A stretch of 64,000 nucleotides of DNA, from NCBI GenBank assembly GCA_040219235.1, contig JAVJSV010000012.1:806001-870000 (forward strand). Reading direction: 5' to 3'. The position numbers and the translations under genes are program-made. How positions within the stretch are numbered: the first letter of the stretch is position 1; each line of letters begins with the position of its first letter. This DNA is from Rhodospirillaceae bacterium (GTDB taxonomy: Bacteria; Pseudomonadota; Alphaproteobacteria; Rhodospirillales; Rhodospirillaceae). A model generated the notes under the pieces. That model worked only from the letters and a program-made list of their open reading frames with translations. It was not told where the DNA came from and made no database searches. This document shows, in pieces, positions 1-64,000 of the stretch.

Positions 1-1
1 T

Positions 2-367
2 CCAAAGTCGCTAAGGCAGCAAGGTATGGCACTTGGTAAAGGTGTAAATTACCATAACACCTTTGCTAGGTGGGTTTGGCCGTTTGATGATGCTCAAGCA
101 ACTATTGATGCCTGTGAAGAGTTTGTCGCGTACTCTCAAGGCCGCAGTGTCGATGTAAATAAATATAAAATGAGCTTTGATGAAGTATTACTGTGCCTTT
201 CTGAGTCTTTGGGTGCAGATGCTGTTAGTGTTATAAAATCAAAATATTCTAACAGACAAAATGGACCACTATTCATAAATCGTCAATTTAAATGGGAAGA
301 TAAGCGCAATATGTCATATGTTATTAAAAGCGCCGATTCATCTAATAATGATTTCTCAGTCTTCTAG
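2..367 (+). CDS. C-terminal part of an unrecognised protein, cut by the window start
   Basis: The reading frame is open from the first bases of the window to the stop at 365-367, so this is probably the 3' end of a longer gene. The ATG at 26 need not be a start. The visible part (about 120 residues) is soluble, without membrane segments or signal peptide. It is aromatic-rich near its start (RWVWPFD) and has an acidic helical middle. I do not recognise a family. It lies upstream of glycan-synthesis genes on the same strand, so a role in the same surface-glycan region is possible but only by association. Confidence 0.55.
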   Translation, partial: PKSLRQQGMALGKGVNYHNTFARWVWPFDDAQATIDACEEFVAYSQGRSVDVNKYKMSFDEVLLCLSESLGADAVSVIKSKYSNRQNGPLFINRQFKWEDKRNMSYVIKSADSSNNDFSVF

Positions 368-460
368 TTTATCTTTTACTAAGAACGGTCTTGTCGCTTA
401 GATGAAATTTTGTGAGCAGGCTATTCTGGTTGTGTTCACAAACTTGCAGTATCTCAGACA

Positions 461-485
461 AGTAGCTTGCTAGGGCTATTTTTTT
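461..485 (+). terminator. Weak intrinsic-terminator-like hairpin
   Basis: AGTAGC at 461-466 can pair (one G-T pair) with GCTATT at 475-480 across an 8-base loop, and a run of T follows to 485. It sits about 95 bases after the stop of the first, partial gene and before the next gene. The stem is short, so this is a weak candidate. Confidence 0.3.
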
Positions 486-546
486 GCCTTGGACTAATTA
501 ATTAGTCCTGATTAGCGCATCTAACTTTATAGGTTTCTATAATTTT

Positions 547-2031
547 ATGACAGCAGTAAGCCGTATTAAACAGATTGCTGACGAATTGGTTGCAGTTGAA
601 GCTGCTGTTGACGTCAACAAACTGAAATTTGGTGATTTAAAGCTTTGGCCTCTTGTCAGGCGCATGCATCATTTTACGCGTGGCGCAAAAGATCCAAAGC
701 AGCCGACTTCAACTGACGAGATTAAAAACAACGCCTATTCTGATTTGAGCTTGAAGTGGACTGGATCGGAAATAGACCGTGTTGCTATAGAAGATTGGCA
801 AAAAAGTGCAATTGACGGGCAAGTTCCTGTGGATGTCATGTTTGTCTCTCGCCTTCTTGATCATACAGATCTCGTTGATGGCCTAGCGTACAACCGGCTA
901 TTTGATCCTTGGCTTGATCTATGCCGTGGAAAACTTAATGCGCTCAAGATTGAATTTAATGACCTAAATAAACCGCCTCCTGAAGGAAGGTTTGAACCCA
1001 CGGCCGGTTATACCTTGCCCGATTGGAATGACGAGTCCCTCTTGGATGGAATTCCGCAGAGCGTTGAAGGCTTTGATGACGTAAATAAAGTCTTTCAACG
1101 GTTCAGCGGCAGTCCCATCAATTTTTCTGCATTAACTCATCACTTGCCGCGTATCTGGTCTCGCAAAAAGACATTTTCAGATATTCTCAAACGGATAAAG
1201 CCGAAAGCTGTCTGTGTAATCTGTTATTATACGACTGATATATTTGCTTTGATTTGGGCATGCAAAGAATTGGGCGTTCCGACGATTGACGTCCAGCATG
1301 GACAGCAAGGACCCTATCATGCCCTATACAACCATTGGACACGGATTCCGAATGATGGTTACGAAGTTTTGCCTGATTTTTTCTTTTGCTGGGATGAGAT
1401 GATCCGAGATTTTCAAACTGCTCATACAATTAGCAGTCAGTATGCTCCTAATTCTCTAGTTGCAGGAAACCCTTGGATTGATTTATGGAGACGAACAGAT
1501 GCTTTTACTTTCTCACCCGAATTAAAGCGCTTCATAGATAGCTTTAAGAGTAAGGTTTCTGTGCTTGTTGGCTTGCAGCCGTATGAAACGCTTTTTCCTG
1601 ATAATATTCCTTCCGCAATGCGGTTAACACCGGATTGGATTTGGTTGCTGCGTGTACACCCACATCAGCGTCACAGAATACCGCTGATCAAAGCTTTTTT
1701 GGATTCAGCCGAGCTCAATAACTATGAAATCGATGTGGCAACACATGCGCCACTCTATCCATTGCTAAAGAACGTTTCCCATCTTGTAACAGCATTTTCT
1801 TCAATAGCATGGGAAGCACATAAATTTGGTTGCCCTGTTACGTTGACGGACCCAAGTGGTTTAGATGCCTATGACCAACAAATAACGGATGGAACTTTCG
1901 GGTATGCGATTAAGGCAAAAACTATTGTGGAATCTATCAGCAATCGGTCACGTCGAACGGAGGGCGCGGTTTTAGAAGATTCCTCAGCTGTTAATCCTGC
2001 GCAAATTCTAGCTGATGTTTGTAATAGCTAA
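547..2031 (+). CDS. Capsule-type GT-B glycosyltransferase / surface carbohydrate synthesis protein
   Basis: A soluble protein of 494 residues. The C-terminal two thirds look like the GT-B fold of capsule polysaccharide and polysialyltransferase-like enzymes. A motif with DVQHGQQG near residue 255 resembles the conserved H-Q/H-G loop, RVHPHQR follows near 375, and an SSIAWEAHKFG stretch near 420 corresponds to the nucleotide-sugar-binding helix of such enzymes. The N-terminal 150 residues form a separate domain with a WPLVRR motif, also found in the short gene at 2092-2808. It lies upstream of nonulosonate genes, so transfer of a sialic-acid-like sugar is a reasonable inference, but donor and acceptor are unknown. 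The ATG start at 547 fits the domain start. Confidence 0.65.
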   Translation: MTAVSRIKQIADELVAVEAAVDVNKLKFGDLKLWPLVRRMHHFTRGAKDPKQPTSTDEIKNNAYSDLSLKWTGSEIDRVAIEDWQKSAIDGQVPVDVMFVSRLLDHTDLVDGLAYNRLFDPWLDLCRGKLNALKIEFNDLNKPPPEGRFEPTAGYTLPDWNDESLLDGIPQSVEGFDDVNKVFQRFSGSPINFSALTHHLPRIWSRKKTFSDILKRIKPKAVCVICYYTTDIFALIWACKELGVPTIDVQHGQQGPYHALYNHWTRIPNDGYEVLPDFFFCWDEMIRDFQTAHTISSQYAPNSLVAGNPWIDLWRRTDAFTFSPELKRFIDSFKSKVSVLVGLQPYETLFPDNIPSAMRLTPDWIWLLRVHPHQRHRIPLIKAFLDSAELNNYEIDVATHAPLYPLLKNVSHLVTAFSSIAWEAHKFGCPVTLTDPSGLDAYDQQITDGTFGYAIKAKTIVESISNRSRRTEGAVLEDSSAVNPAQILADVCNS

Positions 2032-2091
2032 TTATTATCAGAATTAGGTAAAGCCTATCAGTGGCCGAATTAAAGCTATGTAGACTTTTTG

Positions 2092-2808
2092 TTAGAATGG
2101 CAAGGAGAGTGACCGTTTCATTTCCTCATCGCTAAGGGCGTATGCTTCTATCACATGCGGTATGTCTTGGTAATGTTCGAGCAATTCCCAAAACCAGCTG
2201 TTCGCGCTATAAGCTAGGTTCTGGTCTTCTTGCCCATCGTTGTCACTTAGATGTAAGGCGCTTGTGAAGGGCTTTGTCCGTTCCATAAAGTCATACGGGC
2301 TGAATCCCAATGCCGTAGCAGAAACACGCGCGTGACCAACGTCAATAAGGAAGCTGACATTGCTGCGGTTGATGTCAGACATAAACCGTTCAATTTTCAG
2401 GCGGCTGTATTGAGAGAGCCTATCAAAAAGGCTATCTAGTATCTTTGCGTAAGCCTTGTCGCCAATGCTATCGCGATGTTCCTCTGGTCTCAGAAAGAAT
2501 AGCAAATCAGGAGCTTCGGTGCTTGTTTGCATCGCCTCTTCAGAGGCTTGATGATCCACATGGATTAGTGGGGATGAAGAGCCACCAATGATATGTGTGT
2601 TAAGTTGGCTGACGTCTGAGAAACTTGGTCCATCGTTGTTAACTGATGGAGCGCTAGGGCCAGACATGGATTTGTAATACTCATTCATTAAATGAATCCA
2701 AATCCGTTGTCGGAATAACGGCCATGCACATACACCACCATAATTTAGCGCATTTGTATCGATGCTTTTTTCTATCTCTGTGATGATCGAAATTGCTTCT
2801 TGGTGCAT
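2092..2808 (-). CDS. Chimeric short protein: glycosyltransferase N-domain joined to TIM-barrel tail (possible remnant)
   Basis: The 238 residues split in two. Residues 1 to about 145 align by eye with the N-terminal domain of the convergent neighbour at 547-2031. Shared landmarks are a WPLFRQ/WPLVRR motif near residue 30, a D-x2-F-x2-R stretch, an H-x-D, an AY and a final LKIE, all in the same order. Residues from about 150 resemble the C-terminal strands of a xylose-isomerase/AP-endonuclease-2 TIM barrel (FLIDVGHARVSA, then HLSDNDG). The same kind of barrel ends the protein encoded at 3027-5315, which has FCLDISHSK and HIVDAEG. Half a barrel is unlikely to fold as a normal enzyme, so a deletion fusion or a regulatory remnant is likely. 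Catalytic function cannot be assigned. Confidence 0.5.
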   Translation of the reverse strand: MHQEAISIITEIEKSIDTNALNYGGVCAWPLFRQRIWIHLMNEYYKSMSGPSAPSVNNDGPSFSDVSQLNTHIIGGSSSPLIHVDHQASEEAMQTSTEAPDLLFFLRPEEHRDSIGDKAYAKILDSLFDRLSQYSRLKIERFMSDINRSNVSFLIDVGHARVSATALGFSPYDFMERTKPFTSALHLSDNDGQEDQNLAYSANSWFWELLEHYQDIPHVIEAYALSDEEMKRSLSLPF

Positions 2809-3026
2809 ATTTGAGTTTTCCCGATGGACTAGCGAATATTGGAACTCTCTTAATTAGGGTCGTTGCAGAAGCGACGCTGATACTTTGAGTATTTAAAGCG
2901 CTATGTTGCTGTAACTATGGGGTAACCTAAAGTTAACCCTATTATGGTTCTGTGGCAGCCTTATGTCTGTTTGTTTAACGGGCGTCTGTTACTATCGTCA
3001 TACTGAATTGTTAGAGCCTCAATGTC

Positions 3027-5315
3027 ATGATTATTGATAGTAATATTACGCCTTTTGTAGTGTCGTCGCTCGATAGTATCAGAGTTGCGCTTAACAAGAT
3101 TAACGATAACAAATCTCGCTTTGTCATCTGTATTGACAAGAATGGTGTGATTGAGGGCGTTATCACTGACGGTGATTTTCGTCGCTGGGTTGCAGCTCAG
3201 GTAAATGTTGATATTGAGCGCTCTGCTGTCGACGTGGCAAATAAAGATTTTGAAGCTCTATCAATAAACTCTGAACTCTCGTCTATTCGGCAAAAGCTGA
3301 CCAAGCGAGTCACATATTATGATGACGCTGGGAAAGCGACGACCAAAGGCGTTAAGTTTGTACCCTTGGTTGATAACCGGTCGCGTCTCGTTGCAATAGC
3401 CAGACCAGAGTCAGGCTCTCTACAGATTGATAGCTTTGCTATCAGCGATGAAGGGCGAGCTTTTGTTGTTGCCGAGATTGGAATCAATCATGATGGCAGT
3501 TTAGATAAGGCGAAAGCTTTGGTTGATTTGGCGGCGAGTGCAGGTGCAGATAGTGCTAAATTCCAAATGAGACATATGGATCACCTCTATCGAAACGCAG
3601 GCAATCCTGATGATGTAAGCGCTGACTTGGGCTCTCAGTACACTCTGGATGTTCTTGCGCGGTCATTATTAAGTGACGAAGACATGTTCAGTGTTTTCGA
3701 TTATTGTAAAAGTGTTGGGTTGATTCCGCTGTGTACGCCCTGGGACTTAAAAAGCGTAGAGGTTCTAGAGCAGTATGGAATTCCGGCTTATAAAGTTGCT
3801 TCGGCGGACCTCACAAATCATGAATTACTTCGTGCTTTAGGAGAAACGCGAAAGCCTCTTATCATGTCGACGGGGATGTCTACTGAAGAAGAAATTAGGG
3901 AAAGCGTTGGTCTTCTTCAGAGGTTTGGGTCGACGTATGCTTTGTTGCATTGTAACTCAACTTATCCAGCTCCCTTTAAGGACGTTAATCTTAAGTACAT
4001 GAGTCGACTCAAAGAGATCGGCACTTGTATTGTCGGTTATTCTGGCCACGAACGGGGTTACTCCATTCCTGTTGCTGCCGTTGCCTTGGGAGCAAAGATC
4101 ATTGAAAAACATTTCACGGATGATCGCAATCAGGAAGGTAATGACCACAAAGTAAGCCTGCTACCTTTTGAATTTCGAGAAATGGTAAATTCAATCCGGC
4201 ATGTTGAAGAAGCCATGGGGGCGGGCGATTTGAGGACGGTTACCCAAGGTGAGCGGATGAACAGAGAGAACCTCGCAAAAAGCGTTATCGCGGCTATACC
4301 AATTGAAAGCGGAGTGCAGGTCACGCCGGATATGCTGATTGTGAGGAGTCCTGGAAAAGGTTTGCAGCCGAATCGGTTGAATGAGCTGATAGGTCAGCGC
4401 GCTAAGCACTCATTCGAGGCCGGAGATTTTTTCTACCCTTCAGACTTACTAAATACTGTTGTTGAGCCACGCCAATACAATTTCCGCCGACCCTATGGGA
4501 TACCGGTTCGATATCACGACTTTACTGAGCTTTCTCAATTAGCACCCTTGGACTTTATAGAGTTTCATCTTTCATACAAAGATATGGAACTCGATGTTAG
4601 CGATTATATTGATGGTCCCTATGATATGGATGTTGTTGTCCATAGTCCTGACTTATTCCCCGGTGATCATATTTTAAATCTTGCCGAGAGTGCCAAGGTT
4701 TACCGGCAGAGATCTGTAGACGAGCTTCAGCGGGTTATAGACTTATCATTAGAGATCAAAACGAACTTTAAACGGTCAGACCGGCTACCAATTGTTGTTA
4801 GTCTCGGTGGCTTTTCACGCAACGCACCCGTGCCGTATAAGGCCCGTGAGGCGATGTACGACCTTGTGCTTGATAGCCTATCAAAACTGGACATGCAGGG
4901 TGTCGAGATATTGCCCCAGACGCTGCCTCCATTTCCCTGGTATCTTGGGGGGCAATTGTACTGCAACCTGTTCGTTGATCCGGAAGATATGGTTAGTTTT
5001 GCTCAGTCTTCGGGCTTAAAATTTTGCCTTGATATCAGTCATTCTAAGCTTGCATGCAACCATAGAAAAACCAGCTTTAAGAGCTTTGTCGATCAAATTG
5101 CACCGCATACGTCACATCTTCATATTGTAGATGCGGAAGGCGTGGACGGAGAAGGAATTCAGATTGGAGATGGCGAAGTAGATTTCGCGCTCCTGGCAAA
5201 GCAACTTGATGAGTTTTGTCCGAATGCCTGGTTTATTCCAGAAATTTGGCAAGGCCATAAAAATAATGGCGAGGGTTTTTGGGTTGCTTTTGATCGACTG
5301 GAGCAGTGGTTTTGA
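3027..5315 (+). CDS. Four-domain nonulosonate synthase: CBS pair, NeuB, SAF, TIM-barrel
   Basis: NeuB enzymes condense phosphoenolpyruvate with an N-acetyl-hexosamine to make sialic, legionaminic or pseudaminic acids. This 762-residue protein is about twice the usual 340-350. Residues 1-125 look like a CBS pair (ITDGDFRRW). Residues 140-395 are the NeuB barrel (AEIGINHDG, KFQM, STGMS, LHCNSTYP, EKHF). Residues 408-470 are an antifreeze-like SAF domain that closes the active site. Residues 480-762 form an AP-endonuclase-2/xylose-isomerase-type barrel (CLDISHSK, HIVDAEG). The last domain may be a sugar-phosphate isomerase or epimerase supplying the substrate, and CBS may bind a nucleotide; both are inference. 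The stop overlaps the next start, so the two genes are translationally coupled. Confidence 0.85.
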   Translation: MIIDSNITPFVVSSLDSIRVALNKINDNKSRFVICIDKNGVIEGVITDGDFRRWVAAQVNVDIERSAVDVANKDFEALSINSELSSIRQKLTKRVTYYDDAGKATTKGVKFVPLVDNRSRLVAIARPESGSLQIDSFAISDEGRAFVVAEIGINHDGSLDKAKALVDLAASAGADSAKFQMRHMDHLYRNAGNPDDVSADLGSQYTLDVLARSLLSDEDMFSVFDYCKSVGLIPLCTPWDLKSVEVLEQYGIPAYKVASADLTNHELLRALGETRKPLIMSTGMSTEEEIRESVGLLQRFGSTYALLHCNSTYPAPFKDVNLKYMSRLKEIGTCIVGYSGHERGYSIPVAAVALGAKIIEKHFTDDRNQEGNDHKVSLLPFEFREMVNSIRHVEEAMGAGDLRTVTQGERMNRENLAKSVIAAIPIESGVQVTPDMLIVRSPGKGLQPNRLNELIGQRAKHSFEAGDFFYPSDLLNTVVEPRQYNFRRPYGIPVRYHDFTELSQLAPLDFIEFHLSYKDMELDVSDYIDGPYDMDVVVHSPDLFPGDHILNLAESAKVYRQRSVDELQRVIDLSLEIKTNFKRSDRLPIVVSLGGFSRNAPVPYKAREAMYDLVLDSLSKLDMQGVEILPQTLPPFPWYLGGQLYCNLFVDPEDMVSFAQSSGLKFCLDISHSKLACNHRKTSFKSFVDQIAPHTSHLHIVDAEGVDGEGIQIGDGEVDFALLAKQLDEFCPNAWFIPEIWQGHKNNGEGFWVAFDRLEQWF

Positions 5316-6322
5316 CACGCCGCAATGTGGCATTAATTACAGGTATTGGCGGTCAGGATGGGTCTTACCTGGCGGAGCTCTTACTTGAGAAAGGGTATGA
5401 GGTTCATGGCTTGTTAAGGCCCAGGCAACTTAATGACCCATCGTTGATACCCGAGAACATTTCACACATTTCCTCTCAACTTACTCTTCACCCTGGAATA
5501 TTGGAGATGCAAACCAGCATTGAGCATGCCGTGGCAAAAGTGAGGCCGACAGAATGTTATCATCTTGCTGGCCCGAGTTTTGTAGAGTCAACGATCGTAG
5601 AAGAGCCAGCAATTCTGTCTGCTCTTGTTGGTGGAACGCATATTTTATTATCCTCAATAAAAGAAACAGTTCCAGAATGTCGTTTTTTTCTGGCGGGCTC
5701 GTCTGAAATGTTTGGAGCGGTTAAAACCTCTCCTCAGGATGAGCAGACACCTTTTAATCCAAGGTCCGTTTACGGTCTAGCTAAGCTGTCGGCTTATCAA
5801 CTCGCAGCCTATTATCGTAGATTTCATAGGCTCTATACGGCAACGGCCTTTCTATATAATCATGAGTCGGTGCGGAGGGGCTTAGAGTTTCTTCCCAGAA
5901 AGCTAGCGCGTGGTGTGGCTAGAATCCATGCTGGACTCCAACAGTCCCTTCTTCTCGGTAATTTAGAGGCCCAGAGAGACTGGGGGTATGCGCCAGAATA
6001 TGTTGAGGCGATGTGGGCCATGCTGCAACAAGATGTGCCTGATGATTTTGTGATTGCCACGGGTAAGACTCATACAGTCAAGGACTTGGTTCGGTGGGCT
6101 TTTGAGTCCGTCGAGTTGGATTATGAACAGTATGTTCAAATAGATTCACGGTACGTACGCCCCCTCGAAGAGGTAACGCTCACAGGTGACATTTCAAAAA
6201 TCCGTGCTGCCTTGGGATGGTCGCCAGTGAAGCCGTTGAAAGAAGTGGTTGAAGAGTTGGTCAGGAATGAACTGTCACTTTTGGAAAGGGGACAGATATC
6301 AACTGACTCTGACGTAAATTAA
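5306..6322 (+). CDS. GDP-mannose 4,6-dehydratase-family NDP-sugar dehydratase
   Basis: An extended short-chain dehydrogenase of 338 residues, close to the usual GMD length. The NAD(P)-binding loop is GIGGQDGSYLAE near residue 12, followed by HLAGPSFVE near 90. The catalytic SSEMFG stretch is near 132 and the YGLAK pair near 156-160. A FLYNHES motif resembles the GMD signature LFNHESPRRG. It would oxidise C4 and dehydrate C5-C6 of an NDP-hexose, giving the 4-keto-6-deoxy intermediate that nonulosonate or deoxysugar pathways need. The substrate is not determined here. The start is GTG 5306 or TTG 5312, both overlapping the upstream stop. Confidence 0.75.
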   Translation: MVLTRRNVALITGIGGQDGSYLAELLLEKGYEVHGLLRPRQLNDPSLIPENISHISSQLTLHPGILEMQTSIEHAVAKVRPTECYHLAGPSFVESTIVEEPAILSALVGGTHILLSSIKETVPECRFFLAGSSEMFGAVKTSPQDEQTPFNPRSVYGLAKLSAYQLAAYYRRFHRLYTATAFLYNHESVRRGLEFLPRKLARGVARIHAGLQQSLLLGNLEAQRDWGYAPEYVEAMWAMLQQDVPDDFVIATGKTHTVKDLVRWAFESVELDYEQYVQIDSRYVRPLEEVTLTGDISKIRAALGWSPVKPLKEVVEELVRNELSLLERGQISTDSDVN

Positions 6323-6338
6323 GTTTAGTAGGACGAAT

Positions 6339-7049
6339 ATGAAAGACCGAGTTCTTGCAATAATACCAGCACGTGGCGGATCTAAGCGCTTGCCGCGTAA
6401 GAATGTGAAGAAATTAAATGGCAAGCCACTTATCAGTTACACAATCGAGGCTGCAATCTCTTCCTCTGTATTTGACTCGATCATGGTCAACTCAGATGAT
6501 GAAGAAGTTTTGTCGATCGCAAAAAGCTATAAAGCAGTTGTAGCTCGCCTTAGGCCAGACCGCCTCGCAGGCGACAAAGTTAAAGTTATCGAACTTATTT
6601 TAGAGCTCGCGCAAGAACCAGAGATTGCTGAACAGTTTTCAATTATTGCTCTGCTGTTGCCAACGTGCCCGTTTAGACGCCCTATAGATATCAAGAAGGG
6701 TTTCGATATGTTTAATTCTGATGTTGACGCTGTCGTTAGCGTATCAGAATACGACTTTCCATATTCTATGAGTGTACGTATTGATGATGCCGGGACATTG
6801 GAGCACGTATTTGACCCGGCTCCACTGATTACTGGACATACTAGGTCTCAAGATCATGCGCCTGTTTACCACCCCAACGGCGCCTTTTACTTTGGCTGGA
6901 GAGAACAATTTATTGCCAACGGAAACTTTTTTTCTGGGAAAACTTTAGGTTACAAAATGCCAAGACTGCAGTCTGTAGATATTGATGAAGAAGTCGATTT
7001 TCGATATGCAGAATTTTTACTACAGTCCGGTGAGATCTCTGTCGATTGA
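6339..7049 (+). CDS. neuA: Acylneuraminate (nonulosonate) cytidylyltransferase
   Basis: Activates a nine-carbon keto-sugar acid with CTP to the CMP-sugar used by glycosyltransferases. The 236-residue length matches NeuA/PseF/LegF. The N-terminal nucleotide-binding signature ARGGSKRLPRKN is intact near residue 11, a LLPTCPFRRP motif lies near 105, PNGAFYF near 185, and the metal-binding DIDEEVDF near the C-terminus. It follows the dehydratase by 16 bases and precedes the aldolase gene. The exact sugar (Neu5Ac, Leg or Pse type) cannot be told from sequence alone; the symbol denotes the family. Confidence 0.88.
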   Translation: MKDRVLAIIPARGGSKRLPRKNVKKLNGKPLISYTIEAAISSSVFDSIMVNSDDEEVLSIAKSYKAVVARLRPDRLAGDKVKVIELILELAQEPEIAEQFSIIALLLPTCPFRRPIDIKKGFDMFNSDVDAVVSVSEYDFPYSMSVRIDDAGTLEHVFDPAPLITGHTRSQDHAPVYHPNGAFYFGWREQFIANGNFFSGKTLGYKMPRLQSVDIDEEVDFRYAEFLLQSGEISVD

Positions 7050-7085
7050 TAGATGTTTAACGTCGTCCCTTGAGGGAAGGTTTGT

Positions 7086-8024
7086 ATGCCCAATCAGAAA
7101 TTTGTCGAAATTGCCTCGAGCATTGCTGGGCCTGTGTATCCTATTTGCCCTGCTTTCACAGAAAACGGTGAATTAGATCTGGAGGGTACATCTGCTTATG
7201 TGCGTTATCTGGTTGAGAATGGCGCTCGGCATGTAATGACAACGGCCGGGACCAGCCGTTTCAACCTTCTATCAGATATTGAAGTGAAAGCTCTAAATGC
7301 CTGCGTGGTTGAATCATCTGGCTCTGCACTAACCATTATCGGTAATCCGATGAATGGAGGGACTGCGTCGGCCATTGCATTTGCCAAACATAGCCAGGAA
7401 ATCGGCGCTGACGCTTATCTTGTCTATTATCCTGAGCGCTTTTATAGCAACGAAGATGTTTTCGAGTATTTCTACAGTGTTAGTAGGGCTGTGCCTGATA
7501 TTGGGATTATGATTCATGCTACGCCTATGAGAGCGGCGGCACCGACAAGCGGACCTACTGAGCCATTCTCTGTTAAACTTGTTGAAATGATGTGTGACCT
7601 TCCAAACTTTATCGGAATGAAGGAAGAGCATGGGAGCGAAAACCTCCGCTATAATCTTGTTACCAAGTTTGGGAATGATTTGGCATTCGTTGTTGCCGGA
7701 AGCGCAATGGCGATGTACGTGGCCTGTGCACCTTACGGTGTAAAGACGTACCTTACGAGTGTTGGAAGCTATAGACCAGAAATTGAAGAACGGTTCTACA
7801 CTTTACATACAAAGGGTGAAGTTGAAAAAGCGCTCCGGATTGTTAGAGAGTATGAAGACCCGTTTTTTGTTGTTGGCAAGCCCGTGGGGTGGCATCTGGC
7901 TATGAAGGCCACACTCGATCTCATGGGGTTGATGCCTAAATATGAGAGGGAGCCGTTAAAACCGCTCAGTGATGTTGCGCGCAAGCCTATAGTCGACGTC
8001 TTGAAGTCTTTTGGTTGGATTTGA
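7086..8024 (+). CDS. DapA/NanA-family class I aldolase
   Basis: A dihydrodipicolinate-synthase/N-acetylneuraminate-lyase family barrel of 312 residues. It has the substrate-carboxylate loop TTAGTSRFNLL near residue 55, a YYPERFY segment near 118, and a Schiff-base lysine in IGMKEEHG near 180. Family members cleave or form a pyruvate-derived C-C bond. Its place between a CMP-sugar synthetase and a second NeuB suggests work on a keto-sugar acid, either as a lyase or as a synthetic aldolase. The usual GTSGE loop reads GTSRF here, so lysine biosynthesis as a DapA is less likely. The stop is within two bases of the next start. Confidence 0.75.
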   Translation: MPNQKFVEIASSIAGPVYPICPAFTENGELDLEGTSAYVRYLVENGARHVMTTAGTSRFNLLSDIEVKALNACVVESSGSALTIIGNPMNGGTASAIAFAKHSQEIGADAYLVYYPERFYSNEDVFEYFYSVSRAVPDIGIMIHATPMRAAAPTSGPTEPFSVKLVEMMCDLPNFIGMKEEHGSENLRYNLVTKFGNDLAFVVAGSAMAMYVACAPYGVKTYLTSVGSYRPEIEERFYTLHTKGEVEKALRIVREYEDPFFVVGKPVGWHLAMKATLDLMGLMPKYEREPLKPLSDVARKPIVDVLKSFGWI

Positions 8025-8026
8025 CC

Positions 8027-9070
8027 GTGGATAAATTTGAAACCTCGATTGCCATCAGAAACAAAGTAATTTCTAACGTGACTCAGCCTTACATTATCGC
8101 TGAAATGGCGTGTGCGCATGACGGCGATCTAGAAAAGGCAAAGAAACTCATAGATTCCGCTGTTGCTGCTGGTGCTGACGCAATCCAGTTTGAAATTTTG
8201 GATCCTGATGACAACGTGGTTCCTGATACTGAGATGTATCAAATTCTAAAGAAACTCTACTTTAGTCCGGAAGAGTGGGCTGAACTCGTCACATATGCGC
8301 GTCAGAGTGATATTGCTGTCTTTAACTTTGCATATGACCCAGTCAGCCTCGAGTTGGGCTTTAGACTAGAAGTCGATGCTGTGAAGCTGAATTCTTCCGA
8401 TCTTCTCCATATTGACATGCTTCGAAGATGTGCTGAAGAAGGTTTGCCGCTCTCTATGGGAACTGGTGGATCTGCGTTAGAGGAAGTGGAAGCTGGGCTG
8501 AATTGTTATGGGAAGCATGGCGGAACAAAAGTTATTTTGATGCAGGGTGTTCAGAGCTTCCCAACTTTGAACGAATATGCGCGCATTCGACGAATGGGAC
8601 TTCTCAGAGACAAATTTAATTGTCTTGTGGGATATGCTGATCACACAGCTGGTCATACGGACTTGGCAAAAGTAATTGATTTGGTGGCTCTTGGTGCCGG
8701 TGCTACGGTCCTTGAAAAGCACATAACATGGGATCGATCCGAGAAAGGTATCGATCATGAATCAGCATTAGAACCTTCTGAGCTTAAGGACTATGTAAAA
8801 TTGATACGTGAAGCGCAAGTAGTGCTTGGCGATGGAGATGTAACAAAACTAATTGAACCAGACGAGAAGTATCGTCTATTCCAGAAGAAGACGGTGGTTG
8901 CTGCTGTGGATATTTCAGCCGGCGACGTGATTACACGTGATAAAGTTAGGTTTTTAAGAGACATGCGGCAGTCGGGTGTCGCACCTATCGACTTTCCAAG
9001 TCTTGAAGGCAAGCGCGCATTGAATCCCGTCTCTCAGTTTCAGCAAATACAAATGTCAGATGTGTCATAG
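8027..9070 (+). CDS. Second, divergent NeuB-family synthase with SAF domain
   Basis: About 347 residues, the normal NeuB length: barrel about 20-265 and a C-terminal SAF domain about 280-345. Conserved elements are VGYADHT with LEKHITWD (metal histidines), GTGGS and KLNSSD. Elements that differ from the first NeuB are AEMACAHDGD in place of AEIGINHDG, QFEILDPDD in place of KFQM, and MQGVQSFPT in place of HCNSTYP. These touch the sugar-binding side, so a different acceptor sugar is likely. The GTG at 8027 just after the upstream stop is chosen; a TTG at 8015 overlapping that stop is the alternative. It ends the nonulosonate run before the oxygenase gene. Confidence 0.8.
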   Translation: MDKFETSIAIRNKVISNVTQPYIIAEMACAHDGDLEKAKKLIDSAVAAGADAIQFEILDPDDNVVPDTEMYQILKKLYFSPEEWAELVTYARQSDIAVFNFAYDPVSLELGFRLEVDAVKLNSSDLLHIDMLRRCAEEGLPLSMGTGGSALEEVEAGLNCYGKHGGTKVILMQGVQSFPTLNEYARIRRMGLLRDKFNCLVGYADHTAGHTDLAKVIDLVALGAGATVLEKHITWDRSEKGIDHESALEPSELKDYVKLIREAQVVLGDGDVTKLIEPDEKYRLFQKKTVVAAVDISAGDVITRDKVRFLRDMRQSGVAPIDFPSLEGKRALNPVSQFQQIQMSDVS

Positions 9071-9165
9071 TACCTGATTAGCTATATTTAAGTTGAGTTG
9101 TCGCGGCGTTGGCTGATGAGCTGCCTAGGATTGATTATTTTTCTAATGAGTGGGGAATTGGAATC

Positions 9166-9963
9166 ATGACTGACTTGAGTGGTTTAGACCTGCTGTGTTC
9201 CTCAATTGAAACAGATGTCTCAAAAGTTACAGCAGGTCATCAGCTTTCTCCTTCAGAAACGGCTCACGCAGTTCATAAAAATGGAATTGTTATTTTTCCT
9301 GCAGTGTTAAATCTGAAGGCACTTGAATCTCTAAATGTTGAATTTGATCACATGCTTGATCCGCAGCAGCAAGAGAGTTTGGGCTTCAAAATCGACAGGG
9401 CTGATAACTTAGTTAACATGCGTATCATTCGTGACAAGCTTGATTCCCAGATTTATCCGGTCACAAGTGGTTTATTTTCTTTTGATTGGATGGATGAAGT
9501 TGCAGCCTGTTATTTCGGCGAAGGCGCTTATAAGCTTAATGACGAGATTTTTGTTTCTGATATATCTGAGACGATATCTGAACAAACGGCCCCACCTTTT
9601 GCGTTGCATTTCGATAAACGCCAAGTTCTCAAGTTTTTTGTCTATCTTACCGATACTGACGAAAGTAATGGCGCGATGCGTGCCTCTCCCGGATCTCATT
9701 TTATCAATAGGGAGAAACGTCTAGTTGCTATGGAGGCTGGAACAATTAACGCAATACAAAATGTGCTTCCAGAACCGGCTGTACCATCTGTTCCTATTAA
9801 AGGCCCTGCCGGAACTTTGTTCGTGTTCGATACTGACATGGCGCATGGTGCCAGTCATGTTTCTACGGGTAAAACTCGGCGTACAATGAGAGGGCATACA
9901 CACAGTCTTGAGATGCTTGATGCAATGGCGCGTGATGCTGCGCGCCAAAAGACTATGGACTAA
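9166..9963 (+). CDS. PhyH-family Fe(II)/2-oxoglutarate-type oxygenase
   Basis: Resembles phytanoyl-CoA dioxygenase-like enzymes, which hydroxylate small molecules with Fe(II) and 2-oxoglutarate. The iron triad can be read as H-F-D in LHFDKR (near residue 147 from this start) and the distal histidine in DMAHGAS (near 226). A downstream arginine in KTRRTMRG could bind 2-oxoglutarate. Located at the end of the nonulosonate genes, it may hydroxylate a sugar or its acyl group, as related enzymes do in other glycan clusters; that is inference. The ATG at 9166 is preferred over an in-frame TTG at 9109. Confidence 0.7.
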   Translation: MTDLSGLDLLCSSIETDVSKVTAGHQLSPSETAHAVHKNGIVIFPAVLNLKALESLNVEFDHMLDPQQQESLGFKIDRADNLVNMRIIRDKLDSQIYPVTSGLFSFDWMDEVAACYFGEGAYKLNDEIFVSDISETISEQTAPPFALHFDKRQVLKFFVYLTDTDESNGAMRASPGSHFINREKRLVAMEAGTINAIQNVLPEPAVPSVPIKGPAGTLFVFDTDMAHGASHVSTGKTRRTMRGHTHSLEMLDAMARDAARQKTMD

Positions 9964-9972
9964 AGTGCTGAA

Positions 9973-9987
9973 TAATCTATCAGATTA
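9973..9987. terminator. AT-rich hairpin between convergent genes
   Basis: TAATCT at 9973-9978 pairs perfectly with AGATTA at 9982-9987 over a three-base loop, right between the convergent oxygenase and galE genes and including the galE stop. There is no strong T tract, so a terminator role is only suggested by position. Confidence 0.3.
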
Positions 9988-10962
9988 AAGCTCAGCCTTG
10001 TTATGCATCCATTGCCATGCATCAGTTAGTATTGACTTGAGGTCTGAGCGTGATGTTTTCCAATTAAGCAGAGCATGAGCCTTTGAGGCATCAGCTATTA
10101 GGTTGGGCGGATCTCCAGCTCTGCGTGGACCAAACGCGGAATGGATAGATTCCTTAGTAACGATTTCAGCCATGCTCACAATTTCTTTAATTGAGTAGCC
10201 TTTACCGGCACCCAAATTAAGAAACTCTGTTTGTTGATTTGTGAAAAGACGATTTAAAGCAGCGACATGGGCATGCGCTATATCACTGACGTGAATGTAA
10301 TCGCGCACGCAAGTGCCGTCATTTGTCTCGTAGTCATTTCCATTGATGACAAGTTCATTACCATTTTTAGCGGCGGTTAGAACATTTGGTATGAGATGCG
10401 GTTCAGGAGTATGGTCTTCTCCTATCTCGCCATCTGGATCAGCTCCAGCGGCGTTAAAATAGCGCAGTGATATTGAGTTTAAGCCCACAGTGTTAGCGCT
10501 CTCACTGAGCATTTGCTCCACTTTAAGTTTGGTTTCGCCATAGGGGCTTAGGGGGATGGTTGGTTCGTTCTCTTTGACTGGGATTGTTTTGGGTGCGCCA
10601 TACACAGCGCAAGATGAGGAAAACACTAATTTATCAATTTTAGCGTCATGCATTGCCTCAAGTAGGGTATGAGTGCCCTGAACATTATTATTATAATACA
10701 GTTCTGGCTTCTCAACGGACTCGCCGACATAAGCTAAGGCTGCAAAATGCATCACAGCATCTGGTTTATGATCAGCCAGCGCTTGATGAATGCGTTCCTT
10801 ATCTAATATATCCCCAATTTCTAGTGGTCCCCATTTAACAGCCGTTTTATGCCCGCGGGACAAATTGTCAAATACAACAGGAAGGTGACCCGCTTGCGCC
10901 AGAGCTTTGCAGGCATGGCTGCCAATGTATCCGGCACCACCAGTCACAAGTACTGTTGCCAT
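9985..10962 (-). CDS. galE: UDP-glucose 4-epimerase
   Basis: Interconverts UDP-glucose and UDP-galactose with tightly bound NAD, supplying galactose units for surface glycans. The 325-residue length is typical. Visible are the NAD-binding GGAGYIGSH, DNLSRGH, HFAALAYVGES, the catalytic SSCAVYG and YGETK (Tyr-Lys pair), RYFNAAGADPDGEIGEDH and CVRDYIHVSD, all GalE hallmarks. The ATG at 10962 is used; a TTG just upstream is in frame but less likely. An AAGGA-like ribosome site precedes it. It is the last gene of a - strand set with two glycosyltransferase genes. Confidence 0.93.
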   Translation of the reverse strand: MATVLVTGGAGYIGSHACKALAQAGHLPVVFDNLSRGHKTAVKWGPLEIGDILDKERIHQALADHKPDAVMHFAALAYVGESVEKPELYYNNNVQGTHTLLEAMHDAKIDKLVFSSSCAVYGAPKTIPVKENEPTIPLSPYGETKLKVEQMLSESANTVGLNSISLRYFNAAGADPDGEIGEDHTPEPHLIPNVLTAAKNGNELVINGNDYETNDGTCVRDYIHVSDIAHAHVAALNRLFTNQQTEFLNLGAGKGYSIKEIVSMAEIVTKESIHSAFGPRRAGDPPNLIADASKAHALLNWKTSRSDLKSILTDAWQWMHNKAEL

Positions 10963-11018
10963 CAAGCTTTGGTCCTTGCTGTGGATTGGGTGGTTCGTTG
11001 GAATGTGAGTAACAAATT

Positions 11019-12215
11019 CTAGACTTTCTCAATTGCATCAATCATGCGAGTGATATGTTGATCCGGACTGAACTTCATCGCTTTAGGTTGGGCATTGTTT
11101 GAGATCTCATCCAAATATGCGGTGTTGTGCAGCAAATCGGATATTTGATCATCTGTCATAGATTCATCAGAATAATCAATAAAGTCTTTGTTGTGCTCAA
11201 AGTGCTTTTTCATAAAGGGTGTCGGGCTGCACCATACGCTCACGCTGTGCAGCATGGCATTGAGGAGGCGTTCACTTAAACTTGCTTGGAAGTTATTTAA
11301 GCTCATAACCATTGCTCGCGATCGCTGCAGTAGTTGATTAAGTTCTACAAAATTTGTGGGTTCAGCAACCGTTGTGTCGGGATGAAAGGAAAATTCAGGT
11401 AATGGCCCTCTCCATATCAAATGCATTGGAAACTTCGCAAACCTCTTAAGTAAAACCCGGCGTTTTTCATGGCGTATAAATTGATTTGCTTGAAAGAGAA
11501 GGTTTGTAAAAGAAGGTGCTGTTAAAGATTCAAAAACGTTTAGGTCAGTTGCGATTTCTTGACCCTGTTGCCATAACGCAACCCCGTCTGAGTGCAATGC
11601 CGTTTCCACAAGAGCATCGAAAGCTTGTGAGAAATCATTATAGTTTTTTAGATACGCAGACCTGGCATCTTCTGGCGGTTGATAGGTGCCAGCATATAGA
11701 AATTTAAAATCTCTATCTCTCATCGGCGTTTTAGTCTCTTCGACGTGGCCGAGGTTGATAGGGAGATAAATATGTGGCTCAAAAAGTAGAGTTTTTGTTT
11801 CAGCAAGCCCTGCAGCCTTGCAGTATTCCACCGCATCACCATCGGTAAAGGCAAGAATTGCGCGGCGCGGCGCGGCGGTTATCTTAGGCAGGAGCCAAGG
11901 GCAGAAAGGATGGTCGCGTATATGAGTCACGACTGGTTTGTCGAGTATGTCAAAAAGTGACATGTCACTATTCGGGAGTTGAAGATCGAGGCCCCAGCCT
12001 TGCTCGCAGTGAATAGCGATAACGTCCGGATCTTTTGCAAGGTGGAGGGCCGTTTCAGTTGATCCTTTTTCAGCGATATCTAAGAAAACAGGTTGGATGC
12101 CTGCGCGAAGATAACTTGAGCCATAGATAGAAGTAGATGCCCTATGAGTGAGATTAGGGTCAAACGTTGAGCAATAAAGAATAAGTATCTTTTTCTGTAA
12201 AAATGTTCTGGTCAT
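11019..12215 (-). CDS. Putative GT-B glycosyltransferase (CgeB/group-1-like)
   Basis: A soluble protein of 398 residues. The N-terminal half begins with a beta strand (KILILYCS), as in GT-B folds. The C-terminal half has LYAGTYQPPEDAR and later SLSERLLNAMLHSVSVW, which resembles the E-x7-G/A-x-E-type donor-binding helix of group 1 and CgeB-like glycosyltransferases. No family signature is perfect, so the call rests on fold-like features and context. It starts six bases after the stop of the sulfotransferase-glycosyltransferase gene and precedes galE, so the three are probably co-transcribed. Confidence 0.55.
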   Translation of the reverse strand: MTRTFLQKKILILYCSTFDPNLTHRASTSIYGSSYLRAGIQPVFLDIAEKGSTETALHLAKDPDVIAIHCEQGWGLDLQLPNSDMSLFDILDKPVVTHIRDHPFCPWLLPKITAAPRRAILAFTDGDAVEYCKAAGLAETKTLLFEPHIYLPINLGHVEETKTPMRDRDFKFLYAGTYQPPEDARSAYLKNYNDFSQAFDALVETALHSDGVALWQQGQEIATDLNVFESLTAPSFTNLLFQANQFIRHEKRRVLLKRFAKFPMHLIWRGPLPEFSFHPDTTVAEPTNFVELNQLLQRSRAMVMSLNNFQASLSERLLNAMLHSVSVWCSPTPFMKKHFEHNKDFIDYSDESMTDDQISDLLHNTAYLDEISNNAQPKAMKFSPDQHITRMIDAIEKV

Positions 12216-12221
12216 AATGAC

Positions 12222-14246
12222 TCAAGAAACGCTTAGAGGTTGTGGAATAGATAGCTCAATAGTTTTCACTAGCAACTCAGCTTTCTTTATCGCCTGTGTT
12301 GCAGCGTTATTTTCTTTGTTTTGAATAAAATCTAAGTTTACTTCTTTAAGGAACGAGTCAATTTTTGCAGCGATTAAGTCCCTGGTCTGAGCATTCTGGA
12401 GCGGTGTGTGATTGTATTTTTTTCTCAGAAGATTCAAGAGTCCTTCATAGACGGCAGGTAGTACATTTGCCTCATGTAGTATATCAGTGACGTCTGAGCT
12501 TAAGACCCATAGTGCGGCATCCATTAATTTTTCTGTACCGGATTGGCTTAATCCACCTGGTCTATAGAACGTGCCGGTTCCGCCAGAATATCGCCAGTCT
12601 TTGGCGACCCGCGTGAGGCGAATTTTGAAGGCCCAGTCTTCATATATGGAACAGTTCTCACGGTAACCTTCTGCAGCAAAGAACAATTCCTTAGCCATAA
12701 GCATGTCGCGGGGCAAAGGGCTGCGGCGAGAAACCATGCCGTCCGTTGCGGCGTTACCTGACAATGCGGTCAACCAACTGCAATCCCAATATGTAGGTTT
12801 AGAGCCCATGTATTCTGTGTCACTGAATGCAACATGGTCCTGACTGCCCATTAAAACATAGGCTTCTCGCTCAAGCTTAGTGTGGCTATAGGCATCGTCA
12901 CCATCGAGTTGGCAAATAAAGGGATTGCGACACTGCTTGATGGCGTCGTTCCGGTTCGCCGAAACACCAATATTGCTGTCTCTAAAAATTGGTTTGATCA
13001 GATTATTTGAAGCCGTGAGCGTGTTAATGATATCGCGGCTTTGATCTGTCGAGCAGTCATCAGCAATGATGATCTCCTGAGGAAGATAACTTTGTTGACA
13101 GACACTTTTTACGGCTTGTTCCAAGGTTGTCGCATTATTGAAAGATGTAACGATCACACTAATTGGAATGCGCCAATCTGATTTGGCCAGTTGAGGTGAT
13201 GCTAGATATGAGTGTTGTATTTCTGAAAGCCGATTGCGTGTTTTGGCCTGCTGTATGAAGGTCTCTGCCTGTAGCTTGATGATGTGTCCTTCTGCTCTCA
13301 AGGGAGACCAGCCAAATCCACGTTCGGGTGGGGGTGAGGGGGGCAGGTTGTTGTCGGCGTAGCGGGTGAGTATTTGATTTAATGTGGAGGCTGTAAGCGT
13401 GCTGACTTGGCTTGCCAAGGCCCAATATTCATTAAACAAAGGCATGATGGATTCAACATCAGATTTAGTCAGTTTGGGTTGTCCTCCAGTTGTGCGACCG
13501 ACTGTGGAGAGTGTTGCTTCCGCATAAGTATTTTTATATGGCACGCCTATATGAGCACATATATCTTTGACAACAACTTCTTTGTTTTCCCTAAAATTCT
13601 CGTACGCGACGATGATGTAGTTTTCTTTACCTTGTGCATGCCGTACGGCAAACAAATTCATGAAGTGGCACCAAAGAGCAGCTTTGTAGGCCACCGGAAG
13701 CTCAAGGGCGGTTGCAGGTAACGCTATACCAAAAATACTTTTGATTTCTTCTAAGAATCGCGGAAAGTCACTTTTGTGATTCTCTTCACCAAAAAATGAG
13801 AATCGCGTGACAACAGAATTCACGACATCTAATGGATTGCGTATGAGCACAATGAAGCGTGCTTTTTGGTAAAGCTGATCAAGAAGCGGGAGGCGCCCAT
13901 TGGCGCGAATGAACTTTGCAATCAGTGGCCGTTTAGAATCCGATAGTAAGTACTTTGGTAAATTACTTGGGATGCTGATGTCGGTCGCATCATCTATGAA
14001 AAGTGGAAGTGCCGTATGGCAATACACCCCTTCTGAGCTAATGCTATCCATGTCACCAAAACGCTTTTCTTGTGAGGCTATGCGCGGGTAGTCCCGCAGC
14101 GCAGCGCTGTCCCAAAGAAAAGGCTCATAAAGCTGATCATGGTCATCGCCATAAAGATCAGCGTAAATCTCAAGGAGCAGATTATGAATGATGGTTGTGC
14201 CGGATCGACCGACAGCGGAAATGACTGTTTTAAGAGGAGAGTTCAA
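12222..14246 (-). CDS. Sulfotransferase fused to a family-2 glycosyltransferase
   Basis: A fusion of 674 residues. Residues 1-300 are a PAPS-dependent sulfotransferase: the 5'-phosphosulfate loop AVGRSGTT near residue 11 and the 3'-phosphate site in IRNPLDVVNS near 137. Residues 360-600 are a GT-A family 2 domain: VIVTSFNN, then IIIADDCSTD, GVSANRNDAI and the metal motif LDGDDAYS. One polypeptide could therefore add a sugar and a sulfate to the same glycan. The start is TTG at 14246: the upstream in-frame codons contain stops, and the sulfotransferase fold needs this N-terminus. PAPS could come from the CysC domain encoded at 20545-22437. Confidence 0.85.
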   Translation of the reverse strand: MNSPLKTVISAVGRSGTTIIHNLLLEIYADLYGDDHDQLYEPFLWDSAALRDYPRIASQEKRFGDMDSISSEGVYCHTALPLFIDDATDISIPSNLPKYLLSDSKRPLIAKFIRANGRLPLLDQLYQKARFIVLIRNPLDVVNSVVTRFSFFGEENHKSDFPRFLEEIKSIFGIALPATALELPVAYKAALWCHFMNLFAVRHAQGKENYIIVAYENFRENKEVVVKDICAHIGVPYKNTYAEATLSTVGRTTGGQPKLTKSDVESIMPLFNEYWALASQVSTLTASTLNQILTRYADNNLPPSPPPERGFGWSPLRAEGHIIKLQAETFIQQAKTRNRLSEIQHSYLASPQLAKSDWRIPISVIVTSFNNATTLEQAVKSVCQQSYLPQEIIIADDCSTDQSRDIINTLTASNNLIKPIFRDSNIGVSANRNDAIKQCRNPFICQLDGDDAYSHTKLEREAYVLMGSQDHVAFSDTEYMGSKPTYWDCSWLTALSGNAATDGMVSRRSPLPRDMLMAKELFFAAEGYRENCSIYEDWAFKIRLTRVAKDWRYSGGTGTFYRPGGLSQSGTEKLMDAALWVLSSDVTDILHEANVLPAVYEGLLNLLRKKYNHTPLQNAQTRDLIAAKIDSFLKEVNLDFIQNKENNAATQAIKKAELLVKTIELSIPQPLSVS

Positions 14247-14408
14247 ATCTTGCTGGTGCTCCGTGGTTCACTATCCGGTTGTGAGGATGAAGAATTTTTA
14301 CTCTACAACTGTTTAATTTCACTTTAATCAATGACGCCTGATTAACCAACGCTTTCTGGAATAGGGTTGCCACATTATCTCAGTATCTGCAGGCGGAAAT
14401 TACTAAAT

Positions 14409-15413
14409 ATGGATCCTTTAACACAAGGCGCATTGGGCGCTGCTCTCGCGCAGGCGACACCGACCAAAGTTAAAAATGTTGGAATTGCTGGCGTGCTCGG
14501 CTTTGCTTCCGGCATGGCCGCAGACTTAGACGTGTTTATCAGGTCCTCAACAGACCCCTTAATGTTTTTGGAATATCATCGCCATTTTACGCATTCGTTG
14601 GCCTTCATACCTGTCGGTGGTTTTATTTGTGCACTGGCGCTTTACTACACATTAGGACGGCGGTGGCAGCTATCCTTTTTTCAGATCTTTGTTTGCTGCA
14701 CACTAGGATACGGAACACATGCACTGCTTGATGCCTCAACGTCCTACGGCACCATGTTATTTTGGCCCTTCAGTGAAGATCGTATTTCTTGGAGTTTTGT
14801 GCCCGTTATAGACCCGCTGTTTACGGTGCCATTCGTCTGCTTGTGTTTAGCATCGGCATTGCGCAAAACGCGGATATTCGCTTACGCCGCAATGTGTTGG
14901 TTTTTCATATACCTATCATTGGGAGCCTTACAACATAACTCGGCCCAGGCCATGGCGGAGCACATCGCAGCCTCTCGCGGACATTTACCAGTCCGGCTTG
15001 AAGTTAAACCAAGTTTTGCAAATATCTTGGTTTGGAAAACGATATATGAAGTAGATGAACGATTTTACGTAGACGCTGTTCGGGTCGGTATAGCCCCACG
15101 TATATATGACGGCGTCTCGGTTTCTAAACTTGACCTCTCGCAAGACTTGCCATGGCTAGAGGCCAACACCCAACAGGCAGAAGACATTAGACGGTTTAGA
15201 GATTTCAGTAAGGGTTTTGTTGCGCTCGATCCTCAGGCTGTAAATCGAATTATTGATGTTCGTTATTCATTCTTGCCCAATGAGATCAGACCGCTTTGGT
15301 CGCTCGAAGTGTTGCCAAACTGTGATTCAAATGCATACGCGATCTATCAGACCCATCGTGACAACCCTAAACAGGACTTCAAGCGTTTATGGAGAATGCT
15401 GACGCTCAATTAA
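14409..15413 (+). CDS. YdjM/DUF457-family membrane-bound metal-dependent hydrolase-like protein
   Basis: Begins with MDPLTQGALGAALAQ, the typical opening of this inner-membrane family, so the ATG at 14409 is chosen over an in-frame ATG at 14367. Histidine and acidic motifs of the family are present: DLDVF near residue 40, EYHRHFTHS near 55 and THALLDASTSYG near 105, followed by FWPFSEDR. About four to five hydrophobic segments lie in the first 180 residues, and a soluble tail of 160 residues follows. The cellular role is not established. It is divergent from the sulfotransferase gene and not obviously part of either operon. Confidence 0.75.
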   Translation: MDPLTQGALGAALAQATPTKVKNVGIAGVLGFASGMAADLDVFIRSSTDPLMFLEYHRHFTHSLAFIPVGGFICALALYYTLGRRWQLSFFQIFVCCTLGYGTHALLDASTSYGTMLFWPFSEDRISWSFVPVIDPLFTVPFVCLCLASALRKTRIFAYAAMCWFFIYLSLGALQHNSAQAMAEHIAASRGHLPVRLEVKPSFANILVWKTIYEVDERFYVDAVRVGIAPRIYDGVSVSKLDLSQDLPWLEANTQQAEDIRRFRDFSKGFVALDPQAVNRIIDVRYSFLPNEIRPLWSLEVLPNCDSNAYAIYQTHRDNPKQDFKRLWRMLTLN

Positions 15414-15724
15414 ATTTCCAGGAAACGGAACCCTCTTCTTTTGCTTCTGAATCGATAGCTTCAGACCGATGGCACGCATTCCCATACATAAGATGGTTCT
15501 GGCCGGTTGGCGACCCGGCGTAGGTTGAGCTGATTCGGTTTTTCATTACGGCCTGACATCTAGACGGAGAAAATAGAGAAAATAATCCTATTAGATGATA
15601 GAAAAAAAGGGAAAATACCTAAAATATAACCCTTAAAACACCATGAGAGAGAAATTTACTCTCTTTCGTCTTTGTCTATCTGTATCGAGCGCGCATCTGA
15701 TGCCTTAATGTGAGAGCGCGTTTA
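15414..15724 (+). other. Intergenic leader of the sulfate-assimilation operon, with a hairpin
   Basis: No gene is seen in these 311 bases. The part from about 15565 is A-rich and then T-rich. GAGAGAG at 15645-15651 can pair with CTCTCTT at 15659-15665 over a seven-base loop, about 60 bases before the first operon start. It could be an operator, an attenuator element or an mRNA 5' structure. I see no recognisable riboswitch core. Confidence 0.4.
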
Positions 15725-16579
15725 ATGAATGCAATAACTAATCCTGGAAAAGTATCTCATGCCAATAATGGTGAAGAACGCTATGCCGGGTCTGTAAAGC
15801 TTGTTGGCGCGGGGCCGGGCGCAGCAGATCTCTTAACTGTTCGTGCGCTCAAGGCTATAGAGTCAGCCGATGTCATTTATTATGACAGCTTGGTTGGTTC
15901 TGATGTGCTCACATATATCAAGCCAAACACGACCCGCATTTTTGTTGGTAAGCGTAAAGGTTACAGCGCGTTTCCACAGAAGGTGATCCAGGATCGCATG
16001 GTGCGTGATGCAAAGTCCGGTAAACGGGTGGTGCGTCTTAAAGGTGGAGATCCATTCACTTTTGGGCGCGGTGGTGAAGAACTCTTTGACCTACGCGCTC
16101 AAGGTATATCTGTAGACGTTATTCCGGGCGTTACTGCAGCATTGGCTGCCGCGACGGAGCATGGCATCCCCTTGACACATCGTGATGTCGCAACCTCAGT
16201 TACGTTTGCGACTGGCCATACATTAGATGGTGGGCTTCCAGATTTAGCTAACCTATTTTCGGCTAAGCGCACTTTGGTTGTTTATATGGGGATTTCTAAC
16301 GCTGAAGATATCGTTTCCCAGCTGCTTAACGAGGGTGTTTCTGGGGCAACGCCAGTCGCCGTTGTTGAGCGGGCCTCTTTACCTGGACAGCGACATATTA
16401 GGTCTTCGCTTGCTGCGCTTGTATCTGATTTACACACAAATGATATCGGCTCGCCTGCTTTACTGATCATTGGTGCTGTGGCTGCATTGAATCAGTCCGT
16501 TATCGATTCTTCAATTTCCAATCAAACCCAAGCTGGACCGGCAGACTCATTCGCTTGGGTTCATCATCCAATGGGTTAA
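15725..16579 (+). CDS. cobA: Uroporphyrinogen-III C-methyltransferase (SUMT)
   Basis: Methylates uroporphyrinogen III twice with S-adenosylmethionine to precorrin-2, the first step toward siroheme. It is the methylase half of CysG as a separate protein, about 284 residues. Signatures are VGAGPGAADLLTVRA near the start, YYDSLV, GKRKGY, the RLKGGDPFTFGRGGEE loop, GVTAALAAATEHGIPLTHR, and a late YMGI. The start is ATG 15725, or GTG 15710 five codons upstream. It opens an operon that ends with the CysG N-terminal half, so the two siroheme-specific enzymes bracket the sulfate and tetrapyrrole genes. Confidence 0.93.
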   Translation: MNAITNPGKVSHANNGEERYAGSVKLVGAGPGAADLLTVRALKAIESADVIYYDSLVGSDVLTYIKPNTTRIFVGKRKGYSAFPQKVIQDRMVRDAKSGKRVVRLKGGDPFTFGRGGEELFDLRAQGISVDVIPGVTAALAAATEHGIPLTHRDVATSVTFATGHTLDGGLPDLANLFSAKRTLVVYMGISNAEDIVSQLLNEGVSGATPVAVVERASLPGQRHIRSSLAALVSDLHTNDIGSPALLIIGAVAALNQSVIDSSISNQTQAGPADSFAWVHHPMG

Positions 16580-16583
16580 TGCA

Positions 16584-16880
16584 ATGCCTTTTGTTATTTC
16601 TGCCAACCGTCTTGAAGACGGTGTTGTTGTTTATTTAACACAGACAGATGAGTGGTCTGTGAATGTAGCTGACGCGCGCGTTGTTACTGATGATGACCTG
16701 GATTGCGTCCAGAACATCGGCCTCGACGCAGAGGGCCGCAATCATGTGGTTGAGAGTTATGCCGTAGAGGTGGGCGCCAGTGGCACGGTTTTGCCAAGCC
16801 GCCTGCGCGAACGTATTCGCAGTCACGGCCCGACCGTTGGGGATCATCAGTCACGTCTCGCGCATAATTCTGAGGGCTGA
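16584..16880 (+). CDS. DUF2849 protein, sulfite-reductase-associated
   Basis: A small soluble protein of 98 residues, four bases after SUMT and three before the sulfite reductase. It shows the DUF2849 pattern: an N-terminal strand, ANRLEDGVVVYLT, then a W near residue 24, and a central VVESYAVEV strand. In alphaproteobacteria this family is repeatedly found between the methyltransferase and sulfite reductase genes. Its biochemical role is unknown to me; a helper of sulfite reductase is inferred from position. Confidence 0.8.
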   Translation: MPFVISANRLEDGVVVYLTQTDEWSVNVADARVVTDDDLDCVQNIGLDAEGRNHVVESYAVEVGASGTVLPSRLRERIRSHGPTVGDHQSRLAHNSEG

Positions 16881-16883
16881 GCC

Positions 16884-18539
16884 ATGTATGTATATGATTC
16901 TATAGATAAGTCTCTTCTTAACCAGCGCGTCGCCGAGTTTCGAGAGCAGGTACGCCGCCGATTAGCCGGTGAGTTGACGGAGGATCAGTTTAAGCCGTTA
17001 AGGTTGATGAACGGCCTGTACCTGCAACTCCACGCTTACATGCTGCGTGTAGCAATTCCTTATGGCACTTTGTCATCAGATCAGATGCGGAAGCTTGCCT
17101 ATATTGCCCGAAAATATGACCGCGGCTACGGTCATTTTACGACACGCCAGAACATTCAATATAACTGGCTGGCTCTGAGTACGACCCCAGATCTTCTGTA
17201 CGACTTGTCCGAGGTGGATCTCCACGCAATCCAAACCAGCGGCAACTGCATCCGCAATGTAACGGCTGATCCCTATGCCGGTGCCGCCGATGATGAGGTG
17301 GATGATCCACGGATATGGTCTGAAGTTATTCGGCAATGGTCTACCTTTCATCCGGAGTTCTCTTATCTGCCCCGCAAATTTAAGATTGCGGTGACCGGAG
17401 CTGATGCTGACCGTGCCGCTATTAAGTTCCATGATATTGGTCTGCGTGTTGTCCGCAATTCTGAAGAAGAATTGGGCTTTCAGGTTTTTGTCGGTGGTGG
17501 CCAAGGCCGGACGCCCATCGTTGCCCCCTTGATAAGACCCTTCCTACCCTACAAAGACCTGCTGAGGTATTTGGATGCCGTCCTGCGTGTTTACAATCGG
17601 TTTGGTCGTCGCGACAACATCTACAAAGCGCGCATTAAGATCCTTGTGCAATCTCTTGGGGCTCAAGAATTTTCAGCCTTGGTTGAAGATGAATTTCAAT
17701 CTGTAGATACCAACTTGTTTCCTGTTTCTGAAGCAGAAGTAAGCCGCATCCGCGCGATGTTTGAGTCCCATACTCCGCGCGCTAAGCACGATGGCGATTC
17801 TATTTTTGCACAGATGAAGAGCGAGTCACTATCATTTCGACGGTGGTGTGAGACCAATGTTCACGACCACAAAATCCCAGGATACGCTATCGCGACAATT
17901 TCCTTGAAACCTATCGGCGGTATTCCTGGTGATGCATCAGCGGATCAAATGGATGCCATCGCTGATCTGGCAGATCGTTTTGGCTCTAGTGAAATTCGTG
18001 TCACTTATACTCAAAATTTAGTGTTTCCGCATGTGCAGCAGGCAGACCTATATGCTCTCTGGCAAGAGCTTGGACCACTCGGCTTGGCGACATCTAATAT
18101 AGGTCTTGTCACTGACATTATTGCTTGCCCGGGTTTGGATTATTGTTCTCTTGCTAATGCGAGATCTATTCCCATTGCCCAGGCCGTTAGCGATCGGTTT
18201 TCTGACCTTGATGAGCAGCACAACATTGGCCCCCTCGATATCCGTATTTCTGGCTGCATCAATGCTTGTGGTCATCATCATGCGGGCCATATCGGTATTC
18301 TTGGTGTTGATAAGAAAGGTGAAGAACTCTACCAGCTTACGCTTGGCGGACAAGGAGACGGAGACTCTGCAGTTGGAAAGATTTTAGGCCCGGGTTTTGA
18401 TGAAATCGGGATTGTCGATGCTGTCGAAAATGTGATCGCCACGTATCTCAGTGCTCGCAAGGACAATGAAACCTTTGCCCAAACCCATGCCCGTATGGGA
18501 CCTGCTCCGTTCAAGGAGAGACTCTATGGCGCTTCTTGA
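16884..18539 (+). CDS. cysI: Assimilatory sulfite (or nitrite) reductase hemoprotein
   Basis: Reduces sulfite to sulfide by six electrons using coupled siroheme and [4Fe-4S]. The 551 residues fit the family. The cluster cysteines are visible in CPGLDYC near residue 415 and CINACG near 455 (C-x5-C and C-x3-C), and TRQNIQYNW near 87 is the conserved siroheme-side segment. Nitrite reductases share these motifs, but the neighbours (CysH, CysD, CysNC, DUF934) point to sulfite. No CysJ flavoprotein is in the window, so ferredoxin or another donor is likely. Its 3' end overlaps the DUF934 start. Confidence 0.92.
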   Translation: MYVYDSIDKSLLNQRVAEFREQVRRRLAGELTEDQFKPLRLMNGLYLQLHAYMLRVAIPYGTLSSDQMRKLAYIARKYDRGYGHFTTRQNIQYNWLALSTTPDLLYDLSEVDLHAIQTSGNCIRNVTADPYAGAADDEVDDPRIWSEVIRQWSTFHPEFSYLPRKFKIAVTGADADRAAIKFHDIGLRVVRNSEEELGFQVFVGGGQGRTPIVAPLIRPFLPYKDLLRYLDAVLRVYNRFGRRDNIYKARIKILVQSLGAQEFSALVEDEFQSVDTNLFPVSEAEVSRIRAMFESHTPRAKHDGDSIFAQMKSESLSFRRWCETNVHDHKIPGYAIATISLKPIGGIPGDASADQMDAIADLADRFGSSEIRVTYTQNLVFPHVQQADLYALWQELGPLGLATSNIGLVTDIIACPGLDYCSLANARSIPIAQAVSDRFSDLDEQHNIGPLDIRISGCINACGHHHAGHIGILGVDKKGEELYQLTLGGQGDGDSAVGKILGPGFDEIGIVDAVENVIATYLSARKDNETFAQTHARMGPAPFKERLYGAS

Positions 18540-19038
18540 CATTAATGGCGTAGAGCTGACCAATGAATGGCGCGATGTAGAGTCTTGGAATGGTGAGGTT
18601 CCTTCGGACTTCATTATTGTGTCCTTTACTGATTTTAAAGCTCATGCGCCTGTCATCGATAAAGACTCTCTCTCGCGAATAGGGGTGCGCTTGACCGCCG
18701 AAGACGATGCGGCGGAGATCGTTTCGTATGCACCGACTCTGGGACTCATAGAATTGGTGTTCGCTAAATTTAAAGATGGTCGTCCTTTTTCTACTGCCGT
18801 TAAGTTGCGCCGCGAGCAAGGGTTTGCGGGTGACTTAAGAGTTAGCGGAGACTTTATTCCCGACCAAGCCCTCTTTCTTATCCGCTGTGGGTTTTCTTCC
18901 GTGGTTGTCCCGTCACAGTTTGACGTTAAACAGGTCAAAGCCTCTCTGTCTGCCTATACGGTGGCTTATCAATCGGCAGAAGACCATAAACTGACCCTTG
19001 TTGAGCAATTGCGGATGTCTGGGTCCACCTCAAAATGA
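18526..19038 (+). CDS. DUF934 protein, sulfur-assimilation accessory
   Basis: About 170 residues. The ATG at 18526, eight bases inside the sulfite reductase gene's 3' end, is chosen because AAGGAGAG at 18512-18519 is a strong ribosome site at the right distance. Longer upstream frames are shadow. The central RVSGDFIPDQALFLIRCGF stretch is the DUF934 core. In alpha- and betaproteobacteria this family always accompanies CysI and CysH; the activity is not established. Its stop overlaps the CysH start (ATGA), so translation is coupled. Confidence 0.88.
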   Translation: MALLDINGVELTNEWRDVESWNGEVPSDFIIVSFTDFKAHAPVIDKDSLSRIGVRLTAEDDAAEIVSYAPTLGLIELVFAKFKDGRPFSTAVKLRREQGFAGDLRVSGDFIPDQALFLIRCGFSSVVVPSQFDVKQVKASLSAYTVAYQSAEDHKLTLVEQLRMSGSTSK

Positions 19039-19733
19039 TGGGACTCACTATTCAAGAGGCGAAGCTGAAGTTCAAAGATATCTCCGGGGCAGATCTCGTC
19101 GCTTCTGCAATAGAGGCGTTCCGGGGTGAATTAGCATTTGTCTCATCCTTTGGCACAGAGTCAGCCGTCTTGCTTCATATGGCGTCAAAAATTGATCAGG
19201 CTGTTCCAATCATCTTTCTCGATACAGGCAAGATATTTGGCCCAACGCGGACATATCAAAAAAATCTAGCTGATCATCTGGGGCTGACCAACGTTCGGCG
19301 AGTTCAGCCAAGTCCGGCAGTGCTTAAGAACGAGGATAGCTCAGGTGCGTTGTGGTCGACAGACCCTGATAGATGCTGCGCGATACGCAAAGTAGAGCCA
19401 CTTGCAACAGCACTTGAAGGTTTCAGCGCCTGGGTCACAGGGCGTAAAAGATTCCAAAATAAAGAGCGCACGCGCGCGGAGCCGGTTGAAATTCAAGACG
19501 ACAGATTGGTGCTAAGCCCTTTGCTGGGCTGGTCGAAGACGGATTTGAACAGCTATTTCGAAAAGCACGAGCTGCCGCATCATCCCTTAGAGAAAGAAGG
19601 GTATCTGTCGGTTGGTTGCTACACTTGCACGACAGCAGTGGCGAATGATGAGGATATAAGGGCCGGCCGTTGGCGAGGCCGTTCCAAAACAGAGTGCGGC
19701 ATTCACAGACCTGCACGAAAACAAACTGCGTGA
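19035..19733 (+). CDS. cysH: Fe-S type adenylyl-sulfate (APS) reductase
   Basis: Reduces activated sulfate to sulfite with thioredoxin. The 232 residues include the PP-loop-like SSFGTESAVLLH near residue 37. They also carry the two cysteine pairs that hold a [4Fe-4S] cluster: CC in DRCCAIRKVEPL near 115 and C-x2-C in GCYTCT near 197. The catalytic cysteine is in KTECGIH near 222. Those pairs are typical of APS reductases rather than the cluster-free PAPS reductase of enterobacteria. If so, the CysC step is not needed for assimilation here. Confidence 0.9.
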   Translation: MMGLTIQEAKLKFKDISGADLVASAIEAFRGELAFVSSFGTESAVLLHMASKIDQAVPIIFLDTGKIFGPTRTYQKNLADHLGLTNVRRVQPSPAVLKNEDSSGALWSTDPDRCCAIRKVEPLATALEGFSAWVTGRKRFQNKERTRAEPVEIQDDRLVLSPLLGWSKTDLNSYFEKHELPHHPLEKEGYLSVGCYTCTTAVANDEDIRAGRWRGRSKTECGIHRPARKQTA

Positions 19734-19740
19734 GGACGTT

Positions 19741-20535
19741 ATGGATCATTTGACCCAGTTGGAAGGCGAGAGCATTTACATTTTGCGCGAGGCGCGAAAT
19801 CGTTTTGATCGTCTCGGTATGCTTTGGTCGTTGGGAAAAGATTCCAATGTGATGATTTGGCTTGCTCGCAAGGCATTCCTTGGTCGCGTGCCATTTCCCG
19901 TCATTCACTTGGATACTGGCTTGGAATTCGATGAAACCTATGCCTTTCGGGCTAAGTATAAAGATGTTTGGGGCCTTGATCTTATTGCCGACGATTGTCC
20001 GCCGATAGAAGCTACTGATCCAACGTTACCAAGTGGCGCTCGCGTTGCCGCTCGGAAATCTTTAGGGCTTAACCAAGCGATTGACCGCTATGCATTTGAG
20101 GGCCTGATCGCTGGCATTCGGCGTGATGAACAGTCGACCCGCGCTAAAGAACGTGTTTTTAGTCCAAGGTCGTCGTCTAACGGGTGGGATGTGCGGTCTC
20201 AACCACCGGAATTCTGGAACCAATTCAACACGGATTTCGCACCTGGCACTCATGTCAGAGTTCATCCGCTTCTCAATTGGACCGAGGTTGATATTTGGCG
20301 CTATATCGAACGAGAAAGCATTCCAGTCGTCGATTTATACTTTGCCAAGAATGGCAGGCGATTCCGTTCTCTAGGCGAAAAGGGAATCACCGAGACGGTC
20401 CCCAGCGAAGCCGATTCCATTCAAGCCATTATCGCTGAGCTTGAAACTACCAAAACCTCGGAGCGCGCCGGGCGAACAATGGATCACGAAAGCGAAGATG
20501 CATTCGAAAGACTGCGCGTTAGCGGTTACTTGTAA
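19741..20535 (+). CDS. cysD: Sulfate adenylyltransferase subunit 2
   Basis: Catalytic subunit of the heterodimeric ATP sulfurylase that makes APS from ATP and sulfate, driven by CysN GTP hydrolysis. The PP-loop LWSLGKDSNVM near residue 34 and HLDTGLEFDE near 58 are clear, as are GIRRDEQSTRAKER near 122 and a FRSLGEKG motif near 212. At 264 residues it is somewhat shorter than the usual 300. A TGAGGA-like ribosome site precedes the ATG. It lies between CysH and CysNC in the same operon. Confidence 0.92.
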   Translation: MDHLTQLEGESIYILREARNRFDRLGMLWSLGKDSNVMIWLARKAFLGRVPFPVIHLDTGLEFDETYAFRAKYKDVWGLDLIADDCPPIEATDPTLPSGARVAARKSLGLNQAIDRYAFEGLIAGIRRDEQSTRAKERVFSPRSSSNGWDVRSQPPEFWNQFNTDFAPGTHVRVHPLLNWTEVDIWRYIERESIPVVDLYFAKNGRRFRSLGEKGITETVPSEADSIQAIIAELETTKTSERAGRTMDHESEDAFERLRVSGYL

Positions 20536-20544
20536 GGCCACGTT

Positions 20545-22437
20545 ATGACTAAATTTTTAAAACCTTATCCGATCGTTGTTGTTGGTCATGTGGACCACGG
20601 CAAGTCCACTTTAATCGGTCGACTTCTACATGATTCGGGCAAGCTGGGTGATGGCAAAGCAGATGAAATTCACGCCGCATCAAAGCGGCGAAATAGAGAA
20701 GATGAATTTGCGTTTGCTTTAGACTCCTTGCGCCTCGAGCGCGACCAGGGCATCACCGTTGATACGAGCCGGGTGTGGTTTAAAACCGAGAAGCGGCCTT
20801 ACGTCATTATTGATGCGCCGGGGCATTTCGAGTTCGTTCGTAATATGGTGACTGGTGCTCATGCGGCAGAAGGGGCCGTGCTGGTGGTCGATATTGGCGA
20901 GGGTATCTCAGAGCAAACCCGTCGTCATGCGTTTCTGCTGACCATCCTCGGCATAAGTAAGGTTATTGTCGCTGTTAACAAGATGGACATGGTCAAATAT
21001 GACGAAGCCAAGTTCAAAGCGCTCGCGGGCGATATTAATGAGTTTCTATCTGGTATCGGTATAACGCCAATCTTCATCATACCAATCTCTGCCAAAGCGG
21101 GTCTGGGTGTCGCGCATCATGGCGATGAAACACAATGGTTCGCGGGGCCAAGTATTTTAGAGGGGCTTGATCTCTTCCCTGAACCAGAAAGTATAAAAGA
21201 CGCACCGTTTCGGATGAGCGTCCAAGACGTTTACAAAGAGGGTGACAACAGAATTGCGGTTGGCCGTATTGACGCGGGTAGCTTGCGGGTCGGGGATGCT
21301 GTGGTTCTACAACCGAGCGGTCGTGTGCTTACACTCGCGAAGTTCCAGCCTTGGAGTGACGATACGTCACAGATTTCTGCGACTGCAGGACAGTCAGTGG
21401 CACTGAATTTTGAACAGGCGGCGTTTGTCCAGCGAGGGGACCTTCTGGTGGCGCAAGAGTCTCGGGCACAGACCGCTTCATCTGTGCAGGCACAGGTATT
21501 CTGGTTGCATGTGGACCCTCTCAATCTTGGTGATGTGGTGAACTTGCGGCTGGGGGCGGCAAAGCATGAAGTGGTTGTTACCGCTATAGATTCGGTTGTT
21601 GACTTACAGTCCCTCGAAAATCATGACGGGAATTCTATCCCCTGTAACGGTGTTGCCACTGTTACGCTGGTCGCTCGGTCCACCATTGTGTTTGATACGG
21701 ACCATAACAGTCCCATGGCGAGAGCTGTTTTGTCACGTGATTTGGCTGTGGCTGGCGGTGCACTCATCGTTGGTCCAGGGGAAAAATTAGGTAAAGATGC
21801 TTCGCAAAACTTAACACCTGTCCCGAGTGCAGTTGCGCGCCGTGAGCGCTCTGCTTGGTTCGGCCATAAAGGTGGCGTTTTTTGGTTTACTGGGCTTTCA
21901 GGCTCGGGCAAATCTACAATAGCTTCGCTACTTGAGCGGCGGTTGTTTGATCTGGGTGTGCATACCATTGTTCTCGATGGCGACAGCGTCCGCAATGGAT
22001 TGAATCAGGACCTTGGATTTTCTGAAGATGATCGTACTGAAAATCTTCGGCGTGTGGCCCATGTGGCGCGTCTTATGTCTGACAATGGTTCAGTCGTTAT
22101 TACTTCTTTCATCGCTCCTGCTGAGTCAGACCGTCAAGCCGCGCGGTCCATCATTGGAGAAAATTTCCACGAAGTTTATGTGAAGGCTTCAGTAGATACC
22201 TGTGAGCAACGTGATCCAAAGGGCCTCTATAAGAAAGCTCGTTTGGGTGAGATATCTGATTTTACGGGTGTATCCGCAGACTATGATCCGCCAAAGAATC
22301 CGGAAATCATCCTGGATACGGAAATGCTCACTGTAGAAGCCGCCGTAGACCATGCCTTGAGACATATTCTTGATGCGGTTGATCACGTGAGCGTAAAGCA
22401 ACAAGAGGCCACCCTTCAAGTCGCAGTAAAGGCTTAG
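20545..22437 (+). CDS. cysNC: Bifunctional CysN GTPase and CysC APS kinase
   Basis: The N-terminal 430 residues are the EF-Tu-like CysN subunit of ATP sulfurylase: G1 GHVDHGKST near residue 14, a DAPGH box near 90 and an NKMD box near 147. The C-terminal 180 residues are APS kinase: P-loop GLSGSGKST near 450, [16 protein letters not shown] near 478, and the [10 protein letters not shown] segment that replaces the usual SPFRxDR. The kinase would make PAPS. Because CysH here looks like an APS reductase, the PAPS may feed sulfation by the enzyme at 12222-14246. The hemA start is three bases after the stop. Confidence 0.93.
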
Positions 22438-22440
22438 CAT

Positions 22441-23739
22441 ATGTCTTTCGTAGAGCTATCACATCCTAAATCGGAGCAGACGGCTGCAGCCTCTGAATTG
22501 TCTGGTGTGGTTGATTATGAAGGCGTGTTTGCGACCCAATTGAATGAATTGAAAGCAGCGGGGCACTATCGAACCTTTGCGCGTTTAGAACGGGTGCCGG
22601 GTGCATTTCCAGAAGCGCTCCTACATGAAGGAGAACGTAGGGTTCCCGTTACGGTGTGGTGCGCCAATGATTATCTCGGTATGGGGCAGCATCCAGTTGT
22701 GGAAGCGGCCATGCATGATGCTGCTACTCAATTCGGAGCTGGCGCAGGTGGCACACGCAATATTGCAGGCACTCATGATGTCCATGCGCGACTAGAGCAG
22801 GAATTGTGTGAACTTCATCGAAAAGACTCAGCTTTGTTGTTCACCTCTGGCTATGTTGCGAATGAGGCAGCCTTATCTACGCTGGCGTCTCGATTGCCGG
22901 CTGCGGTTGTCTTGTCCGATGAAAAAAATCACGCTTCCATGATTGCGGGTATTCGGCATAGCAAGGCGGAGAAACGTATTTTTCGTCACAATGATGTCGC
23001 CCATTTAGATGAATTGCTTTCAGGTATAAATTTTAAGCGTCCGAAAATCATTGCCTGCGAGTCTGTCTATTCAATGGATGGAACCGTAGCGCCGCTAGCA
23101 GAAATGGTTGACGTCGCTAAGCGGCATAATGCTCTGATCTATGTGGATGAAGTACATGCCGTCGGTCTCTATGGCCGTGAAGGAGCAGGTATTGCCGCCG
23201 CCCAAGGTGTTGATCATGAGATTGATTTTATACAAGGGACCTTAGCCAAAGCATTTGGCGTGATGGGTGGCTATGTTGCTGGCTCTCGCCGAGGCATCGA
23301 TTTCATTCGGAGCTTTGCTCCGGGTTTCATTTTTACAACAGCCTTGTCTCCGGTTCTAGCCAACGCAGCGCTGGAATCCATAAAGCATGTCCGTAGTAAT
23401 ACGGACGGTCTTCGCAACATGCATAAGCGTCAGGTCGAACGCCTCAAACAGGCATTGCGGAGTCGACGTGTTTCCTTTCGCGATGAAGCGTCTCACATTG
23501 TGCCTGTTATTATTGGGAATGCCTTTGCGACACGTGAAGCTGCGCGCCTTTTGATGGAGCGCTATCGCATCTACGTTCAGCCTATTTTTGCACCGACTGT
23601 TGAACCCGGAACGGCACGCCTGCGTCTGACCCCGACACCATTGCATACTGATTATATGATTGAGGAACTGGCTGATGCGTTAGTGGATGTGTTGGGCACT
23701 ATTCAGAGTTTGAGGGAGACATCTCATGAATTGGCCTAA
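22441..23739 (+). CDS. hemA: 5-Aminolevulinate synthase (Shemin pathway)
   Basis: A pyridoxal-phosphate enzyme that joins glycine and succinyl-CoA to 5-aminolevulinate, first step of tetrapyrrole synthesis in alphaproteobacteria. Of the 432 residues the core starts near 30. WCANDYLGMGQHP, GAGAGGTRNIAGTH, SDEKNHASMI, YSMDGTVAP and VDEVHAVGLYG are present, and the PLP lysine is in TLAKAFG near 274. Nothing is missing. The location directly after cysNC is unusual for hemA. It overlaps hemC by 14 bases and is probably part of a complete siroheme supply operon. Confidence 0.93.
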   Translation: MSFVELSHPKSEQTAAASELSGVVDYEGVFATQLNELKAAGHYRTFARLERVPGAFPEALLHEGERRVPVTVWCANDYLGMGQHPVVEAAMHDAATQFGAGAGGTRNIAGTHDVHARLEQELCELHRKDSALLFTSGYVANEAALSTLASRLPAAVVLSDEKNHASMIAGIRHSKAEKRIFRHNDVAHLDELLSGINFKRPKIIACESVYSMDGTVAPLAEMVDVAKRHNALIYVDEVHAVGLYGREGAGIAAAQGVDHEIDFIQGTLAKAFGVMGGYVAGSRRGIDFIRSFAPGFIFTTALSPVLANAALESIKHVRSNTDGLRNMHKRQVERLKQALRSRRVSFRDEASHIVPVIIGNAFATREAARLLMERYRIYVQPIFAPTVEPGTARLRLTPTPLHTDYMIEELADALVDVLGTIQSLRETSHELA

Positions 23740-24646
23740 GCTAAGGATTGGCACGCGGCCTAGCCGGTTGGCCCGGGTCCAAATCGCCATGGTACGCCAT
23801 GAGTTGTGTCGTTTAATTCCCGATCTGGAAGACAAAATAGAAGTTGTTGTGTTTGAGACGCCGGGTGATCAGGACCGTAAATTATCCTTAGAAGATTTAG
23901 GGGGTAGAGGTGTTTTTACCGATACATTAGATGCTGCCGTTGCAGCCGGAGAGATAGACTGCGTGGTGCACGCTATGAAGGATATGGCACCAGCGTTACC
24001 TGAGACATTGATCATCGGTGCTACGCTTGAGAGGGAAGACCCGAGAGAAGTGCTCGTTTCACCTAAATACGCAAATCTGGATGCTATTCCAAAAGGGGCG
24101 GTGTTCGGTTCGTCTTCAATTCGTCGCCGGGCGTTGCTCCGCCGCCTGAGACCAGATCTCAATTTTGATTTGCTGCGCGGTAATGTCGAAGAGCGTATTG
24201 CGCAGTTGGGTGAGCGTGATTTAGATGGCACTATTCTTGCCTACGCTGGCTTAGCGAGGTTAGGGCTCCTTGCATATGCGCGTCAGGTATTTCCATTGAA
24301 TGTCCTTCCCCCAGACCCGGCGCAAGGGGCCATCGGTATAATTTGTCATTCTGAAAACTTCGCCGTACGCCGTGCTTTGCAGCTGATTAACCACTCCGAA
24401 ACGTTTGCTGAGGTGGAGGCTGAACGCGCCGTTCTTCAGTCATTGCCGCACCCAGATGCCCTGGCTATGGGTGCTATTGCCCGTGTCACAGGGCAGAGTT
24501 TGGTGCTCTCAGCAACCCTCGTCTCAGAAGATGGGGCGCAGGAATGGTCCAATACTCTTGAAGGTTCTACTGCAGATGCAGCACAGATTGGCTTGCGTAT
24601 GGGTGCTATCTTGCGTGAGCCAGCCCAGGTTTTATTGTCCGCATGA
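23726..24646 (+). CDS. hemC: Porphobilinogen deaminase with altered cofactor-attachment loop
   Basis: Polymerises four porphobilinogens to hydroxymethylbilane using a dipyrromethane cofactor bound to a cysteine. The 306 residues carry the family core: RIGTRPSRLA at the start, VHAMKDM with the catalytic Asp near 87, SSSIRRRALLRRL near 130, LLRGNVEERI and YAGLARLG. The loop after ERAVLQSL near residue 235 should hold the cofactor cysteine (GxCRTPI or GGCQVPIG) but reads PHPDALAMG. The bases TGCCGCACC (Cys-Arg-Thr) occur at 24444-24452 in the +1 frame. This is either a real variant, a small deletion, or a sequencing/assembly indel pair. Function is therefore uncertain although the rest is intact. 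Confidence 0.85.
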   Translation: MNWPKLRIGTRPSRLARVQIAMVRHELCRLIPDLEDKIEVVVFETPGDQDRKLSLEDLGGRGVFTDTLDAAVAAGEIDCVVHAMKDMAPALPETLIIGATLEREDPREVLVSPKYANLDAIPKGAVFGSSSIRRRALLRRLRPDLNFDLLRGNVEERIAQLGERDLDGTILAYAGLARLGLLAYARQVFPLNVLPPDPAQGAIGIICHSENFAVRRALQLINHSETFAEVEAERAVLQSLPHPDALAMGAIARVTGQSLVLSATLVSEDGAQEWSNTLEGSTADAAQIGLRMGAILREPAQVLLSA

Positions 24647-25368
24647 TCCTGAATGTTCGTCCTTCCCAGTATCACGCCGACTTTCAATGTGCTTTAGGGT
24701 ATCTGGGGGTAAAGGTGGTGCCTTGCCCTGTTCTGTCCCTGCTTGAGCTTCCTTGGTCTGCTCAAGGATTACAGAACTTTGATGCTCTGATTGTTACCAG
24801 TCAAGCTGCCATAGATATTCTCGAGCGGAAAACAGCGGCACGACATTTCCGGGTATATGCGGTTGGTCCTGGTACAGCCGGTGCAGCTCGGGCTGCAGGA
24901 TATCTTGATACGGTTGAGGGTGGTGGAACGGCAGAGCAGCTTTTACGCGTGCTGGATGCGGCCTCTTTTCGCAAAGCGCTTTATGTCTCAGCGCAAAATG
25001 TGTCACGTGATTTAACCAAAGACAGGCCAGACAGGATTGTGCGGCAGGTGGTTTACGATATGGTGCCGACACAGGGGCTAACTAAGGTTGTTATTGATGC
25101 GATCCGTTCAACACCACGCTTCATCGTTCCCTTCTATTCACCGCGTTCTCTCCAGATTTTTGAAGCGCTCATCAAGTCTCATAATCTGGAAAATAGTTTG
25201 TCAAAGGCTAAGGCGGTCGTAATTCATCCACGCCTGTTAGACGACATGGCGCTCTCTTGGGGGAAGCGTTTGATTGCATCCAGCCCAAACGGCGCTGGTA
25301 TGATCCATGCAATTAAGGACAACGTCATAGACCTTGGCATCAAATCTTCGATGCCTGAAGCGGCCTGA
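24643..25368 (+). CDS. hemD: Uroporphyrinogen-III synthase
   Basis: Closes hydroxymethylbilane to uroporphyrinogen III, the branch point to heme and siroheme. HemD sequences are weakly conserved. The 241-residue length, a VTSQAAIDIL strand-helix near residue 50, YAVGPGTAGAARAAGY near 70 and the PFYSPRSLQIF segment near 165 fit the family. The ATGA overlap with hemC and the following hemB strengthen the call. No membrane segments are seen. Confidence 0.8.
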   Translation: MILNVRPSQYHADFQCALGYLGVKVVPCPVLSLLELPWSAQGLQNFDALIVTSQAAIDILERKTAARHFRVYAVGPGTAGAARAAGYLDTVEGGGTAEQLLRVLDAASFRKALYVSAQNVSRDLTKDRPDRIVRQVVYDMVPTQGLTKVVIDAIRSTPRFIVPFYSPRSLQIFEALIKSHNLENSLSKAKAVVIHPRLLDDMALSWGKRLIASSPNGAGMIHAIKDNVIDLGIKSSMPEAA

Positions 25369-25369
25369 C

Positions 25370-26389
25370 ATGTCGACAATAAAATCAGCACCGGCGGCAA
25401 GCTTTCCGGCGTCGCGACCGCGGCGGGTGCGTCAGTCAGCTTGGGTTCGCAATCTCGTGCGGGAAACGAGCGTTCAGCCCACTGATCTGGTCTTACCTCT
25501 ATTCGTGGTGGAGGGAAAGAATCAGAGAATACCTATTAAGAGCCTGCAGGGCGTTGAACGCTTGTCCATAGATTTGGTTGTCGAGGTGGCAACTCGAGCT
25601 GCGGGTCTCGGCATTCCTGCTGTAGCTCTTTTTCCTGTGGTGGATATCGCCCTCAAAACGGAAGGGGGCGAAGAGTCTTATAACCCGGGTTCTCTGATTT
25701 GCCGGGCCGTAAAGGCTGTGAAGCAGAAAGTGCCTGAGATCGGTGTGATCTGTGATGTGGCGCTAGACTCATACACGACGCATGGGCATGATGGTTTGCT
25801 TGCCAAAAATAAAGTGCTCAATGACGAGTCAGTCGAAGTACTCGTGCGTCAAGCGTTAGCCTTGGCTGCTGCCGGCTGTGATGTGATTGCGCCGTCAGAC
25901 ATGATGGACGGACGTGTTGGAGCCATAAGGGCAGCATTGGAAGACAACGGCTTTCCGGACATGCTTATCCTTTCTTATGCGGTTAAATATGCATCCTGTT
26001 TTTACGGTCCGTTTCGTGACGCTGTAGGGTCGTCTGTTGCCTTGGGCGGCGCTGACAAGAAAACCTATCAAATGGACCCCGCCAATTCTGCTGAAGCCCT
26101 GCGCGAGGTTGGATTGGATATCGCGGAAGGTGCCGATATGGTCATGATCAAGCCCGGCCAGCCTTATCTTGATGTCATACGCAATGTGTCACAGGCGACA
26201 GATGTTCCTTTGTTTGCATACCAAGTCAGCGGTGAGTACGCGATGTTATGCCTTGGCGCTGAACATGGACTGTTTGATAAGACAACGGCTATCCTTGAGT
26301 CCTTGATAGCGTTTAAGCGTGCGGGCGCGACAGGCATATTCACATATGCGGCGCTCGACATCGCGACTCACCTCCAAGAGGTGCGCTAA
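25370..26389 (+). CDS. hemB: Delta-aminolevulinic acid dehydratase (porphobilinogen synthase)
   Basis: Condenses two 5-aminolevulinates to porphobilinogen. About 339 residues from the ATG at 25370, one base after the hemD stop; an upstream in-frame start at 25334 would overlap hemD by 35 bases. Active-site elements are intact: ALDSYTTHGHDG, PSDMMDGR, the first lysine in AVKYASCFYGPFRDA near 200, KKTYQMDPAN, the Schiff-base lysine in VMIKPGQPYLD near 252, and YQVSGEYAM. The metal-site region carries GHDG rather than a cysteine-rich zinc cluster, as in magnesium-dependent members. Confidence 0.93.
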   Translation: MSTIKSAPAASFPASRPRRVRQSAWVRNLVRETSVQPTDLVLPLFVVEGKNQRIPIKSLQGVERLSIDLVVEVATRAAGLGIPAVALFPVVDIALKTEGGEESYNPGSLICRAVKAVKQKVPEIGVICDVALDSYTTHGHDGLLAKNKVLNDESVEVLVRQALALAAAGCDVIAPSDMMDGRVGAIRAALEDNGFPDMLILSYAVKYASCFYGPFRDAVGSSVALGGADKKTYQMDPANSAEALREVGLDIAEGADMVMIKPGQPYLDVIRNVSQATDVPLFAYQVSGEYAMLCLGAEHGLFDKTTAILESLIAFKRAGATGIFTYAALDIATHLQEVR

Positions 26390-26955
26390 TGCTTCCTTTA
26401 ATGCTGAATGTATCTGCAATGCCTGTTGCGGTCATTGGCAACGGATTTTCGGCAGCCATGCGATTGAGAACGCTGCAGGCCAGCGGCGCGAGTAATATTG
26501 TTACTTATGCGACTGCACCGGAGCAAGAGGTCGCTGATCTTGCAGGTGAGGCTTTGTACAATCGTCTGCCGACAGATGAGGACTTCAAGACGGCGCGGTT
26601 TGGTCTCGTTTATGTCTGTGATATTCCGGAGCCTGAAACACATGAGATGGTTAAGGCTTCACATGCTATTGGTGCATTTGTGAATGTTCATGACCGACAG
26701 GACCTTTGTGATTTTCATATGCCTGCTATTCTCAGGCGCGGGCATTTACAGGTTACCGTCTCGACCGATGGTAAAGTAGCCGGTCTCTCTCGCATACTTC
26801 GTGATTTTCTTCGGGATCATGTGTTTGGTCCGGAGTGGGAGCAGCGGGTGAGTGAACTTGGCGCACATCGCGCTGAATGGGTGGAGAAAAAACTGCCTTT
26901 TTCTGAGCTCAGAGATCGCGTTAACAATTACGTAGCAAAAAGAAAGTGGCTGTGA
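26389..26955 (+). CDS. CysG N-terminal type precorrin-2 dehydrogenase/ferrochelatase
   Basis: Oxidises precorrin-2 to sirohydrochlorin with NAD and may insert iron to give siroheme. The 188 residues match the N-terminal half of CysG. An NAD-binding segment is seen near residue 15 (GNGFSAAMRLRTL), less canonical than the usual GGGxVAxRK. VNVHDRQDLCDFHMPA near 103 and TVSTDGKVAGLSRILRDFL near 125 are the family core. Its ATG overlaps the hemB stop (TAATG), so it is coupled. With SUMT at the other end of the operon, the two CysG functions are split across two proteins. Confidence 0.85.
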   Translation: MLPLMLNVSAMPVAVIGNGFSAAMRLRTLQASGASNIVTYATAPEQEVADLAGEALYNRLPTDEDFKTARFGLVYVCDIPEPETHEMVKASHAIGAFVNVHDRQDLCDFHMPAILRRGHLQVTVSTDGKVAGLSRILRDFLRDHVFGPEWEQRVSELGAHRAEWVEKKLPFSELRDRVNNYVAKRKWL

Positions 26956-27467
26956 TCTGTCTATAGGCACTAGTCAGAAGCTGTCAGTTGCTTTGATACC
27001 GTGTATTTCAGAGTAATTGATCAGACCGTACCAAGGAACTGTACTTATAATCTTGGACTAGAATAGAGCGAACTAAAGTTAGAACTTCGGCCTCTTTGTT
27101 TCTTACGATAGCCTAGGTGCGAACCAAAAAATTGCCGATAGTCATCGAAGAAATTGTCGCATAGGTTCTTGGCGAGGTTAAGCGGCCGCTACTTCGTTCT
27201 TTGCTGCAAGTCAAACTTGAGATCGTTCTCAATACACAATTCAAAAAACATCCATACTGTAGAAAACCTTAATGCTCATGTTAGCATATTGAGTTGAGCG
27301 ATTTCTGGAAGCCCTGATGTTTTCGTTTCTTAAAACTTGGGCAACTGCGATGGCTACACTCGAAGTCTGCAGTTATTGAGAAGGTGCCGATCTTCATTTT
27401 TTGTGACGAAGATATTTTGAGATTTTCTGAGTTTCACAACTACCGACGAGCAGAGGGTTATTTGTTT
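26956..27467 (+). other. 512-base gap without a supported gene
   Basis: No convincing open frame, tRNA or repeat was seen here. It ends the siroheme operon and precedes the BKACE gene. The composition is AT-richer than its neighbours. A promoter for the following genes is expected near its right end, but I see no clear boxes. An in-frame GTG at 27384 would extend the next gene and is not favoured. Confidence 0.4.
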
Positions 27468-28349
27468 ATGAATACAGACGTCGTCCTTACTTGTGCACTA
27501 ACGGGCGCTGGCGATACTGCTGGCAAGAGTGAGCATGTCCCTGTGACGCCGGAGCAGATTGCGGCTGCCGCTGTTGAGGCAGCTCAAGCTGGTGCATCTG
27601 TGGTTCACGTTCATGTTCGTGATCCAGACACGGGCAAGGGGGGGCGTGATCCGACTCATTTCCGTGAAGTTGTTGATCGTATTCGTGAGTCGGGAACTGA
27701 CATCGTATTGAACTTAACGGTCGGTATGGGAGCCCAGATGCAATTGGCCGATATGGATCCCCGCAAGACCGGAGAAGGCACAGATATCGTGCCGGCAGAG
27801 GAGCGCTTTCGCCATATCGAAGAACTCAAACCAGAGATTTGTACGCTTGACTGTGGCACTATGAACTTCGGCGAAGACACGGTGGTCATCAATCGCCTTA
27901 TGGATTTGAGATGGATGGCGAAGCGAGCTCGTGAACTTGGTGTTAAACCTGAGCTCGAAGTCTTTGATATGGGGCAGATGCAACAGGCGCTCACGCTCAT
28001 GCGTGAGGGGCTTATTGCTGATCCGCCGCTGTTCCAATTTTGCTTGGATATTGCCAGTGGTGCGCCAGCAACGGCAGAGGCTATGATGGCGATGCGGTCC
28101 ATGTTACCTGTCGGGGCCAATTGGGCGGCGTTTGGAATTTCCCGGGCGCAGATGCCGATGGTGGCACAAGCCATGTTGCTGGGTGGCAATTGCCGAGTTG
28201 GTTTAGAGGATAGTCTTTATCTTTCCAAAGGTGTGTTGGCCACAAATGGTCAGTTAGTTGCGAAAGCAAAGCGCATCATAGAGGAACTCGGAGGTCAAGT
28301 CCTGAGTCCAAAAGCCGCACGAGACAAACTCCACCTTACGAAGCAGTGA
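27468..28349 (+). CDS. BKACE (DUF849) beta-keto acid cleavage enzyme
   Basis: The family condenses a beta-keto acid with acetyl-CoA or a CoA-thioester and cleaves it using a zinc ion. About 293 residues from the ATG at 27468. VVLTCALTGAGDT at the N-terminus, AAAAVEAAQAGASVVHVHVRDP near 40 (metal histidines H-x-H) and LNLTVGMGAQ near 85 are typical, with LEVFDMGQM near 165. The substrate is not readable from sequence. The next gene follows after twelve bases, and an FAD hydroxylase comes shortly after; these may form a small catabolic unit. Confidence 0.87.
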   Translation: MNTDVVLTCALTGAGDTAGKSEHVPVTPEQIAAAAVEAAQAGASVVHVHVRDPDTGKGGRDPTHFREVVDRIRESGTDIVLNLTVGMGAQMQLADMDPRKTGEGTDIVPAEERFRHIEELKPEICTLDCGTMNFGEDTVVINRLMDLRWMAKRARELGVKPELEVFDMGQMQQALTLMREGLIADPPLFQFCLDIASGAPATAEAMMAMRSMLPVGANWAAFGISRAQMPMVAQAMLLGGNCRVGLEDSLYLSKGVLATNGQLVAKAKRIIEELGGQVLSPKAARDKLHLTKQ

Positions 28350-28361
28350 TAGGTACTAAAT

Positions 28362-28982
28362 ATGGCTGAGGTTGTTATGAGCAATGAGGTGCGCGTTCTT
28401 AAGCCCGTCAAGGCGACGGCGGAAACTCTAAAAGGTTATGGCTATCTGATCGGCGAGCCAGGCATCAGCGTGCTTGACAAGATTGATTTTTACGGAACCG
28501 ATGTCGTGGTCACACAACCGGCAGCGTTTCATGGTAATGATGACCTTTGCTTGAATCTCGTGTCCTTTAATCCGCGCCCCCTGAATGTAAAGTGGATGGA
28601 ATATCACACCAAGCACACCCAGACGTTTATACCCCTCTCGGGCAAGCCGTTTTACATGGTATTGGGCAAGCCAACCGCGCGCAAAGCCGATGGGTCATGG
28701 GAGGAAGGCCAAGAGAACCTGCCTAACTTGAACACCATTCAGGCGTTTGAGTTCGATGGTACCGGCGGTCTCGTTATGCATGTCGGAACCTGGCATGAAG
28801 TGCCGTTCCCGATCAAAGGTGCGACACATTTCGTCTGCATTTGTACCAATGAAACAAATGATAATCTTGAGCAAGGCGATCACAAAGGGGAGTGCGAAGG
28901 CGGCGATTTGTCTAAGCGTAACATCGAAACTCAGTTCGGTGTCACGCTTCAGATAGAGCCAGAACCATCAAATCGTGATTGA
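28362..28982 (+). CDS. Ureidoglycolate lyase (AllA)-like protein
   Basis: A 206-residue protein resembling the AllA/ureidoglycolate hydrolase cupin fold: EYHTKHTQTFIPLSGKPF near residue 85 with a His-x-His, MVLGKP, and GGLVMHVGTWHEVPFPI near 140, which carries the typical W-H segment. In purine breakdown such enzymes release urea or ammonia from ureidoglycolate. No other allantoin gene is in the window, so a related acid-cleaving role in the BKACE unit is at least as likely. ATG 28362 is used; 28377 is also possible. Confidence 0.7.
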   Translation: MAEVVMSNEVRVLKPVKATAETLKGYGYLIGEPGISVLDKIDFYGTDVVVTQPAAFHGNDDLCLNLVSFNPRPLNVKWMEYHTKHTQTFIPLSGKPFYMVLGKPTARKADGSWEEGQENLPNLNTIQAFEFDGTGGLVMHVGTWHEVPFPIKGATHFVCICTNETNDNLEQGDHKGECEGGDLSKRNIETQFGVTLQIEPEPSNRD

Positions 28983-29163
28983 GTAGTAAACAAGGTCGAC
29001 AGCTTACGAATGCACGGTGTCTATTGCACTCGACTGCACTCGATGAGATCGCTGTTCCTCATCAAATCTAACTCAAGCTCTTGTCTTTAGGTGTGCCCCC
29101 TAGAAGGGTATTGTCACCCAGTCATAAAGCTGAAACGGCCATCCAATAAAACGGGAGTCTCTC

Positions 29164-30330
29164 ATGGGTAAAGATGTTGTGATTGTTGGTGCCGGTTTGG
29201 GTGGCCTGACAGCAGCGCTGGCTTTGCAAAAGCATGGCATAGAAGTTCGCGTTTTAGAGCGCGCCGAAGAACTCTCAGAGGTTGGTGCTGGCATCACGTT
29301 GTCGCCAAATGCGACGAAGGCGTTAGAGAGCGTCGGCCTTAAGAGTGCATTAAATGAATTCGCAACCGTTGTGAGTACACAAGGAGTGATCCATTTTCAG
29401 ACGGGTGACGTGCTTGTCGAGAACGACCGTGGTGATGAGCCGTTGCGTAAATATGGCGCGCATTATTACCAGGCCCATCGATCCGACTTGCATGCAGCTT
29501 TGGTTTATCAAGTGCAGCGTCATGACTCAGCGAGCATTACACTAAACGCTGAAGTGAAGAGTGTGTCCGAAGATAGAGGAATCGTTCGGGCTGCGCTCTC
29601 AACCGGAGAGACAATAGAATGTGCAGCGCTCATTGGTTGTGATGGTCTGCGTTCCAATATTCGGCAGTGTCTGTTCGGCGAAGACAACCCTAACTTTACA
29701 GGGCACGTCGCCTGGCGCGGCCTTATTCCCATCGCAGATGGAAACATATTCGGCATGGATCTGTCATCCGGATTGGCCATTGCGCCTGAGAAGTCTTTTG
29801 GATGGTATCCTATTCGCAATGGCACACTTCTGAATTTTGTCGCACTTGCTCAAACCCACGAATGGGCTGAAGAGGGCTGGGCGATTCCGGCAAAGATAGC
29901 AGACTTGTTGAACGTGTATGACGGCTGGGACCCACGCATCCTCGAAATCATCAAATCCACCCCAACGAATGCCTGTTTCAAATGGGGACTGTTTGACCGG
30001 GAGCCCATGGATAATTGGACGGTAGGTGCGGTAACTCTATTGGGGGATGCGGCGCATCCCATGCTACCGTTTATGGGACAAGGGGCAGCGATGGCCATTG
30101 AAGATGGTGTCGTTCTGGCCAGGTGTATTGCGGAGAGCCCCGATTTTGAGTCAGCCTTTGTGCGATACGAAAAGGCCCGCAAAGACCGCACAGCATTTGT
30201 TCAACTGGAATCCCGAGCCAAGGGACTGCGACTGGAAGACAAAGAGACAGAAAAATACAATAAAGCGAAGCATCGCAATGAAGAGTCGGTTGGCCTTTTC
30301 GAGTACAACGCGGCGACAACGCCAATATGA
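29164..30330 (+). CDS. FAD-dependent aromatic hydroxylase-type monooxygenase
   Basis: A flavoprotein of 388 residues of the salicylate/3-hydroxybenzoate hydroxylase type. The FAD loop IVGAGLGGLTAALAL is at residue 6, the second conserved segment ALIGCDGLRSNIR near 156, and the GDAAHPMLPFMGQGAAMAIEDG motif near 295. It would insert one oxygen atom into an aromatic or heteroaromatic acid using NAD(P)H. It is close after the AllA-like gene with the same orientation, but a gap of about 180 bases separates them. A substrate cannot be named. Confidence 0.85.
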   Translation: MGKDVVIVGAGLGGLTAALALQKHGIEVRVLERAEELSEVGAGITLSPNATKALESVGLKSALNEFATVVSTQGVIHFQTGDVLVENDRGDEPLRKYGAHYYQAHRSDLHAALVYQVQRHDSASITLNAEVKSVSEDRGIVRAALSTGETIECAALIGCDGLRSNIRQCLFGEDNPNFTGHVAWRGLIPIADGNIFGMDLSSGLAIAPEKSFGWYPIRNGTLLNFVALAQTHEWAEEGWAIPAKIADLLNVYDGWDPRILEIIKSTPTNACFKWGLFDREPMDNWTVGAVTLLGDAAHPMLPFMGQGAAMAIEDGVVLARCIAESPDFESAFVRYEKARKDRTAFVQLESRAKGLRLEDKETEKYNKAKHRNEESVGLFEYNAATTPI

Positions 30331-30425
30331 AATGGGTTAGACTCAAAAAAGGAGTATTTCCTTGAGGCTGAGCCTCGTATACGTTCTGTTATAATTGCCC
30401 ATAGACAGTGACCCGGGGGGAATTC

Positions 30426-31763
30426 GTGTCTAAGAAGTTTTTTGCCATCACGTCGGCTTTATATGCTGTTTTCTTGTTAAATCCTGCGTTCGCTCAGAAT
30501 TCTCGCGACATTCCATTCGTTTCAGACGAGGTTCATTTGGGTGTTGCCTCTTGTGCCGGTTCCAGTTGTCATGGCGCGTTGGAACCGTGGGCCAACTCAA
30601 CGGTTCTTCAAAATGAATACATCATGTGGGAAGAGGAAGACCCGCATTCCGGTGCTTACAAAATTCTGCTGACAGATGAGTCGCAGCGCATTGCCAAGAA
30701 TCTTGGTTTAGGCCGTGCGGAAGATGCTGACCTTTGTCTCGACTGCCATGCTGATAATGTGCCGGTTGAGCGGCGTGCGAAAGGATTCCAGATTTCAGAT
30801 GGTGTTGGCTGTGAAGCCTGTCACGGTGGTGCGGTGAACTGGCTGGGCCGCCATATTTCCGGCGAAGCAAATCATGCGGCAAACCTTGAAGCGGGTTTGT
30901 ACCCAAGTGAAGATCCCGTTGCCCGGGCAAAGTTATGTCTATCCTGTCATTTTGGTACTAAGGATCGCTTTATCACCCATCGCATTATGGGGGCGGGCCA
31001 CCCGCGTCTTGCGTTTGAACTCGACACGTACACATGGACGCAGCCGGGCCATTTTGTAGTGGATGAGGATTACCGGGCGCGTAAGGGAAGCATCTCGAGT
31101 GTTCAGGTTTGGGCTATCGGTCAAGCCGTGGCCGTAGACTCCCTTTTAGATGCCATGCTTGATCCTAACCGTAACCGGGATGGTATTTTCCCCGAACTTG
31201 TCTTTTTTGATTGTCATGCCTGCCACCACCCGATGTCTAATGTGAGGTGGGTGCCACGGGACAGCCACGAAATTGGTCCGGGTATTCCGCGCATTTATGA
31301 TGCCAATTTGATCATGATGCAGGTGCTGTTAAAGCGGGTTGACCCGGAGATGGCAACCAGCCTCGCTGAAAAGTCGAAAGCGCTGCACCAAGCCTCACTT
31401 CAAGGTTATGACGCGGTGATCAAAGCAGCTGGAGAGCTGAAAGAAGCGACCCAGGGCGTTATTGATCAACTCGCGGCCTACACCTTCACAGCCGCGGACA
31501 CAAAAGCCTTGCTGGTTGGACTCATGAACGAGGGGCTGTCCGGCGAATATGTGGATTATGCCGCTGCCGAACAGGCGACGATGGCCGCCTCCGCAATGCT
31601 GCAGACCATGGTTGACGATAAAATGATTTCCCGGGCTCAGTACATTGAGCTTTCCGGGGTCTTAAACGATTGCTATGCCGCGATCGAAAAAGATGAAGAA
31701 TACAATCCGCGTCAGTTCCTCGCCGCCCTGGAAAACCTACAACGGGCGATGCCGTCGCTTTAG
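30426..31763 (+). CDS. Exported pentaheme c-type cytochrome (c554-like)
   Basis: A periplasmic electron carrier of about 445 residues. The GTG at 30426 is chosen because GGGGGG at 30415-30420 lies just upstream and a clean signal peptide follows (FFAITSALYAVFLL, cleavage after AFA). Five heme sites are visible: an unusual C-x4-C-H at residues 43-49 (CAGSSCH), then CLDCH, CEACH, CLSCH and CHACH. The spacing and many distal histidines (HRIMGAGHP) resemble the cytochrome c554/cytochrome-cd1-like multiheme group. The last 130 residues are helical without hemes. It is convergent with the large decaheme operon, so a partner role is plausible but not proven. Confidence 0.88.
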   Translation: MSKKFFAITSALYAVFLLNPAFAQNSRDIPFVSDEVHLGVASCAGSSCHGALEPWANSTVLQNEYIMWEEEDPHSGAYKILLTDESQRIAKNLGLGRAEDADLCLDCHADNVPVERRAKGFQISDGVGCEACHGGAVNWLGRHISGEANHAANLEAGLYPSEDPVARAKLCLSCHFGTKDRFITHRIMGAGHPRLAFELDTYTWTQPGHFVVDEDYRARKGSISSVQVWAIGQAVAVDSLLDAMLDPNRNRDGIFPELVFFDCHACHHPMSNVRWVPRDSHEIGPGIPRIYDANLIMMQVLLKRVDPEMATSLAEKSKALHQASLQGYDAVIKAAGELKEATQGVIDQLAAYTFTAADTKALLVGLMNEGLSGEYVDYAAAEQATMAASAMLQTMVDDKMISRAQYIELSGVLNDCYAAIEKDEEYNPRQFLAALENLQRAMPSL

Positions 31764-31780
31764 CTTTTATCAACGGGTTT

Positions 31781-31803
31781 AAGCGCTGCCTCTTGGGGCG
31801 CTT
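31781..31803. terminator. GC-rich hairpin between convergent cytochrome genes
   Basis: AAGCGC at 31781-31786 pairs with GCGCTT at 31798-31803, and inner bases can extend the stem. It lies between the pentaheme stop and the end of the decaheme gene, so it could end transcription from both sides. A T-rich tail is only partial. Confidence 0.4.
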
Positions 31804-31824
31804 CTGGGCATATTTCTTGGGACG

Positions 31825-34800
31825 TTAGGGTGTTCTGTCTGCGGCCTGTTCTTGCGGCAGCATGGGCAGGTTCAACTCTGATACCGCGTCGATAAAGGCA
31901 TCCAGGTCAATCTCATCTGAAACAAACCAGGGGGTGCCGCGGTCGTTCAGATAGAGCTTCTGCTGCTCCTCTTGTGTGAAGGGCCTGGAGCCTAGACGCC
32001 CAAACACCGCAATCTGATTGCCCGACTCATCGACACCTCTGTCGCGGTCTAAGCCCTTTGAGAGCGCTGTCGCCGGTTTCGCGGTTGGATACCAGGCAAT
32101 AAGTTCGGGTTTGGGGTCTGGGCTGAACCCGTAAAACCCGGGTTGACTGTCGGGTGAGGTTAACTGCACGACCTTCAGTCCGTTCTTTCCGTCGGCCACG
32201 TAGGCAAATAGCGAGGCGTTGGTCGAGCCGACGATAACATCCTGGGCATCCTTAATTTGCCCGTCCGCGGTGAAGGTTTCATAAATTGTTGGTCTGTCGG
32301 GGTGTTCAATGTCAATGATAACCAGGCCATCGCGCCCGGCTGCCACATAAGCAAAGGTGCGCGCCACGTATATGCGGTGTGCCTCTTTCATGGCTACAGA
32401 CGCACCCTGCAAGACCTGTGGGGCCTGAGGGTTGGTGACATCAACGACGTGAACGCCGTTTTGATCCGCGACGTAGAGATAGCGGAATTGCAACGCGGTC
32501 GAGCGTGCACCTTCAAAGGGGATGACGGTTACAAGTTCCGGTTCAAGCGGGCGTTCAAGGTTGACCACTGCAACACCAAAATCACTGCTGATGTAGGCGA
32601 GTTCTCCGGTCAGAGTAATGTGTTGTGCACCGGCCAGTACACCGCCTGGGTTCCACGTCAAGGCGCGTTCCAGGTGATTGTTGCGCGGTTCGCCGTCTGC
32701 CAACGTATCGACATTCACAATAATCAGACCTTCCGATGCATCCGTAACAAAGGCATAGGAATACAGCGGATGAATGGGCTGCTCTTGGTTAACCTCAATC
32801 ATCAGGTCCCGCATGGCCGGATCACTGTTCATGCGCGTCGGTGCAATCGGCTGGTTGGTCGGTAAGGCGATGCAGGTCGCGTTCTGGGAGGAGACTTCGG
32901 TGTCCTGACCCAAGGGGCTGAACGGGGCTGAAATAATGCGTTGAGAAACGCCTTTGTTCGCGATGGAAGCCACATCGTAGACCTTAAGCCCGTCTGCGCC
33001 GCCCGCAGTAAATAGGTATTCACCGCGCAATTGGAGGCAGCCCACTCGGCCGGCACCATGGGTGTAGCTTTCGTAGAGTTTCCGCCCGCGATCTTGATGA
33101 TCTTGGAACCAATCCGGGTAGGCGTATTTGTGCAAATAGCTGCCGATGACGGCTTGAGGTTCGTCCCATTCGGTCACGCGCACGGCTTCAATACCGCCGT
33201 CGCCGCCAATCCATGCGTTATAGCCGACAAAGTTCACGAAGTTTGTGCCGTGCAACAGCAGCTGCGCCATGATCGCATTGTTGTCGTTGTCTTCCGACAA
33301 ATGACAGTCAGAGCACGTTTTGGTTTCGGTCTTGCGCACAGTGTGCGGGAAGTGAGGCGCGAAGGCCTGGCTTGAATACCCGGCCGCCGAGATTGGCGGC
33401 TGCTGAATGTATATTTTTTCGCGGTTGATATTGGTTGAGGACAAGATCAGAGCAGACGTCGATCGTATTGGCGCGATGGTGTTGCCCTTGGTTGTCTGAT
33501 GAATGCCCAATTGGAACATCTGGTCACGTACGACTTGCGGGTTATAGGTGGCGAAGTTTCGTGTTTCACCGCCCTCGTAGTGATGCCGTTCGGTTTTCCA
33601 GTTGGCTTGAATTGGCAAGTGACATCCGGCACAGGACGTCGTCCAGGATAGATGACAGGTATAGCACTCCATTTCATCGGTATCGTGCGCCCGGCTTTCC
33701 TGCGGCACGCCCAAACCCCAGTCCATTTTCGATGTGTCATTGCTCACCAGTTTCGCCCTGGCCGCCTTGGGGTTGTAAGTGTCGTGGCCGGGATTAACCG
33801 AGTCTTTGACCAGACTGAGCGTCCATTCTAAATCTGGGTCTAAGGATGACCGTTGAATGAGTTCGCAATCGCGCACCGTTGTTTCTGGCAAATCGCATTC
33901 GGTTCCGCGCCACTCAAATCGTCTTTTTCCATCCATGACCCGCATCAAGCTGAGGTCTGACCCACCGGGCCGCGCAGCCGGTCCAGATGTGCGCAAAGTT
34001 GGGTAGGTATCGGCATCGCCGTGGCAATCGTTGCATCGAATTTCGATGGCGTTTGCGACTTCGCCATGAATGTAGCCGTTGCCATGGGCGTCTTGGGAAA
34101 AATGACAGTCGACGCAATGCATGCCGAGCTCAATATGAATGGATTTCATATGAACAGCCTTTTCCCACTTGTCGGGGTCGTCATGGGCGATCATCTCGCC
34201 AACATCGTCTAACAGGTTGCCTTTACGGTCCTTCTTAAACACCGCACGAAAATTCCAGCCGTGGCCATGATAATCAGCAAACTGTGTGTTATTAAGCTCC
34301 GGGTTGCGGTCCCATACGGTACGTAAGAAATCAACGTCCCCCCATTTACCGCGGATGGCCGCTTCTTCGGGGTTACGTTCCAATATTTCAAGCATTTCGG
34401 CGCTTGTCGGATACTGCTGTTCTTCAGGCCACATCGCCGGGGCATCAGCTTCGTAATCCCACATGGTGTAGCCCAGCATGGAATTCACGAAAATGTTTGG
34501 CTGATGCATATGACAGACCATGCATTGGCTCGTCGGGATGGCACGCGTAAAGGCGTGTTTGATCGGGTGCCCGGATTCTCCTTTGGGAATGACCGGGTCC
34601 ACACTCGCGCTTTCGCCCATATGACCATACTTGGCATAGGGGCCAGAGTGATCCGGTTCACGATCATTGGCATAAACCACATGGCACGATGCGCATCCGG
34701 AGGACCGGTAGTCGCCCGGTTGATCATTCGTGCCCAAAAACCAGGTGAAGGGGTCATTGAGCCGCGTCTTGTGAATGTTGATGACCGGTACCGCGATGCG

Positions 34801-35670
34801 GAGTCCGGTTCCAGGGCCACGGTTAGACTGGCGGATATCAGGACGGCCCGGCTCTTCAAGACGTTGTAAGCTGCCGACCAGTGTTGCGACATTGGGCAGG
34901 CCGATTTCAGGGAAAATATTGAGGATGTTGCGGCCACCGCGTTCAAATACCCGGAAGACATCGCCGGGTGGGATGACCTCCCAGGCAGGTAAGGGGTAGA
35001 GTTGAGGCAGAATCCCTCTTTCTTCTGTCATCCATGGGTCAACCTGACCTGGACTCTTAATGGTCGCAGGATCCCCTTCATGGGTGTAGGCCGCGCCCAG
35101 AATGTAATTTTTATAAGGTAGAATTCCGTTGTTATAGGCGGCACCCCCCCACAGCATGGCGCCTGTGGCCATCAAGCTGCGCTCTGCGGCCTGGATGACG
35201 GGGAGATGGCATGATCCGCAGGCCGTGCGCGCGACCCGGTAATCTGACGGGTTAATGAAGCGGACGTACTCGGGACTTTCCTTGTTCAGCAACGTATAAG
35301 TGCGTTCGGGGTTGGCGCTATGCGGGTAATGCCAGGTTTCAGGGTAGAGCGGTTGAACATGTGCTTTTTCCTGCGCTGCGCGATAGGCGGGGACGCCTTT
35401 CATCGCATTTGCAGGCGCCCGGACGCTTGGATCACCACCGTGGCAATCGGCACAGCCAAGCACAACAGCCTCACTTATATGCATTGTCTTCTGATCAGAG
35501 TCCGTGTGGCAGGTTATGCAACCGGCGCTCATCGCATCAGCTTGATCCCAGGTTTGAAATTGAGGAGCCGGAGGATAATAGGGATAGGTGACAGAACGCG
35601 GCTTCTCTCCATCGGCGGCATGGGCAAATCCGGCGACTATAAGGAAAACGGCTGTGAGACAAAAACGCAT
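31825..35670 (-). CDS. Large decaheme cytochrome c with C-terminal LVIVD beta-propeller
   Basis: An exported protein of 1281 residues with an N-terminal signal (FCLTAVFLIVAGFAHA). Ten C-x2-C-H heme sites are counted, with first cysteines near residues 51, 73, 151, 326, 383, 519, 546, 669, 680 and 786. From about 870 to 1190 there are repeats with GLKVYDV, GLIIVNV, GVAVVNL, GVHVVDV, GLVIIDI and GLKVVQL, the pattern of LVIVD propeller repeats. Such propellers are usually on the cell surface. It is the last gene of a seven-gene operon that also has a beta-barrel, so it is probably the outermost electron carrier. The natural electron acceptor or donor is unknown. Tail length and motif order fit no named cytochrome that I know. 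Confidence 0.9.
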   Translation of the reverse strand: MRFCLTAVFLIVAGFAHAADGEKPRSVTYPYYPPAPQFQTWDQADAMSAGCITCHTDSDQKTMHISEAVVLGCADCHGGDPSVRAPANAMKGVPAYRAAQEKAHVQPLYPETWHYPHSANPERTYTLLNKESPEYVRFINPSDYRVARTACGSCHLPVIQAAERSLMATGAMLWGGAAYNNGILPYKNYILGAAYTHEGDPATIKSPGQVDPWMTEERGILPQLYPLPAWEVIPPGDVFRVFERGGRNILNIFPEIGLPNVATLVGSLQRLEEPGRPDIRQSNRGPGTGLRIAVPVINIHKTRLNDPFTWFLGTNDQPGDYRSSGCASCHVVYANDREPDHSGPYAKYGHMGESASVDPVIPKGESGHPIKHAFTRAIPTSQCMVCHMHQPNIFVNSMLGYTMWDYEADAPAMWPEEQQYPTSAEMLEILERNPEEAAIRGKWGDVDFLRTVWDRNPELNNTQFADYHGHGWNFRAVFKKDRKGNLLDDVGEMIAHDDPDKWEKAVHMKSIHIELGMHCVDCHFSQDAHGNGYIHGEVANAIEIRCNDCHGDADTYPTLRTSGPAARPGGSDLSLMRVMDGKRRFEWRGTECDLPETTVRDCELIQRSSLDPDLEWTLSLVKDSVNPGHDTYNPKAARAKLVSNDTSKMDWGLGVPQESRAHDTDEMECYTCHLSWTTSCAGCHLPIQANWKTERHHYEGGETRNFATYNPQVVRDQMFQLGIHQTTKGNTIAPIRSTSALILSSTNINREKIYIQQPPISAAGYSSQAFAPHFPHTVRKTETKTCSDCHLSEDNDNNAIMAQLLLHGTNFVNFVGYNAWIGGDGGIEAVRVTEWDEPQAVIGSYLHKYAYPDWFQDHQDRGRKLYESYTHGAGRVGCLQLRGEYLFTAGGADGLKVYDVASIANKGVSQRIISAPFSPLGQDTEVSSQNATCIALPTNQPIAPTRMNSDPAMRDLMIEVNQEQPIHPLYSYAFVTDASEGLIIVNVDTLADGEPRNNHLERALTWNPGGVLAGAQHITLTGELAYISSDFGVAVVNLERPLEPELVTVIPFEGARSTALQFRYLYVADQNGVHVVDVTNPQAPQVLQGASVAMKEAHRIYVARTFAYVAAGRDGLVIIDIEHPDRPTIYETFTADGQIKDAQDVIVGSTNASLFAYVADGKNGLKVVQLTSPDSQPGFYGFSPDPKPELIAWYPTAKPATALSKGLDRDRGVDESGNQIAVFGRLGSRPFTQEEQQKLYLNDRGTPWFVSDEIDLDAFIDAVSELNLPMLPQEQAADRTP

Positions 35671-35678
35671 ACTTGGCC

Positions 35679-37499
35679 TTAATAAGTGAGTATCAAATTG
35701 AAAAGTACAGAGTAAAATTTGTCGCCGCTGCGGTCGGTCGCAAATAGCTCTTCAAACGCCCCGCCGCCCGACAACATGGCGCCCGACGCTCTCAGCACGA
35801 TGTTCTGTGTAAAGTTAGGCCGGTAAAGCAAGGATACGGACGTATCCCAACCAATAGACTTAGAGGTCAGAGGTTGGTTACGCGCGACTTCTACGATAGG
35901 TGATTCAGCAAAACTGATGTGATTGATGTTGGCAAAGACACGCAGTTCGGGAAGCACATCGAAATCAGCCCCGATGCCAAGCAGCACCGTTCCGGGGTTA
36001 AGAAAATTAGACTGCCCCTGTTCCTTCGAGGACCTTAGCGAGTTGAGGAGCCCGTTACGCCCCGATAACACAACACCGCCACCGCCGATGAGCGGAACCG
36101 GTTGGCGTATCCAATAGCTGGTGTCTGCCCCTGCAAATTGCGGGTTCTCGAAAATGGCATCGAAGCCTTGAGCCTTGTCATCAAAGGGGTCTTTGTCACC
36201 GGAAGCATACAGCCCCTGTGCTCTTAGGCGTATCCAATCAAAATCTATGGACGGTTCAACGGCGACAAACCATGATTCAATGTCCGCTTTCTCTTCCTCG
36301 AAAAAAGATGTGAAGCTGTTGGCTGATATGCTTCCTCTTGCCAGGTAAGCGGCGTGGGTAAGGTTGAAGCGGCCAAAATGGCCATCGCCGTTGAAGCCGA
36401 AGTAGGTCACGTCATAATTAAAGCCGCGTTCGGTTCCGAGAGACGCTGGACGCTCTAAGAATCCGTTTTCGTTAAAATATAGTTCATCGTTACCTTCGCG
36501 GTTACGGTTGTGTGCAACGATTCCCTGCACGGTATAACCCACCACCGGCCAATCCTGGCGGTATACGTTGGCGAAAAGGACATCATCATCGCGGATGCGC
36601 TGGCCAATATCGTTGAGTCCAGAGTTGGTGTCTTTTTCCAAGCGCCGGAACCAACCAGCATTGTATTGCCAGATATTGTTGTCCCGCGTCCCAAACAGGC
36701 GGATGCCAAGCTGTTGATCTTGGAAAAGAAAGCCGCGGAAATCGAGTGTCACCGGTTGAATGCCGACTCTGATGGAATCAAAGTCGTACCGGTCAGAGAC
36801 GTTACGTATATGATAATCGACAAACGCTTCTTGGAGGGCGATGTGGCCGTCTTCGCGGGTATCCCCTTGGGCCGGGTTGATCAGTAAGGCCCGGTTTTCG
36901 TCAGCCCAGACGTGGTTGTAGTTTAGGACGGGCGTGAGGCGTATCTCCCAATCAGGGGGCTTGAAAGCCGTGTCGCCTTTGATGAAAGACACCGAAGTAA
37001 TTAAATTCTGATTGAATATCGTTTGGTCTGTTTGACCGAATAAATCAATTGACCCGGGTCTGGCCCCGCCCTGCGGCCCCACGGGCGTGGGAATGCCACG
37101 CGGTTCAACGACGGTGTCGGATATGATTAGCAAGTTGACAAACCAGTCATCGAACAGTGGGCGATCCCCTTTAAGGGTGTTCTGGTTGTAGGGGTCCCAC
37201 CAGCGTTCATTCACGCCAATCGCTTCCACCAGACGCCACCGGTCTGGCACCGGTATGGTCTCTCGGGGCAAACTGCGTGCTGGCGGGGCAACGGCTGATG
37301 GATCAATTTCAGGGAGCGAGCGCTTTTCTTCTCTGCCCGGGCGACGGCGTTCTTGTGCGAGTTCTTCATTATCCTGAACGACCGGCCCTATGGACTCTGG
37401 TCCGGCACCGGCCACTTCGGTTTGCGCATTGCCGTCTGCGGCAATGGCTATCAAGCTCAGCAGAAAGCCGCATGTAGATAAGTTTATTTTCCTGCGCAT
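35679..37499 (-). CDS. Outer-membrane beta-barrel, putative electron-conduit porin
   Basis: 606 residues with a signal peptide, a proline/charged linker to about residue 95, and then many alternating amphipathic strands rich in aromatic and polar residues. It ends in NLILTY, an aromatic-terminal strand typical of outer-membrane barrels. It shows no N-terminal C-x2-C motif of MtrB-type porins. It lies between a decaheme propeller cytochrome and a double GlcG-like protein, so it may insulate hemes across the outer membrane or act as a substrate pore. Start and stop are in tight contact with neighbours: a 16-base overlap with the upstream gene and eight bases to the next. Confidence 0.7.
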   Translation of the reverse strand: MRRKINLSTCGFLLSLIAIAADGNAQTEVAGAGPESIGPVVQDNEELAQERRRPGREEKRSLPEIDPSAVAPPARSLPRETIPVPDRWRLVEAIGVNERWWDPYNQNTLKGDRPLFDDWFVNLLIISDTVVEPRGIPTPVGPQGGARPGSIDLFGQTDQTIFNQNLITSVSFIKGDTAFKPPDWEIRLTPVLNYNHVWADENRALLINPAQGDTREDGHIALQEAFVDYHIRNVSDRYDFDSIRVGIQPVTLDFRGFLFQDQQLGIRLFGTRDNNIWQYNAGWFRRLEKDTNSGLNDIGQRIRDDDVLFANVYRQDWPVVGYTVQGIVAHNRNREGNDELYFNENGFLERPASLGTERGFNYDVTYFGFNGDGHFGRFNLTHAAYLARGSISANSFTSFFEEEKADIESWFVAVEPSIDFDWIRLRAQGLYASGDKDPFDDKAQGFDAIFENPQFAGADTSYWIRQPVPLIGGGGVVLSGRNGLLNSLRSSKEQGQSNFLNPGTVLLGIGADFDVLPELRVFANINHISFAESPIVEVARNQPLTSKSIGWDTSVSLLYRPNFTQNIVLRASGAMLSGGGAFEELFATDRSGDKFYSVLFNLILTY

Positions 37500-39358
37500 A
37501 CAGCCTGCTCTCTTGAACCTAGAAACGGAGAAAAGGGACAGTTGACGTAGCGCAGGTTCACACCCCCCACAAACAAAGTGTCAGCACGCTGCTCGGGCGG
37601 CGCATTTCCGACGCCGGTGTTGAGCACTTCTCCGGCATTGTGCAGTCCGAGGAACGAAATCATGTCATCCTGGTCGATGCCGTCGCCAGACACGCCAATG
37701 CCGCCGATGAGAACGCCGTCACGAAAAATGGGAACACTCCCTGGAAAGATCTGTAAACCATTTGCCAGGCGTGTCGGCATTGGACCCGGAGCAGCCTCAG
37801 ACTGTGGCAGAGCGGTGCAGCCTTGAGGTGGCGGTGCACTGCCATCAAGCCTAGCAACAATATCTGGCAAAACCAGATCCAATTGTAGTCCGGTATTGAA
37901 CGGGCTCCATACATCAAAAGGCACCGAGAACGGGCCATTGGGATTGCCGTTGATGCCGTCGGGATAGAAGGGGCGCGACAGGTTGCCGCCGGAGCGGTCG
38001 GCAAACGCGATGCCATCCGCCAGCGCCGTCGGCCCAACAAATGACTGCACCGCTTCGACATAGCTGCTTAGAGGTGGCAGCGTTAGAACGCCTGGCAGAA
38101 GTTCTACGGCAGGCACAGCCGATAATTCGGCTGCCGTTGTGGGACGGGACGCAAAAGTTGCGGTCCGGGCTTTTTGCAAAGAAACATCTGTGCCGAAGAT
38201 TGGGGCATCAGGGGTGCGCGCAATAGCAAGAATGTTGGCTTCAGAATCAACAATAGAGACAGACACCTGGGCATGGCTTCCCAATGGGCGGCGGATTTGT
38301 GCGCGTGCTTTGAAGGCGATTTTTAGGGCCTCGGATAACAGTGTCGCCACCTCATCTGACGACAGTCCTCCAGACAGAGGTGCTGGCGCGAGACTGTCGC
38401 GTGGCGCATAGCGGTTGCCCCCGTTGCCGTCACTCAGCACAAAAACGTCTGAGCCTGGAACGACGATGCCGCTGCTTAACGTAATGCCTGACGCGTCTGC
38501 CCCATATTCAAGGCCAGCCCGGCGACCGGGCGGGGTGTATCCTGCAACAGCGATATAATTTGCCGGGTCTAAAGTTGCTGTTGACCCTTTGGCTCTTAAG
38601 AAGCGGGAATCTATATCTGCATAACGGAACAGTTTGCCTTCAACGGTAATTCGGTGGCCTTTGATATCTTCCGGCGGCTCGAAACCTTGTTGAGCTGCTA
38701 TTGCAATCATTTCATCAAGATCGCGGTCAAAGTCACCAACGGATAGATCAAGGCCGTACAGACCGTCCGCAAGTACGCCGACACCTCCGACAACCCGGCC
38801 ATTTTTATACAGCGGCAGGCCCCCGGGGTCTGCAGATAAGCCGAGTGGTGAACGTCGCGGCCCACCTCCTAACGTCTCACCAAAGCGCATCATGTCAGAG
38901 CAGGGCAGTTGACTGAACTGGACGCCAAATAAAGGGCCGCCCGGCTGCCCACGTTCTCCCGGATTGAAGTTTTCTTGGACAATCTGGCTGGCTGTGCGTG
39001 TGGTGAAAGCGTTGCCTGATGACGACAGGTAAGCGCCAGTAATGGCCTTAGAGATGGCAGCTAATGGCGTGATCGGCAGCGTTAACCCCTCGAGGCCGTT
39101 ACCTGATGGGATGCCGCGTCCTGAGGAAATAGTGGTTTCCGGCATGGCTGCTGGGTCCATGGCGTAGACACCAAGTACGTTACCCACGCGGTCAACGACT
39201 GCAATCACTGCATCATCGGCGATGTGGGCCGACGCCTCAGCCACGGCTTGAGATATAATTTGATCAACGTCTGTTTGCGTCAAGAACTGGCCGAAGGCGA
39301 GGCTGCTCGAGAATAAGGAAGCTGCAAAAGAGGTGGCTTGTATAAACCGAAGGATCAT
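37484..39358 (-). CDS. Exported double GlcG/HbpS (DUF336)-domain protein
   Basis: 624 residues with a signal peptide. Two homologous domains are seen: one with VAVVDRVGNVLGVY near residue 50 and LPLYKNGRVVGGVGVLADG near 205, and a second with SIVDSEANILAIAR near 365 and VPIFRDGVLIGGIGVSGDG near 560. This strand-plus-loop pattern is the GlcG/HbpS family, some members of which bind heme or cobalamin. Each domain appears interrupted by a large insertion, making it three times longer than a single-domain member. Inside a heme-cytochrome operon, heme binding or hand-off is a natural guess but not shown. It overlaps the small upstream gene by ATGA. Confidence 0.75.
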   Translation of the reverse strand: MILRFIQATSFAASLFSSSLAFGQFLTQTDVDQIISQAVAEASAHIADDAVIAVVDRVGNVLGVYAMDPAAMPETTISSGRGIPSGNGLEGLTLPITPLAAISKAITGAYLSSSGNAFTTRTASQIVQENFNPGERGQPGGPLFGVQFSQLPCSDMMRFGETLGGGPRRSPLGLSADPGGLPLYKNGRVVGGVGVLADGLYGLDLSVGDFDRDLDEMIAIAAQQGFEPPEDIKGHRITVEGKLFRYADIDSRFLRAKGSTATLDPANYIAVAGYTPPGRRAGLEYGADASGITLSSGIVVPGSDVFVLSDGNGGNRYAPRDSLAPAPLSGGLSSDEVATLLSEALKIAFKARAQIRRPLGSHAQVSVSIVDSEANILAIARTPDAPIFGTDVSLQKARTATFASRPTTAAELSAVPAVELLPGVLTLPPLSSYVEAVQSFVGPTALADGIAFADRSGGNLSRPFYPDGINGNPNGPFSVPFDVWSPFNTGLQLDLVLPDIVARLDGSAPPPQGCTALPQSEAAPGPMPTRLANGLQIFPGSVPIFRDGVLIGGIGVSGDGIDQDDMISFLGLHNAGEVLNTGVGNAPPEQRADTLFVGGVNLRYVNCPFSPFLGSREQAVCAGK

Positions 39359-39774
39359 TGATCAATCACCATATAACCGGACTTCAGACGCCCGTTCTCT
39401 AATGTGTATGCGATTGTGAACACGACCGGGAAAAAGCTTAAAGACACGGCCTCATCAATAATCTTAAACGTCAGTGTGCCGTCATCGCTTGCAACAAAAC
39501 CCGCATCAACAAGATCGGACCTGGTCTCACTCCAGGAATGCCACGCTCCGCCCGCCAAGCGGTGGTAGGGTGTATTGTTCTGAAACCGCGCCATGACATG
39601 GGTTGATACGGGCAAATCTTCTTTAAGGTTGATCGTAATTTGAAGCGGCGAATCTGTTTCCGTCGCTTTTACACGGCCCAGAAAAGTACCATCATATGAC
39701 AGTGTTAAGTTCTCTGCATGTGCAACCTGCGTGCATATCAGGCTAACGCATAGGATGTAAACTAGGCGGCCCAT
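39355..39774 (-). CDS. Small exported beta-rich protein of unknown function
   Basis: 139 residues from the ATG at 39774, which overlaps the stop of the FHA-decaheme gene (TGATG). A clear signal peptide (LVYILCVSLICTQVAHA) precedes a short mature protein of alternating strands, without cysteines or heme motifs in the mature part. I do not recognise the family; an Ig-like or thiosulfate-carrier-like fold is possible. The longer frame to 39837 lacks support. Overlaps on both sides show it is translated with the conduit genes. Confidence 0.65.
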   Translation of the reverse strand: MGRLVYILCVSLICTQVAHAENLTLSYDGTFLGRVKATETDSPLQITINLKEDLPVSTHVMARFQNNTPYHRLAGGAWHSWSETRSDLVDAGFVASDDGTLTFKIIDEAVSLSFFPVVFTIAYTLENGRLKSGYMVIDQ

Positions 39775-41534
39775 CAGCGCGACGCACCAATAAGTGTTTG
39801 GATATTGCTTCGCCGTGTGGGAGCGTGACCATCCCACCCTTGGCTTGCGGTGCTCTGCAGGGGTTTTAGGGGCGGCATACCATGGGTGTGAAAATCGTGG
39901 CAGGTCACACAGGTTGAAGGAACACGGTTTGAAGCAATTTCACCGCCATGACAGCTTTGGCATGTCTCAATAGCGGGCATGAGAACGTCAGATGAAGTTG
40001 TTGATGACTCTACGTCATGGCAGGTGCGACACCCAACATCGCTGTGGCTGCCATGGTCAAAATTAGCCTTCGGGTACCATTGTTCAGTGATGTAGACCGG
40101 TTCTACCGTCCATATCTCCGTTGATGTGTTCTCGACAATTTCATGGCACTCGCTGCACTGTCCCTTGCCAAAGCGGCCATTCAGAATTTCTGCTGATTTT
40201 TCATCAGCCCAATTCCGCGCTGCGGCGCGGTCTTCGTCTTTTAAAGGGCTGCCCGGTAGACGCCTGATGATGATTGGTGCGTCAGGTTCCTCGTACCCGC
40301 CGCGCAGTGCTGCGGCATTATAAATGTCAGAGACTTGCATGAATAATTCTTCTGGCTGGCCGTGAATTAATTCGCGGCCCTGCAATTGAACGTCAAAGCT
40401 CAAGGTATGGCATTGATGGCAATGACGATCAAAACTGATGGGCAGCATGGACACGTTGCCTTCGTCCGATACATGGCAGTCCCGGCACCCTAAGTCGATA
40501 ATACCTCGTTTTGGATGTTGGACGCCGGCCTCTCTAAGGTGGTCTGCATGTGAAAACTTTAGGCCTGAATTTTCCAGTGGTGGTTCAGAGGCGCCAATGG
40601 CTCTCTCGCTTGACATCACATGAAACGCGGCATCGATAATCACCGTGGGCTTGAATTCCGGATGATCGGTACCGAAATCCCGAACGTTTCTTAGTGTGGT
40701 AGAGGTTTCTTGTTCGGTAAGGTTGGCATGGCAGTCCACGCAAAAGCCTTGATCATTGCGGGCAACAGTTTGATTACCTTGATGCTCTTTGTGGCAACTC
40801 TGACATTTGTCGTTTTCAAACGATGCAGTTGGAAAAAGAATAGGGTTGGTATGATGTTCTATGGCCTGATGGCACGCCACACAGGCTGTGTCTTGAACCG
40901 GAACAAAAGGCTTCTCATGGCAGACATCACAACTTTCGCCAAAAAACTTATGCGCGCCCGAGATTGATCCGCTGGTCCAGAATGCTGTGGGTCGTACCGC
41001 CGCATCATAGGTGCTGGCTTGCTCAACATTCACAACAGCTTCGGGCATAAACCAAGACGTGACCATAGGACCGATCAGAAGTGCGACCAGTACTGTAACG
41101 AATGCCGCCCAAGACCATGTTCTTTTGGTAAAGCCAACGGACTCAATCTCAGTTTTTGCTGTCGCTTTCAGGTTCTCTAGTTCGTCCCCGAGTTGGCTAA
41201 TAAGCTCAACAGAGACAGTTATATCGGTGTCGTTTTTTTTCGGCTCAACGGTGACCTTAAATGGCCCGATATTGATGTCATCAAGTTCGGTAATCTTGGC
41301 AATTTCAACGAGGTTGTCATTGATTGATAAGGGGCCGCTATTGAGGGCCTCTATATAAACCGCTTCAGACCGCACCGTAATGCGGGCATGCTCAAGAAGA
41401 ACACGCGGGTCCACAAGTTGAACGTCGCATGCTGTGCTGCGTCCAAACAGAATGGACTCACACTCAATCCATTCCTCCCGAACGGCAACATCACCGCGGT
41501 TTCTTCTCGTAACATGTTTGATAAGAGTCTTCAC
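39774..41534 (-). CDS. FHA-domain, single-TM decaheme cytochrome c
   Basis: 586 residues from the GTG at 41534, placed after the stop of the upstream gene; an ATG at 41570 would overlap that gene by 29 bases. Residues 1-100 look like an FHA phosphopeptide-binding domain (SILFGRSTACDVQL, then EHARI). A single membrane segment follows near 141-163 (AAFVTVLVALLIGPMV). The rest, from about 200, has ten C-x2-C-H sites (CDVCH, CVACH, CQSCH, CVDCH, CRDCH, CHQCH, CSECH, CRTCH, CQSCH, CVTCH). The topology would place FHA in the cytoplasm and hemes in the periplasm. This combination suggests phospho-control of an electron relay; that is inference. Confidence 0.88.
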   Translation of the reverse strand: MKTLIKHVTRRNRGDVAVREEWIECESILFGRSTACDVQLVDPRVLLEHARITVRSEAVYIEALNSGPLSINDNLVEIAKITELDDINIGPFKVTVEPKKNDTDITVSVELISQLGDELENLKATAKTEIESVGFTKRTWSWAAFVTVLVALLIGPMVTSWFMPEAVVNVEQASTYDAAVRPTAFWTSGSISGAHKFFGESCDVCHEKPFVPVQDTACVACHQAIEHHTNPILFPTASFENDKCQSCHKEHQGNQTVARNDQGFCVDCHANLTEQETSTTLRNVRDFGTDHPEFKPTVIIDAAFHVMSSERAIGASEPPLENSGLKFSHADHLREAGVQHPKRGIIDLGCRDCHVSDEGNVSMLPISFDRHCHQCHTLSFDVQLQGRELIHGQPEELFMQVSDIYNAAALRGGYEEPDAPIIIRRLPGSPLKDEDRAAARNWADEKSAEILNGRFGKGQCSECHEIVENTSTEIWTVEPVYITEQWYPKANFDHGSHSDVGCRTCHDVESSTTSSDVLMPAIETCQSCHGGEIASNRVPSTCVTCHDFHTHGMPPLKPLQSTASQGWDGHAPTRRSNIQTLIGASR

Positions 41535-41541
41535 GAGAGCG

Positions 41542-42363
41542 TTACCAGTAATAAAAAACGACAACCACATGGGCGATCAGTGCCGCTAGGGTTGCAAATG
41601 TGAAGGGGACGTGAACGTAAAGCCATATCTGCAAAAGACAACGAAGCCGGATATCTTGGCGAATACGGCGCAAAAGACCTTCCTTTTTGGTCAGCCGGGT
41701 TAGTAGCTTGCGTCGCGTTGCTTCGTCGGAAGACTTATCAGACTGTTCAATGAGTTTTCTTGCGCGGCGTGTTGCGCAGTTGGGATGATTTAATGAGAGC
41801 TGTTGTAACAGGTTTCCACCGATGACCGTATTTTGCACGGCATTAATTGCTGCCTGTCCAGTTTGGTCCTCGACCTTTAAAGCGATGCTGTTGAGTTCAC
41901 GGTCCAATTCAGCAATTTGGCTTAGCATCATTTCGGTGGTGAGTCCGCGCCTGTTCTCAGACAGTAAACGCGGGAAGCGCATATAGAAATACAAACCAAC
42001 ACCGCCACTCAAGACGACGATAAGCATTAAGAAGTAGAGCAGGGTGTGGATGTTAAGCCCAAACTGAAAGCCGCTATGGAATGTGGAAACAACGACCAGG
42101 GCTAAGCCTAAGTAGATGTGGGCCGAGGCCCAATCTTCCATGCGAATTGCGCCTTTGCCATACGCCCGTCTGCGAACACCATACCAGGCGAGCCATATCA
42201 TAATTCCTGCCGCAATAACGCCAAGGGTGTAGCCCAGCCAGGTTCCTCCGTTTGGACTCCCGATCGGCGTATGCAGAACGTATAGCCCGCCCGTGATGAT
42301 CACGAGCAGAAGCGATGCTTTTAAGTAGCGAAGGTTTCGATAAATAAGGAGGGACTCGTGCAT
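41542..42363 (-). CDS. Membrane cytochrome-b-like electron-transfer protein
   Basis: 273 residues from the ATG at 42363; the longer frame is in the previous gene. Three to four hydrophobic helices lie in the N-terminal half, some with histidines that could hold heme b (SAHIYLGLAL, STFHSGFQFG, IHTLLYFLML). A charged cytoplasmic loop with two helices follows, then a last helix pair with LYVHVPF and ALIAHVVVVF. The histidine pattern suggests a two-heme b-type protein linking a soluble reductase to periplasmic hemes. It does not match FdnI, NapC or ferric reductase exactly. It lies between the reductase fusion and the FHA-decaheme gene. Confidence 0.65.
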   Translation of the reverse strand: MHESLLIYRNLRYLKASLLLVIITGGLYVLHTPIGSPNGGTWLGYTLGVIAAGIMIWLAWYGVRRRAYGKGAIRMEDWASAHIYLGLALVVVSTFHSGFQFGLNIHTLLYFLMLIVVLSGGVGLYFYMRFPRLLSENRRGLTTEMMLSQIAELDRELNSIALKVEDQTGQAAINAVQNTVIGGNLLQQLSLNHPNCATRRARKLIEQSDKSSDEATRRKLLTRLTKKEGLLRRIRQDIRLRCLLQIWLYVHVPFTFATLAALIAHVVVVFYYW

Positions 42364-42377
42364 ATGCGGGTGATCCC

Positions 42378-44798
42378 TTATCGATTCAAAGTCGCAAGGT
42401 TCATGAATTTTTCCGGGCTCACCCGGGCTGCCGCGCCTGTGGGGCAGGCATTCACGCACGCGGCACCGCCAGCTAAGTCCTTACACATGTCACATTTTAC
42501 GGCTTTTTTTGCGATACGTTTTGTCGCCGGGGCGGTCTCATCGCTGTTGGAAGCCGGTTGCTCCTGTTCAAACGATACAGCATCCCCGGGAGCTGGTCCG
42601 CGGCCAAACATTAGCCATGAGAATAAGTTAGATTTCGCCTCCGGCGGAGAGGCGAGCTGAATAACGCCATAAGGGCAAGCGCTCTCGCAGTTGCCGCAGC
42701 CGATGCAGCTGTCGTCAATATAAACTTCACCGTCCGGTGCGCGGTGAATGGCATCGGGCGGGCAGTCTGACATGCAGTGAGGGTGCTGGCAGTGGCGGCA
42801 TGATGTTGGGACGTGAATGGACGCAAATGAAGGGCCGGCCTCGCGGTCTAACCGTGATAAGCCGCCGTGGGTTTCGGCGCAGGCCTTTTCGCAGTTGTCA
42901 CAATGGACGCACAGAGTCTCGTCAATAAGTAAAACGTCAGTGGCTTCGCCAACACCCTGTTCAATTAGAAACTGAATGATGTTGCCTGCTTCCGGGCGCG
43001 ATTCCATCTGTTCATTTTGGCGAAGGCGTGTCCGGAATTTAGCTTCAATACTGCTGCGTATCGCAATGTTGTCATTCATCACCTTGTTAAAGGCATCGCC
43101 TGACAAACAAATGGTTTCTGTATTGTTGGCGGCGCGAACTGTGGCCGAGCGGGGCATATCAGAGAGCAGCGCCATTTCGCCAATATAGTTGCCTGACGGC
43201 ACATAACTCAGCACGATGTCGCGTCCGCCGATACGGCTTGAAACCGTGCAAGAGCCAGACCGGATCAAATGCATATGATTACCAATTTCGCCTTGAGCGA
43301 ATATGGTTTCACCCGCCTTAAAGTTCTGGATTTCAGCGGTTTCCACCAGTTCTTCCAGGTCACTTGCCGGAACACCGGGGGTCATATGCATCTGGATCTG
43401 TCTTAGAATTGAGGTCTTGTCCAGCGCCCGCTTCACGCTCTGCACGGATTGAATCAGTTTCAGCATTGTGCGTCTTGGCGTTTCGAAGACAACACAATCC
43501 GTTACCGCGACAACAGTTGCTGTTCGCCGCCGGCCCGAGATCAATCCCATTTCACCGAAGAACTCGCCTTCGCGCAGTTTAACAACTTGGCTGGGATCGT
43601 TTTGATTGATTTGAATGCCGACTTGGCCGGTGAAGACAGTGTAGAATGTGCTAGAATAGTCATTGCGTTCAAAAATGGTTTCCCCCGCTTTGAAAGCATG
43701 AATTTGTGATTCCAGCATGGTTTCCCGCAGCAGCAACGTGTTGAGCTCAGAGAAAACGGGGATAGTCTTGCGGATTGCCGAGAGCACGTCATCGACTTCG
43801 ACGTCTCCCATGACGGAAAACTTTTCGATTAGCAAAGGTTCGTCAGCCGGAGGTATGTCCTCGCCATTAATATAGGCGGTAACCTCATAGCCTTGATTCA
43901 TCGCCTGTTTAATCAGCGGGTATCCGGCAAGGGCGCCGACAATATAAAGTCCGGGGACATTTGACTCGTAGGTTGGGCTGACTTCCGGCAAAACCTTGGG
44001 ATCGTCACTCGGAAACTCCACACCGCAAGCCTCGACAAACCTGCGCGGCGGTGATGCACCCAGACGTGCAATAATACGATTACATTTAACAGTTAACTCG
44101 CCGTCCGGTGTCTCAAGCACGATACCGTCCGGTTCAACACGGACCGGGTTTGATTCAAAATAACATTGCAACTGGCCTTTATCGATGGCGCCATTAATAA
44201 GTGTTAGGTTACCTTGTTTTGCGCGCGCAAATTCAGCCCGCCGATTTACGATGAAAACGGTATTTTGCTTGGCGAGGGCGACCGCGTTTTCAATTGCGGC
44301 ATCGCCAGCGCCGACAACAACAATCGTTTCGTCTTGATATTCGTCCGGATCGTCTAATTGGTACTGCACAAGGGGGAGGTCGCCACCCTCGCAGCGCAAG
44401 GTGTTGATATTGCCCTGCAAACCGATAGACAGAATAACGTTTTCTGCTTCAACAACGCTGCCGTCGGCAACTGTTACCTTAAAATGATCAGACGTACGTT
44501 CAATTTTTACAACATCAGAATTGTAACGGATTTTGGTTCCATAGAAGTCGAGGCCCTCATCCCACTTGGCAAGAATGTCTTCCCGCAGACCGGCGCGGAA
44601 GGATAAGTCTGAACGCAACGGCAATATGTCCGGCGTAGCCATGACAAACTTGCCCTTTTGGTATTTGTATATCGTATCCGAGGCATGATCTGCACGTTCC
44701 AGCAAGACGTGACTCATGCCAATCTTGGCGGCGTGCGCGGCAGCACTCAGACCAGCGGGTCCAGACCCGACGATCGCAACTTTAAGGCGTTTCGCCAA
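42378..44798 (-). CDS. Reductase fusion: FAD/NAD(P), two cNMP-binding domains, four [4Fe-4S] motifs
   Basis: About 806 residues. A TTG at 44798 is chosen over TTG 44813 because GGGGG at 44807-44811 sits seven bases upstream. Residues 5-325 are a TrxR-like flavoprotein: FAD loop GSGPAGLSAAAHAA and NAD(P) loop VVGAGDAAIENAVAL, but no redox C-x2-C, so it is more like ferredoxin-NADP reductase. Residues 355-600 hold two cNMP-binding domains (GEFFGEMGLISGRRRTATV and GEMALLSDMPRSATVRA). Residues 640-800 have four ferredoxin-type cysteine sets, including CVHCDNCEKAC, CIGCGNCESACP and CDMCK. It would oxidise NAD(P)H and pass electrons to the membrane protein encoded next. This fusion is the cytoplasmic entry of the conduit. 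Confidence 0.87.
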   Translation of the reverse strand: MAKRLKVAIVGSGPAGLSAAAHAAKIGMSHVLLERADHASDTIYKYQKGKFVMATPDILPLRSDLSFRAGLREDILAKWDEGLDFYGTKIRYNSDVVKIERTSDHFKVTVADGSVVEAENVILSIGLQGNINTLRCEGGDLPLVQYQLDDPDEYQDETIVVVGAGDAAIENAVALAKQNTVFIVNRRAEFARAKQGNLTLINGAIDKGQLQCYFESNPVRVEPDGIVLETPDGELTVKCNRIIARLGASPPRRFVEACGVEFPSDDPKVLPEVSPTYESNVPGLYIVGALAGYPLIKQAMNQGYEVTAYINGEDIPPADEPLLIEKFSVMGDVEVDDVLSAIRKTIPVFSELNTLLLRETMLESQIHAFKAGETIFERNDYSSTFYTVFTGQVGIQINQNDPSQVVKLREGEFFGEMGLISGRRRTATVVAVTDCVVFETPRRTMLKLIQSVQSVKRALDKTSILRQIQMHMTPGVPASDLEELVETAEIQNFKAGETIFAQGEIGNHMHLIRSGSCTVSSRIGGRDIVLSYVPSGNYIGEMALLSDMPRSATVRAANNTETICLSGDAFNKVMNDNIAIRSSIEAKFRTRLRQNEQMESRPEAGNIIQFLIEQGVGEATDVLLIDETLCVHCDNCEKACAETHGGLSRLDREAGPSFASIHVPTSCRHCQHPHCMSDCPPDAIHRAPDGEVYIDDSCIGCGNCESACPYGVIQLASPPEAKSNLFSWLMFGRGPAPGDAVSFEQEQPASNSDETAPATKRIAKKAVKCDMCKDLAGGAACVNACPTGAAARVSPEKFMNLATLNR

Positions 44799-44838
44799 AG
44801 AATTTTCCCCCAAGAACTAACTTTTTTTACGCTGTTTA

Positions 44839-44867
44839 AATTATGCGTGGGTAATACTCAACGTCAA
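44839..44867 (-). promoter_or_regulatory. Putative sigma-70 promoter of the electron-conduit operon
   Basis: Reading the - strand, TTGACG lies at 44867-44862 and ATAATT at 44844-44839, 17 bases apart. Transcription would start near 44832, about 35 bases before the TTG start. The match is good for both boxes and spacing; it has not been tested. Confidence 0.5.
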
Positions 44868-44897
44868 TGGAATCAATGGCACTGCCAGAAGAGTTTT

Positions 44898-44947
44898 TTG
44901 CACAACAAGAAGTTATATTCTAAAAATAAATATCTAAAATTGCACAA
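44898..44947 (-). promoter_or_regulatory. Two TTGCACAA direct repeats 42 bp apart upstream of the conduit operon
   Basis: TTGCACAA occurs at 44898-44905 and at 44940-44947. The centre-to-centre distance of 42 bp is four helical turns, so both face the same side of the DNA. They lie at about -70 and -112 relative to the predicted start, a place for activator sites. The sequence is not a standard FNR or CRP box. Confidence 0.4.
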
Positions 44948-44971
44948 TAGAGTAAAGAATCTATGACGGAT

Positions 44972-44983
44972 TGCTCTAGAGCA
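44972..44983. promoter_or_regulatory. Perfect 12-bp palindrome TGCTCTAGAGCA
   Basis: A perfect inverted repeat upstream of the TTGCACAA repeats, in the 543-base gap between divergent genes. It could be an operator. The rest of the gap from 44984 to 45341 holds no supported gene. Confidence 0.3.
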
Positions 44984-45341
44984 GTTGGCACTGTCCGCAG
45001 TCACCGGCGAGTTAATCATGTCATTGTCCTGTTAAACTCGAAATTTACAGAGAAAAATACAGCTTTTGGGACACCTTGCTCAAAAAATGACCCATAAACC
45101 ACACAACACCTTAGCTCTGGAGTTCATTTCCTTAAAGCTGAGGATCAGTGCAACTAATACATATTTTGTAGCGCAGAAGTTGAGCTGATAAGGTCTTCTG
45201 AAGGGCTGAAGCCGTTTGCCTGCTGCACAGTTTGAAATTCCAGAATAAACTGATCGGGTATTTGGTTGGGCAGGCCCAAGAGTTCTCGCTGCGCTTGAGA
45301 TGAGCTGGAATTCGCCAAATGCATTATGCACAAAGGGTCAA

Positions 45342-46178
45342 ATGTCAAACTTAGTAGGAGACGGAGACCAGGTCGAACGGAGATCGTTTCTAGTGGGGTG
45401 TAGGCTCGACTATGAGGTTCGCGATGAGACGACCTTCATTTTTAATGTGGCACCTGCGCGTTGTTCTACACAGTACATCGGTACCGAGAATATATCGGTT
45501 GCTCCTAATATTCCAATGGATGAATACGTTGAGCAAGTGCATGGCAATCGTTACCATCGTCTGTGTTGCCAGGGACAAACATCATTGAGCGTGCAGTTCG
45601 ACGCTAATGTTATGACGACTCCACAGCCCCAAAATCCATCAAACTATCAATTGGCGGCGTTGCCGAGCAGTCTGCCTCTCGATATGTTGACCTACCTGTT
45701 TCCCAGTCGTTATTGTCAGTCGGAACAACTCCAGATATTTGCTCAGCAAGAGTTTTCGAGGTTTCCGCGAGGTCTGTCGCAGGTGGAAGCTATATGTGAA
45801 TGGGTTCATAATAACATTCACTATGTTCTCGGTAGCACGGGATCTATGACCACTGCCTTTGATACGTTCAGGTCACGCGCGGGTGTTTGCCGGGATTTTA
45901 CCCACCTTGCAATTTCCTTTTGCCGCGCCGTTGCAATACCTGCCAGGTTTGTGAGCGGATACGCGGTTGGCCTTGATCCACCCGATTTTCATGCACTACT
46001 TGAAGTATGGGTCGCTGATGGCTGGCATCTTCTGGATCCAACACAGAAAGTTGATGTGAACCAATTTGTCCGTATTGGCATGGGGCGGGACGCGGCTGAA
46101 ACCTCGTTTGCATTTATTTTCGGAGACGCCTACATGCAGAGCATGAACGTCTCCTGTTTAGAACATGAGAAGTATTAA
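45342..46178 (+). CDS. Transglutaminase-like cysteine protease-fold protein
   Basis: 278 residues from the ATG at 45342, preceded by AAAGGG. The N-terminal part has beta strands typical of the accessory domain of this family. The catalytic triad is visible: Cys in AGVCRDFTH near residue 184, His in FHALLEVWV near 221, and Asp in HLLDPTQ near 238. No signal peptide is seen, so it is cytoplasmic. Family members cut or crosslink peptide amides; some alphaproteobacterial ones are of unknown function. It stands alone, divergent from the conduit operon. Confidence 0.85.
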   Translation: MSNLVGDGDQVERRSFLVGCRLDYEVRDETTFIFNVAPARCSTQYIGTENISVAPNIPMDEYVEQVHGNRYHRLCCQGQTSLSVQFDANVMTTPQPQNPSNYQLAALPSSLPLDMLTYLFPSRYCQSEQLQIFAQQEFSRFPRGLSQVEAICEWVHNNIHYVLGSTGSMTTAFDTFRSRAGVCRDFTHLAISFCRAVAIPARFVSGYAVGLDPPDFHALLEVWVADGWHLLDPTQKVDVNQFVRIGMGRDAAETSFAFIFGDAYMQSMNVSCLEHEKY

Positions 46179-46405
46179 TGGTGTAATCAGCGCAACTAAG
46201 GCATGTCGGCTTTAACGTATTAGGCAATGCAGGAGAGGCGATAAAATTGTCTCTAGGTTTGTGGGTGGTTGGCCGTATGTGCCATCATCAGGATGAGACG
46301 GTTGAGCCTTGGATGCATGGATTTTAAGTCTTAATTTTACCGCATCAGACTAATAAATCTAAGACGGCATTTTATCTTGCGAGTTTGTCACATATATTAG
46401 ATTCT

Positions 46406-47353
46406 ATGACAGATATCGTAGTGGCAGCATTTTATCATTTCACCCCCTTCGAAGATCCGGCAGCATTGCGTGAGACTTTGCTGGTGCAACTCTCAGCGCA
46501 TGATCTGAAAGGAACGGTCTTATTGGCACCTGAGGGTGTTAATGGGACGCTTGCTGGTTCGCGAAGGGCAATAGACTCTGCGTTAGAGATTTTGCGCGGA
46601 TTGCCAAATTCTATGCATCTAGAGCATAAGGAATCTCATGCTGAGAGTATGCCATTTTATCGTCTCAAGGTCCGCTTGAAGAAAGAAATCGTCGCCATGA
46701 AAGTGCCCGGTGTCGATCCGTTGGCAAACGTCGGCACTTATGTTGCGCCTGAAGATTGGAATAACCTCATTGCTGATCCGAACACCATTGTCATCGATAC
46801 GCGCAACAACTTCGAAGTAGAGATGGGCACATTTGAGGGTGCGATCAATCCAGGGACGACGAGTTTCAGTGATCTTCCGAAATGGCTCGAAGAGCATCAT
46901 GCTGAATTCGAGCATAAAAAGATTGCGATGTTCTGCACAGGTGGTATCCGCTGCGAGAAGGCAACGTCATTCTTGAAAGAGCGTGGCATTGAGGATGTTT
47001 TCCACCTAAAAGGGGGTATCTTAAAGTATTTAGAGAATGTTCCCGAAGCAGAAAGTACTTGGCGTGGTGACTGCTTCGTCTTTGATTATCGGGTGTCTGT
47101 GAAGCATGACCTGGAGCTTGGCGAATATGAACTTTGCCACGCATGCCGATGGCCGGTTAGTGCCGCCGGGCGCTCGTCCTCGCACTTTGTTGCCGGCGTG
47201 TCATGTGACCGGTGTATCGACCAACGTACCGATAGTCAACGCGAACGCTATGCAACCCGGCAGGCTCAAATCAAGCTGGCTCAGGAACGAGGCGAGATGC
47301 ACGTGGGTGCGACTTTCAAGGCTGTGAAAGAATCAACTGCTGTTGATGGCTAG
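46406..47353 (+). CDS. trhO: tRNA uridine(34) hydroxylase, rhodanese-type
   Basis: Makes 5-hydroxyuridine at the wobble base of some tRNAs. 315 residues from the ATG at 46406 (MTDIVVAAFYHF), better than an upstream TTG. Features are the N-terminal acylphosphatase-like domain with LAPEGVNGTLAGS near 47, the rhodanese domain VIDTRNNFEVEMGTFEGA near 137, the active cysteine in MFCTGGIRCEKA near 180, and a C-terminal cysteine set (CHACRWP, CDRC). The family name YceA/TrhO is well supported. The next gene overlaps the stop slightly. Confidence 0.92.
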   Translation: MTDIVVAAFYHFTPFEDPAALRETLLVQLSAHDLKGTVLLAPEGVNGTLAGSRRAIDSALEILRGLPNSMHLEHKESHAESMPFYRLKVRLKKEIVAMKVPGVDPLANVGTYVAPEDWNNLIADPNTIVIDTRNNFEVEMGTFEGAINPGTTSFSDLPKWLEEHHAEFEHKKIAMFCTGGIRCEKATSFLKERGIEDVFHLKGGILKYLENVPEAESTWRGDCFVFDYRVSVKHDLELGEYELCHACRWPVSAAGRSSSHFVAGVSCDRCIDQRTDSQRERYATRQAQIKLAQERGEMHVGATFKAVKESTAVDG

Positions 47354-48020
47354 AGTCAGCAGAATGCTAGGCGAACTGCCTATTCTGTATTCCTTTCGGC
47401 GTTGCCCTTATGCGATGCGGGCGCGTATGGCGATTGCTGCGAGCGGCCAGGCATGTGCGTTGCGTGAGGTCGTCTTGCGCAACAAATCACCTGAAATGGT
47501 AGCGGTTTCTCCGAAGGGTACCGTGCCAGTAATGGTGTTGCCCGATAATCGGGTTATCGAGGAAAGTCTTGAAATTATGCGGTGGGCGCTCGACTGTAGC
47601 GATCCGGAGGGATGGCTTGCGCCTCTGCATAATGATCCTAATGATATTTATGCCCTGATTGCCGAAAACGACGGACCGTTTAAGGAGGCTCTGGACCGGT
47701 ATAAATACCCGACGCGCTATGAAACCCCAGACCCACTTTTTTATCGCGCACAGGGTTTGGTATTTCTGAAAAAACTCAACGAGCGGCTGTTGAAAACCGA
47801 TTATCTGTGCGGCAGTAACTTTACATTTTCTGATGCAGCAATCTCGCCGTTCATTCGCCAGTTTGCCAATAATGACCGTGAATGGTTCAACGCGCTTGAT
47901 TTGTCTAGGGTCCAAAACTGGCTGCAAAATATTCTTGAGTCGGATCGATTTTTGCGCGTGATGGAAAAATACCCTGCCTGGGAAAGCGGCATGGTAGAAC
48001 CAGTATTTCCCTCCACTTGA
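47346..48020 (+). CDS. Glutathione S-transferase family protein
   Basis: About 224 residues. The N-terminal thioredoxin-like part starts with ILYSFRRCPYAMRARMAI, a CPYA motif like that of Grx/GST-omega members, followed by the cis-proline VPVM and the glutathione-binding VIEESLEIMRW. The C-terminal helical domain has LKKLNERL and FTFSDAAISPFIRQFA. It probably binds glutathione and reduces or conjugates small electrophiles. ATG 47346 overlaps the trhO stop by eight bases; ATG 47364 is an alternative. Confidence 0.85.
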   Translation: MARVSRMLGELPILYSFRRCPYAMRARMAIAASGQACALREVVLRNKSPEMVAVSPKGTVPVMVLPDNRVIEESLEIMRWALDCSDPEGWLAPLHNDPNDIYALIAENDGPFKEALDRYKYPTRYETPDPLFYRAQGLVFLKKLNERLLKTDYLCGSNFTFSDAAISPFIRQFANNDREWFNALDLSRVQNWLQNILESDRFLRVMEKYPAWESGMVEPVFPST

Positions 48021-48029
48021 ATGATACGG

Positions 48030-48055
48030 TCAGAGTTTAAAACTCGATTCTCTGA
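48030..48055. terminator. Hairpin between convergent genes
   Basis: TCAGAG at 48030-48035 can pair with CTCTGA at 48050-48055; a smaller alternative is GAGTT/AACTC at 48033-48045. It sits between the GST gene and the convergent beta-propeller gene. It lacks a clear T tract, so this is a weak call. Confidence 0.25.
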
Positions 48056-48223
48056 TTGAGACTCCGCAGGCGGACTTCATCAGAATCAGATGTCACCATA
48101 GTTGCGTCAACAGGCCGAATAGATAACCGCATCCCGCAACGATCACTACACATTCAAAAAACTTTTGCAGAAACGGAGCTATCCACGGATGACGATGTCC
48201 AATGCGTTGGCATTCAAACTTAG

Positions 48224-49858
48224 CTATTGCTTGAGGGTGATCTTGACGATGCTATTGTCGCCGCCGCAACTGACAAAAATGGCTCCTGAACGATTGACGG
48301 TAATTCCGAGCGGAGTATTTGCGGGTAAGTGATGTTTATCCAGAGAGATCGGTAGTCCGTGCGCCAATACAGAGCGTTCGTCTGTTGAAAGGTCTATTGC
48401 GATTACTTCACCTCTAGCGGGCTCGACAACGACAATGCGTCCATCCGGTAACGCAGCTAGACCGCGAGGGCTAATCAAGCCTTGTATTAGCGCCGTGCGT
48501 TGGCCGGACGCCAAATCAATACGACTCACGGTGCCGGACCCGATCTCTGTCACGAGAACCGAACCGTCATTTTCCAACAGGACTCCAACGGGTTCGTTTA
48601 GTCCCGTAGCCACGTCTTCAAATCTATCTCCTACAAGACGCAGAAGTTTCCCGCTTGATGCATCGGCAATGATTGCATCACCATTGCTAGTTAACACAAC
48701 GCCGCGGGGAGCGTTGACCTCCCGAGACAAAAACGTGACCTCATTGGTCTGACGATTTATCTTTCTAACGGCATTAAAATTTGCGTACGTCGTGACAATG
48801 AAGTCTTCATTAGCGGCCGCAGCGGATGACCCACCCACGCTCCACATTTCTGGTTCACGGGTAATCTTTGCAGTCTGCGGATTAAGGAAGCGATAGCCGA
48901 ATGGATCGGTGATCAAAATTGATTCTTCGCCGTTCAGAGTTGTCAGCGCCATACCGAGCGGCACGGTGAACGATCCAGCAGTCACGACCCAACTTTCTCT
49001 CGTTTTAGGATCGAAGGCCGTTATGCCGCTAACTGCGAGGTCAGCCATGTAAATTACGCCATTCTTATCGAATGTTAGATTGTCAAGGGGGGGCGGGAAG
49101 TTGGCGAAGATTCGAGATTCGCCCGACTTCATATCTGTCACCCATAAGTCACCTGTCACATAGTCAACATTCCAGACATCTCCATTCGCATCTGTTTTTG
49201 TGGCGGCCGTTGTTCCCACACCTTTCGCTATGACCTCAAATTCCCCTGTGTCGACGTCGATTGCGAACAGTTCATTTGTGCCGAAATGAGGAGCGTAGAG
49301 CCTACCGTCTGGACCAAAACCGAAACCGTTAAGCCGCCCCTTATTTTTCGCGACCAACCTTGGTGGCTTATTACCGATCACATCCAATTCCCATAGGGCA
49401 TTTTCACCTGCGCCAGATTGAGCGGTGAATAGTCGCCCCTCTTTATTGAAGGCAATAGGATTGACACGGGGAACGTCGGACATGAGAACTTCCGGCATGC
49501 CACCAGGGCGTTGAATACGAATTTCGCCAGTGGTTTGCGCTGTCCAGGCGAGAACCCCTTCTACAGGTGTCCCTTTCGGGCCAACCGCGACATCATCAGA
49601 CTCACCATAAGGTGAGGGGACAGCGACTGTTACGAAACCAGTATTGGGATCGATACGATAGACAGCTTGGGCATGAATGCTCGTCCCATAAATCATTCCA
49701 TCGGGTCCGATGTCTATTCCCTCAATCGCCTGAATTACGGAACCGGGGACGACGATTTCGACGGTTGTCAGTTGCTCAGACGTTTGTGCCCTAGCCAAAC
49801 TGGAAGGAGCGGGCACAAGAGCGGCGGTCGAAACAGCAAGTAAGGTCACTAATCGCAT
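48224..49858 (-). CDS. Exported SMP-30/NHL-like beta-propeller protein
   Basis: 544 residues with a signal peptide (LVTLLAVSTAALVPAPSSLARA). Repeated blades of the type GIDIGPDGMIYG, FGFGPDGRLYAP, NLTFDKNGVIYMAD, VVLTSNGDAIIADASSG and VLLENDGSVLVTE cover almost the whole length, about ten to twelve motifs. This is the pattern of SMP-30/gluconolactonase or Vgb-type propellers, though metal-binding residues of a lactonase are not evident. It is divergent from the cupin genes; a role with a periplasmic lactone or sugar acid is only suggested. Confidence 0.75.
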   Translation of the reverse strand: MRLVTLLAVSTAALVPAPSSLARAQTSEQLTTVEIVVPGSVIQAIEGIDIGPDGMIYGTSIHAQAVYRIDPNTGFVTVAVPSPYGESDDVAVGPKGTPVEGVLAWTAQTTGEIRIQRPGGMPEVLMSDVPRVNPIAFNKEGRLFTAQSGAGENALWELDVIGNKPPRLVAKNKGRLNGFGFGPDGRLYAPHFGTNELFAIDVDTGEFEVIAKGVGTTAATKTDANGDVWNVDYVTGDLWVTDMKSGESRIFANFPPPLDNLTFDKNGVIYMADLAVSGITAFDPKTRESWVVTAGSFTVPLGMALTTLNGEESILITDPFGYRFLNPQTAKITREPEMWSVGGSSAAAANEDFIVTTYANFNAVRKINRQTNEVTFLSREVNAPRGVVLTSNGDAIIADASSGKLLRLVGDRFEDVATGLNEPVGVLLENDGSVLVTEIGSGTVSRIDLASGQRTALIQGLISPRGLAALPDGRIVVVEPARGEVIAIDLSTDERSVLAHGLPISLDKHHLPANTPLGITVNRSGAIFVSCGGDNSIVKITLKQ

Positions 49859-50095
49859 GGCTCAACTTCTCCAAAATTCAGGCAGTTTTATAGAATTCAT
49901 TGTGGACTATGTTGATTAAACAGAAAAGCTCAAGTCTCGGAAACAGTTCCAGTTTCGATCCAAATCCATGGGCGGTCACTATTCGCCAGCCGAACCAAAG
50001 GGAAACGCTGCTTCTAATCTTCGTCAGCATCTGAGAACGTTGAAGATCATTCTTAAGATTTCATGCCGGTTTATAGAAATAGGGGGCGCTAAAGT

Positions 50096-50464
50096 ATGCT
50101 GTTTCCCAGCATTTACGTAGATGATCACGGCCATAGTTGTTTAGGCGAAGTTGATCTTCCCCAATCCGGGAATGAGCGACGCGTTGGTGCTGCCAGCCAG
50201 GGAGTTAAGCACTGGCAAGCCGCTAAGTATCTGCCAGGCCATTACGTCGACTTTAAAACCGTTGATGACATTCAGTTTGTCTCTGTCATGTCTGGGCGAA
50301 TGGAGCTAACCGTGAGCAACGGTGAGAAACGCTATTTGTCACGCGGTGACATGATTCTTTTACAAGATACGTCGGGTCAGGGTCATTGTACTCGCATACT
50401 CGGTCATGATCATTGCCAAGTTCTGATCATCGCTATGGATAACCTGGGAGACTTCGTCGTATGA
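50096..50464 (+). CDS. Small cupin protein
   Basis: 122 residues with one cupin barrel: GHYVDFKTVDDIQFVSVMSGRMELTVSNG near the centre, then RGDMILLQDTSGQGHCTRI. No signal peptide. The metal-binding His/Glu pattern is incomplete, so an enzyme role is uncertain. Its stop overlaps the start of the next, exported cupin gene, so both are translated together. Confidence 0.75.
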   Translation: MLFPSIYVDDHGHSCLGEVDLPQSGNERRVGAASQGVKHWQAAKYLPGHYVDFKTVDDIQFVSVMSGRMELTVSNGEKRYLSRGDMILLQDTSGQGHCTRILGHDHCQVLIIAMDNLGDFVV

Positions 50465-51399
50465 GAACCCCAATTATCGCTTCGCTTATGATGCTTGCAG
50501 AGCTGGCAATATCTTCGGCTTCGGCTCAGGATGCACGCCTAATTCATATCCCGTCGGCTAATGCGCCTATATATAAGGCTGCTGAATGGAACCTTCCGGT
50601 GCCGAAAGCGGATGGGCCAGTATATGACCGGGTGTTCACCGCCGAAGGGGACGCCGTCACAACGGCACCCGATGGTGCGAGCCATTATTCGGCTCAGGAA
50701 TTCAATTTCCCGATGGGCTCGCTCCGTGTGCTGAAATGGGATTCCGGGCCCGTCATTCATCAAATCACATTTGAGACACAACTCTATATGCTTAAAGGTT
50801 CCGCCACGGTTGGGGTGGCAGGCAAGCCTGTGACGGTCAATGCTGGGGATGCTGTGTTTCTCCCGTCGGGTATTTTGCGCAACCCAAATCCAGACGGTGA
50901 AACGGTGATTCTGACTTACATTGTTGCAAATAACAGTGAAGCACCCGAGGCAAAAGTCGTTCGGAGTGAAGGACTCAATGTTATGGCCATCGCTCAATGG
51001 ATGGATGGCGACGCTCCGACAACAGCGACTGATCACGATGCAATTCTAAGTGCACCCGATGGTGCGGCTAAATTTACAGTTAAACGCTATGTTGGCGACG
51101 GAAACTCATTCCGTCGGGCAGTGCTTGAGGCTGGAGGTCGCACCACTCCGGCAACTAATGGGCGCGATATCCTCATTTACATCAACAAAGGGCGTATGAA
51201 GCGTACGGAAGACGGTATCGATTATATGGTTAAGGCTGGCGATGCGATTCGCGAGGAAGCTGCCAAGAGCGGTTACTGGGAAATTTTGGAAGATTCTGAA
51301 TTTATCGCGACCGATATGCCGTTTAATCCCTCTCAGCCTCGCTATAACTTGCAGCGGTCTTCGGACACAGTGTCTGGCACCGGGTACCGACAGGAATAA
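50461..51399 (+). CDS. Exported two-domain cupin protein
   Basis: 312 residues with a signal peptide (MLAELAISSASA). Two cupin domains are seen, one around residues 85-150 (TQLYMLKGSATVGVAGKP, AGDAVFLPSG) and one around 215-280 (DILIYINKGRMKRTEDG, KAGDAIREEA). Such secreted bicupins may bind or convert small acids. It overlaps the preceding cupin gene by four bases and is followed by a third cupin gene after fourteen bases, forming a cupin trio. Confidence 0.75.
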   Translation: MRTPIIASLMMLAELAISSASAQDARLIHIPSANAPIYKAAEWNLPVPKADGPVYDRVFTAEGDAVTTAPDGASHYSAQEFNFPMGSLRVLKWDSGPVIHQITFETQLYMLKGSATVGVAGKPVTVNAGDAVFLPSGILRNPNPDGETVILTYIVANNSEAPEAKVVRSEGLNVMAIAQWMDGDAPTTATDHDAILSAPDGAAKFTVKRYVGDGNSFRRAVLEAGGRTTPATNGRDILIYINKGRMKRTEDGIDYMVKAGDAIREEAAKSGYWEILEDSEFIATDMPFNPSQPRYNLQRSSDTVSGTGYRQE

Positions 51400-51413
51400 A
51401 AGGGAGTCCCACC

Positions 51414-51800
51414 ATGAAGCTTTGTGCAATGGAGATGGATAAAAATGACCGGTCCATCACAATCGAAACCGAGGTTCCGCTTATCCAGGTGAGTGACACC
51501 GAGTGGATTTCAGAAAAACAAGATGCAAAATACTGGGGAATTGCCATCAGCCAGCCTGGAGAGCCATTTCCGGGTGGGCCAACCGAAATGCATTTGACCA
51601 ATAGTCCACGCATCGTCTGGTGCATGCAAGGTCATGCAGAAATTACGCAGCAGGACGGAACGACCTGCCGTCTTGCTACCGGTGATGGTATCTACGTAGA
51701 TGGGCGTGCGTTACACCATTCTGCTTTCGCGCCTAGTCGTGTGCCCGTTATTACCCTCAACGTGACGTTCGATGGCACTGTAGACTACGAGTTTAAATAG
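51414..51800 (+). CDS. Third cupin protein of the cluster
   Basis: 128 residues, one cupin domain: IVWCMQGHAEITQQDGT near residue 65 and ATGDGIYVDGRALHHSAF near 85, with a His-His pair that could bind metal. No signal peptide. It follows the bicupin gene closely in the same direction, with an AAGGGAG ribosome site before the ATG. A shared substrate for the three cupins is likely but unknown. Confidence 0.75.
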   Translation: MKLCAMEMDKNDRSITIETEVPLIQVSDTEWISEKQDAKYWGIAISQPGEPFPGGPTEMHLTNSPRIVWCMQGHAEITQQDGTTCRLATGDGIYVDGRALHHSAFAPSRVPVITLNVTFDGTVDYEFK

Positions 51801-51825
51801 TGTCGGAGATCACGTCAGGAAATTA

Positions 51826-52572
51826 CTAAAAGTCCTCGAGCAGCCTTCCAAAGCCCTGCACTTTGTCAGCGATGCCGTTTGCGCGCAGCGCATGCCAGTA
51901 TGTCGCAGCATTGATGGAAATCACAGGCTTTCTCAGCCAAGTTTCAGCAAACCCTGCCAATCGCATCATGCTCATGTTCGTGCCGACTTGAACAATTGCG
52001 TCAACGTCGGGTCCATCAAGTTCTTGTAAAACATCAACCAATTGATCTTCTTGCACTTCAGAAATGGCGATGGCACTTGGACACTGCAGACATGTTTCTC
52101 GAACAGTCTCAAAACCGTGGTCGGCGAAAAATTGTTTAACTTCCGCATTGGCTGATGGGTAGTAGGGCGATACAAATGAAATACGTTTGATACCACCGTA
52201 TGCCTTTAATGCGGCAATGCAGGAATGTGATCCAATTGACGCTTTAATTTTAGATTCGGATTCGATGCGATCTAAAAATTCATCTGCGCCTTTCGCACCC
52301 CCGTAAAAAGTGACAGCTGACATTCCCATAACAAGATAGTCAGGTGCACAGGTCATCACGCTCCTCACGGCGTCGATTACGTTGTCTGCGATCCCTCGCG
52401 TCAACGCCATGAATTGCTCATCACTCTCAATGGTTCCGTCTTTGACCAAAATTCTGCTGTAGTGATTTGTGACACCTGGAACGCGAAGGTCATCAAAATC
52501 AGGTTGGACTATGGTGTTGGTCGACGGCCCCATGACACCAAATTTTCGTCGCCACGCTCGTGCATCAGTCAT
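51826..52572 (-). CDS. Asp/Glu racemase-superfamily protein lacking both catalytic cysteines
   Basis: 248 residues resembling maleate isomerase and arylmalonate decarboxylase. GVMGPSTNTIVQPDF at the N-terminus is the conserved P-S-x-N-T loop. The first cysteine site (usual C-T/S) reads MGMSAVTFYGG near residue 83, close to the decarboxylase-type MGTSLSFY. The second site (usual SCTNL) reads VQVGTNMSM near 200. So neither catalytic cysteine is in place, although C-x2-C occurs elsewhere (CLQCPSA). It may bind rather than convert its ligand, or use another residue. It sits opposite the cupin genes. Confidence 0.75.
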   Translation of the reverse strand: MTDARAWRRKFGVMGPSTNTIVQPDFDDLRVPGVTNHYSRILVKDGTIESDEQFMALTRGIADNVIDAVRSVMTCAPDYLVMGMSAVTFYGGAKGADEFLDRIESESKIKASIGSHSCIAALKAYGGIKRISFVSPYYPSANAEVKQFFADHGFETVRETCLQCPSAIAISEVQEDQLVDVLQELDGPDVDAIVQVGTNMSMMRLAGFAETWLRKPVISINAATYWHALRANGIADKVQGFGRLLEDF

Positions 52573-52574
52573 TT

Positions 52575-52793
52575 CTATCGTTCATCCTTAAACATTAATC
52601 TTAGCTCAATCAGTTTTCTTTTTTGAAGATGGAGCACGTTATTTGAGAAGCAGTAGGGTGTATCATCTCCGAATAATACGCGATCTTCATTCTCAATGAG
52701 GCAGGATAGGCCGGTTTGGTTCGCCATACGAATATTCAGCCCGCCACATCTGCAACCTTTCAATACGAAAATGAAAGCATTAACAATGCTCAC
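52575..52793 (-). pseudogene. Possible C-terminal remnant of an amidohydrolase
   Basis: A short frame of 72 codons ending two bases before the Asp/Glu-racemase-like start. It contains ENEDRVLFGDDTPY, which resembles the DRxLFGSDxPY motif near the end of amidohydrolase-2 enzymes, but no barrel precedes it. A decayed gene end is one reading; a chance match is another. Confidence 0.3.
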
Positions 52794-52890
52794 AATGTGG
52801 ACAAATATATCGAAAAGCTGTCAGCGTGCCAGTTTCGTGACAATGATCCCTTGCCGCAAGGGTTTGGGGTTTTGAGGGGGAATATCCACA

Positions 52891-54144
52891 ATGCTATCTA
52901 CAACACAAGAGTTCCAACGCGGCTGGCGAACGTTACTCGCATGTTCGATCGGGAATGGGTTCGGCTTAAGCGGCTTCGCTTTTTATACGTTTGGCGTGTT
53001 TGTCATTCCACTCGTGGATGCCTTCGGTTGGACCCGGGGTGAAGTCTCGACCGCGGCAAGCTTTCTCCTGTTGGGTACGGTCTTCACCGCACCAATAGTT
53101 GGCACGATTGTTGATCGATACGGCGCAAAGCGAGTGGGTTTGATTTCAATGGCTTGCTTGTGCATTGGATATGCATCACTAACGCAGCTGGGTGGAGGGA
53201 TCGCATTCTTTTATGCCATGTGGCTACTGATGTCGATCGTTGGCGGTGGAACCACACCCGTCGTTTGGACGCGCGCAGTTAACCTTTGGTTCGATAAGGG
53301 GCGTGGCTTGGCGCTAGGTCTAGCACTCGCGGGTTCTGGTTTGGCGGGTATTGTTGGACCAGGTGTCGCGACCGCGTTGATTGAGAGTTTTGGCTGGCAA
53401 GCAGGATATTTGGGTATCAGCGCAATAATTCTGGTAATTGCACTGCCACTGATTGCTTTGCTATTTAATGACCATGCTCCGTCTGTTGCTCAAGCAAAAC
53501 AATCAGATAACGCAGCTGTACAAGCCTCGACAACAGTTCATCAAAGTGGACATGCCGGACTCACGTTTCAAGAAAGTTATAAGACCGTTGTGTTTTGGAA
53601 GATCGCCATTGGTTTCTTCTTTATTTCGGCAATTATTGCTGGATTGTTGATCAATCTAATTCCTCTTTTGATTGACAGAGATATGTCTGCGATGGATGCA
53701 GCAAAGATTGCCGGTGTTTTAGGATTTGCTGTCCTATTCGGTCGCATTGCCGTCGGATTCCTAATTGATCACTTCAGAGCCCCATTAGTGGCTGCCTTAT
53801 TATTCTCGGCAACAGCGGCAGGCTGTTTTTTACTAACGCTCGATAGCGCACCCTCTTGGGTGTTTTTAATTGCTGTTATTACACTTGGTTTATCCGCAGC
53901 AGCTGAAATTGATCTAGTGGCCTTTCTGGTTAGCCGTTTTTTCGGATTGAAAGCGTACGGTAAGATCTATGGAAGTCAGTTGTCGGTTTTTTATCTTGGA
54001 GCAGCGGTAGGGCCTCTTGCGGTTGGGATGTCGTTCGATATTTTTGGCAGTTATGAAGTAGCTTTGTATGCGGCAATCGTGATTTTATTGTTCGGCTCAA
54101 TTGTTATCGGTGGCTTGGGTAAGCCGCGCAACTTTTCAGAATAA
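52891..54144 (+). CDS. MFS transporter (oxalate/formate antiporter-like)
   Basis: 417 residues with about twelve hydrophobic helices, a cytoplasmic central loop near 195-215, and the loop 2-3 motif GTIVDRYGAKRVGLIS near 69 (MFS motif A). It resembles monocarboxylate/oxalate-formate type carriers. Its place after the cupin and racemase-like genes suggests uptake of an organic acid used by them. The gene starts with ATG at 52891, after GGGGG at 52874. Confidence 0.88.
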   Translation: MLSTTQEFQRGWRTLLACSIGNGFGLSGFAFYTFGVFVIPLVDAFGWTRGEVSTAASFLLLGTVFTAPIVGTIVDRYGAKRVGLISMACLCIGYASLTQLGGGIAFFYAMWLLMSIVGGGTTPVVWTRAVNLWFDKGRGLALGLALAGSGLAGIVGPGVATALIESFGWQAGYLGISAIILVIALPLIALLFNDHAPSVAQAKQSDNAAVQASTTVHQSGHAGLTFQESYKTVVFWKIAIGFFFISAIIAGLLINLIPLLIDRDMSAMDAAKIAGVLGFAVLFGRIAVGFLIDHFRAPLVAALLFSATAAGCFLLTLDSAPSWVFLIAVITLGLSAAAEIDLVAFLVSRFFGLKAYGKIYGSQLSVFYLGAAVGPLAVGMSFDIFGSYEVALYAAIVILLFGSIVIGGLGKPRNFSE

Positions 54145-54195
54145 GGAAACGGCAATGGCTCATGTAACTGCTTCAAACACTCAAGCTGGTGTCAA

Positions 54196-54642
54196 ATGAA
54201 TCGTCGAACTGCTGTACTTATAAATCTGGCCGCCGCATTTTTCGCGGGCCTGCCAGCGCACGCACAAATGACATCGCGTGAGTTTCATACTGACCTGTCG
54301 GCGTGGAATCAGACGCGGCTGACAGAAAGTGATGCAGTTGGAACGGCTGATCTTGAACTCGATCTGACGACTTTGACTTTAACTTGGAACGTTAGCTTCA
54401 CAGGTTTGGTCTCCCGCCCGATCGCCGCCAGCTTGCATGGACCTGCACAGCCGGGTGCAAACGGATTGCCGTTTGTTGATTTAGCGCCGAATGGAATTGT
54501 CAGCCCATTAAAAGGGTCTGCCGTTGTCACTGAAGCAGAAGTTCAATACCTGCTTGCCGGGTGGACATACGTGAACATCACCACTGAGCGCTGGCCATAT
54601 GGCGAAATTCGTGGGCAAGTAGACGTTGGTCCACGTAACTAA
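54196..54642 (+). CDS. Exported CHRD-domain protein (first copy)
   Basis: 148 residues with a signal peptide ending at AHA. The mature part is one CHRD domain: LDLTTLTLTWNVSFTGL, then ASLHGPAQPGANG and VDLAPNG, and a C-terminal GEIRGQVD. The family is named after chordin and is found in secreted bacterial proteins of unknown function. It is a paralogue of the gene at 62169-62636. It follows the transporter by 51 bases and precedes the triheme cytochrome. Confidence 0.85.
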   Translation: MNRRTAVLINLAAAFFAGLPAHAQMTSREFHTDLSAWNQTRLTESDAVGTADLELDLTTLTLTWNVSFTGLVSRPIAASLHGPAQPGANGLPFVDLAPNGIVSPLKGSAVVTEAEVQYLLAGWTYVNITTERWPYGEIRGQVDVGPRN

Positions 54643-54813
54643 GTACTCTCTCAAATGTCGCCACAATTTTCATATTTGATTTAGACTCATGGAGAGCAAA
54701 AAAGCCGGTAAAAATATTGCGACCAAAAGGTGGTTGTCTTAATGGAGAGCGATTGCTTGCTTTAAGGTTAACCGTCGATAGATGAGTACAGAATCAGAAC
54801 TAAAGGATACCGC

Positions 54814-56097
54814 ATGAATAACGGTGTGTTTGCAAAATCTCTTTCACTCTCTTTATGGGCTTTGTCCGCTTTCACTGCACTTGCGTTTACAGCGCCTGTG
54901 TCTGCACAGGATTCCGAGTCCGTCTCCATAGAGACAATGGCTGATAGCGATGATCCGATTCAACGTGGATTGTACCTCGCAACGGCTGGCAATTGTATGG
55001 CTTGTCATACGCGTGACGGTGGGGACCCTTTCGCTGGCGGAGTGACTTTTCACACTGACTTTGGTGTAATCTATTCGACAAACATTACGTCGGACGAAGC
55101 TGTGGGTATTGGCGCGTGGACAGAATCTCAATTCATTCGAGCAATGCGTGAGGGCAAGTCCGCGGACGGATCAAACCTTTATCCAGCATTCCCGTATCCA
55201 TCCTTCACTAAGGTCTCGGAGGAAGACTTAACAGACTTGTATGCCTTCTTGAAGTCAACGGCTTCATCATCCTATACGCCGCCTGATAATGACATGGGCT
55301 TCCCCTTTAATCAGCGCAGCTTGCTAAGCATTTGGAATGCCTTGTATTTAGACAATGAGCGTTTTGAGGTCGATGATTCACAATCGGAGGAATGGAACCG
55401 TGGTGCTTATCTGGTTCAAGGGCTCGGCCACTGTGGCACGTGCCACACGCCACGCAACGCGTTGGGTGGTCTGAAAATAGACCAAATGCTAAGTGGAGGG
55501 ACGTATAACGACAAAGTTAACGGCGATAAAATCCGACCTTGGTCGGCGGTCAACCTGACCTCTGCACCAGACGGATTAGCCGCCTGGTCAGAAGATGATA
55601 TCGCTTCATATCTTAAGACCGGCCACGGAAGCATGGGTGGTTCTTTCGGCCCAATGAATGAAGTCATCTCTCTGAGCACATCCCGCCTCAGTGATAGAGA
55701 TGTGCGTGCCATGGCCATTTATCTTAAGAGTTTGCCTCCAACGGTGCGGTCGCCTGAGCATAAGATGAGCGATAGTGACTTTAGAGCGGGAGAGCTAGTC
55801 TACACGATTCATTGCGGAACCTGTCATTTGCCGACGGGCCTTGGTGATCCAAGTATAGGTCCCCCATTAGCCGGGAGTGCTGTTGTTCAGGCAGAAGATC
55901 CCGCCTCGCTGATAAACGTCATCATTTACGGCGCTGAAGTGCCTGTGGCATCACCACCGGGTGCATGGAAAAGCATGGATGCGTTCGGAAATAAGCTGGA
56001 TGATGATGAGATCGCACTGTTAAGCAGTTATCTAAGGTCGAATTGGGGCAACCGCGGTGGCCCGGTGACTGAAGCCGATGTGGGCAAACAGCGTTAA
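54814..56097 (+). CDS. Exported triheme cytochrome c (alcohol-dehydrogenase type)
   Basis: 427 residues with a signal peptide ending near AQDSE. Three C-x2-C-H sites: CMACH near residue 67, CGTCH near 207 and CGTCH near 338. The spacing is that of the membrane-associated cytochrome subunits of alcohol or gluconate dehydrogenases, but no partner dehydrogenase is present in the window. It may carry electrons from periplasmic oxidation. Its 3' end overlaps by four bases the tail of the convergent HiPIP-like gene. Confidence 0.88.
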   Translation: MNNGVFAKSLSLSLWALSAFTALAFTAPVSAQDSESVSIETMADSDDPIQRGLYLATAGNCMACHTRDGGDPFAGGVTFHTDFGVIYSTNITSDEAVGIGAWTESQFIRAMREGKSADGSNLYPAFPYPSFTKVSEEDLTDLYAFLKSTASSSYTPPDNDMGFPFNQRSLLSIWNALYLDNERFEVDDSQSEEWNRGAYLVQGLGHCGTCHTPRNALGGLKIDQMLSGGTYNDKVNGDKIRPWSAVNLTSAPDGLAAWSEDDIASYLKTGHGSMGGSFGPMNEVISLSTSRLSDRDVRAMAIYLKSLPPTVRSPEHKMSDSDFRAGELVYTIHCGTCHLPTGLGDPSIGPPLAGSAVVQAEDPASLINVIIYGAEVPVASPPGAWKSMDAFGNKLDDDEIALLSSYLRSNWGNRGGPVTEADVGKQR

Positions 56098-56450
56098 CCC
56101 TGTCCGGTGTCTTTGGTGCTCCAGGACTCGCAGTAGCCGTTCTTACTTGCTAAACCTTCGAAGATACTGCAATCGCCACAATTGGGCACTTCTCCATCTG
56201 GCCCAGCAGGCTGTGGCGTGAAAAATGCACAGTTTAGGCAATTCTTTTCTGGCTCGGGCGATGCTTCCGTATATTTGTTAGCCTGACGGATGCTGTTTTC
56301 ACCAAAGCTCAAGCTGTTGGGGTCTGCGCACAGCTCGATCTCTTCGCTGTTGTCGCAAGCGCTGAGTATTCCGGCTGCCGATAGCGCAAACGGTATCTGA
56401 ACACCAAGTTTGACGATGGTACGTCGATTAAGTTTCGCATTTTTTCTCAT
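56094..56450 (-). CDS. Tat-exported HiPIP-like iron-sulfur protein
   Basis: 118 residues. The N-terminus has a twin-arginine segment (NRRTIVKLGVQIPFAL) and a lipobox-like LSAC near residue 31. The rest has the cysteine order C-x2-C, sixteen residues, then C-x2-C, and twelve residues to a final C in YCESW, which fits a high-potential [4Fe-4S] protein with one extra cysteine. Such proteins shuttle electrons in the periplasm. It lies beside the triheme cytochrome and the repeat protein, so a periplasmic electron-transfer set is plausible. Confidence 0.75.
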   Translation of the reverse strand: MRKNAKLNRRTIVKLGVQIPFALSAAGILSACDNSEEIELCADPNSLSFGENSIRQANKYTEASPEPEKNCLNCAFFTPQPAGPDGEVPNCGDCSIFEGLASKNGYCESWSTKDTGQG

Positions 56451-56530
56451 GGCAAACCTCAGCGTAATTTATAAGGTAATATCACGGACTGTCACATTTA
56501 GATGAACGTCTTCAAGACTTCAGCAGGTGG

Positions 56531-57697
56531 TCACGGCTGCCGCAGTGTGCCCTGCAATGCGTCTCCAGAATGCATAATTACGTTTACTGCACGATTGCCA
56601 CCGTGACGATAACCCAGGAATGAACCTTGAGTCTTATCACGCGTGTTGGTGAAGAGGTGCCGACCTTTGTAGGCCCACTGCCTACGACCATCAGACAACT
56701 CCAGGATAGCCCAATTACCGCCAGGGGCGACATCATTAGCGTTTGCATACTTTGGCACCCATTCTTCGTCGAGGCATTCCGCACCACATTCTGGGATCGT
56801 GTTACGTAATCGTGCGAAGAGGCGGCTAGGGTCCCATGTATAGATAGTATTGTAGTTTTCGTCGGCGAGCATTTCGCCAGCGTCAGTATCTTGGACTCTA
56901 ACCCAATCTGGGTAGGGTGGCCGTGGCTCAAGAACCATAACTTCCATAACATTGCCTTGGTCGTCAAAGGTAATGTTATGCCCTGCAAATTCTCCGTTTA
57001 AGACGTCATTAGAGTACCGGAACAATGGCCGGCCTTGGTATGCCCATTGCTTCAAGCCGTCGTCACGTGTGATCACTGACCAGTCACCAATTGAACGGGC
57101 TATACTGGGGGCAACCACGGGGTCCCATTCTTCAAAACAGGCATTTTTTATACACAATGACTCAGCATTTAAATCGCCTTTAGGGGTGTACAAGGTTTTC
57201 TGGTGCTGATCCGCAGCAACATACCCGATAAGCGTGCTATTGATGCGAATGCCTGGGGGCTTGGGAATTTCTATGAAGGAAATATCCCAGAGCAGGCCAA
57301 TTCCTTCACCGTATGTATCGCCAGGGCCTTGGTCCACACTATAACGGTAAAGCGGTTTATCTTTATATGCCCACTGCTTGCTGCCATCTTCCCGGGTGAT
57401 CACGGACCATCCGTCGCCCGTTCTCGATGTGTCAGCAGCTAAGTAAGGAGGCCAAGCTGTCGCGCAGTCTTCGACACAACTTGATTTGCCGGTCTGTATA
57501 TCTCTCTTAGAGGTGTATAGAGTCATCTGCTCGGTGTTTGTGATGATCCAGCCGTGGCCTTTTTTTACTAGTATGAATGAGTCTGGAGCTTTTGGTGCAG
57601 GAACTTCTGCCATGGCAATCGCTGGTGCCAGTGCAAGATAGAAGATCGGCGCAGCGGCCCGAACCATAAAAGCGCACAGCCGCGCAGGAATCTTCAT
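56531..57697 (-). CDS. Exported protein with three COG4315-type repeats
   Basis: 388 residues with a signal peptide. Three homologous units are seen, each with a Cys pair followed by an EW/AWPP segment (CVEDCATAWPP, CIKNACFEEWDP, CGAECLDEEWVP), then W-x-[VI] and KQWAYKDKPLY, KQWAYQGRPLF and RQWAYKGRHLF. This is the secreted repeat of COG4315, function unknown, commonly seen as a single or double unit. Triplication makes it unusual. It is the neighbour of the DUF1552 and DUF1592 genes on the same strand. Confidence 0.85.
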   Translation of the reverse strand: MKIPARLCAFMVRAAAPIFYLALAPAIAMAEVPAPKAPDSFILVKKGHGWIITNTEQMTLYTSKRDIQTGKSSCVEDCATAWPPYLAADTSRTGDGWSVITREDGSKQWAYKDKPLYRYSVDQGPGDTYGEGIGLLWDISFIEIPKPPGIRINSTLIGYVAADQHQKTLYTPKGDLNAESLCIKNACFEEWDPVVAPSIARSIGDWSVITRDDGLKQWAYQGRPLFRYSNDVLNGEFAGHNITFDDQGNVMEVMVLEPRPPYPDWVRVQDTDAGEMLADENYNTIYTWDPSRLFARLRNTIPECGAECLDEEWVPKYANANDVAPGGNWAILELSDGRRQWAYKGRHLFTNTRDKTQGSFLGYRHGGNRAVNVIMHSGDALQGTLRQP

Positions 57698-57750
57698 TAA
57701 TCGAGCCTTTCCACATCTTCTCTCAACGGCAATCTTTACTTCCGATGAGT

Positions 57751-59121
57751 CTAAACTAAAATTTCTGAAATCGTCTTGGAGGTTTGTAGAGACTTCGTCC
57801 CCCAGGTCTCAACCGGTACACCCATGATTTGCATGGCCGTTAGCCCAACCCGTGTGATCGGGTCGCCACCACCCGCCAGATACATACCCTGCTTCATACG
57901 ACCGCCAGCACCGCCAATAAGATATACTGGTACACCGTCGATGGTGTGCAATCGAGCATAGTTTGTCTCAGAAGATGCGAAGATCAGACAATTATCGAGC
58001 AAAGTACCATCGCCTTCCGGAATACTTTCGATGATGTCGATAAATGTCGCCATACCTTCCATAGACTTCTCGTTGAACCAATAGGTCAAAGGCTGATAGC
58101 CACGGTCGGCATCAATGGCCTCCTCGTGGGTCAATAGATGGTGCGTGTAGGTTTCGCCGACCCGCCGCACGTTGGCAAAGTTGTCGGTGAACACCATGTT
58201 AAACACGTTAGTCTGGTTGCAGGCCACAGCCATAGCTAGAATTTTAGTCATGACTTTGTGGGTCTCGATGACGGAATCCATTTCGCGGACTCTAACAACT
58301 TCTTGAGGACCCAGTTCACCTGGCCGTTCGGGCACAACACAAGCTTTGTTCGGTTCCGGCTTCTTCAATTGCAGGGCCAATTGATTTTCAATCTCACGAA
58401 TTGAGGTAAAGTATTGGTCCATTCTTTGTTTGTCAGCGGCACCCAAGGTTTTCATGTAATCCTTGGTTTCTTCAGTGAAAGATGACAGCACACTTTTACG
58501 TAACCGAACGTCTGGGTCGGGTTTGAAGTCCGCCTTGTTTGGGTCGGCAAACTCTGGTCCGTAAATGCGATCGAATAAGGCAACTGGATCAACCTCTGCG
58601 GCTGCCCGGTTGTAGGTGTTGCGAGCGCTGTAGTTCTCGCGCGCGATACCTACGCTGCTGACGTCGAGCGTGCGGAATCTCGTACCCTTACCGATTTCAT
58701 CGGCGATCAAAAGATCCAAAGTTGGCGCAGGGATGTCGCCACCGGCCTCGGGTGCTGAGCCGGTGCGATTGGCAACCCACCCAGAGAAGTGTGTGTAATT
58801 AGATCGGCCATCCAGAGGCATGTTGAAGTTACCAAAGTAGTTCAACTTATCCTTATGTGGGATCAGCGCTTTGGTTTCTTCGAGGAATTCTATACCAGGG
58901 CCGGATGCCGTCTTGGCTTTTACGGCCCGATCAGGTGTGTGGCCCATACCCCAATACCAAGTGCCGAAGCGCGTCGGCATCGGCGCACCACTGGCCAGGG
59001 CTGAGCCATTGGTGTTTAGAAAGCAATCGAGAAATGGCAGCGTCAGGGAAACGACACCGCCTCCCATCATAGTGCGCAGAACTTGCCGACGAGATTGTTT
59101 GCTGGGAAGTAGTATGCTCAT
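57751..59121 (-). CDS. DUF1552 protein, exported
   Basis: 456 residues. The N-terminus has SRRQVLRTMMGGGVVSL, a twin-arginine-like signal, and then typical DUF1552 text: TRFGTWYWGMGHTPD, ARENYSARNTYN, HHLLTHEE and later ASSETNYARLHT. The family is related to DUF1501-type sulfatase-like proteins and commonly pairs with DUF1592 proteins in planctomycetes, myxobacteria and some marine proteobacteria. The activity is unknown. Its ATG overlaps the stop of the DUF1592 gene by four bases, so they are coupled. Confidence 0.85.
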   Translation of the reverse strand: MSILLPSKQSRRQVLRTMMGGGVVSLTLPFLDCFLNTNGSALASGAPMPTRFGTWYWGMGHTPDRAVKAKTASGPGIEFLEETKALIPHKDKLNYFGNFNMPLDGRSNYTHFSGWVANRTGSAPEAGGDIPAPTLDLLIADEIGKGTRFRTLDVSSVGIARENYSARNTYNRAAAEVDPVALFDRIYGPEFADPNKADFKPDPDVRLRKSVLSSFTEETKDYMKTLGAADKQRMDQYFTSIREIENQLALQLKKPEPNKACVVPERPGELGPQEVVRVREMDSVIETHKVMTKILAMAVACNQTNVFNMVFTDNFANVRRVGETYTHHLLTHEEAIDADRGYQPLTYWFNEKSMEGMATFIDIIESIPEGDGTLLDNCLIFASSETNYARLHTIDGVPVYLIGGAGGRMKQGMYLAGGGDPITRVGLTAMQIMGVPVETWGTKSLQTSKTISEILV

Positions 59122-60806
59122 GAACCACGCTCCTGTTTGATCGAAACGTCAAGGGAAGCTGACCGCTCACCCTCCGCCTTGTTCTTGGGCTGAGAAATCA
59201 CATAAAAGGCGTCGCTGGTGGCGATGTCGCTAAGAAGATTTTGCAGGCTGTATCCAGATTCGGCGAAACCGGTTTCTAAATAGCGGACGAACTCCCTTTC
59301 ATCGCGAGCCGGTGCACGGCCAACGGCATAGGAATACAACTGATTGGTTAAACAAGCTGGCACCGAAGGGCTGTCATGCATAGCCTGAGCTAAAGACTTG
59401 GCATCGGTGAACTCATCCCCATCTAGATCGCCAGAGACGTCAATGATCGCACCTTGTTCGGCTACTCGGAATTGACCAATCCCATCAAATTGTTCAAAGC
59501 CTAGGCCAATCGGGTCAGTTAACTTGTGGCAACCTGCACAGGATGGCACTGTTGAATGCGCCGTAAGCCGATCTCGCGCTGTGCGACTAGGGGCGTTGGG
59601 ATCATTGAATAAGGAGAAGTCTACGTCGCCAGGTGGGTCTGGCACTTTCTGGCACAGCAGCAATTCGCGCACAGCTTTGCCGCGAAGCGTTGCTGAGCTG
59701 CGCCCCGGATGGGAGTATAAGGCAAGGAAGCCGATCTGACTCAGAATGCCTGCGCGGACGTCATCTTCCGCAAATTCATAGGGTTCCCAGCCGCCGTCTG
59801 GCCGAGTTACAGGCAATTGATAAACACGTCCAAGATGAGCATCCAAGAAGGTATGCCGCGTCGTAAAGATTTCCGGGTATGGCGCATCGCGATTAACCGT
59901 GTGATCGACGATAGTATGCAGAAGTTGTTCTTTAGCGCTTTCCGCTGTTTTGATGGTGTAAGCCGGGTAAATGATGGTGTCTTTTTCGAGGGTCTCAAAT
60001 TTCTCTAAGTCTAGAAAATCTTCGAAGAAAGCGCTTACGCCTCGGGTCAGGAAGTGGGATTCCATCATACGCTCGACCTGACGCTCCAAGCCTTTTTCCG
60101 TATGCAAGTCACCTGATTCTGCTGCCTTCAGTAGCATTTCGTCCGGCGCCGAATTCCATAAAAGAAAGCTTAAGCGGGCCGCCTTTGCGTAACTGGTTAG
60201 GCGCAAACCGCTCGGCGAAGATGAATCAGGTTCGGTCTCATCGATAATGTATAAAAAACTGGGCGTAATGAGCAGCCCGGTTAGGCCAAATTCGATACCC
60301 GTGTAGAAATCCCCGAACTGATCCGCAACCTGGTTGGCGGATGAGACGGCGGTTTCCATTTCAGATTCGGTCAAAGGTCGGCGGTAAAGATATCTACCGG
60401 CCTCAGCAAAGAACTGACGGCTACAAACTTCATCTGCACCTGAGGCATCAACTGGTGTGCAGGGCACAAGTGTAAGGCGGTTATCGTCGTTCACCACCTG
60501 ACTCGCTACGGACCGCGCGACGTTGTAAAATTTTTCAAAGCCAGACGGCGTGATCAAGGCGTTGCTGGCACCAACAGCAAACAGACCATCGGTGCGAACC
60601 AGTGGATCAAATCGGCTGGCGATCTCAATGTGCTCACCGAATACGTCGTGGATTACGTTTTGGTATTGCTCTACGGTCAAGCGTCGCATGTCAGCCGGTG
60701 CGCCATTGGTTAGTGGCTCACTCTCTCCGCACGCGGACAGAGCTAACGCAGCAACTACAACAGACCCGGTTTGGCAGAAATAACGTTTTATTTTAGATAT
60801 CAACAT
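59118..60806 (-). CDS. DUF1592/DUF1588-type lipoprotein with one heme site
   Basis: 562 residues. The N-terminal signal ends in LSAC, a lipobox, so it is probably a lipoprotein. RLTVEQYQNVIHDVFG near residue 42 is the DUF1587-like opening, RYLYRRPLTESE near 140 and SFLLWNSAPDEML near 217 are DUF1592, and TLRGKAVRELLLCQ near 375 with a heme-binding CAGCH near 425 is DUF1588; a DUF1585-like end follows. These domains occur together in planctomycete-type proteins. Coupled to DUF1552, it could form a surface complex. Confidence 0.87.
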   Translation of the reverse strand: MLISKIKRYFCQTGSVVVAALALSACGESEPLTNGAPADMRRLTVEQYQNVIHDVFGEHIEIASRFDPLVRTDGLFAVGASNALITPSGFEKFYNVARSVASQVVNDDNRLTLVPCTPVDASGADEVCSRQFFAEAGRYLYRRPLTESEMETAVSSANQVADQFGDFYTGIEFGLTGLLITPSFLYIIDETEPDSSSPSGLRLTSYAKAARLSFLLWNSAPDEMLLKAAESGDLHTEKGLERQVERMMESHFLTRGVSAFFEDFLDLEKFETLEKDTIIYPAYTIKTAESAKEQLLHTIVDHTVNRDAPYPEIFTTRHTFLDAHLGRVYQLPVTRPDGGWEPYEFAEDDVRAGILSQIGFLALYSHPGRSSATLRGKAVRELLLCQKVPDPPGDVDFSLFNDPNAPSRTARDRLTAHSTVPSCAGCHKLTDPIGLGFEQFDGIGQFRVAEQGAIIDVSGDLDGDEFTDAKSLAQAMHDSPSVPACLTNQLYSYAVGRAPARDEREFVRYLETGFAESGYSLQNLLSDIATSDAFYVISQPKNKAEGERSASLDVSIKQERGS

Positions 60807-60847
60807 GTATCCCCTGAAATCTTAGCAACGCCTGTTATGCAACAGAC

Positions 60848-62008
60848 TCACTTTTCGGCAGTTTCCATTTCGTTTGACTGTTCCGGGTGCACCACAAATG
60901 CTGCATAGGCATCGACCTCAAAAGCCGATGAAATGTGGGTGCACTCTCCTGTCTGTGGGTCGGGGTAGCCGTCGGCTAGTTTTTTGGCCGCCTCAAAGAA
61001 CGCCGGACAACTGAAATTACCGGTAGAAATCACCGGGCCAAGCCCGCCAGTGTGATACAGGTACTGCTCAAGGTCATAGTATCCTGCAACTGATCCTTTG
61101 GCAGTGGTGCCGTCTTCCGCAATCTCTAGCTTAATCTGCATATCGCGGATCACCGGATGCAAATAGTTGTAGTTGCCGTAATAAGGCAAACGGACGTCCC
61201 CAGAGCCAGCCTCTAGGACACCGTCAACAATGGAGCCTTTTATACTGTCTCCGTATCGTGGTCCGTCGTTCTTGTAATCGACACGATAGCTAGAGAATGG
61301 CAGTACTTGGCCGGAACTATCTAAGGGAAATTGATCTATTGACCGATAAAAAGTCACCGTAACGTCGTCGTCATTGCGGGCGTCATCGACATCTGTGATT
61401 TCGATGAGAATCATCGCCAGGCCGCTGGTGCGACGCATCTCGTTAGCGTTGATTTCTATGACGCCCTGGTCGCGGAAACCGTAGACGCAGCCGATCAGTC
61501 GGTAGAGCTGATTATCGATACCGGGAGCGCCGGATGGGCTGGTAAAGTTTTCATGACGGCAAGATTTGGGCGTCGCGCTACCGTCCGTATTACCATCCAG
61601 GTTAACGCCAAACGAGGTTGGGCCTTCTACAGTCAGCAGTGGCGGGTCATCTGTAATGACTTCTGGATTGATACAGACGTCTTCGCCGTTGGGACCGCGG
61701 CGCACAGCGTTGAACCAGCGGTCCAGAGTAGTGATTAACCCATCTTGGGTGAGCTCGCTGCGCTCAGTCTTGGACAGGTTGCGCCACCAAATTTCGTCGT
61801 TGCTAATGTTTAAACCAGCGGGACACTCGTCCATAAACTTGGTTTCATAGACTGCGGGCATCCAGTCCTTGATCACAAAGCCAAGTGTTCGGTTGTGCAG
61901 CGTATCTGCAGCACCCGCATCCGGCGCTGCTAGACAAATCAGAACAAAGGCCGATAAGGCTATCTCTGGAAGAAACTGCGTTTTTGTCTGGTTCTGCCGT
62001 GACATCAT
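60848..62008 (-). CDS. Exported hypothetical protein, paralogue A
   Basis: 386 residues with a signal peptide (LSAFVLICLAAPDAGA). I do not recognise the family. Motifs shared with the divergent gene at 62977 include NDEIWW, RRGPNGEDVC versus KRGPNGEDVC, PGIDNQ-YRL-GC, DVDD-RNDDDVTV, LPYYGN and ADGYPD, over the full length. Cysteines are spread along the sequence and may form disulfides; no heme motif is present. It belongs to the DUF1552/DUF1592/CHRD group by location and direction. Confidence 0.7.
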   Translation of the reverse strand: MMSRQNQTKTQFLPEIALSAFVLICLAAPDAGAADTLHNRTLGFVIKDWMPAVYETKFMDECPAGLNISNDEIWWRNLSKTERSELTQDGLITTLDRWFNAVRRGPNGEDVCINPEVITDDPPLLTVEGPTSFGVNLDGNTDGSATPKSCRHENFTSPSGAPGIDNQLYRLIGCVYGFRDQGVIEINANEMRRTSGLAMILIEITDVDDARNDDDVTVTFYRSIDQFPLDSSGQVLPFSSYRVDYKNDGPRYGDSIKGSIVDGVLEAGSGDVRLPYYGNYNYLHPVIRDMQIKLEIAEDGTTAKGSVAGYYDLEQYLYHTGGLGPVISTGNFSCPAFFEAAKKLADGYPDPQTGECTHISSAFEVDAYAAFVVHPEQSNEMETAEK

Positions 62009-62168
62009 ATTATTACTTCCGCCAAATTGACGGCCAAGCCCTTTTAAATTTCTAGGTTTTATTAAAGACTATTCGTACTCTTTTATTGGCGTAACAACCA
62101 CTTTGTTATCTTCCCGTGCGCGCCGTGCGAACATCGATGCGTCACTGAAAATATAAGACCTTAATGAC

Positions 62169-62636
62169 TTACTCAGGACGTACTCGCATAATTTGGCCTC
62201 TAAGCTCTCCAGCTGGGTATTTCGCAGAGTGGATATTCACATACAGGCGTCCAGTGAGCAGGTACTCAAGTTCGCCGTCATTCAGCATAACGGAGCCTAT
62301 CAACGGGCTTGTCATGCCGTCCGGCGCCAAATCTACGAGAACGCCCGCATTACCACCGGGGGTTTGTGGCCCGTGAATATGAGCGGCGACCGCACTTGAA
62401 GTCAGAGTGGTATAGGTAATAGTCCAGTCAAGCCGCTGAGTCGGTCGATCTAGGATGAATTCGGCTACTCCCAAACCTGGACTTTCCGTCGGTGCACTCT
62501 GTTCATCAGCTGACAGGGTTGTGCGGAATTTTATCGGAGGTCCTTCTGTGCCGGCATAATCAGGAGCCGCATTGGAAATATTAGGCAACAGAGCACCAAA
62601 CAGGGCGATTGAAGCGATAAGGCGCTTAAAAACCAT
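62169..62636 (-). CDS. Exported CHRD-domain protein (second copy)
   Basis: 155 residues from the ATG at 62636, which has GGAGAG upstream; the longer frame to 62693 lacks a signal at its start. The signal peptide is FKRLIASIALFGALLPNISNA. The CHRD domain has EFILDRPTQRLDWTITY, AAHIHGPQTPGGNAG, VDLAPDGMTSPLIGS and a GELRGQI ending, matching the copy at 54196-54642 motif for motif. It lies between the two paralogous hypothetical genes. Confidence 0.87.
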   Translation of the reverse strand: MVFKRLIASIALFGALLPNISNAAPDYAGTEGPPIKFRTTLSADEQSAPTESPGLGVAEFILDRPTQRLDWTITYTTLTSSAVAAHIHGPQTPGGNAGVLVDLAPDGMTSPLIGSVMLNDGELEYLLTGRLYVNIHSAKYPAGELRGQIMRVRPE

Positions 62637-62976
62637 GGAAAAACTCTCCGGACGATATCGCGAGTTATTAACTGTCACGGACATAGACGACACGTATTCT
62701 CAATGTCCAGCGAGGTCAGGTGTGTTGACTGAATATAGGCTGCAAACTGAGCTATTTTAGCTTGACATGTTCGCCTGATGACTAAAGGCTCGGTGGTGAC
62801 TGCGTTCCTCAAGGATGATCGCCTTGAAATGAAGGCATCGAGAGTGCGACTGGTGGCCATACTTGCGAAACGGGTTTTGAATTCGCCAATCATTTAAGCA
62901 TGATGTGCTTCTAATAATCGGAATCTGTGCGAGAGTGAGCCGCGCAATCCGCTTGCGAGCAGAAATTTGGGACGTC
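62637..62976 (+). other. 340-base divergent gap
   Basis: No supported gene, repeat or RNA was seen between the divergent CHRD gene and the second paralogue. It should hold two promoters back to back, but I found no clear boxes. Small open frames here overlap the two genes and look like shadow. Confidence 0.35.
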
Positions 62977-64000
62977 ATGAAAAAAGATATGAAATTAAAA
63001 ACGTTATCAGCAATCGGAGCGCTAGCGCTTGGCGCAAGCTCTTCCACGCCCACTGTTGCAGATGTGGACACGGAACGCACCATTGGTTTGGTCGTAGTGT
63101 CGTTTTACACGTCGGTCTACGAGACAAAATACATGGAGGAATGCCCTCGAGGTTTGGCCATCGGCAATGATGAAATCTGGTGGAAGAGCCTAGAGCCAGG
63201 GATACGCGATGAACTCACCGACGGAGGCGAGATCGAACCCGTCACGGGCACTCGCCGCGCCATGTCCGCAAAGCGTGGCCCCAACGGTGAAGACGTTTGC
63301 GCTTTCCCAACCATCGTTGAAGACCCACCACACAAGGTTGTCGAGGGCGATATTTCTTACGGCATGAATCTGGATGGTTTACTAGAAGGTGGTGCAACCC
63401 CAAAAACATGCAGCCACAAGAACTTCACAACACCGGACGGAAAGCCCGGGATCGACAATCAAATGTACCGTCTACTGGGCTGCACCTTTGGCTGGCGCGA
63501 TAGCGGATATGTTGAAACCAACGCAAATGGCGAACTCATAGATACATCTCAGGGGATCATCCTCATTGAAGTTAGCGACGTAGACGACAGACGCAATGAT
63601 GACGATGTTACCGTGCGGATGTACCGTGCCAATGACATTTTTCCGAAGGACGCCCAGGGTAATGTTTTAGCATACGCCAGTTATCGAGTTCATGACATAC
63701 CGGGCTACGGTAATGCTGCCAAAGGCCGCATTGTTGATGGTGTGTTGTCTACGGATCCAATTGAGGCATTCCTGCCGTACTATGGCAATCTTGCTCATTC
63801 CGAGATTCATCTGCGCGACATGCGTATGGAATTGGATCTTGAAGCGATTGAAGACCGGGCTAAGGGTATTATTGCTGGTTATCGCGACGTCGAGAATTTT
63901 TGGAGCTACTTTCGCAAGGGCGGCTATCTGGCTGTAACTGGACAGTTCAGTTGCCCGGCAATGTATGTGGCAGCCCATGAGCTTGCGGATGGATACCCAG
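62977..64000 (+). CDS. Exported hypothetical protein, paralogue B, cut by the window end
   Basis: The frame opens with ATG at 62977 (MKKDMKLKTLSAIGALALG, a signal peptide) and stays open to the last base, 341 codons. Its motifs match paralogue A (60848-62008) in order: NDEIWW, RGPNGEDVC, TPKTCSHKNFTTP, PGIDNQMYRLLGC, DVDDRRNDDDVTV, LPYYGN, FSCPAM and DGYP at the cut. About 30 more residues are expected beyond the window. Function unknown; a secreted protein of the same cluster. A second ATG at 62989 is in frame. Confidence 0.8.
   Translation, partial: MKKDMKLKTLSAIGALALGASSSTPTVADVDTERTIGLVVVSFYTSVYETKYMEECPRGLAIGNDEIWWKSLEPGIRDELTDGGEIEPVTGTRRAMSAKRGPNGEDVCAFPTIVEDPPHKVVEGDISYGMNLDGLLEGGATPKTCSHKNFTTPDGKPGIDNQMYRLLGCTFGWRDSGYVETNANGELIDTSQGIILIEVSDVDDRRNDDDVTVRMYRANDIFPKDAQGNVLAYASYRVHDIPGYGNAAKGRIVDGVLSTDPIEAFLPYYGNLAHSEIHLRDMRMELDLEAIEDRAKGIIAGYRDVENFWSYFRKGGYLAVTGQFSCPAMYVAAHELADGYP

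Follow-up and report, generated by a model that had tools for sequence, protein, structure and literature searches.

A conserved two-module variant of PCC4-type porin-cytochrome systems with a candidate electron path from NADPH to the outer membrane

Can electrons travel from cytoplasmic NADPH to the outside of the cell through the products of one compact gene set, and is this set related to any described conduit? The question is raised by seven ORFs on the minus strand of a Rhodospirillaceae contig, tightly packed at 31825-44798 of the window, which is the whole 64,000-nucleotide stretch analysed here. The earlier note had read them as one operon that could encode a complete route to the surface, with a set of parts that it did not recognise as any described conduit. 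The genes lie in the order of Table 1, from red to decaLVIVD. The ORF list, the Pfam domains and the overlaps of 4 bases (small protein/GlcG2) and 16 bases (GlcG2/barrel) confirmed the parts and the order that had been described. Barrel and decaLVIVD are separated by a gap of 8 bases.

Table 1. Genes of the input and outer modules in the window.
Gene	Position	Strand	Description
red	42378..44798	-	YpdA/TrxR-like NADPH-type flavoprotein lacking CXXC; a pair of cNMP-binding domains; 16 Cys, enough for 4x[4Fe-4S]
b	41542..42363	-	inner-membrane protein; two WX3HX13H and SGxxG; diheme-b-like, PCC4-type IMP
FHAdeca	39774..41534	-	FHA domain at the N-terminus, a single predicted TM helix, ten CXXCH motifs for heme
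small exported protein	39355..39774	-	no Pfam family
GlcG2	37484..39358	-	exported; two GlcG/HbpS-like domains
barrel	35679..37499	-	predicted outer-membrane beta-barrel, 18 strands, AlgE/OprD-like; highly conserved 71-residue loop, residues 433-503
decaLVIVD	31825..35670	-	1281 aa; N-terminus resembling a signal peptide; ten hemes within residues ~50-790; beta-propeller (LVIVD) at the C-terminus
penta	30408..31763	+	exported pentaheme cytochrome, 4 CXXCH and CX4CH; convergent neighbour of the seven-gene set

The longest ORFs reach 44813 (red), 42459 (b), 41570 (FHAdeca) and 39837 (small protein), and with these starts the first three junctions overlap by 82, 29 and 64 bases. The larger overlaps are probably annotation effects, since the starts lie further downstream in relatives. 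The start of red is probably TTG at 44798, and that of b is probably ATG at 42363 instead of 42459. Scanning upstream of red for promoters and terminators detected a single promoter-like site, as many as shuffled sequences have on average; a terminator was not found.

The neighbourhood is conserved in other genomes, which the earlier note had proposed as a check. The pattern scan of the species-genome collection found barrel relatives at 24 further loci; by their titles these belong to Alpha-, Beta- or Gammaproteobacteria or lack a finer classification. The decaLVIVD gene follows the barrel in 23 of the 24 and GlcG2 precedes it in 23, both exceptions being contig ends. Near the barrel, red was matched in 16 loci, b in 15, FHAdeca in 15, penta in 11 and the small exported protein in 10, several contigs being short. 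The position of red varies; it lies behind the outer core in L013, L014, L016 and L017. Thirteen further loci came from ten genomes and three Sphingobium/Sphingopyxis plasmids, and 11 of them have penta, GlcG2, barrel and decaLVIVD directly in that order. The exceptions are L041, with a gap behind penta, and L047, with penta behind decaLVIVD. The genes red, b and FHAdeca are upstream on the same strand in L041, L042 and L047, and on the opposite strand in L044, L045, L049, L051 and L053. They are elsewhere in the genome in G396, G349 and G214, and in G259 they lie on the other strand at a distance of ~10 kb. In L052 the plasmid record does not include them.

The system is two modules, an input module (red, b, FHAdeca) and an outer module (penta, GlcG2, barrel, decaLVIVD), and not one fixed seven-gene operon, since the halves are apart in many genomes and penta is directly before GlcG2 in most sphingomonad-type loci.

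A ShlB/FhaC gene and a gene for a 2092-aa hypothetical protein without a Pfam family lie 5' of the outer module in the Sphingobium locus L051. The pair was rejected as a general part of the system, as its distribution elsewhere is patchy: a relative of the 2092-aa protein lies 5' of the outer module in L053, and weaker matches were seen only in L043 (both genes) and L103 (exoprotein part).

The two modules are inherited almost all-or-none. Among 398 Pseudomonadota genomes, the barrel was found in 12, and b scored over 300 bits in exactly those 12. Full-length decaLVIVD is present in 11 of them. The remaining genome, G154, has the barrel and b, but decaLVIVD was not found on any of its contigs, although a contig end is 333 bases away from the barrel. 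Four further genomes matched decaLVIVD in short pieces alone (E 5e-15 to 3.5e-11) and were left out of the count. In total, 27 of the 398 genomes passed the threshold for b: the 12 above 300 bits, three at 233-252 bits and 12 at 37-59 bits. Three of the 398 genomes have red, b and FHAdeca without the barrel, and in two of these red and b are in one ORF and the cytochrome has nine CXXCH instead of ten.

The same pattern was observed among 199 genomes of the family of G087, which is probably Sphingomonadaceae judging from named plasmid matches. Seventy-one genomes have both barrel and decaLVIVD, no other genome has either, and 70 of the 71 also have b; the remaining one is listed as 67% complete. 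At E <= 1e-20, b was never found without the barrel in this family. The Fisher P value for the co-occurrence of the modules in the 199 genomes is 1e-53, a statistic that ignores phylogeny. The linkage is often loose: of the 70 barrel-b pairs, 31 are separated by 15 kb or less, 3 by 22-28 kb and 14 by more than 40 kb of the same contig, and 22 are split between contigs. One counter-example is the Sphingopyxis MAG behind L023, given without a completeness value, where the outer module is present and b was not found. Distance correlations, calculated for the 19 of 32 entries with all six families in full length, are 0.86-0.95 within modules versus 0.76-0.88 between them; as the ranges overlap slightly and the comparison has no species-tree control, this is weak evidence. 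Together with the locus conservation, the co-occurrence in the 398 and the 199 genomes supports the proposal of a co-inherited electron-transfer system with reductase, inner-membrane, periplasmic and outer-membrane parts.

The domain content of the input module indicates what it may do. For red, b, FHAdeca and penta, between 8 and 11 relatives whose reading frames are clean were aligned per family. The red protein matches Pfam families Pyr_redox, cNMP_binding (twice) and Fer4, as well as PF13247 (E 2.4e-10). Sixteen Cys are invariant in 12 aligned rows, the window copy among them, which suffices for the four [4Fe-4S] clusters proposed earlier. The flavoprotein domain has YpdA/Bdr relatives and no CXXC, and its NRRAEF motif is presumably an NADPH-type nucleotide site, by analogy with TrxR. 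The b protein has only a weak sub-threshold Pfam match. It contains WX3HX13H at residues 110 and 279 and SGGVG at 151, motifs also present in eight other rows of the alignment. FHAdeca matches FHA and c3/c7-type heme families, and its ten CXXCH are all invariant in 11 rows. Its profile gave one local match in PDB, 6r2q_A (E 7.9e-5), which we take to be the MtrCAB structure; the listing gives another molecule's name. In penta, four CXXCH and one CX4CH are invariant in 10 rows, and the label of pentaheme fits.

These features recall the PCC4 clusters. PCC4 was described as combining a porin with 4-, 5- and 10-heme periplasmic cytochromes and a five-helix inner-membrane protein with SGXXG and two WX3HX13H, the motifs being given for the inner-membrane proteins of both PCC3 and PCC4, and in subgroup II a pfam13247 gene lies upstream of the inner-membrane protein (He et al. 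2017, PMC5566968). In the window, b has both WX3HX13H and the SGXXG, and the PF13247-bearing red adjoins it directly upstream. Simple hydropathy gives four segments in b, versus the five TM helices of the PCC4 criterion; the stretch of the first HX13H falls below the threshold.

PCC4-like clusters for comparison were taken from the 12 genomes in which b scored 37-59 bits. Four of them were examined (G280, G022, G177 and G132), and two loci, L096 and L099, were taken as PCC4-like from their gene content alone. In L096 the inner-membrane protein is accompanied by three cytochromes (5, 4 and 10 hemes), a porin candidate that matches no Pfam family, and FNR-like and cNMP-Fer4 proteins. L099 has the same set without the 5-heme protein, on a contig that starts inside the porin candidate. 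Comparison with these loci by hhalign matched the C-terminal half of red (E 1.7e-47), b (E 1.7e-16) and FHAdeca (E 4.2e-17, local, 165 columns), and penta matched the tetraheme protein (E 8e-17, local, 196 columns). The barrel has no detectable homology to the porin candidates of L096 and L099 (hhalign probability 0.1%), and GlcG2 and decaLVIVD have no match in either locus. Given these matches and their absence, the input half is by sequence PCC4-like and the outer half mostly different, with penta the only member of the outer module that has a PCC4-like relative. The system differs from PCC4 also in its heme numbers (10, 10 and 4+1 instead of 4, 5 and 10), in the fused TrxR-like flavoprotein where the PCC4-like clusters have a separate FNR-like protein, and in the addition of GlcG2 and decaLVIVD. 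The main text of PMC5566968 does not mention FHA, beta-propeller, GlcG or cyclic nucleotide. The system is a real and conserved variant of PCC4-type porin-cytochrome systems, and the idea that its parts belong to no described conduit is not supported for red, b, FHAdeca and penta. The homology of the input module is an observation, and from here on we infer its function.

The relation to PCC4 also bears on the direction of electron flow. He et al. drew PCC4, reported from iron oxidisers and water filters, with inward flow (PMC5566968), and the outward direction of the earlier note is a deduction. By the same scheme, Fe(II), Mn(II) or another external donor would supply the outer part in the window, and quinone or NADP+ would receive the electrons from the inner part; the relative locus L013 does come from a MAG titled FeB_7. 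RuBisCO was not found in the window's genome, which is 99.85% complete, and the fused YpdA/Bdr-like flavoprotein carries the NADPH-type site. Both points favour outward flow. The system is moreover common in the probable Sphingomonadaceae, a family of mainly aerobic heterotrophs. Uptake from an external donor is improbable in our estimate. Outward flow, that is, export of reductant by a heterotroph, appears more likely from the sequences. In its available text, a survey of karst MAGs (PMC13264449) suggests that heterotrophs may send electrons out through their porin-cytochrome systems.

For the outer-membrane step we turn to the barrel, which has no Pfam hit. The AlphaFold2 model is a beta-barrel of 18 strands at moderate confidence (pLDDT 64, pTM 0.67), with the 71-residue loop unresolved; the barrel prediction proposed as a check thus did not fail. 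In the Foldseek search with this model, AlgE ranked first (E 8.1e-16, TM 0.63 by target and 0.45 by query, rmsd 9 A), followed by OprD/Occ porins, and MtrB was absent among the best 50 of 791 structural matches. MtrB is a wider barrel with more strands. Long loops alternate with short turns, as in porins. Sequence searches of PDB with the barrel and with decaLVIVD gave no match, and ExtI is not among the NCBIfam hits of the barrel up to E 0.1.

Such a barrel could simply admit a specific compound. In that case decaLVIVD and GlcG2 would form a redox enzyme, located in the periplasm or at the outer membrane and served by its own porin, which reduces the compound in the periplasm with electrons from the input module, and none would cross the outer membrane. 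The small-molecule porins among the best structural matches agree with this, as do the HbpS-like family of GlcG2 and a local match of decaLVIVD to ExtM of the selenite/tellurite operon (74 bits, cut-off 800). The conservation of the barrel points in another direction. In an alignment of 20 of the 24 genome-collection loci (L008 was omitted for its interrupted frame, and L003, L007 and L014 to limit redundancy), the mean conservation of loop 433-503 is 0.84, versus 0.59 in the other outer loops, 0.69 in the strands and 0.81 in the short inner turns. The loop is predicted to be on the outside from the porin-like order of loops and turns, and its conservation suggests a partner-binding or plugging role and not a simple pore. 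As for barrel size, Geobacter ExtI is described as a 21-strand barrel, and a single-cluster strain with its cluster still partly reduces Fe(III) and Mn(IV) oxides (PMC6148476, in the text available). The size of the barrel alone, therefore, does not exclude electron transfer. The enzyme with its own porin is somewhat unlikely in our view, though a serious candidate. A complete route to the surface, as proposed at first, would go beyond the observations, as the barrel is an 18-strand AlgE/OprD-like prediction and decaLVIVD may lie on either side of the outer membrane.

For decaLVIVD, Pfam indicated LVIVD and c3/c7-type heme families. The ten CXXCH are all invariant in 18 rows, in an alignment with 17 of 23 loci (L003, L005, L007, L008, L014 and L020, partial or redundant, were omitted). 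In the structure prediction the heme region has pLDDT <50 and the propeller alone is usable. In PDB the propeller matches others of a generic sort, AztD and WD40 among them, which are uninformative on function. A lipobox pattern was found in one of 32 copies, where it is weak. In GlcG2, aligned for 15 of 23 loci, the pattern was found in 13 of 29 copies, the window copy being without it.

The HbpS-like domains that Pfam assigns to GlcG2 belong to a family described there as heme-degrading, which would fit assimilatory handling of Fe(III) or heme iron: before uptake, ferric iron or a heme compound would be reduced at the outer membrane, with GlcG2 as the binder. One barrel-less locus (L094:10082-12301) also has an ORF that resembles a TonB receptor by eye. 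GlcG2 is, however, also related in PDB to EfgA and to an adenosyltransferase domain, and heme is therefore not implied. No iron-uptake gene was found among seven window neighbours tested or in the annotation of three plasmid regions. A role in iron assimilation is very unlikely on this evidence. For the outer module as a whole, it is the co-inheritance with the input module that is observed, and we infer its function.

The two cNMP-binding domains of red raise the possibility of control by a second messenger. In the window copy, both phosphate-binding cassettes fit the pattern used to score them. Both are intact in 8 of the 12 rows, the window included, one in two rows (the Sphingobium row L051 is one of them) and none in two. 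The PDB relatives of this region are domains of cAMP/cGMP-dependent kinases. A CpdA-like gene lies directly beside FHAdeca in nine sphingomonad-type loci (L042, L044, L045, L049, L051, L053, L101, L102 and L103), seven of which represent all seven genomes of family f8 with an input module that were examined; in L104 it is ~4.8 kb away. It was not matched in the window, in 13 genome-collection loci tested, in L041 or in L047. CRP-like sites in the window number 3 versus 2.05 expected, which is no evidence for CRP control. With its two cNMP domains, and with a CpdA-like gene adjoining the input module in nine loci, red is plausibly gated by cAMP, a prediction best supported in one lineage.

Three other groups of systems resemble the window in part. 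MtrCAB, PioAB and MtoAB share a barrel plus ten-heme cytochromes, but the window barrel has 18 predicted strands and is not of the wide MtrB type, its cytochrome is FHA-anchored, and there is no lipoprotein cytochrome of the MtrC type, considering the single weak lipobox in decaLVIVD. Geobacter extHIJKL shares a mid-size barrel (ExtI), a pentaheme protein and a non-cytochrome outer partner, according to the available text of PMC6148476. With the selenite/tellurite Ext operon (PMC5877670), the likeness is the local match of decaLVIVD to ExtM, whose 74 bits of the 800 needed do not place it in the ExtM family. Similar in layout is the first PCC group of the karst MAG survey of 2026 (PMC13264449), described in its available text as 11 clusters in which a 4-5 kb decaheme gene is beside a porin of about 20 strands, with a ferredoxin-NADP+ reductase gene nearby in 7 of the 11. 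A decaheme gene next to a porin with a reductase nearby is also the arrangement in the window, and the group is probably of the same kind as the window's outer half, judged by layout. The decaheme gene of the window is shorter (3.85 kb) and its barrel model has 18 strands instead of ~20. That text names neither an FHA decaheme nor GlcG, and neither a propeller nor a cAMP part. This class, too, bears on the former view that the conduit has no described counterpart.

The literature search found no paper joining LVIVD, multiheme cytochrome and porin, and among the matches listed no description of a system of LVIVD with a cytochrome and no FHA domain linked to multiheme or porin-cytochrome systems. 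There was likewise none on multiheme extracellular electron transfer in Sphingomonadaceae, no link of GlcG/HbpS with multiheme cytochromes, no electron-transfer system of cyclic nucleotide-binding protein, multiheme cytochrome and porin, and no alginate-export protein tied to multiheme extracellular electron transfer. PMC11475568 mentions neither a propeller nor LVIVD, nor any of four taxa looked for.

From these observations a chain across the envelope can be proposed. NADPH would reduce FAD in the YpdA/TrxR-like domain of red, and the electrons would pass through its four [4Fe-4S] clusters to the diheme-b protein, crossing the inner membrane, and then to the FHA-anchored ten-heme protein in the periplasm. 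The two cNMP-binding domains would probably gate the input step with cAMP. The pentaheme protein would ferry electrons over the periplasm to decaLVIVD, which, with the AlgE-like barrel and GlcG2 at the outer membrane, would hand them to a substrate outside or entering via the barrel.

In favour of the two-module chain we count the conserved locus, the co-occurrence, the profile homology to PCC4, the motifs of b, the invariant Cys of hemes and Fe-S clusters, the NADPH-type site, the CpdA-like neighbour and the failure to find RuBisCO. Against it stand the porin-like 18-strand barrel with no heme path visible in the model, the near absence of a lipobox in decaLVIVD and its unmodelled heme region, as well as a co-occurrence uncorrected for phylogeny, G154, the MAG of L023, the three of 398 genomes with a barrel-less input module, the incomplete cNMP cassettes and the opposite direction drawn for PCC4. 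On balance, a PCC4-related two-module electron-transfer system running from an NADPH reductase through the inner membrane and periplasm to the outer membrane has a slightly better than even chance of being correct. The fuller version, a cAMP-gated, NADPH-driven export of reductant in heterotrophs through four [4Fe-4S] clusters, two b-hemes and ~25 c-hemes to an outer-membrane propeller cytochrome and a porin-size barrel, is tentative and in all its details distinctly unlikely.

If the two-module chain is true, a large cultivable group of bacteria carries a complete and seemingly unstudied electron path from NADPH to the outer membrane. Its all-or-none and often unlinked inheritance makes the function testable by single knock-outs. 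The porin-sized predicted barrel would test how narrow an outer-membrane barrel for electron transfer can be. The cNMP domains and the CpdA-like neighbour in one lineage offer a handle on second-messenger control of an electron conduit. If the cAMP reading is also true, such a conduit would be under direct second-messenger control at the protein level, in 71 of the 199 probable Sphingomonadaceae genomes sampled, about a third.

The input module, which consists of the reductase, the inner-membrane b protein and the FHA-anchored cytochrome, occurs by itself. In two loci, L094 and L095, the reductase and the b protein are encoded by a single ORF, adjoining an FHA-type cytochrome with nine CXXCH motifs. 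The genomes of both loci have no match to the barrel family; thus, the input module exists alone. In the genome G411, probably from Sphingomonadaceae, the barrel is on contig C1 and the decaheme-propeller cytochrome is on another contig, C8, near a b protein. Therefore, either the core pair of barrel and decaheme-propeller cytochrome can be split, or the assembly is broken there.

The FHA domain of the window decaheme retains GR and one H, as judged by eye from the alignment, and has no Ser preceding the H, although a Ser is usual there. Because this Ser is missing, phosphothreonine binding by the domain is doubtful. In nine sphingomonad-type loci (L042, L044, L045, L049, L051, L053, L101, L102, and L103), a CpdA-like gene directly adjoins the FHA-decaheme gene and stands beside the reductase with two cNMP-binding domains.

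No link of the plus-strand genes adjoining the pentaheme gene in the window to the operon was seen.

In Sphingobium and Sphingopyxis (L051, L052, and L053), the system is plasmid-borne, on large replicons. Of the three plasmid records inspected, two are typed as conjugative and the third as non-mobilizable. The large hypothetical protein in L051 is 2092 aa long and has no Pfam family. Its gene immediately precedes the outer module. It may be an exoprotein, as its gene follows a ShlB/FhaC two-partner-secretion gene.

Coordinates of the features in the window and in related loci
Location	Strand	Feature
Window 27384-30330	+	BKACE beta-keto acid cleavage enzyme, ureidoglycolate-lyase-like protein, FAD monooxygenase-like protein
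Window 39774-41570	-	FHA-anchored decaheme
L094:3052-6423		Fused reductase-b ORF, ~1120 aa
L095:6850-10206		Fused reductase-b ORF, ~1120 aa
L051:1-6671		Large hypothetical protein directly 5' of outer module
L053:1-4723		Large hypothetical protein directly 5' of outer module
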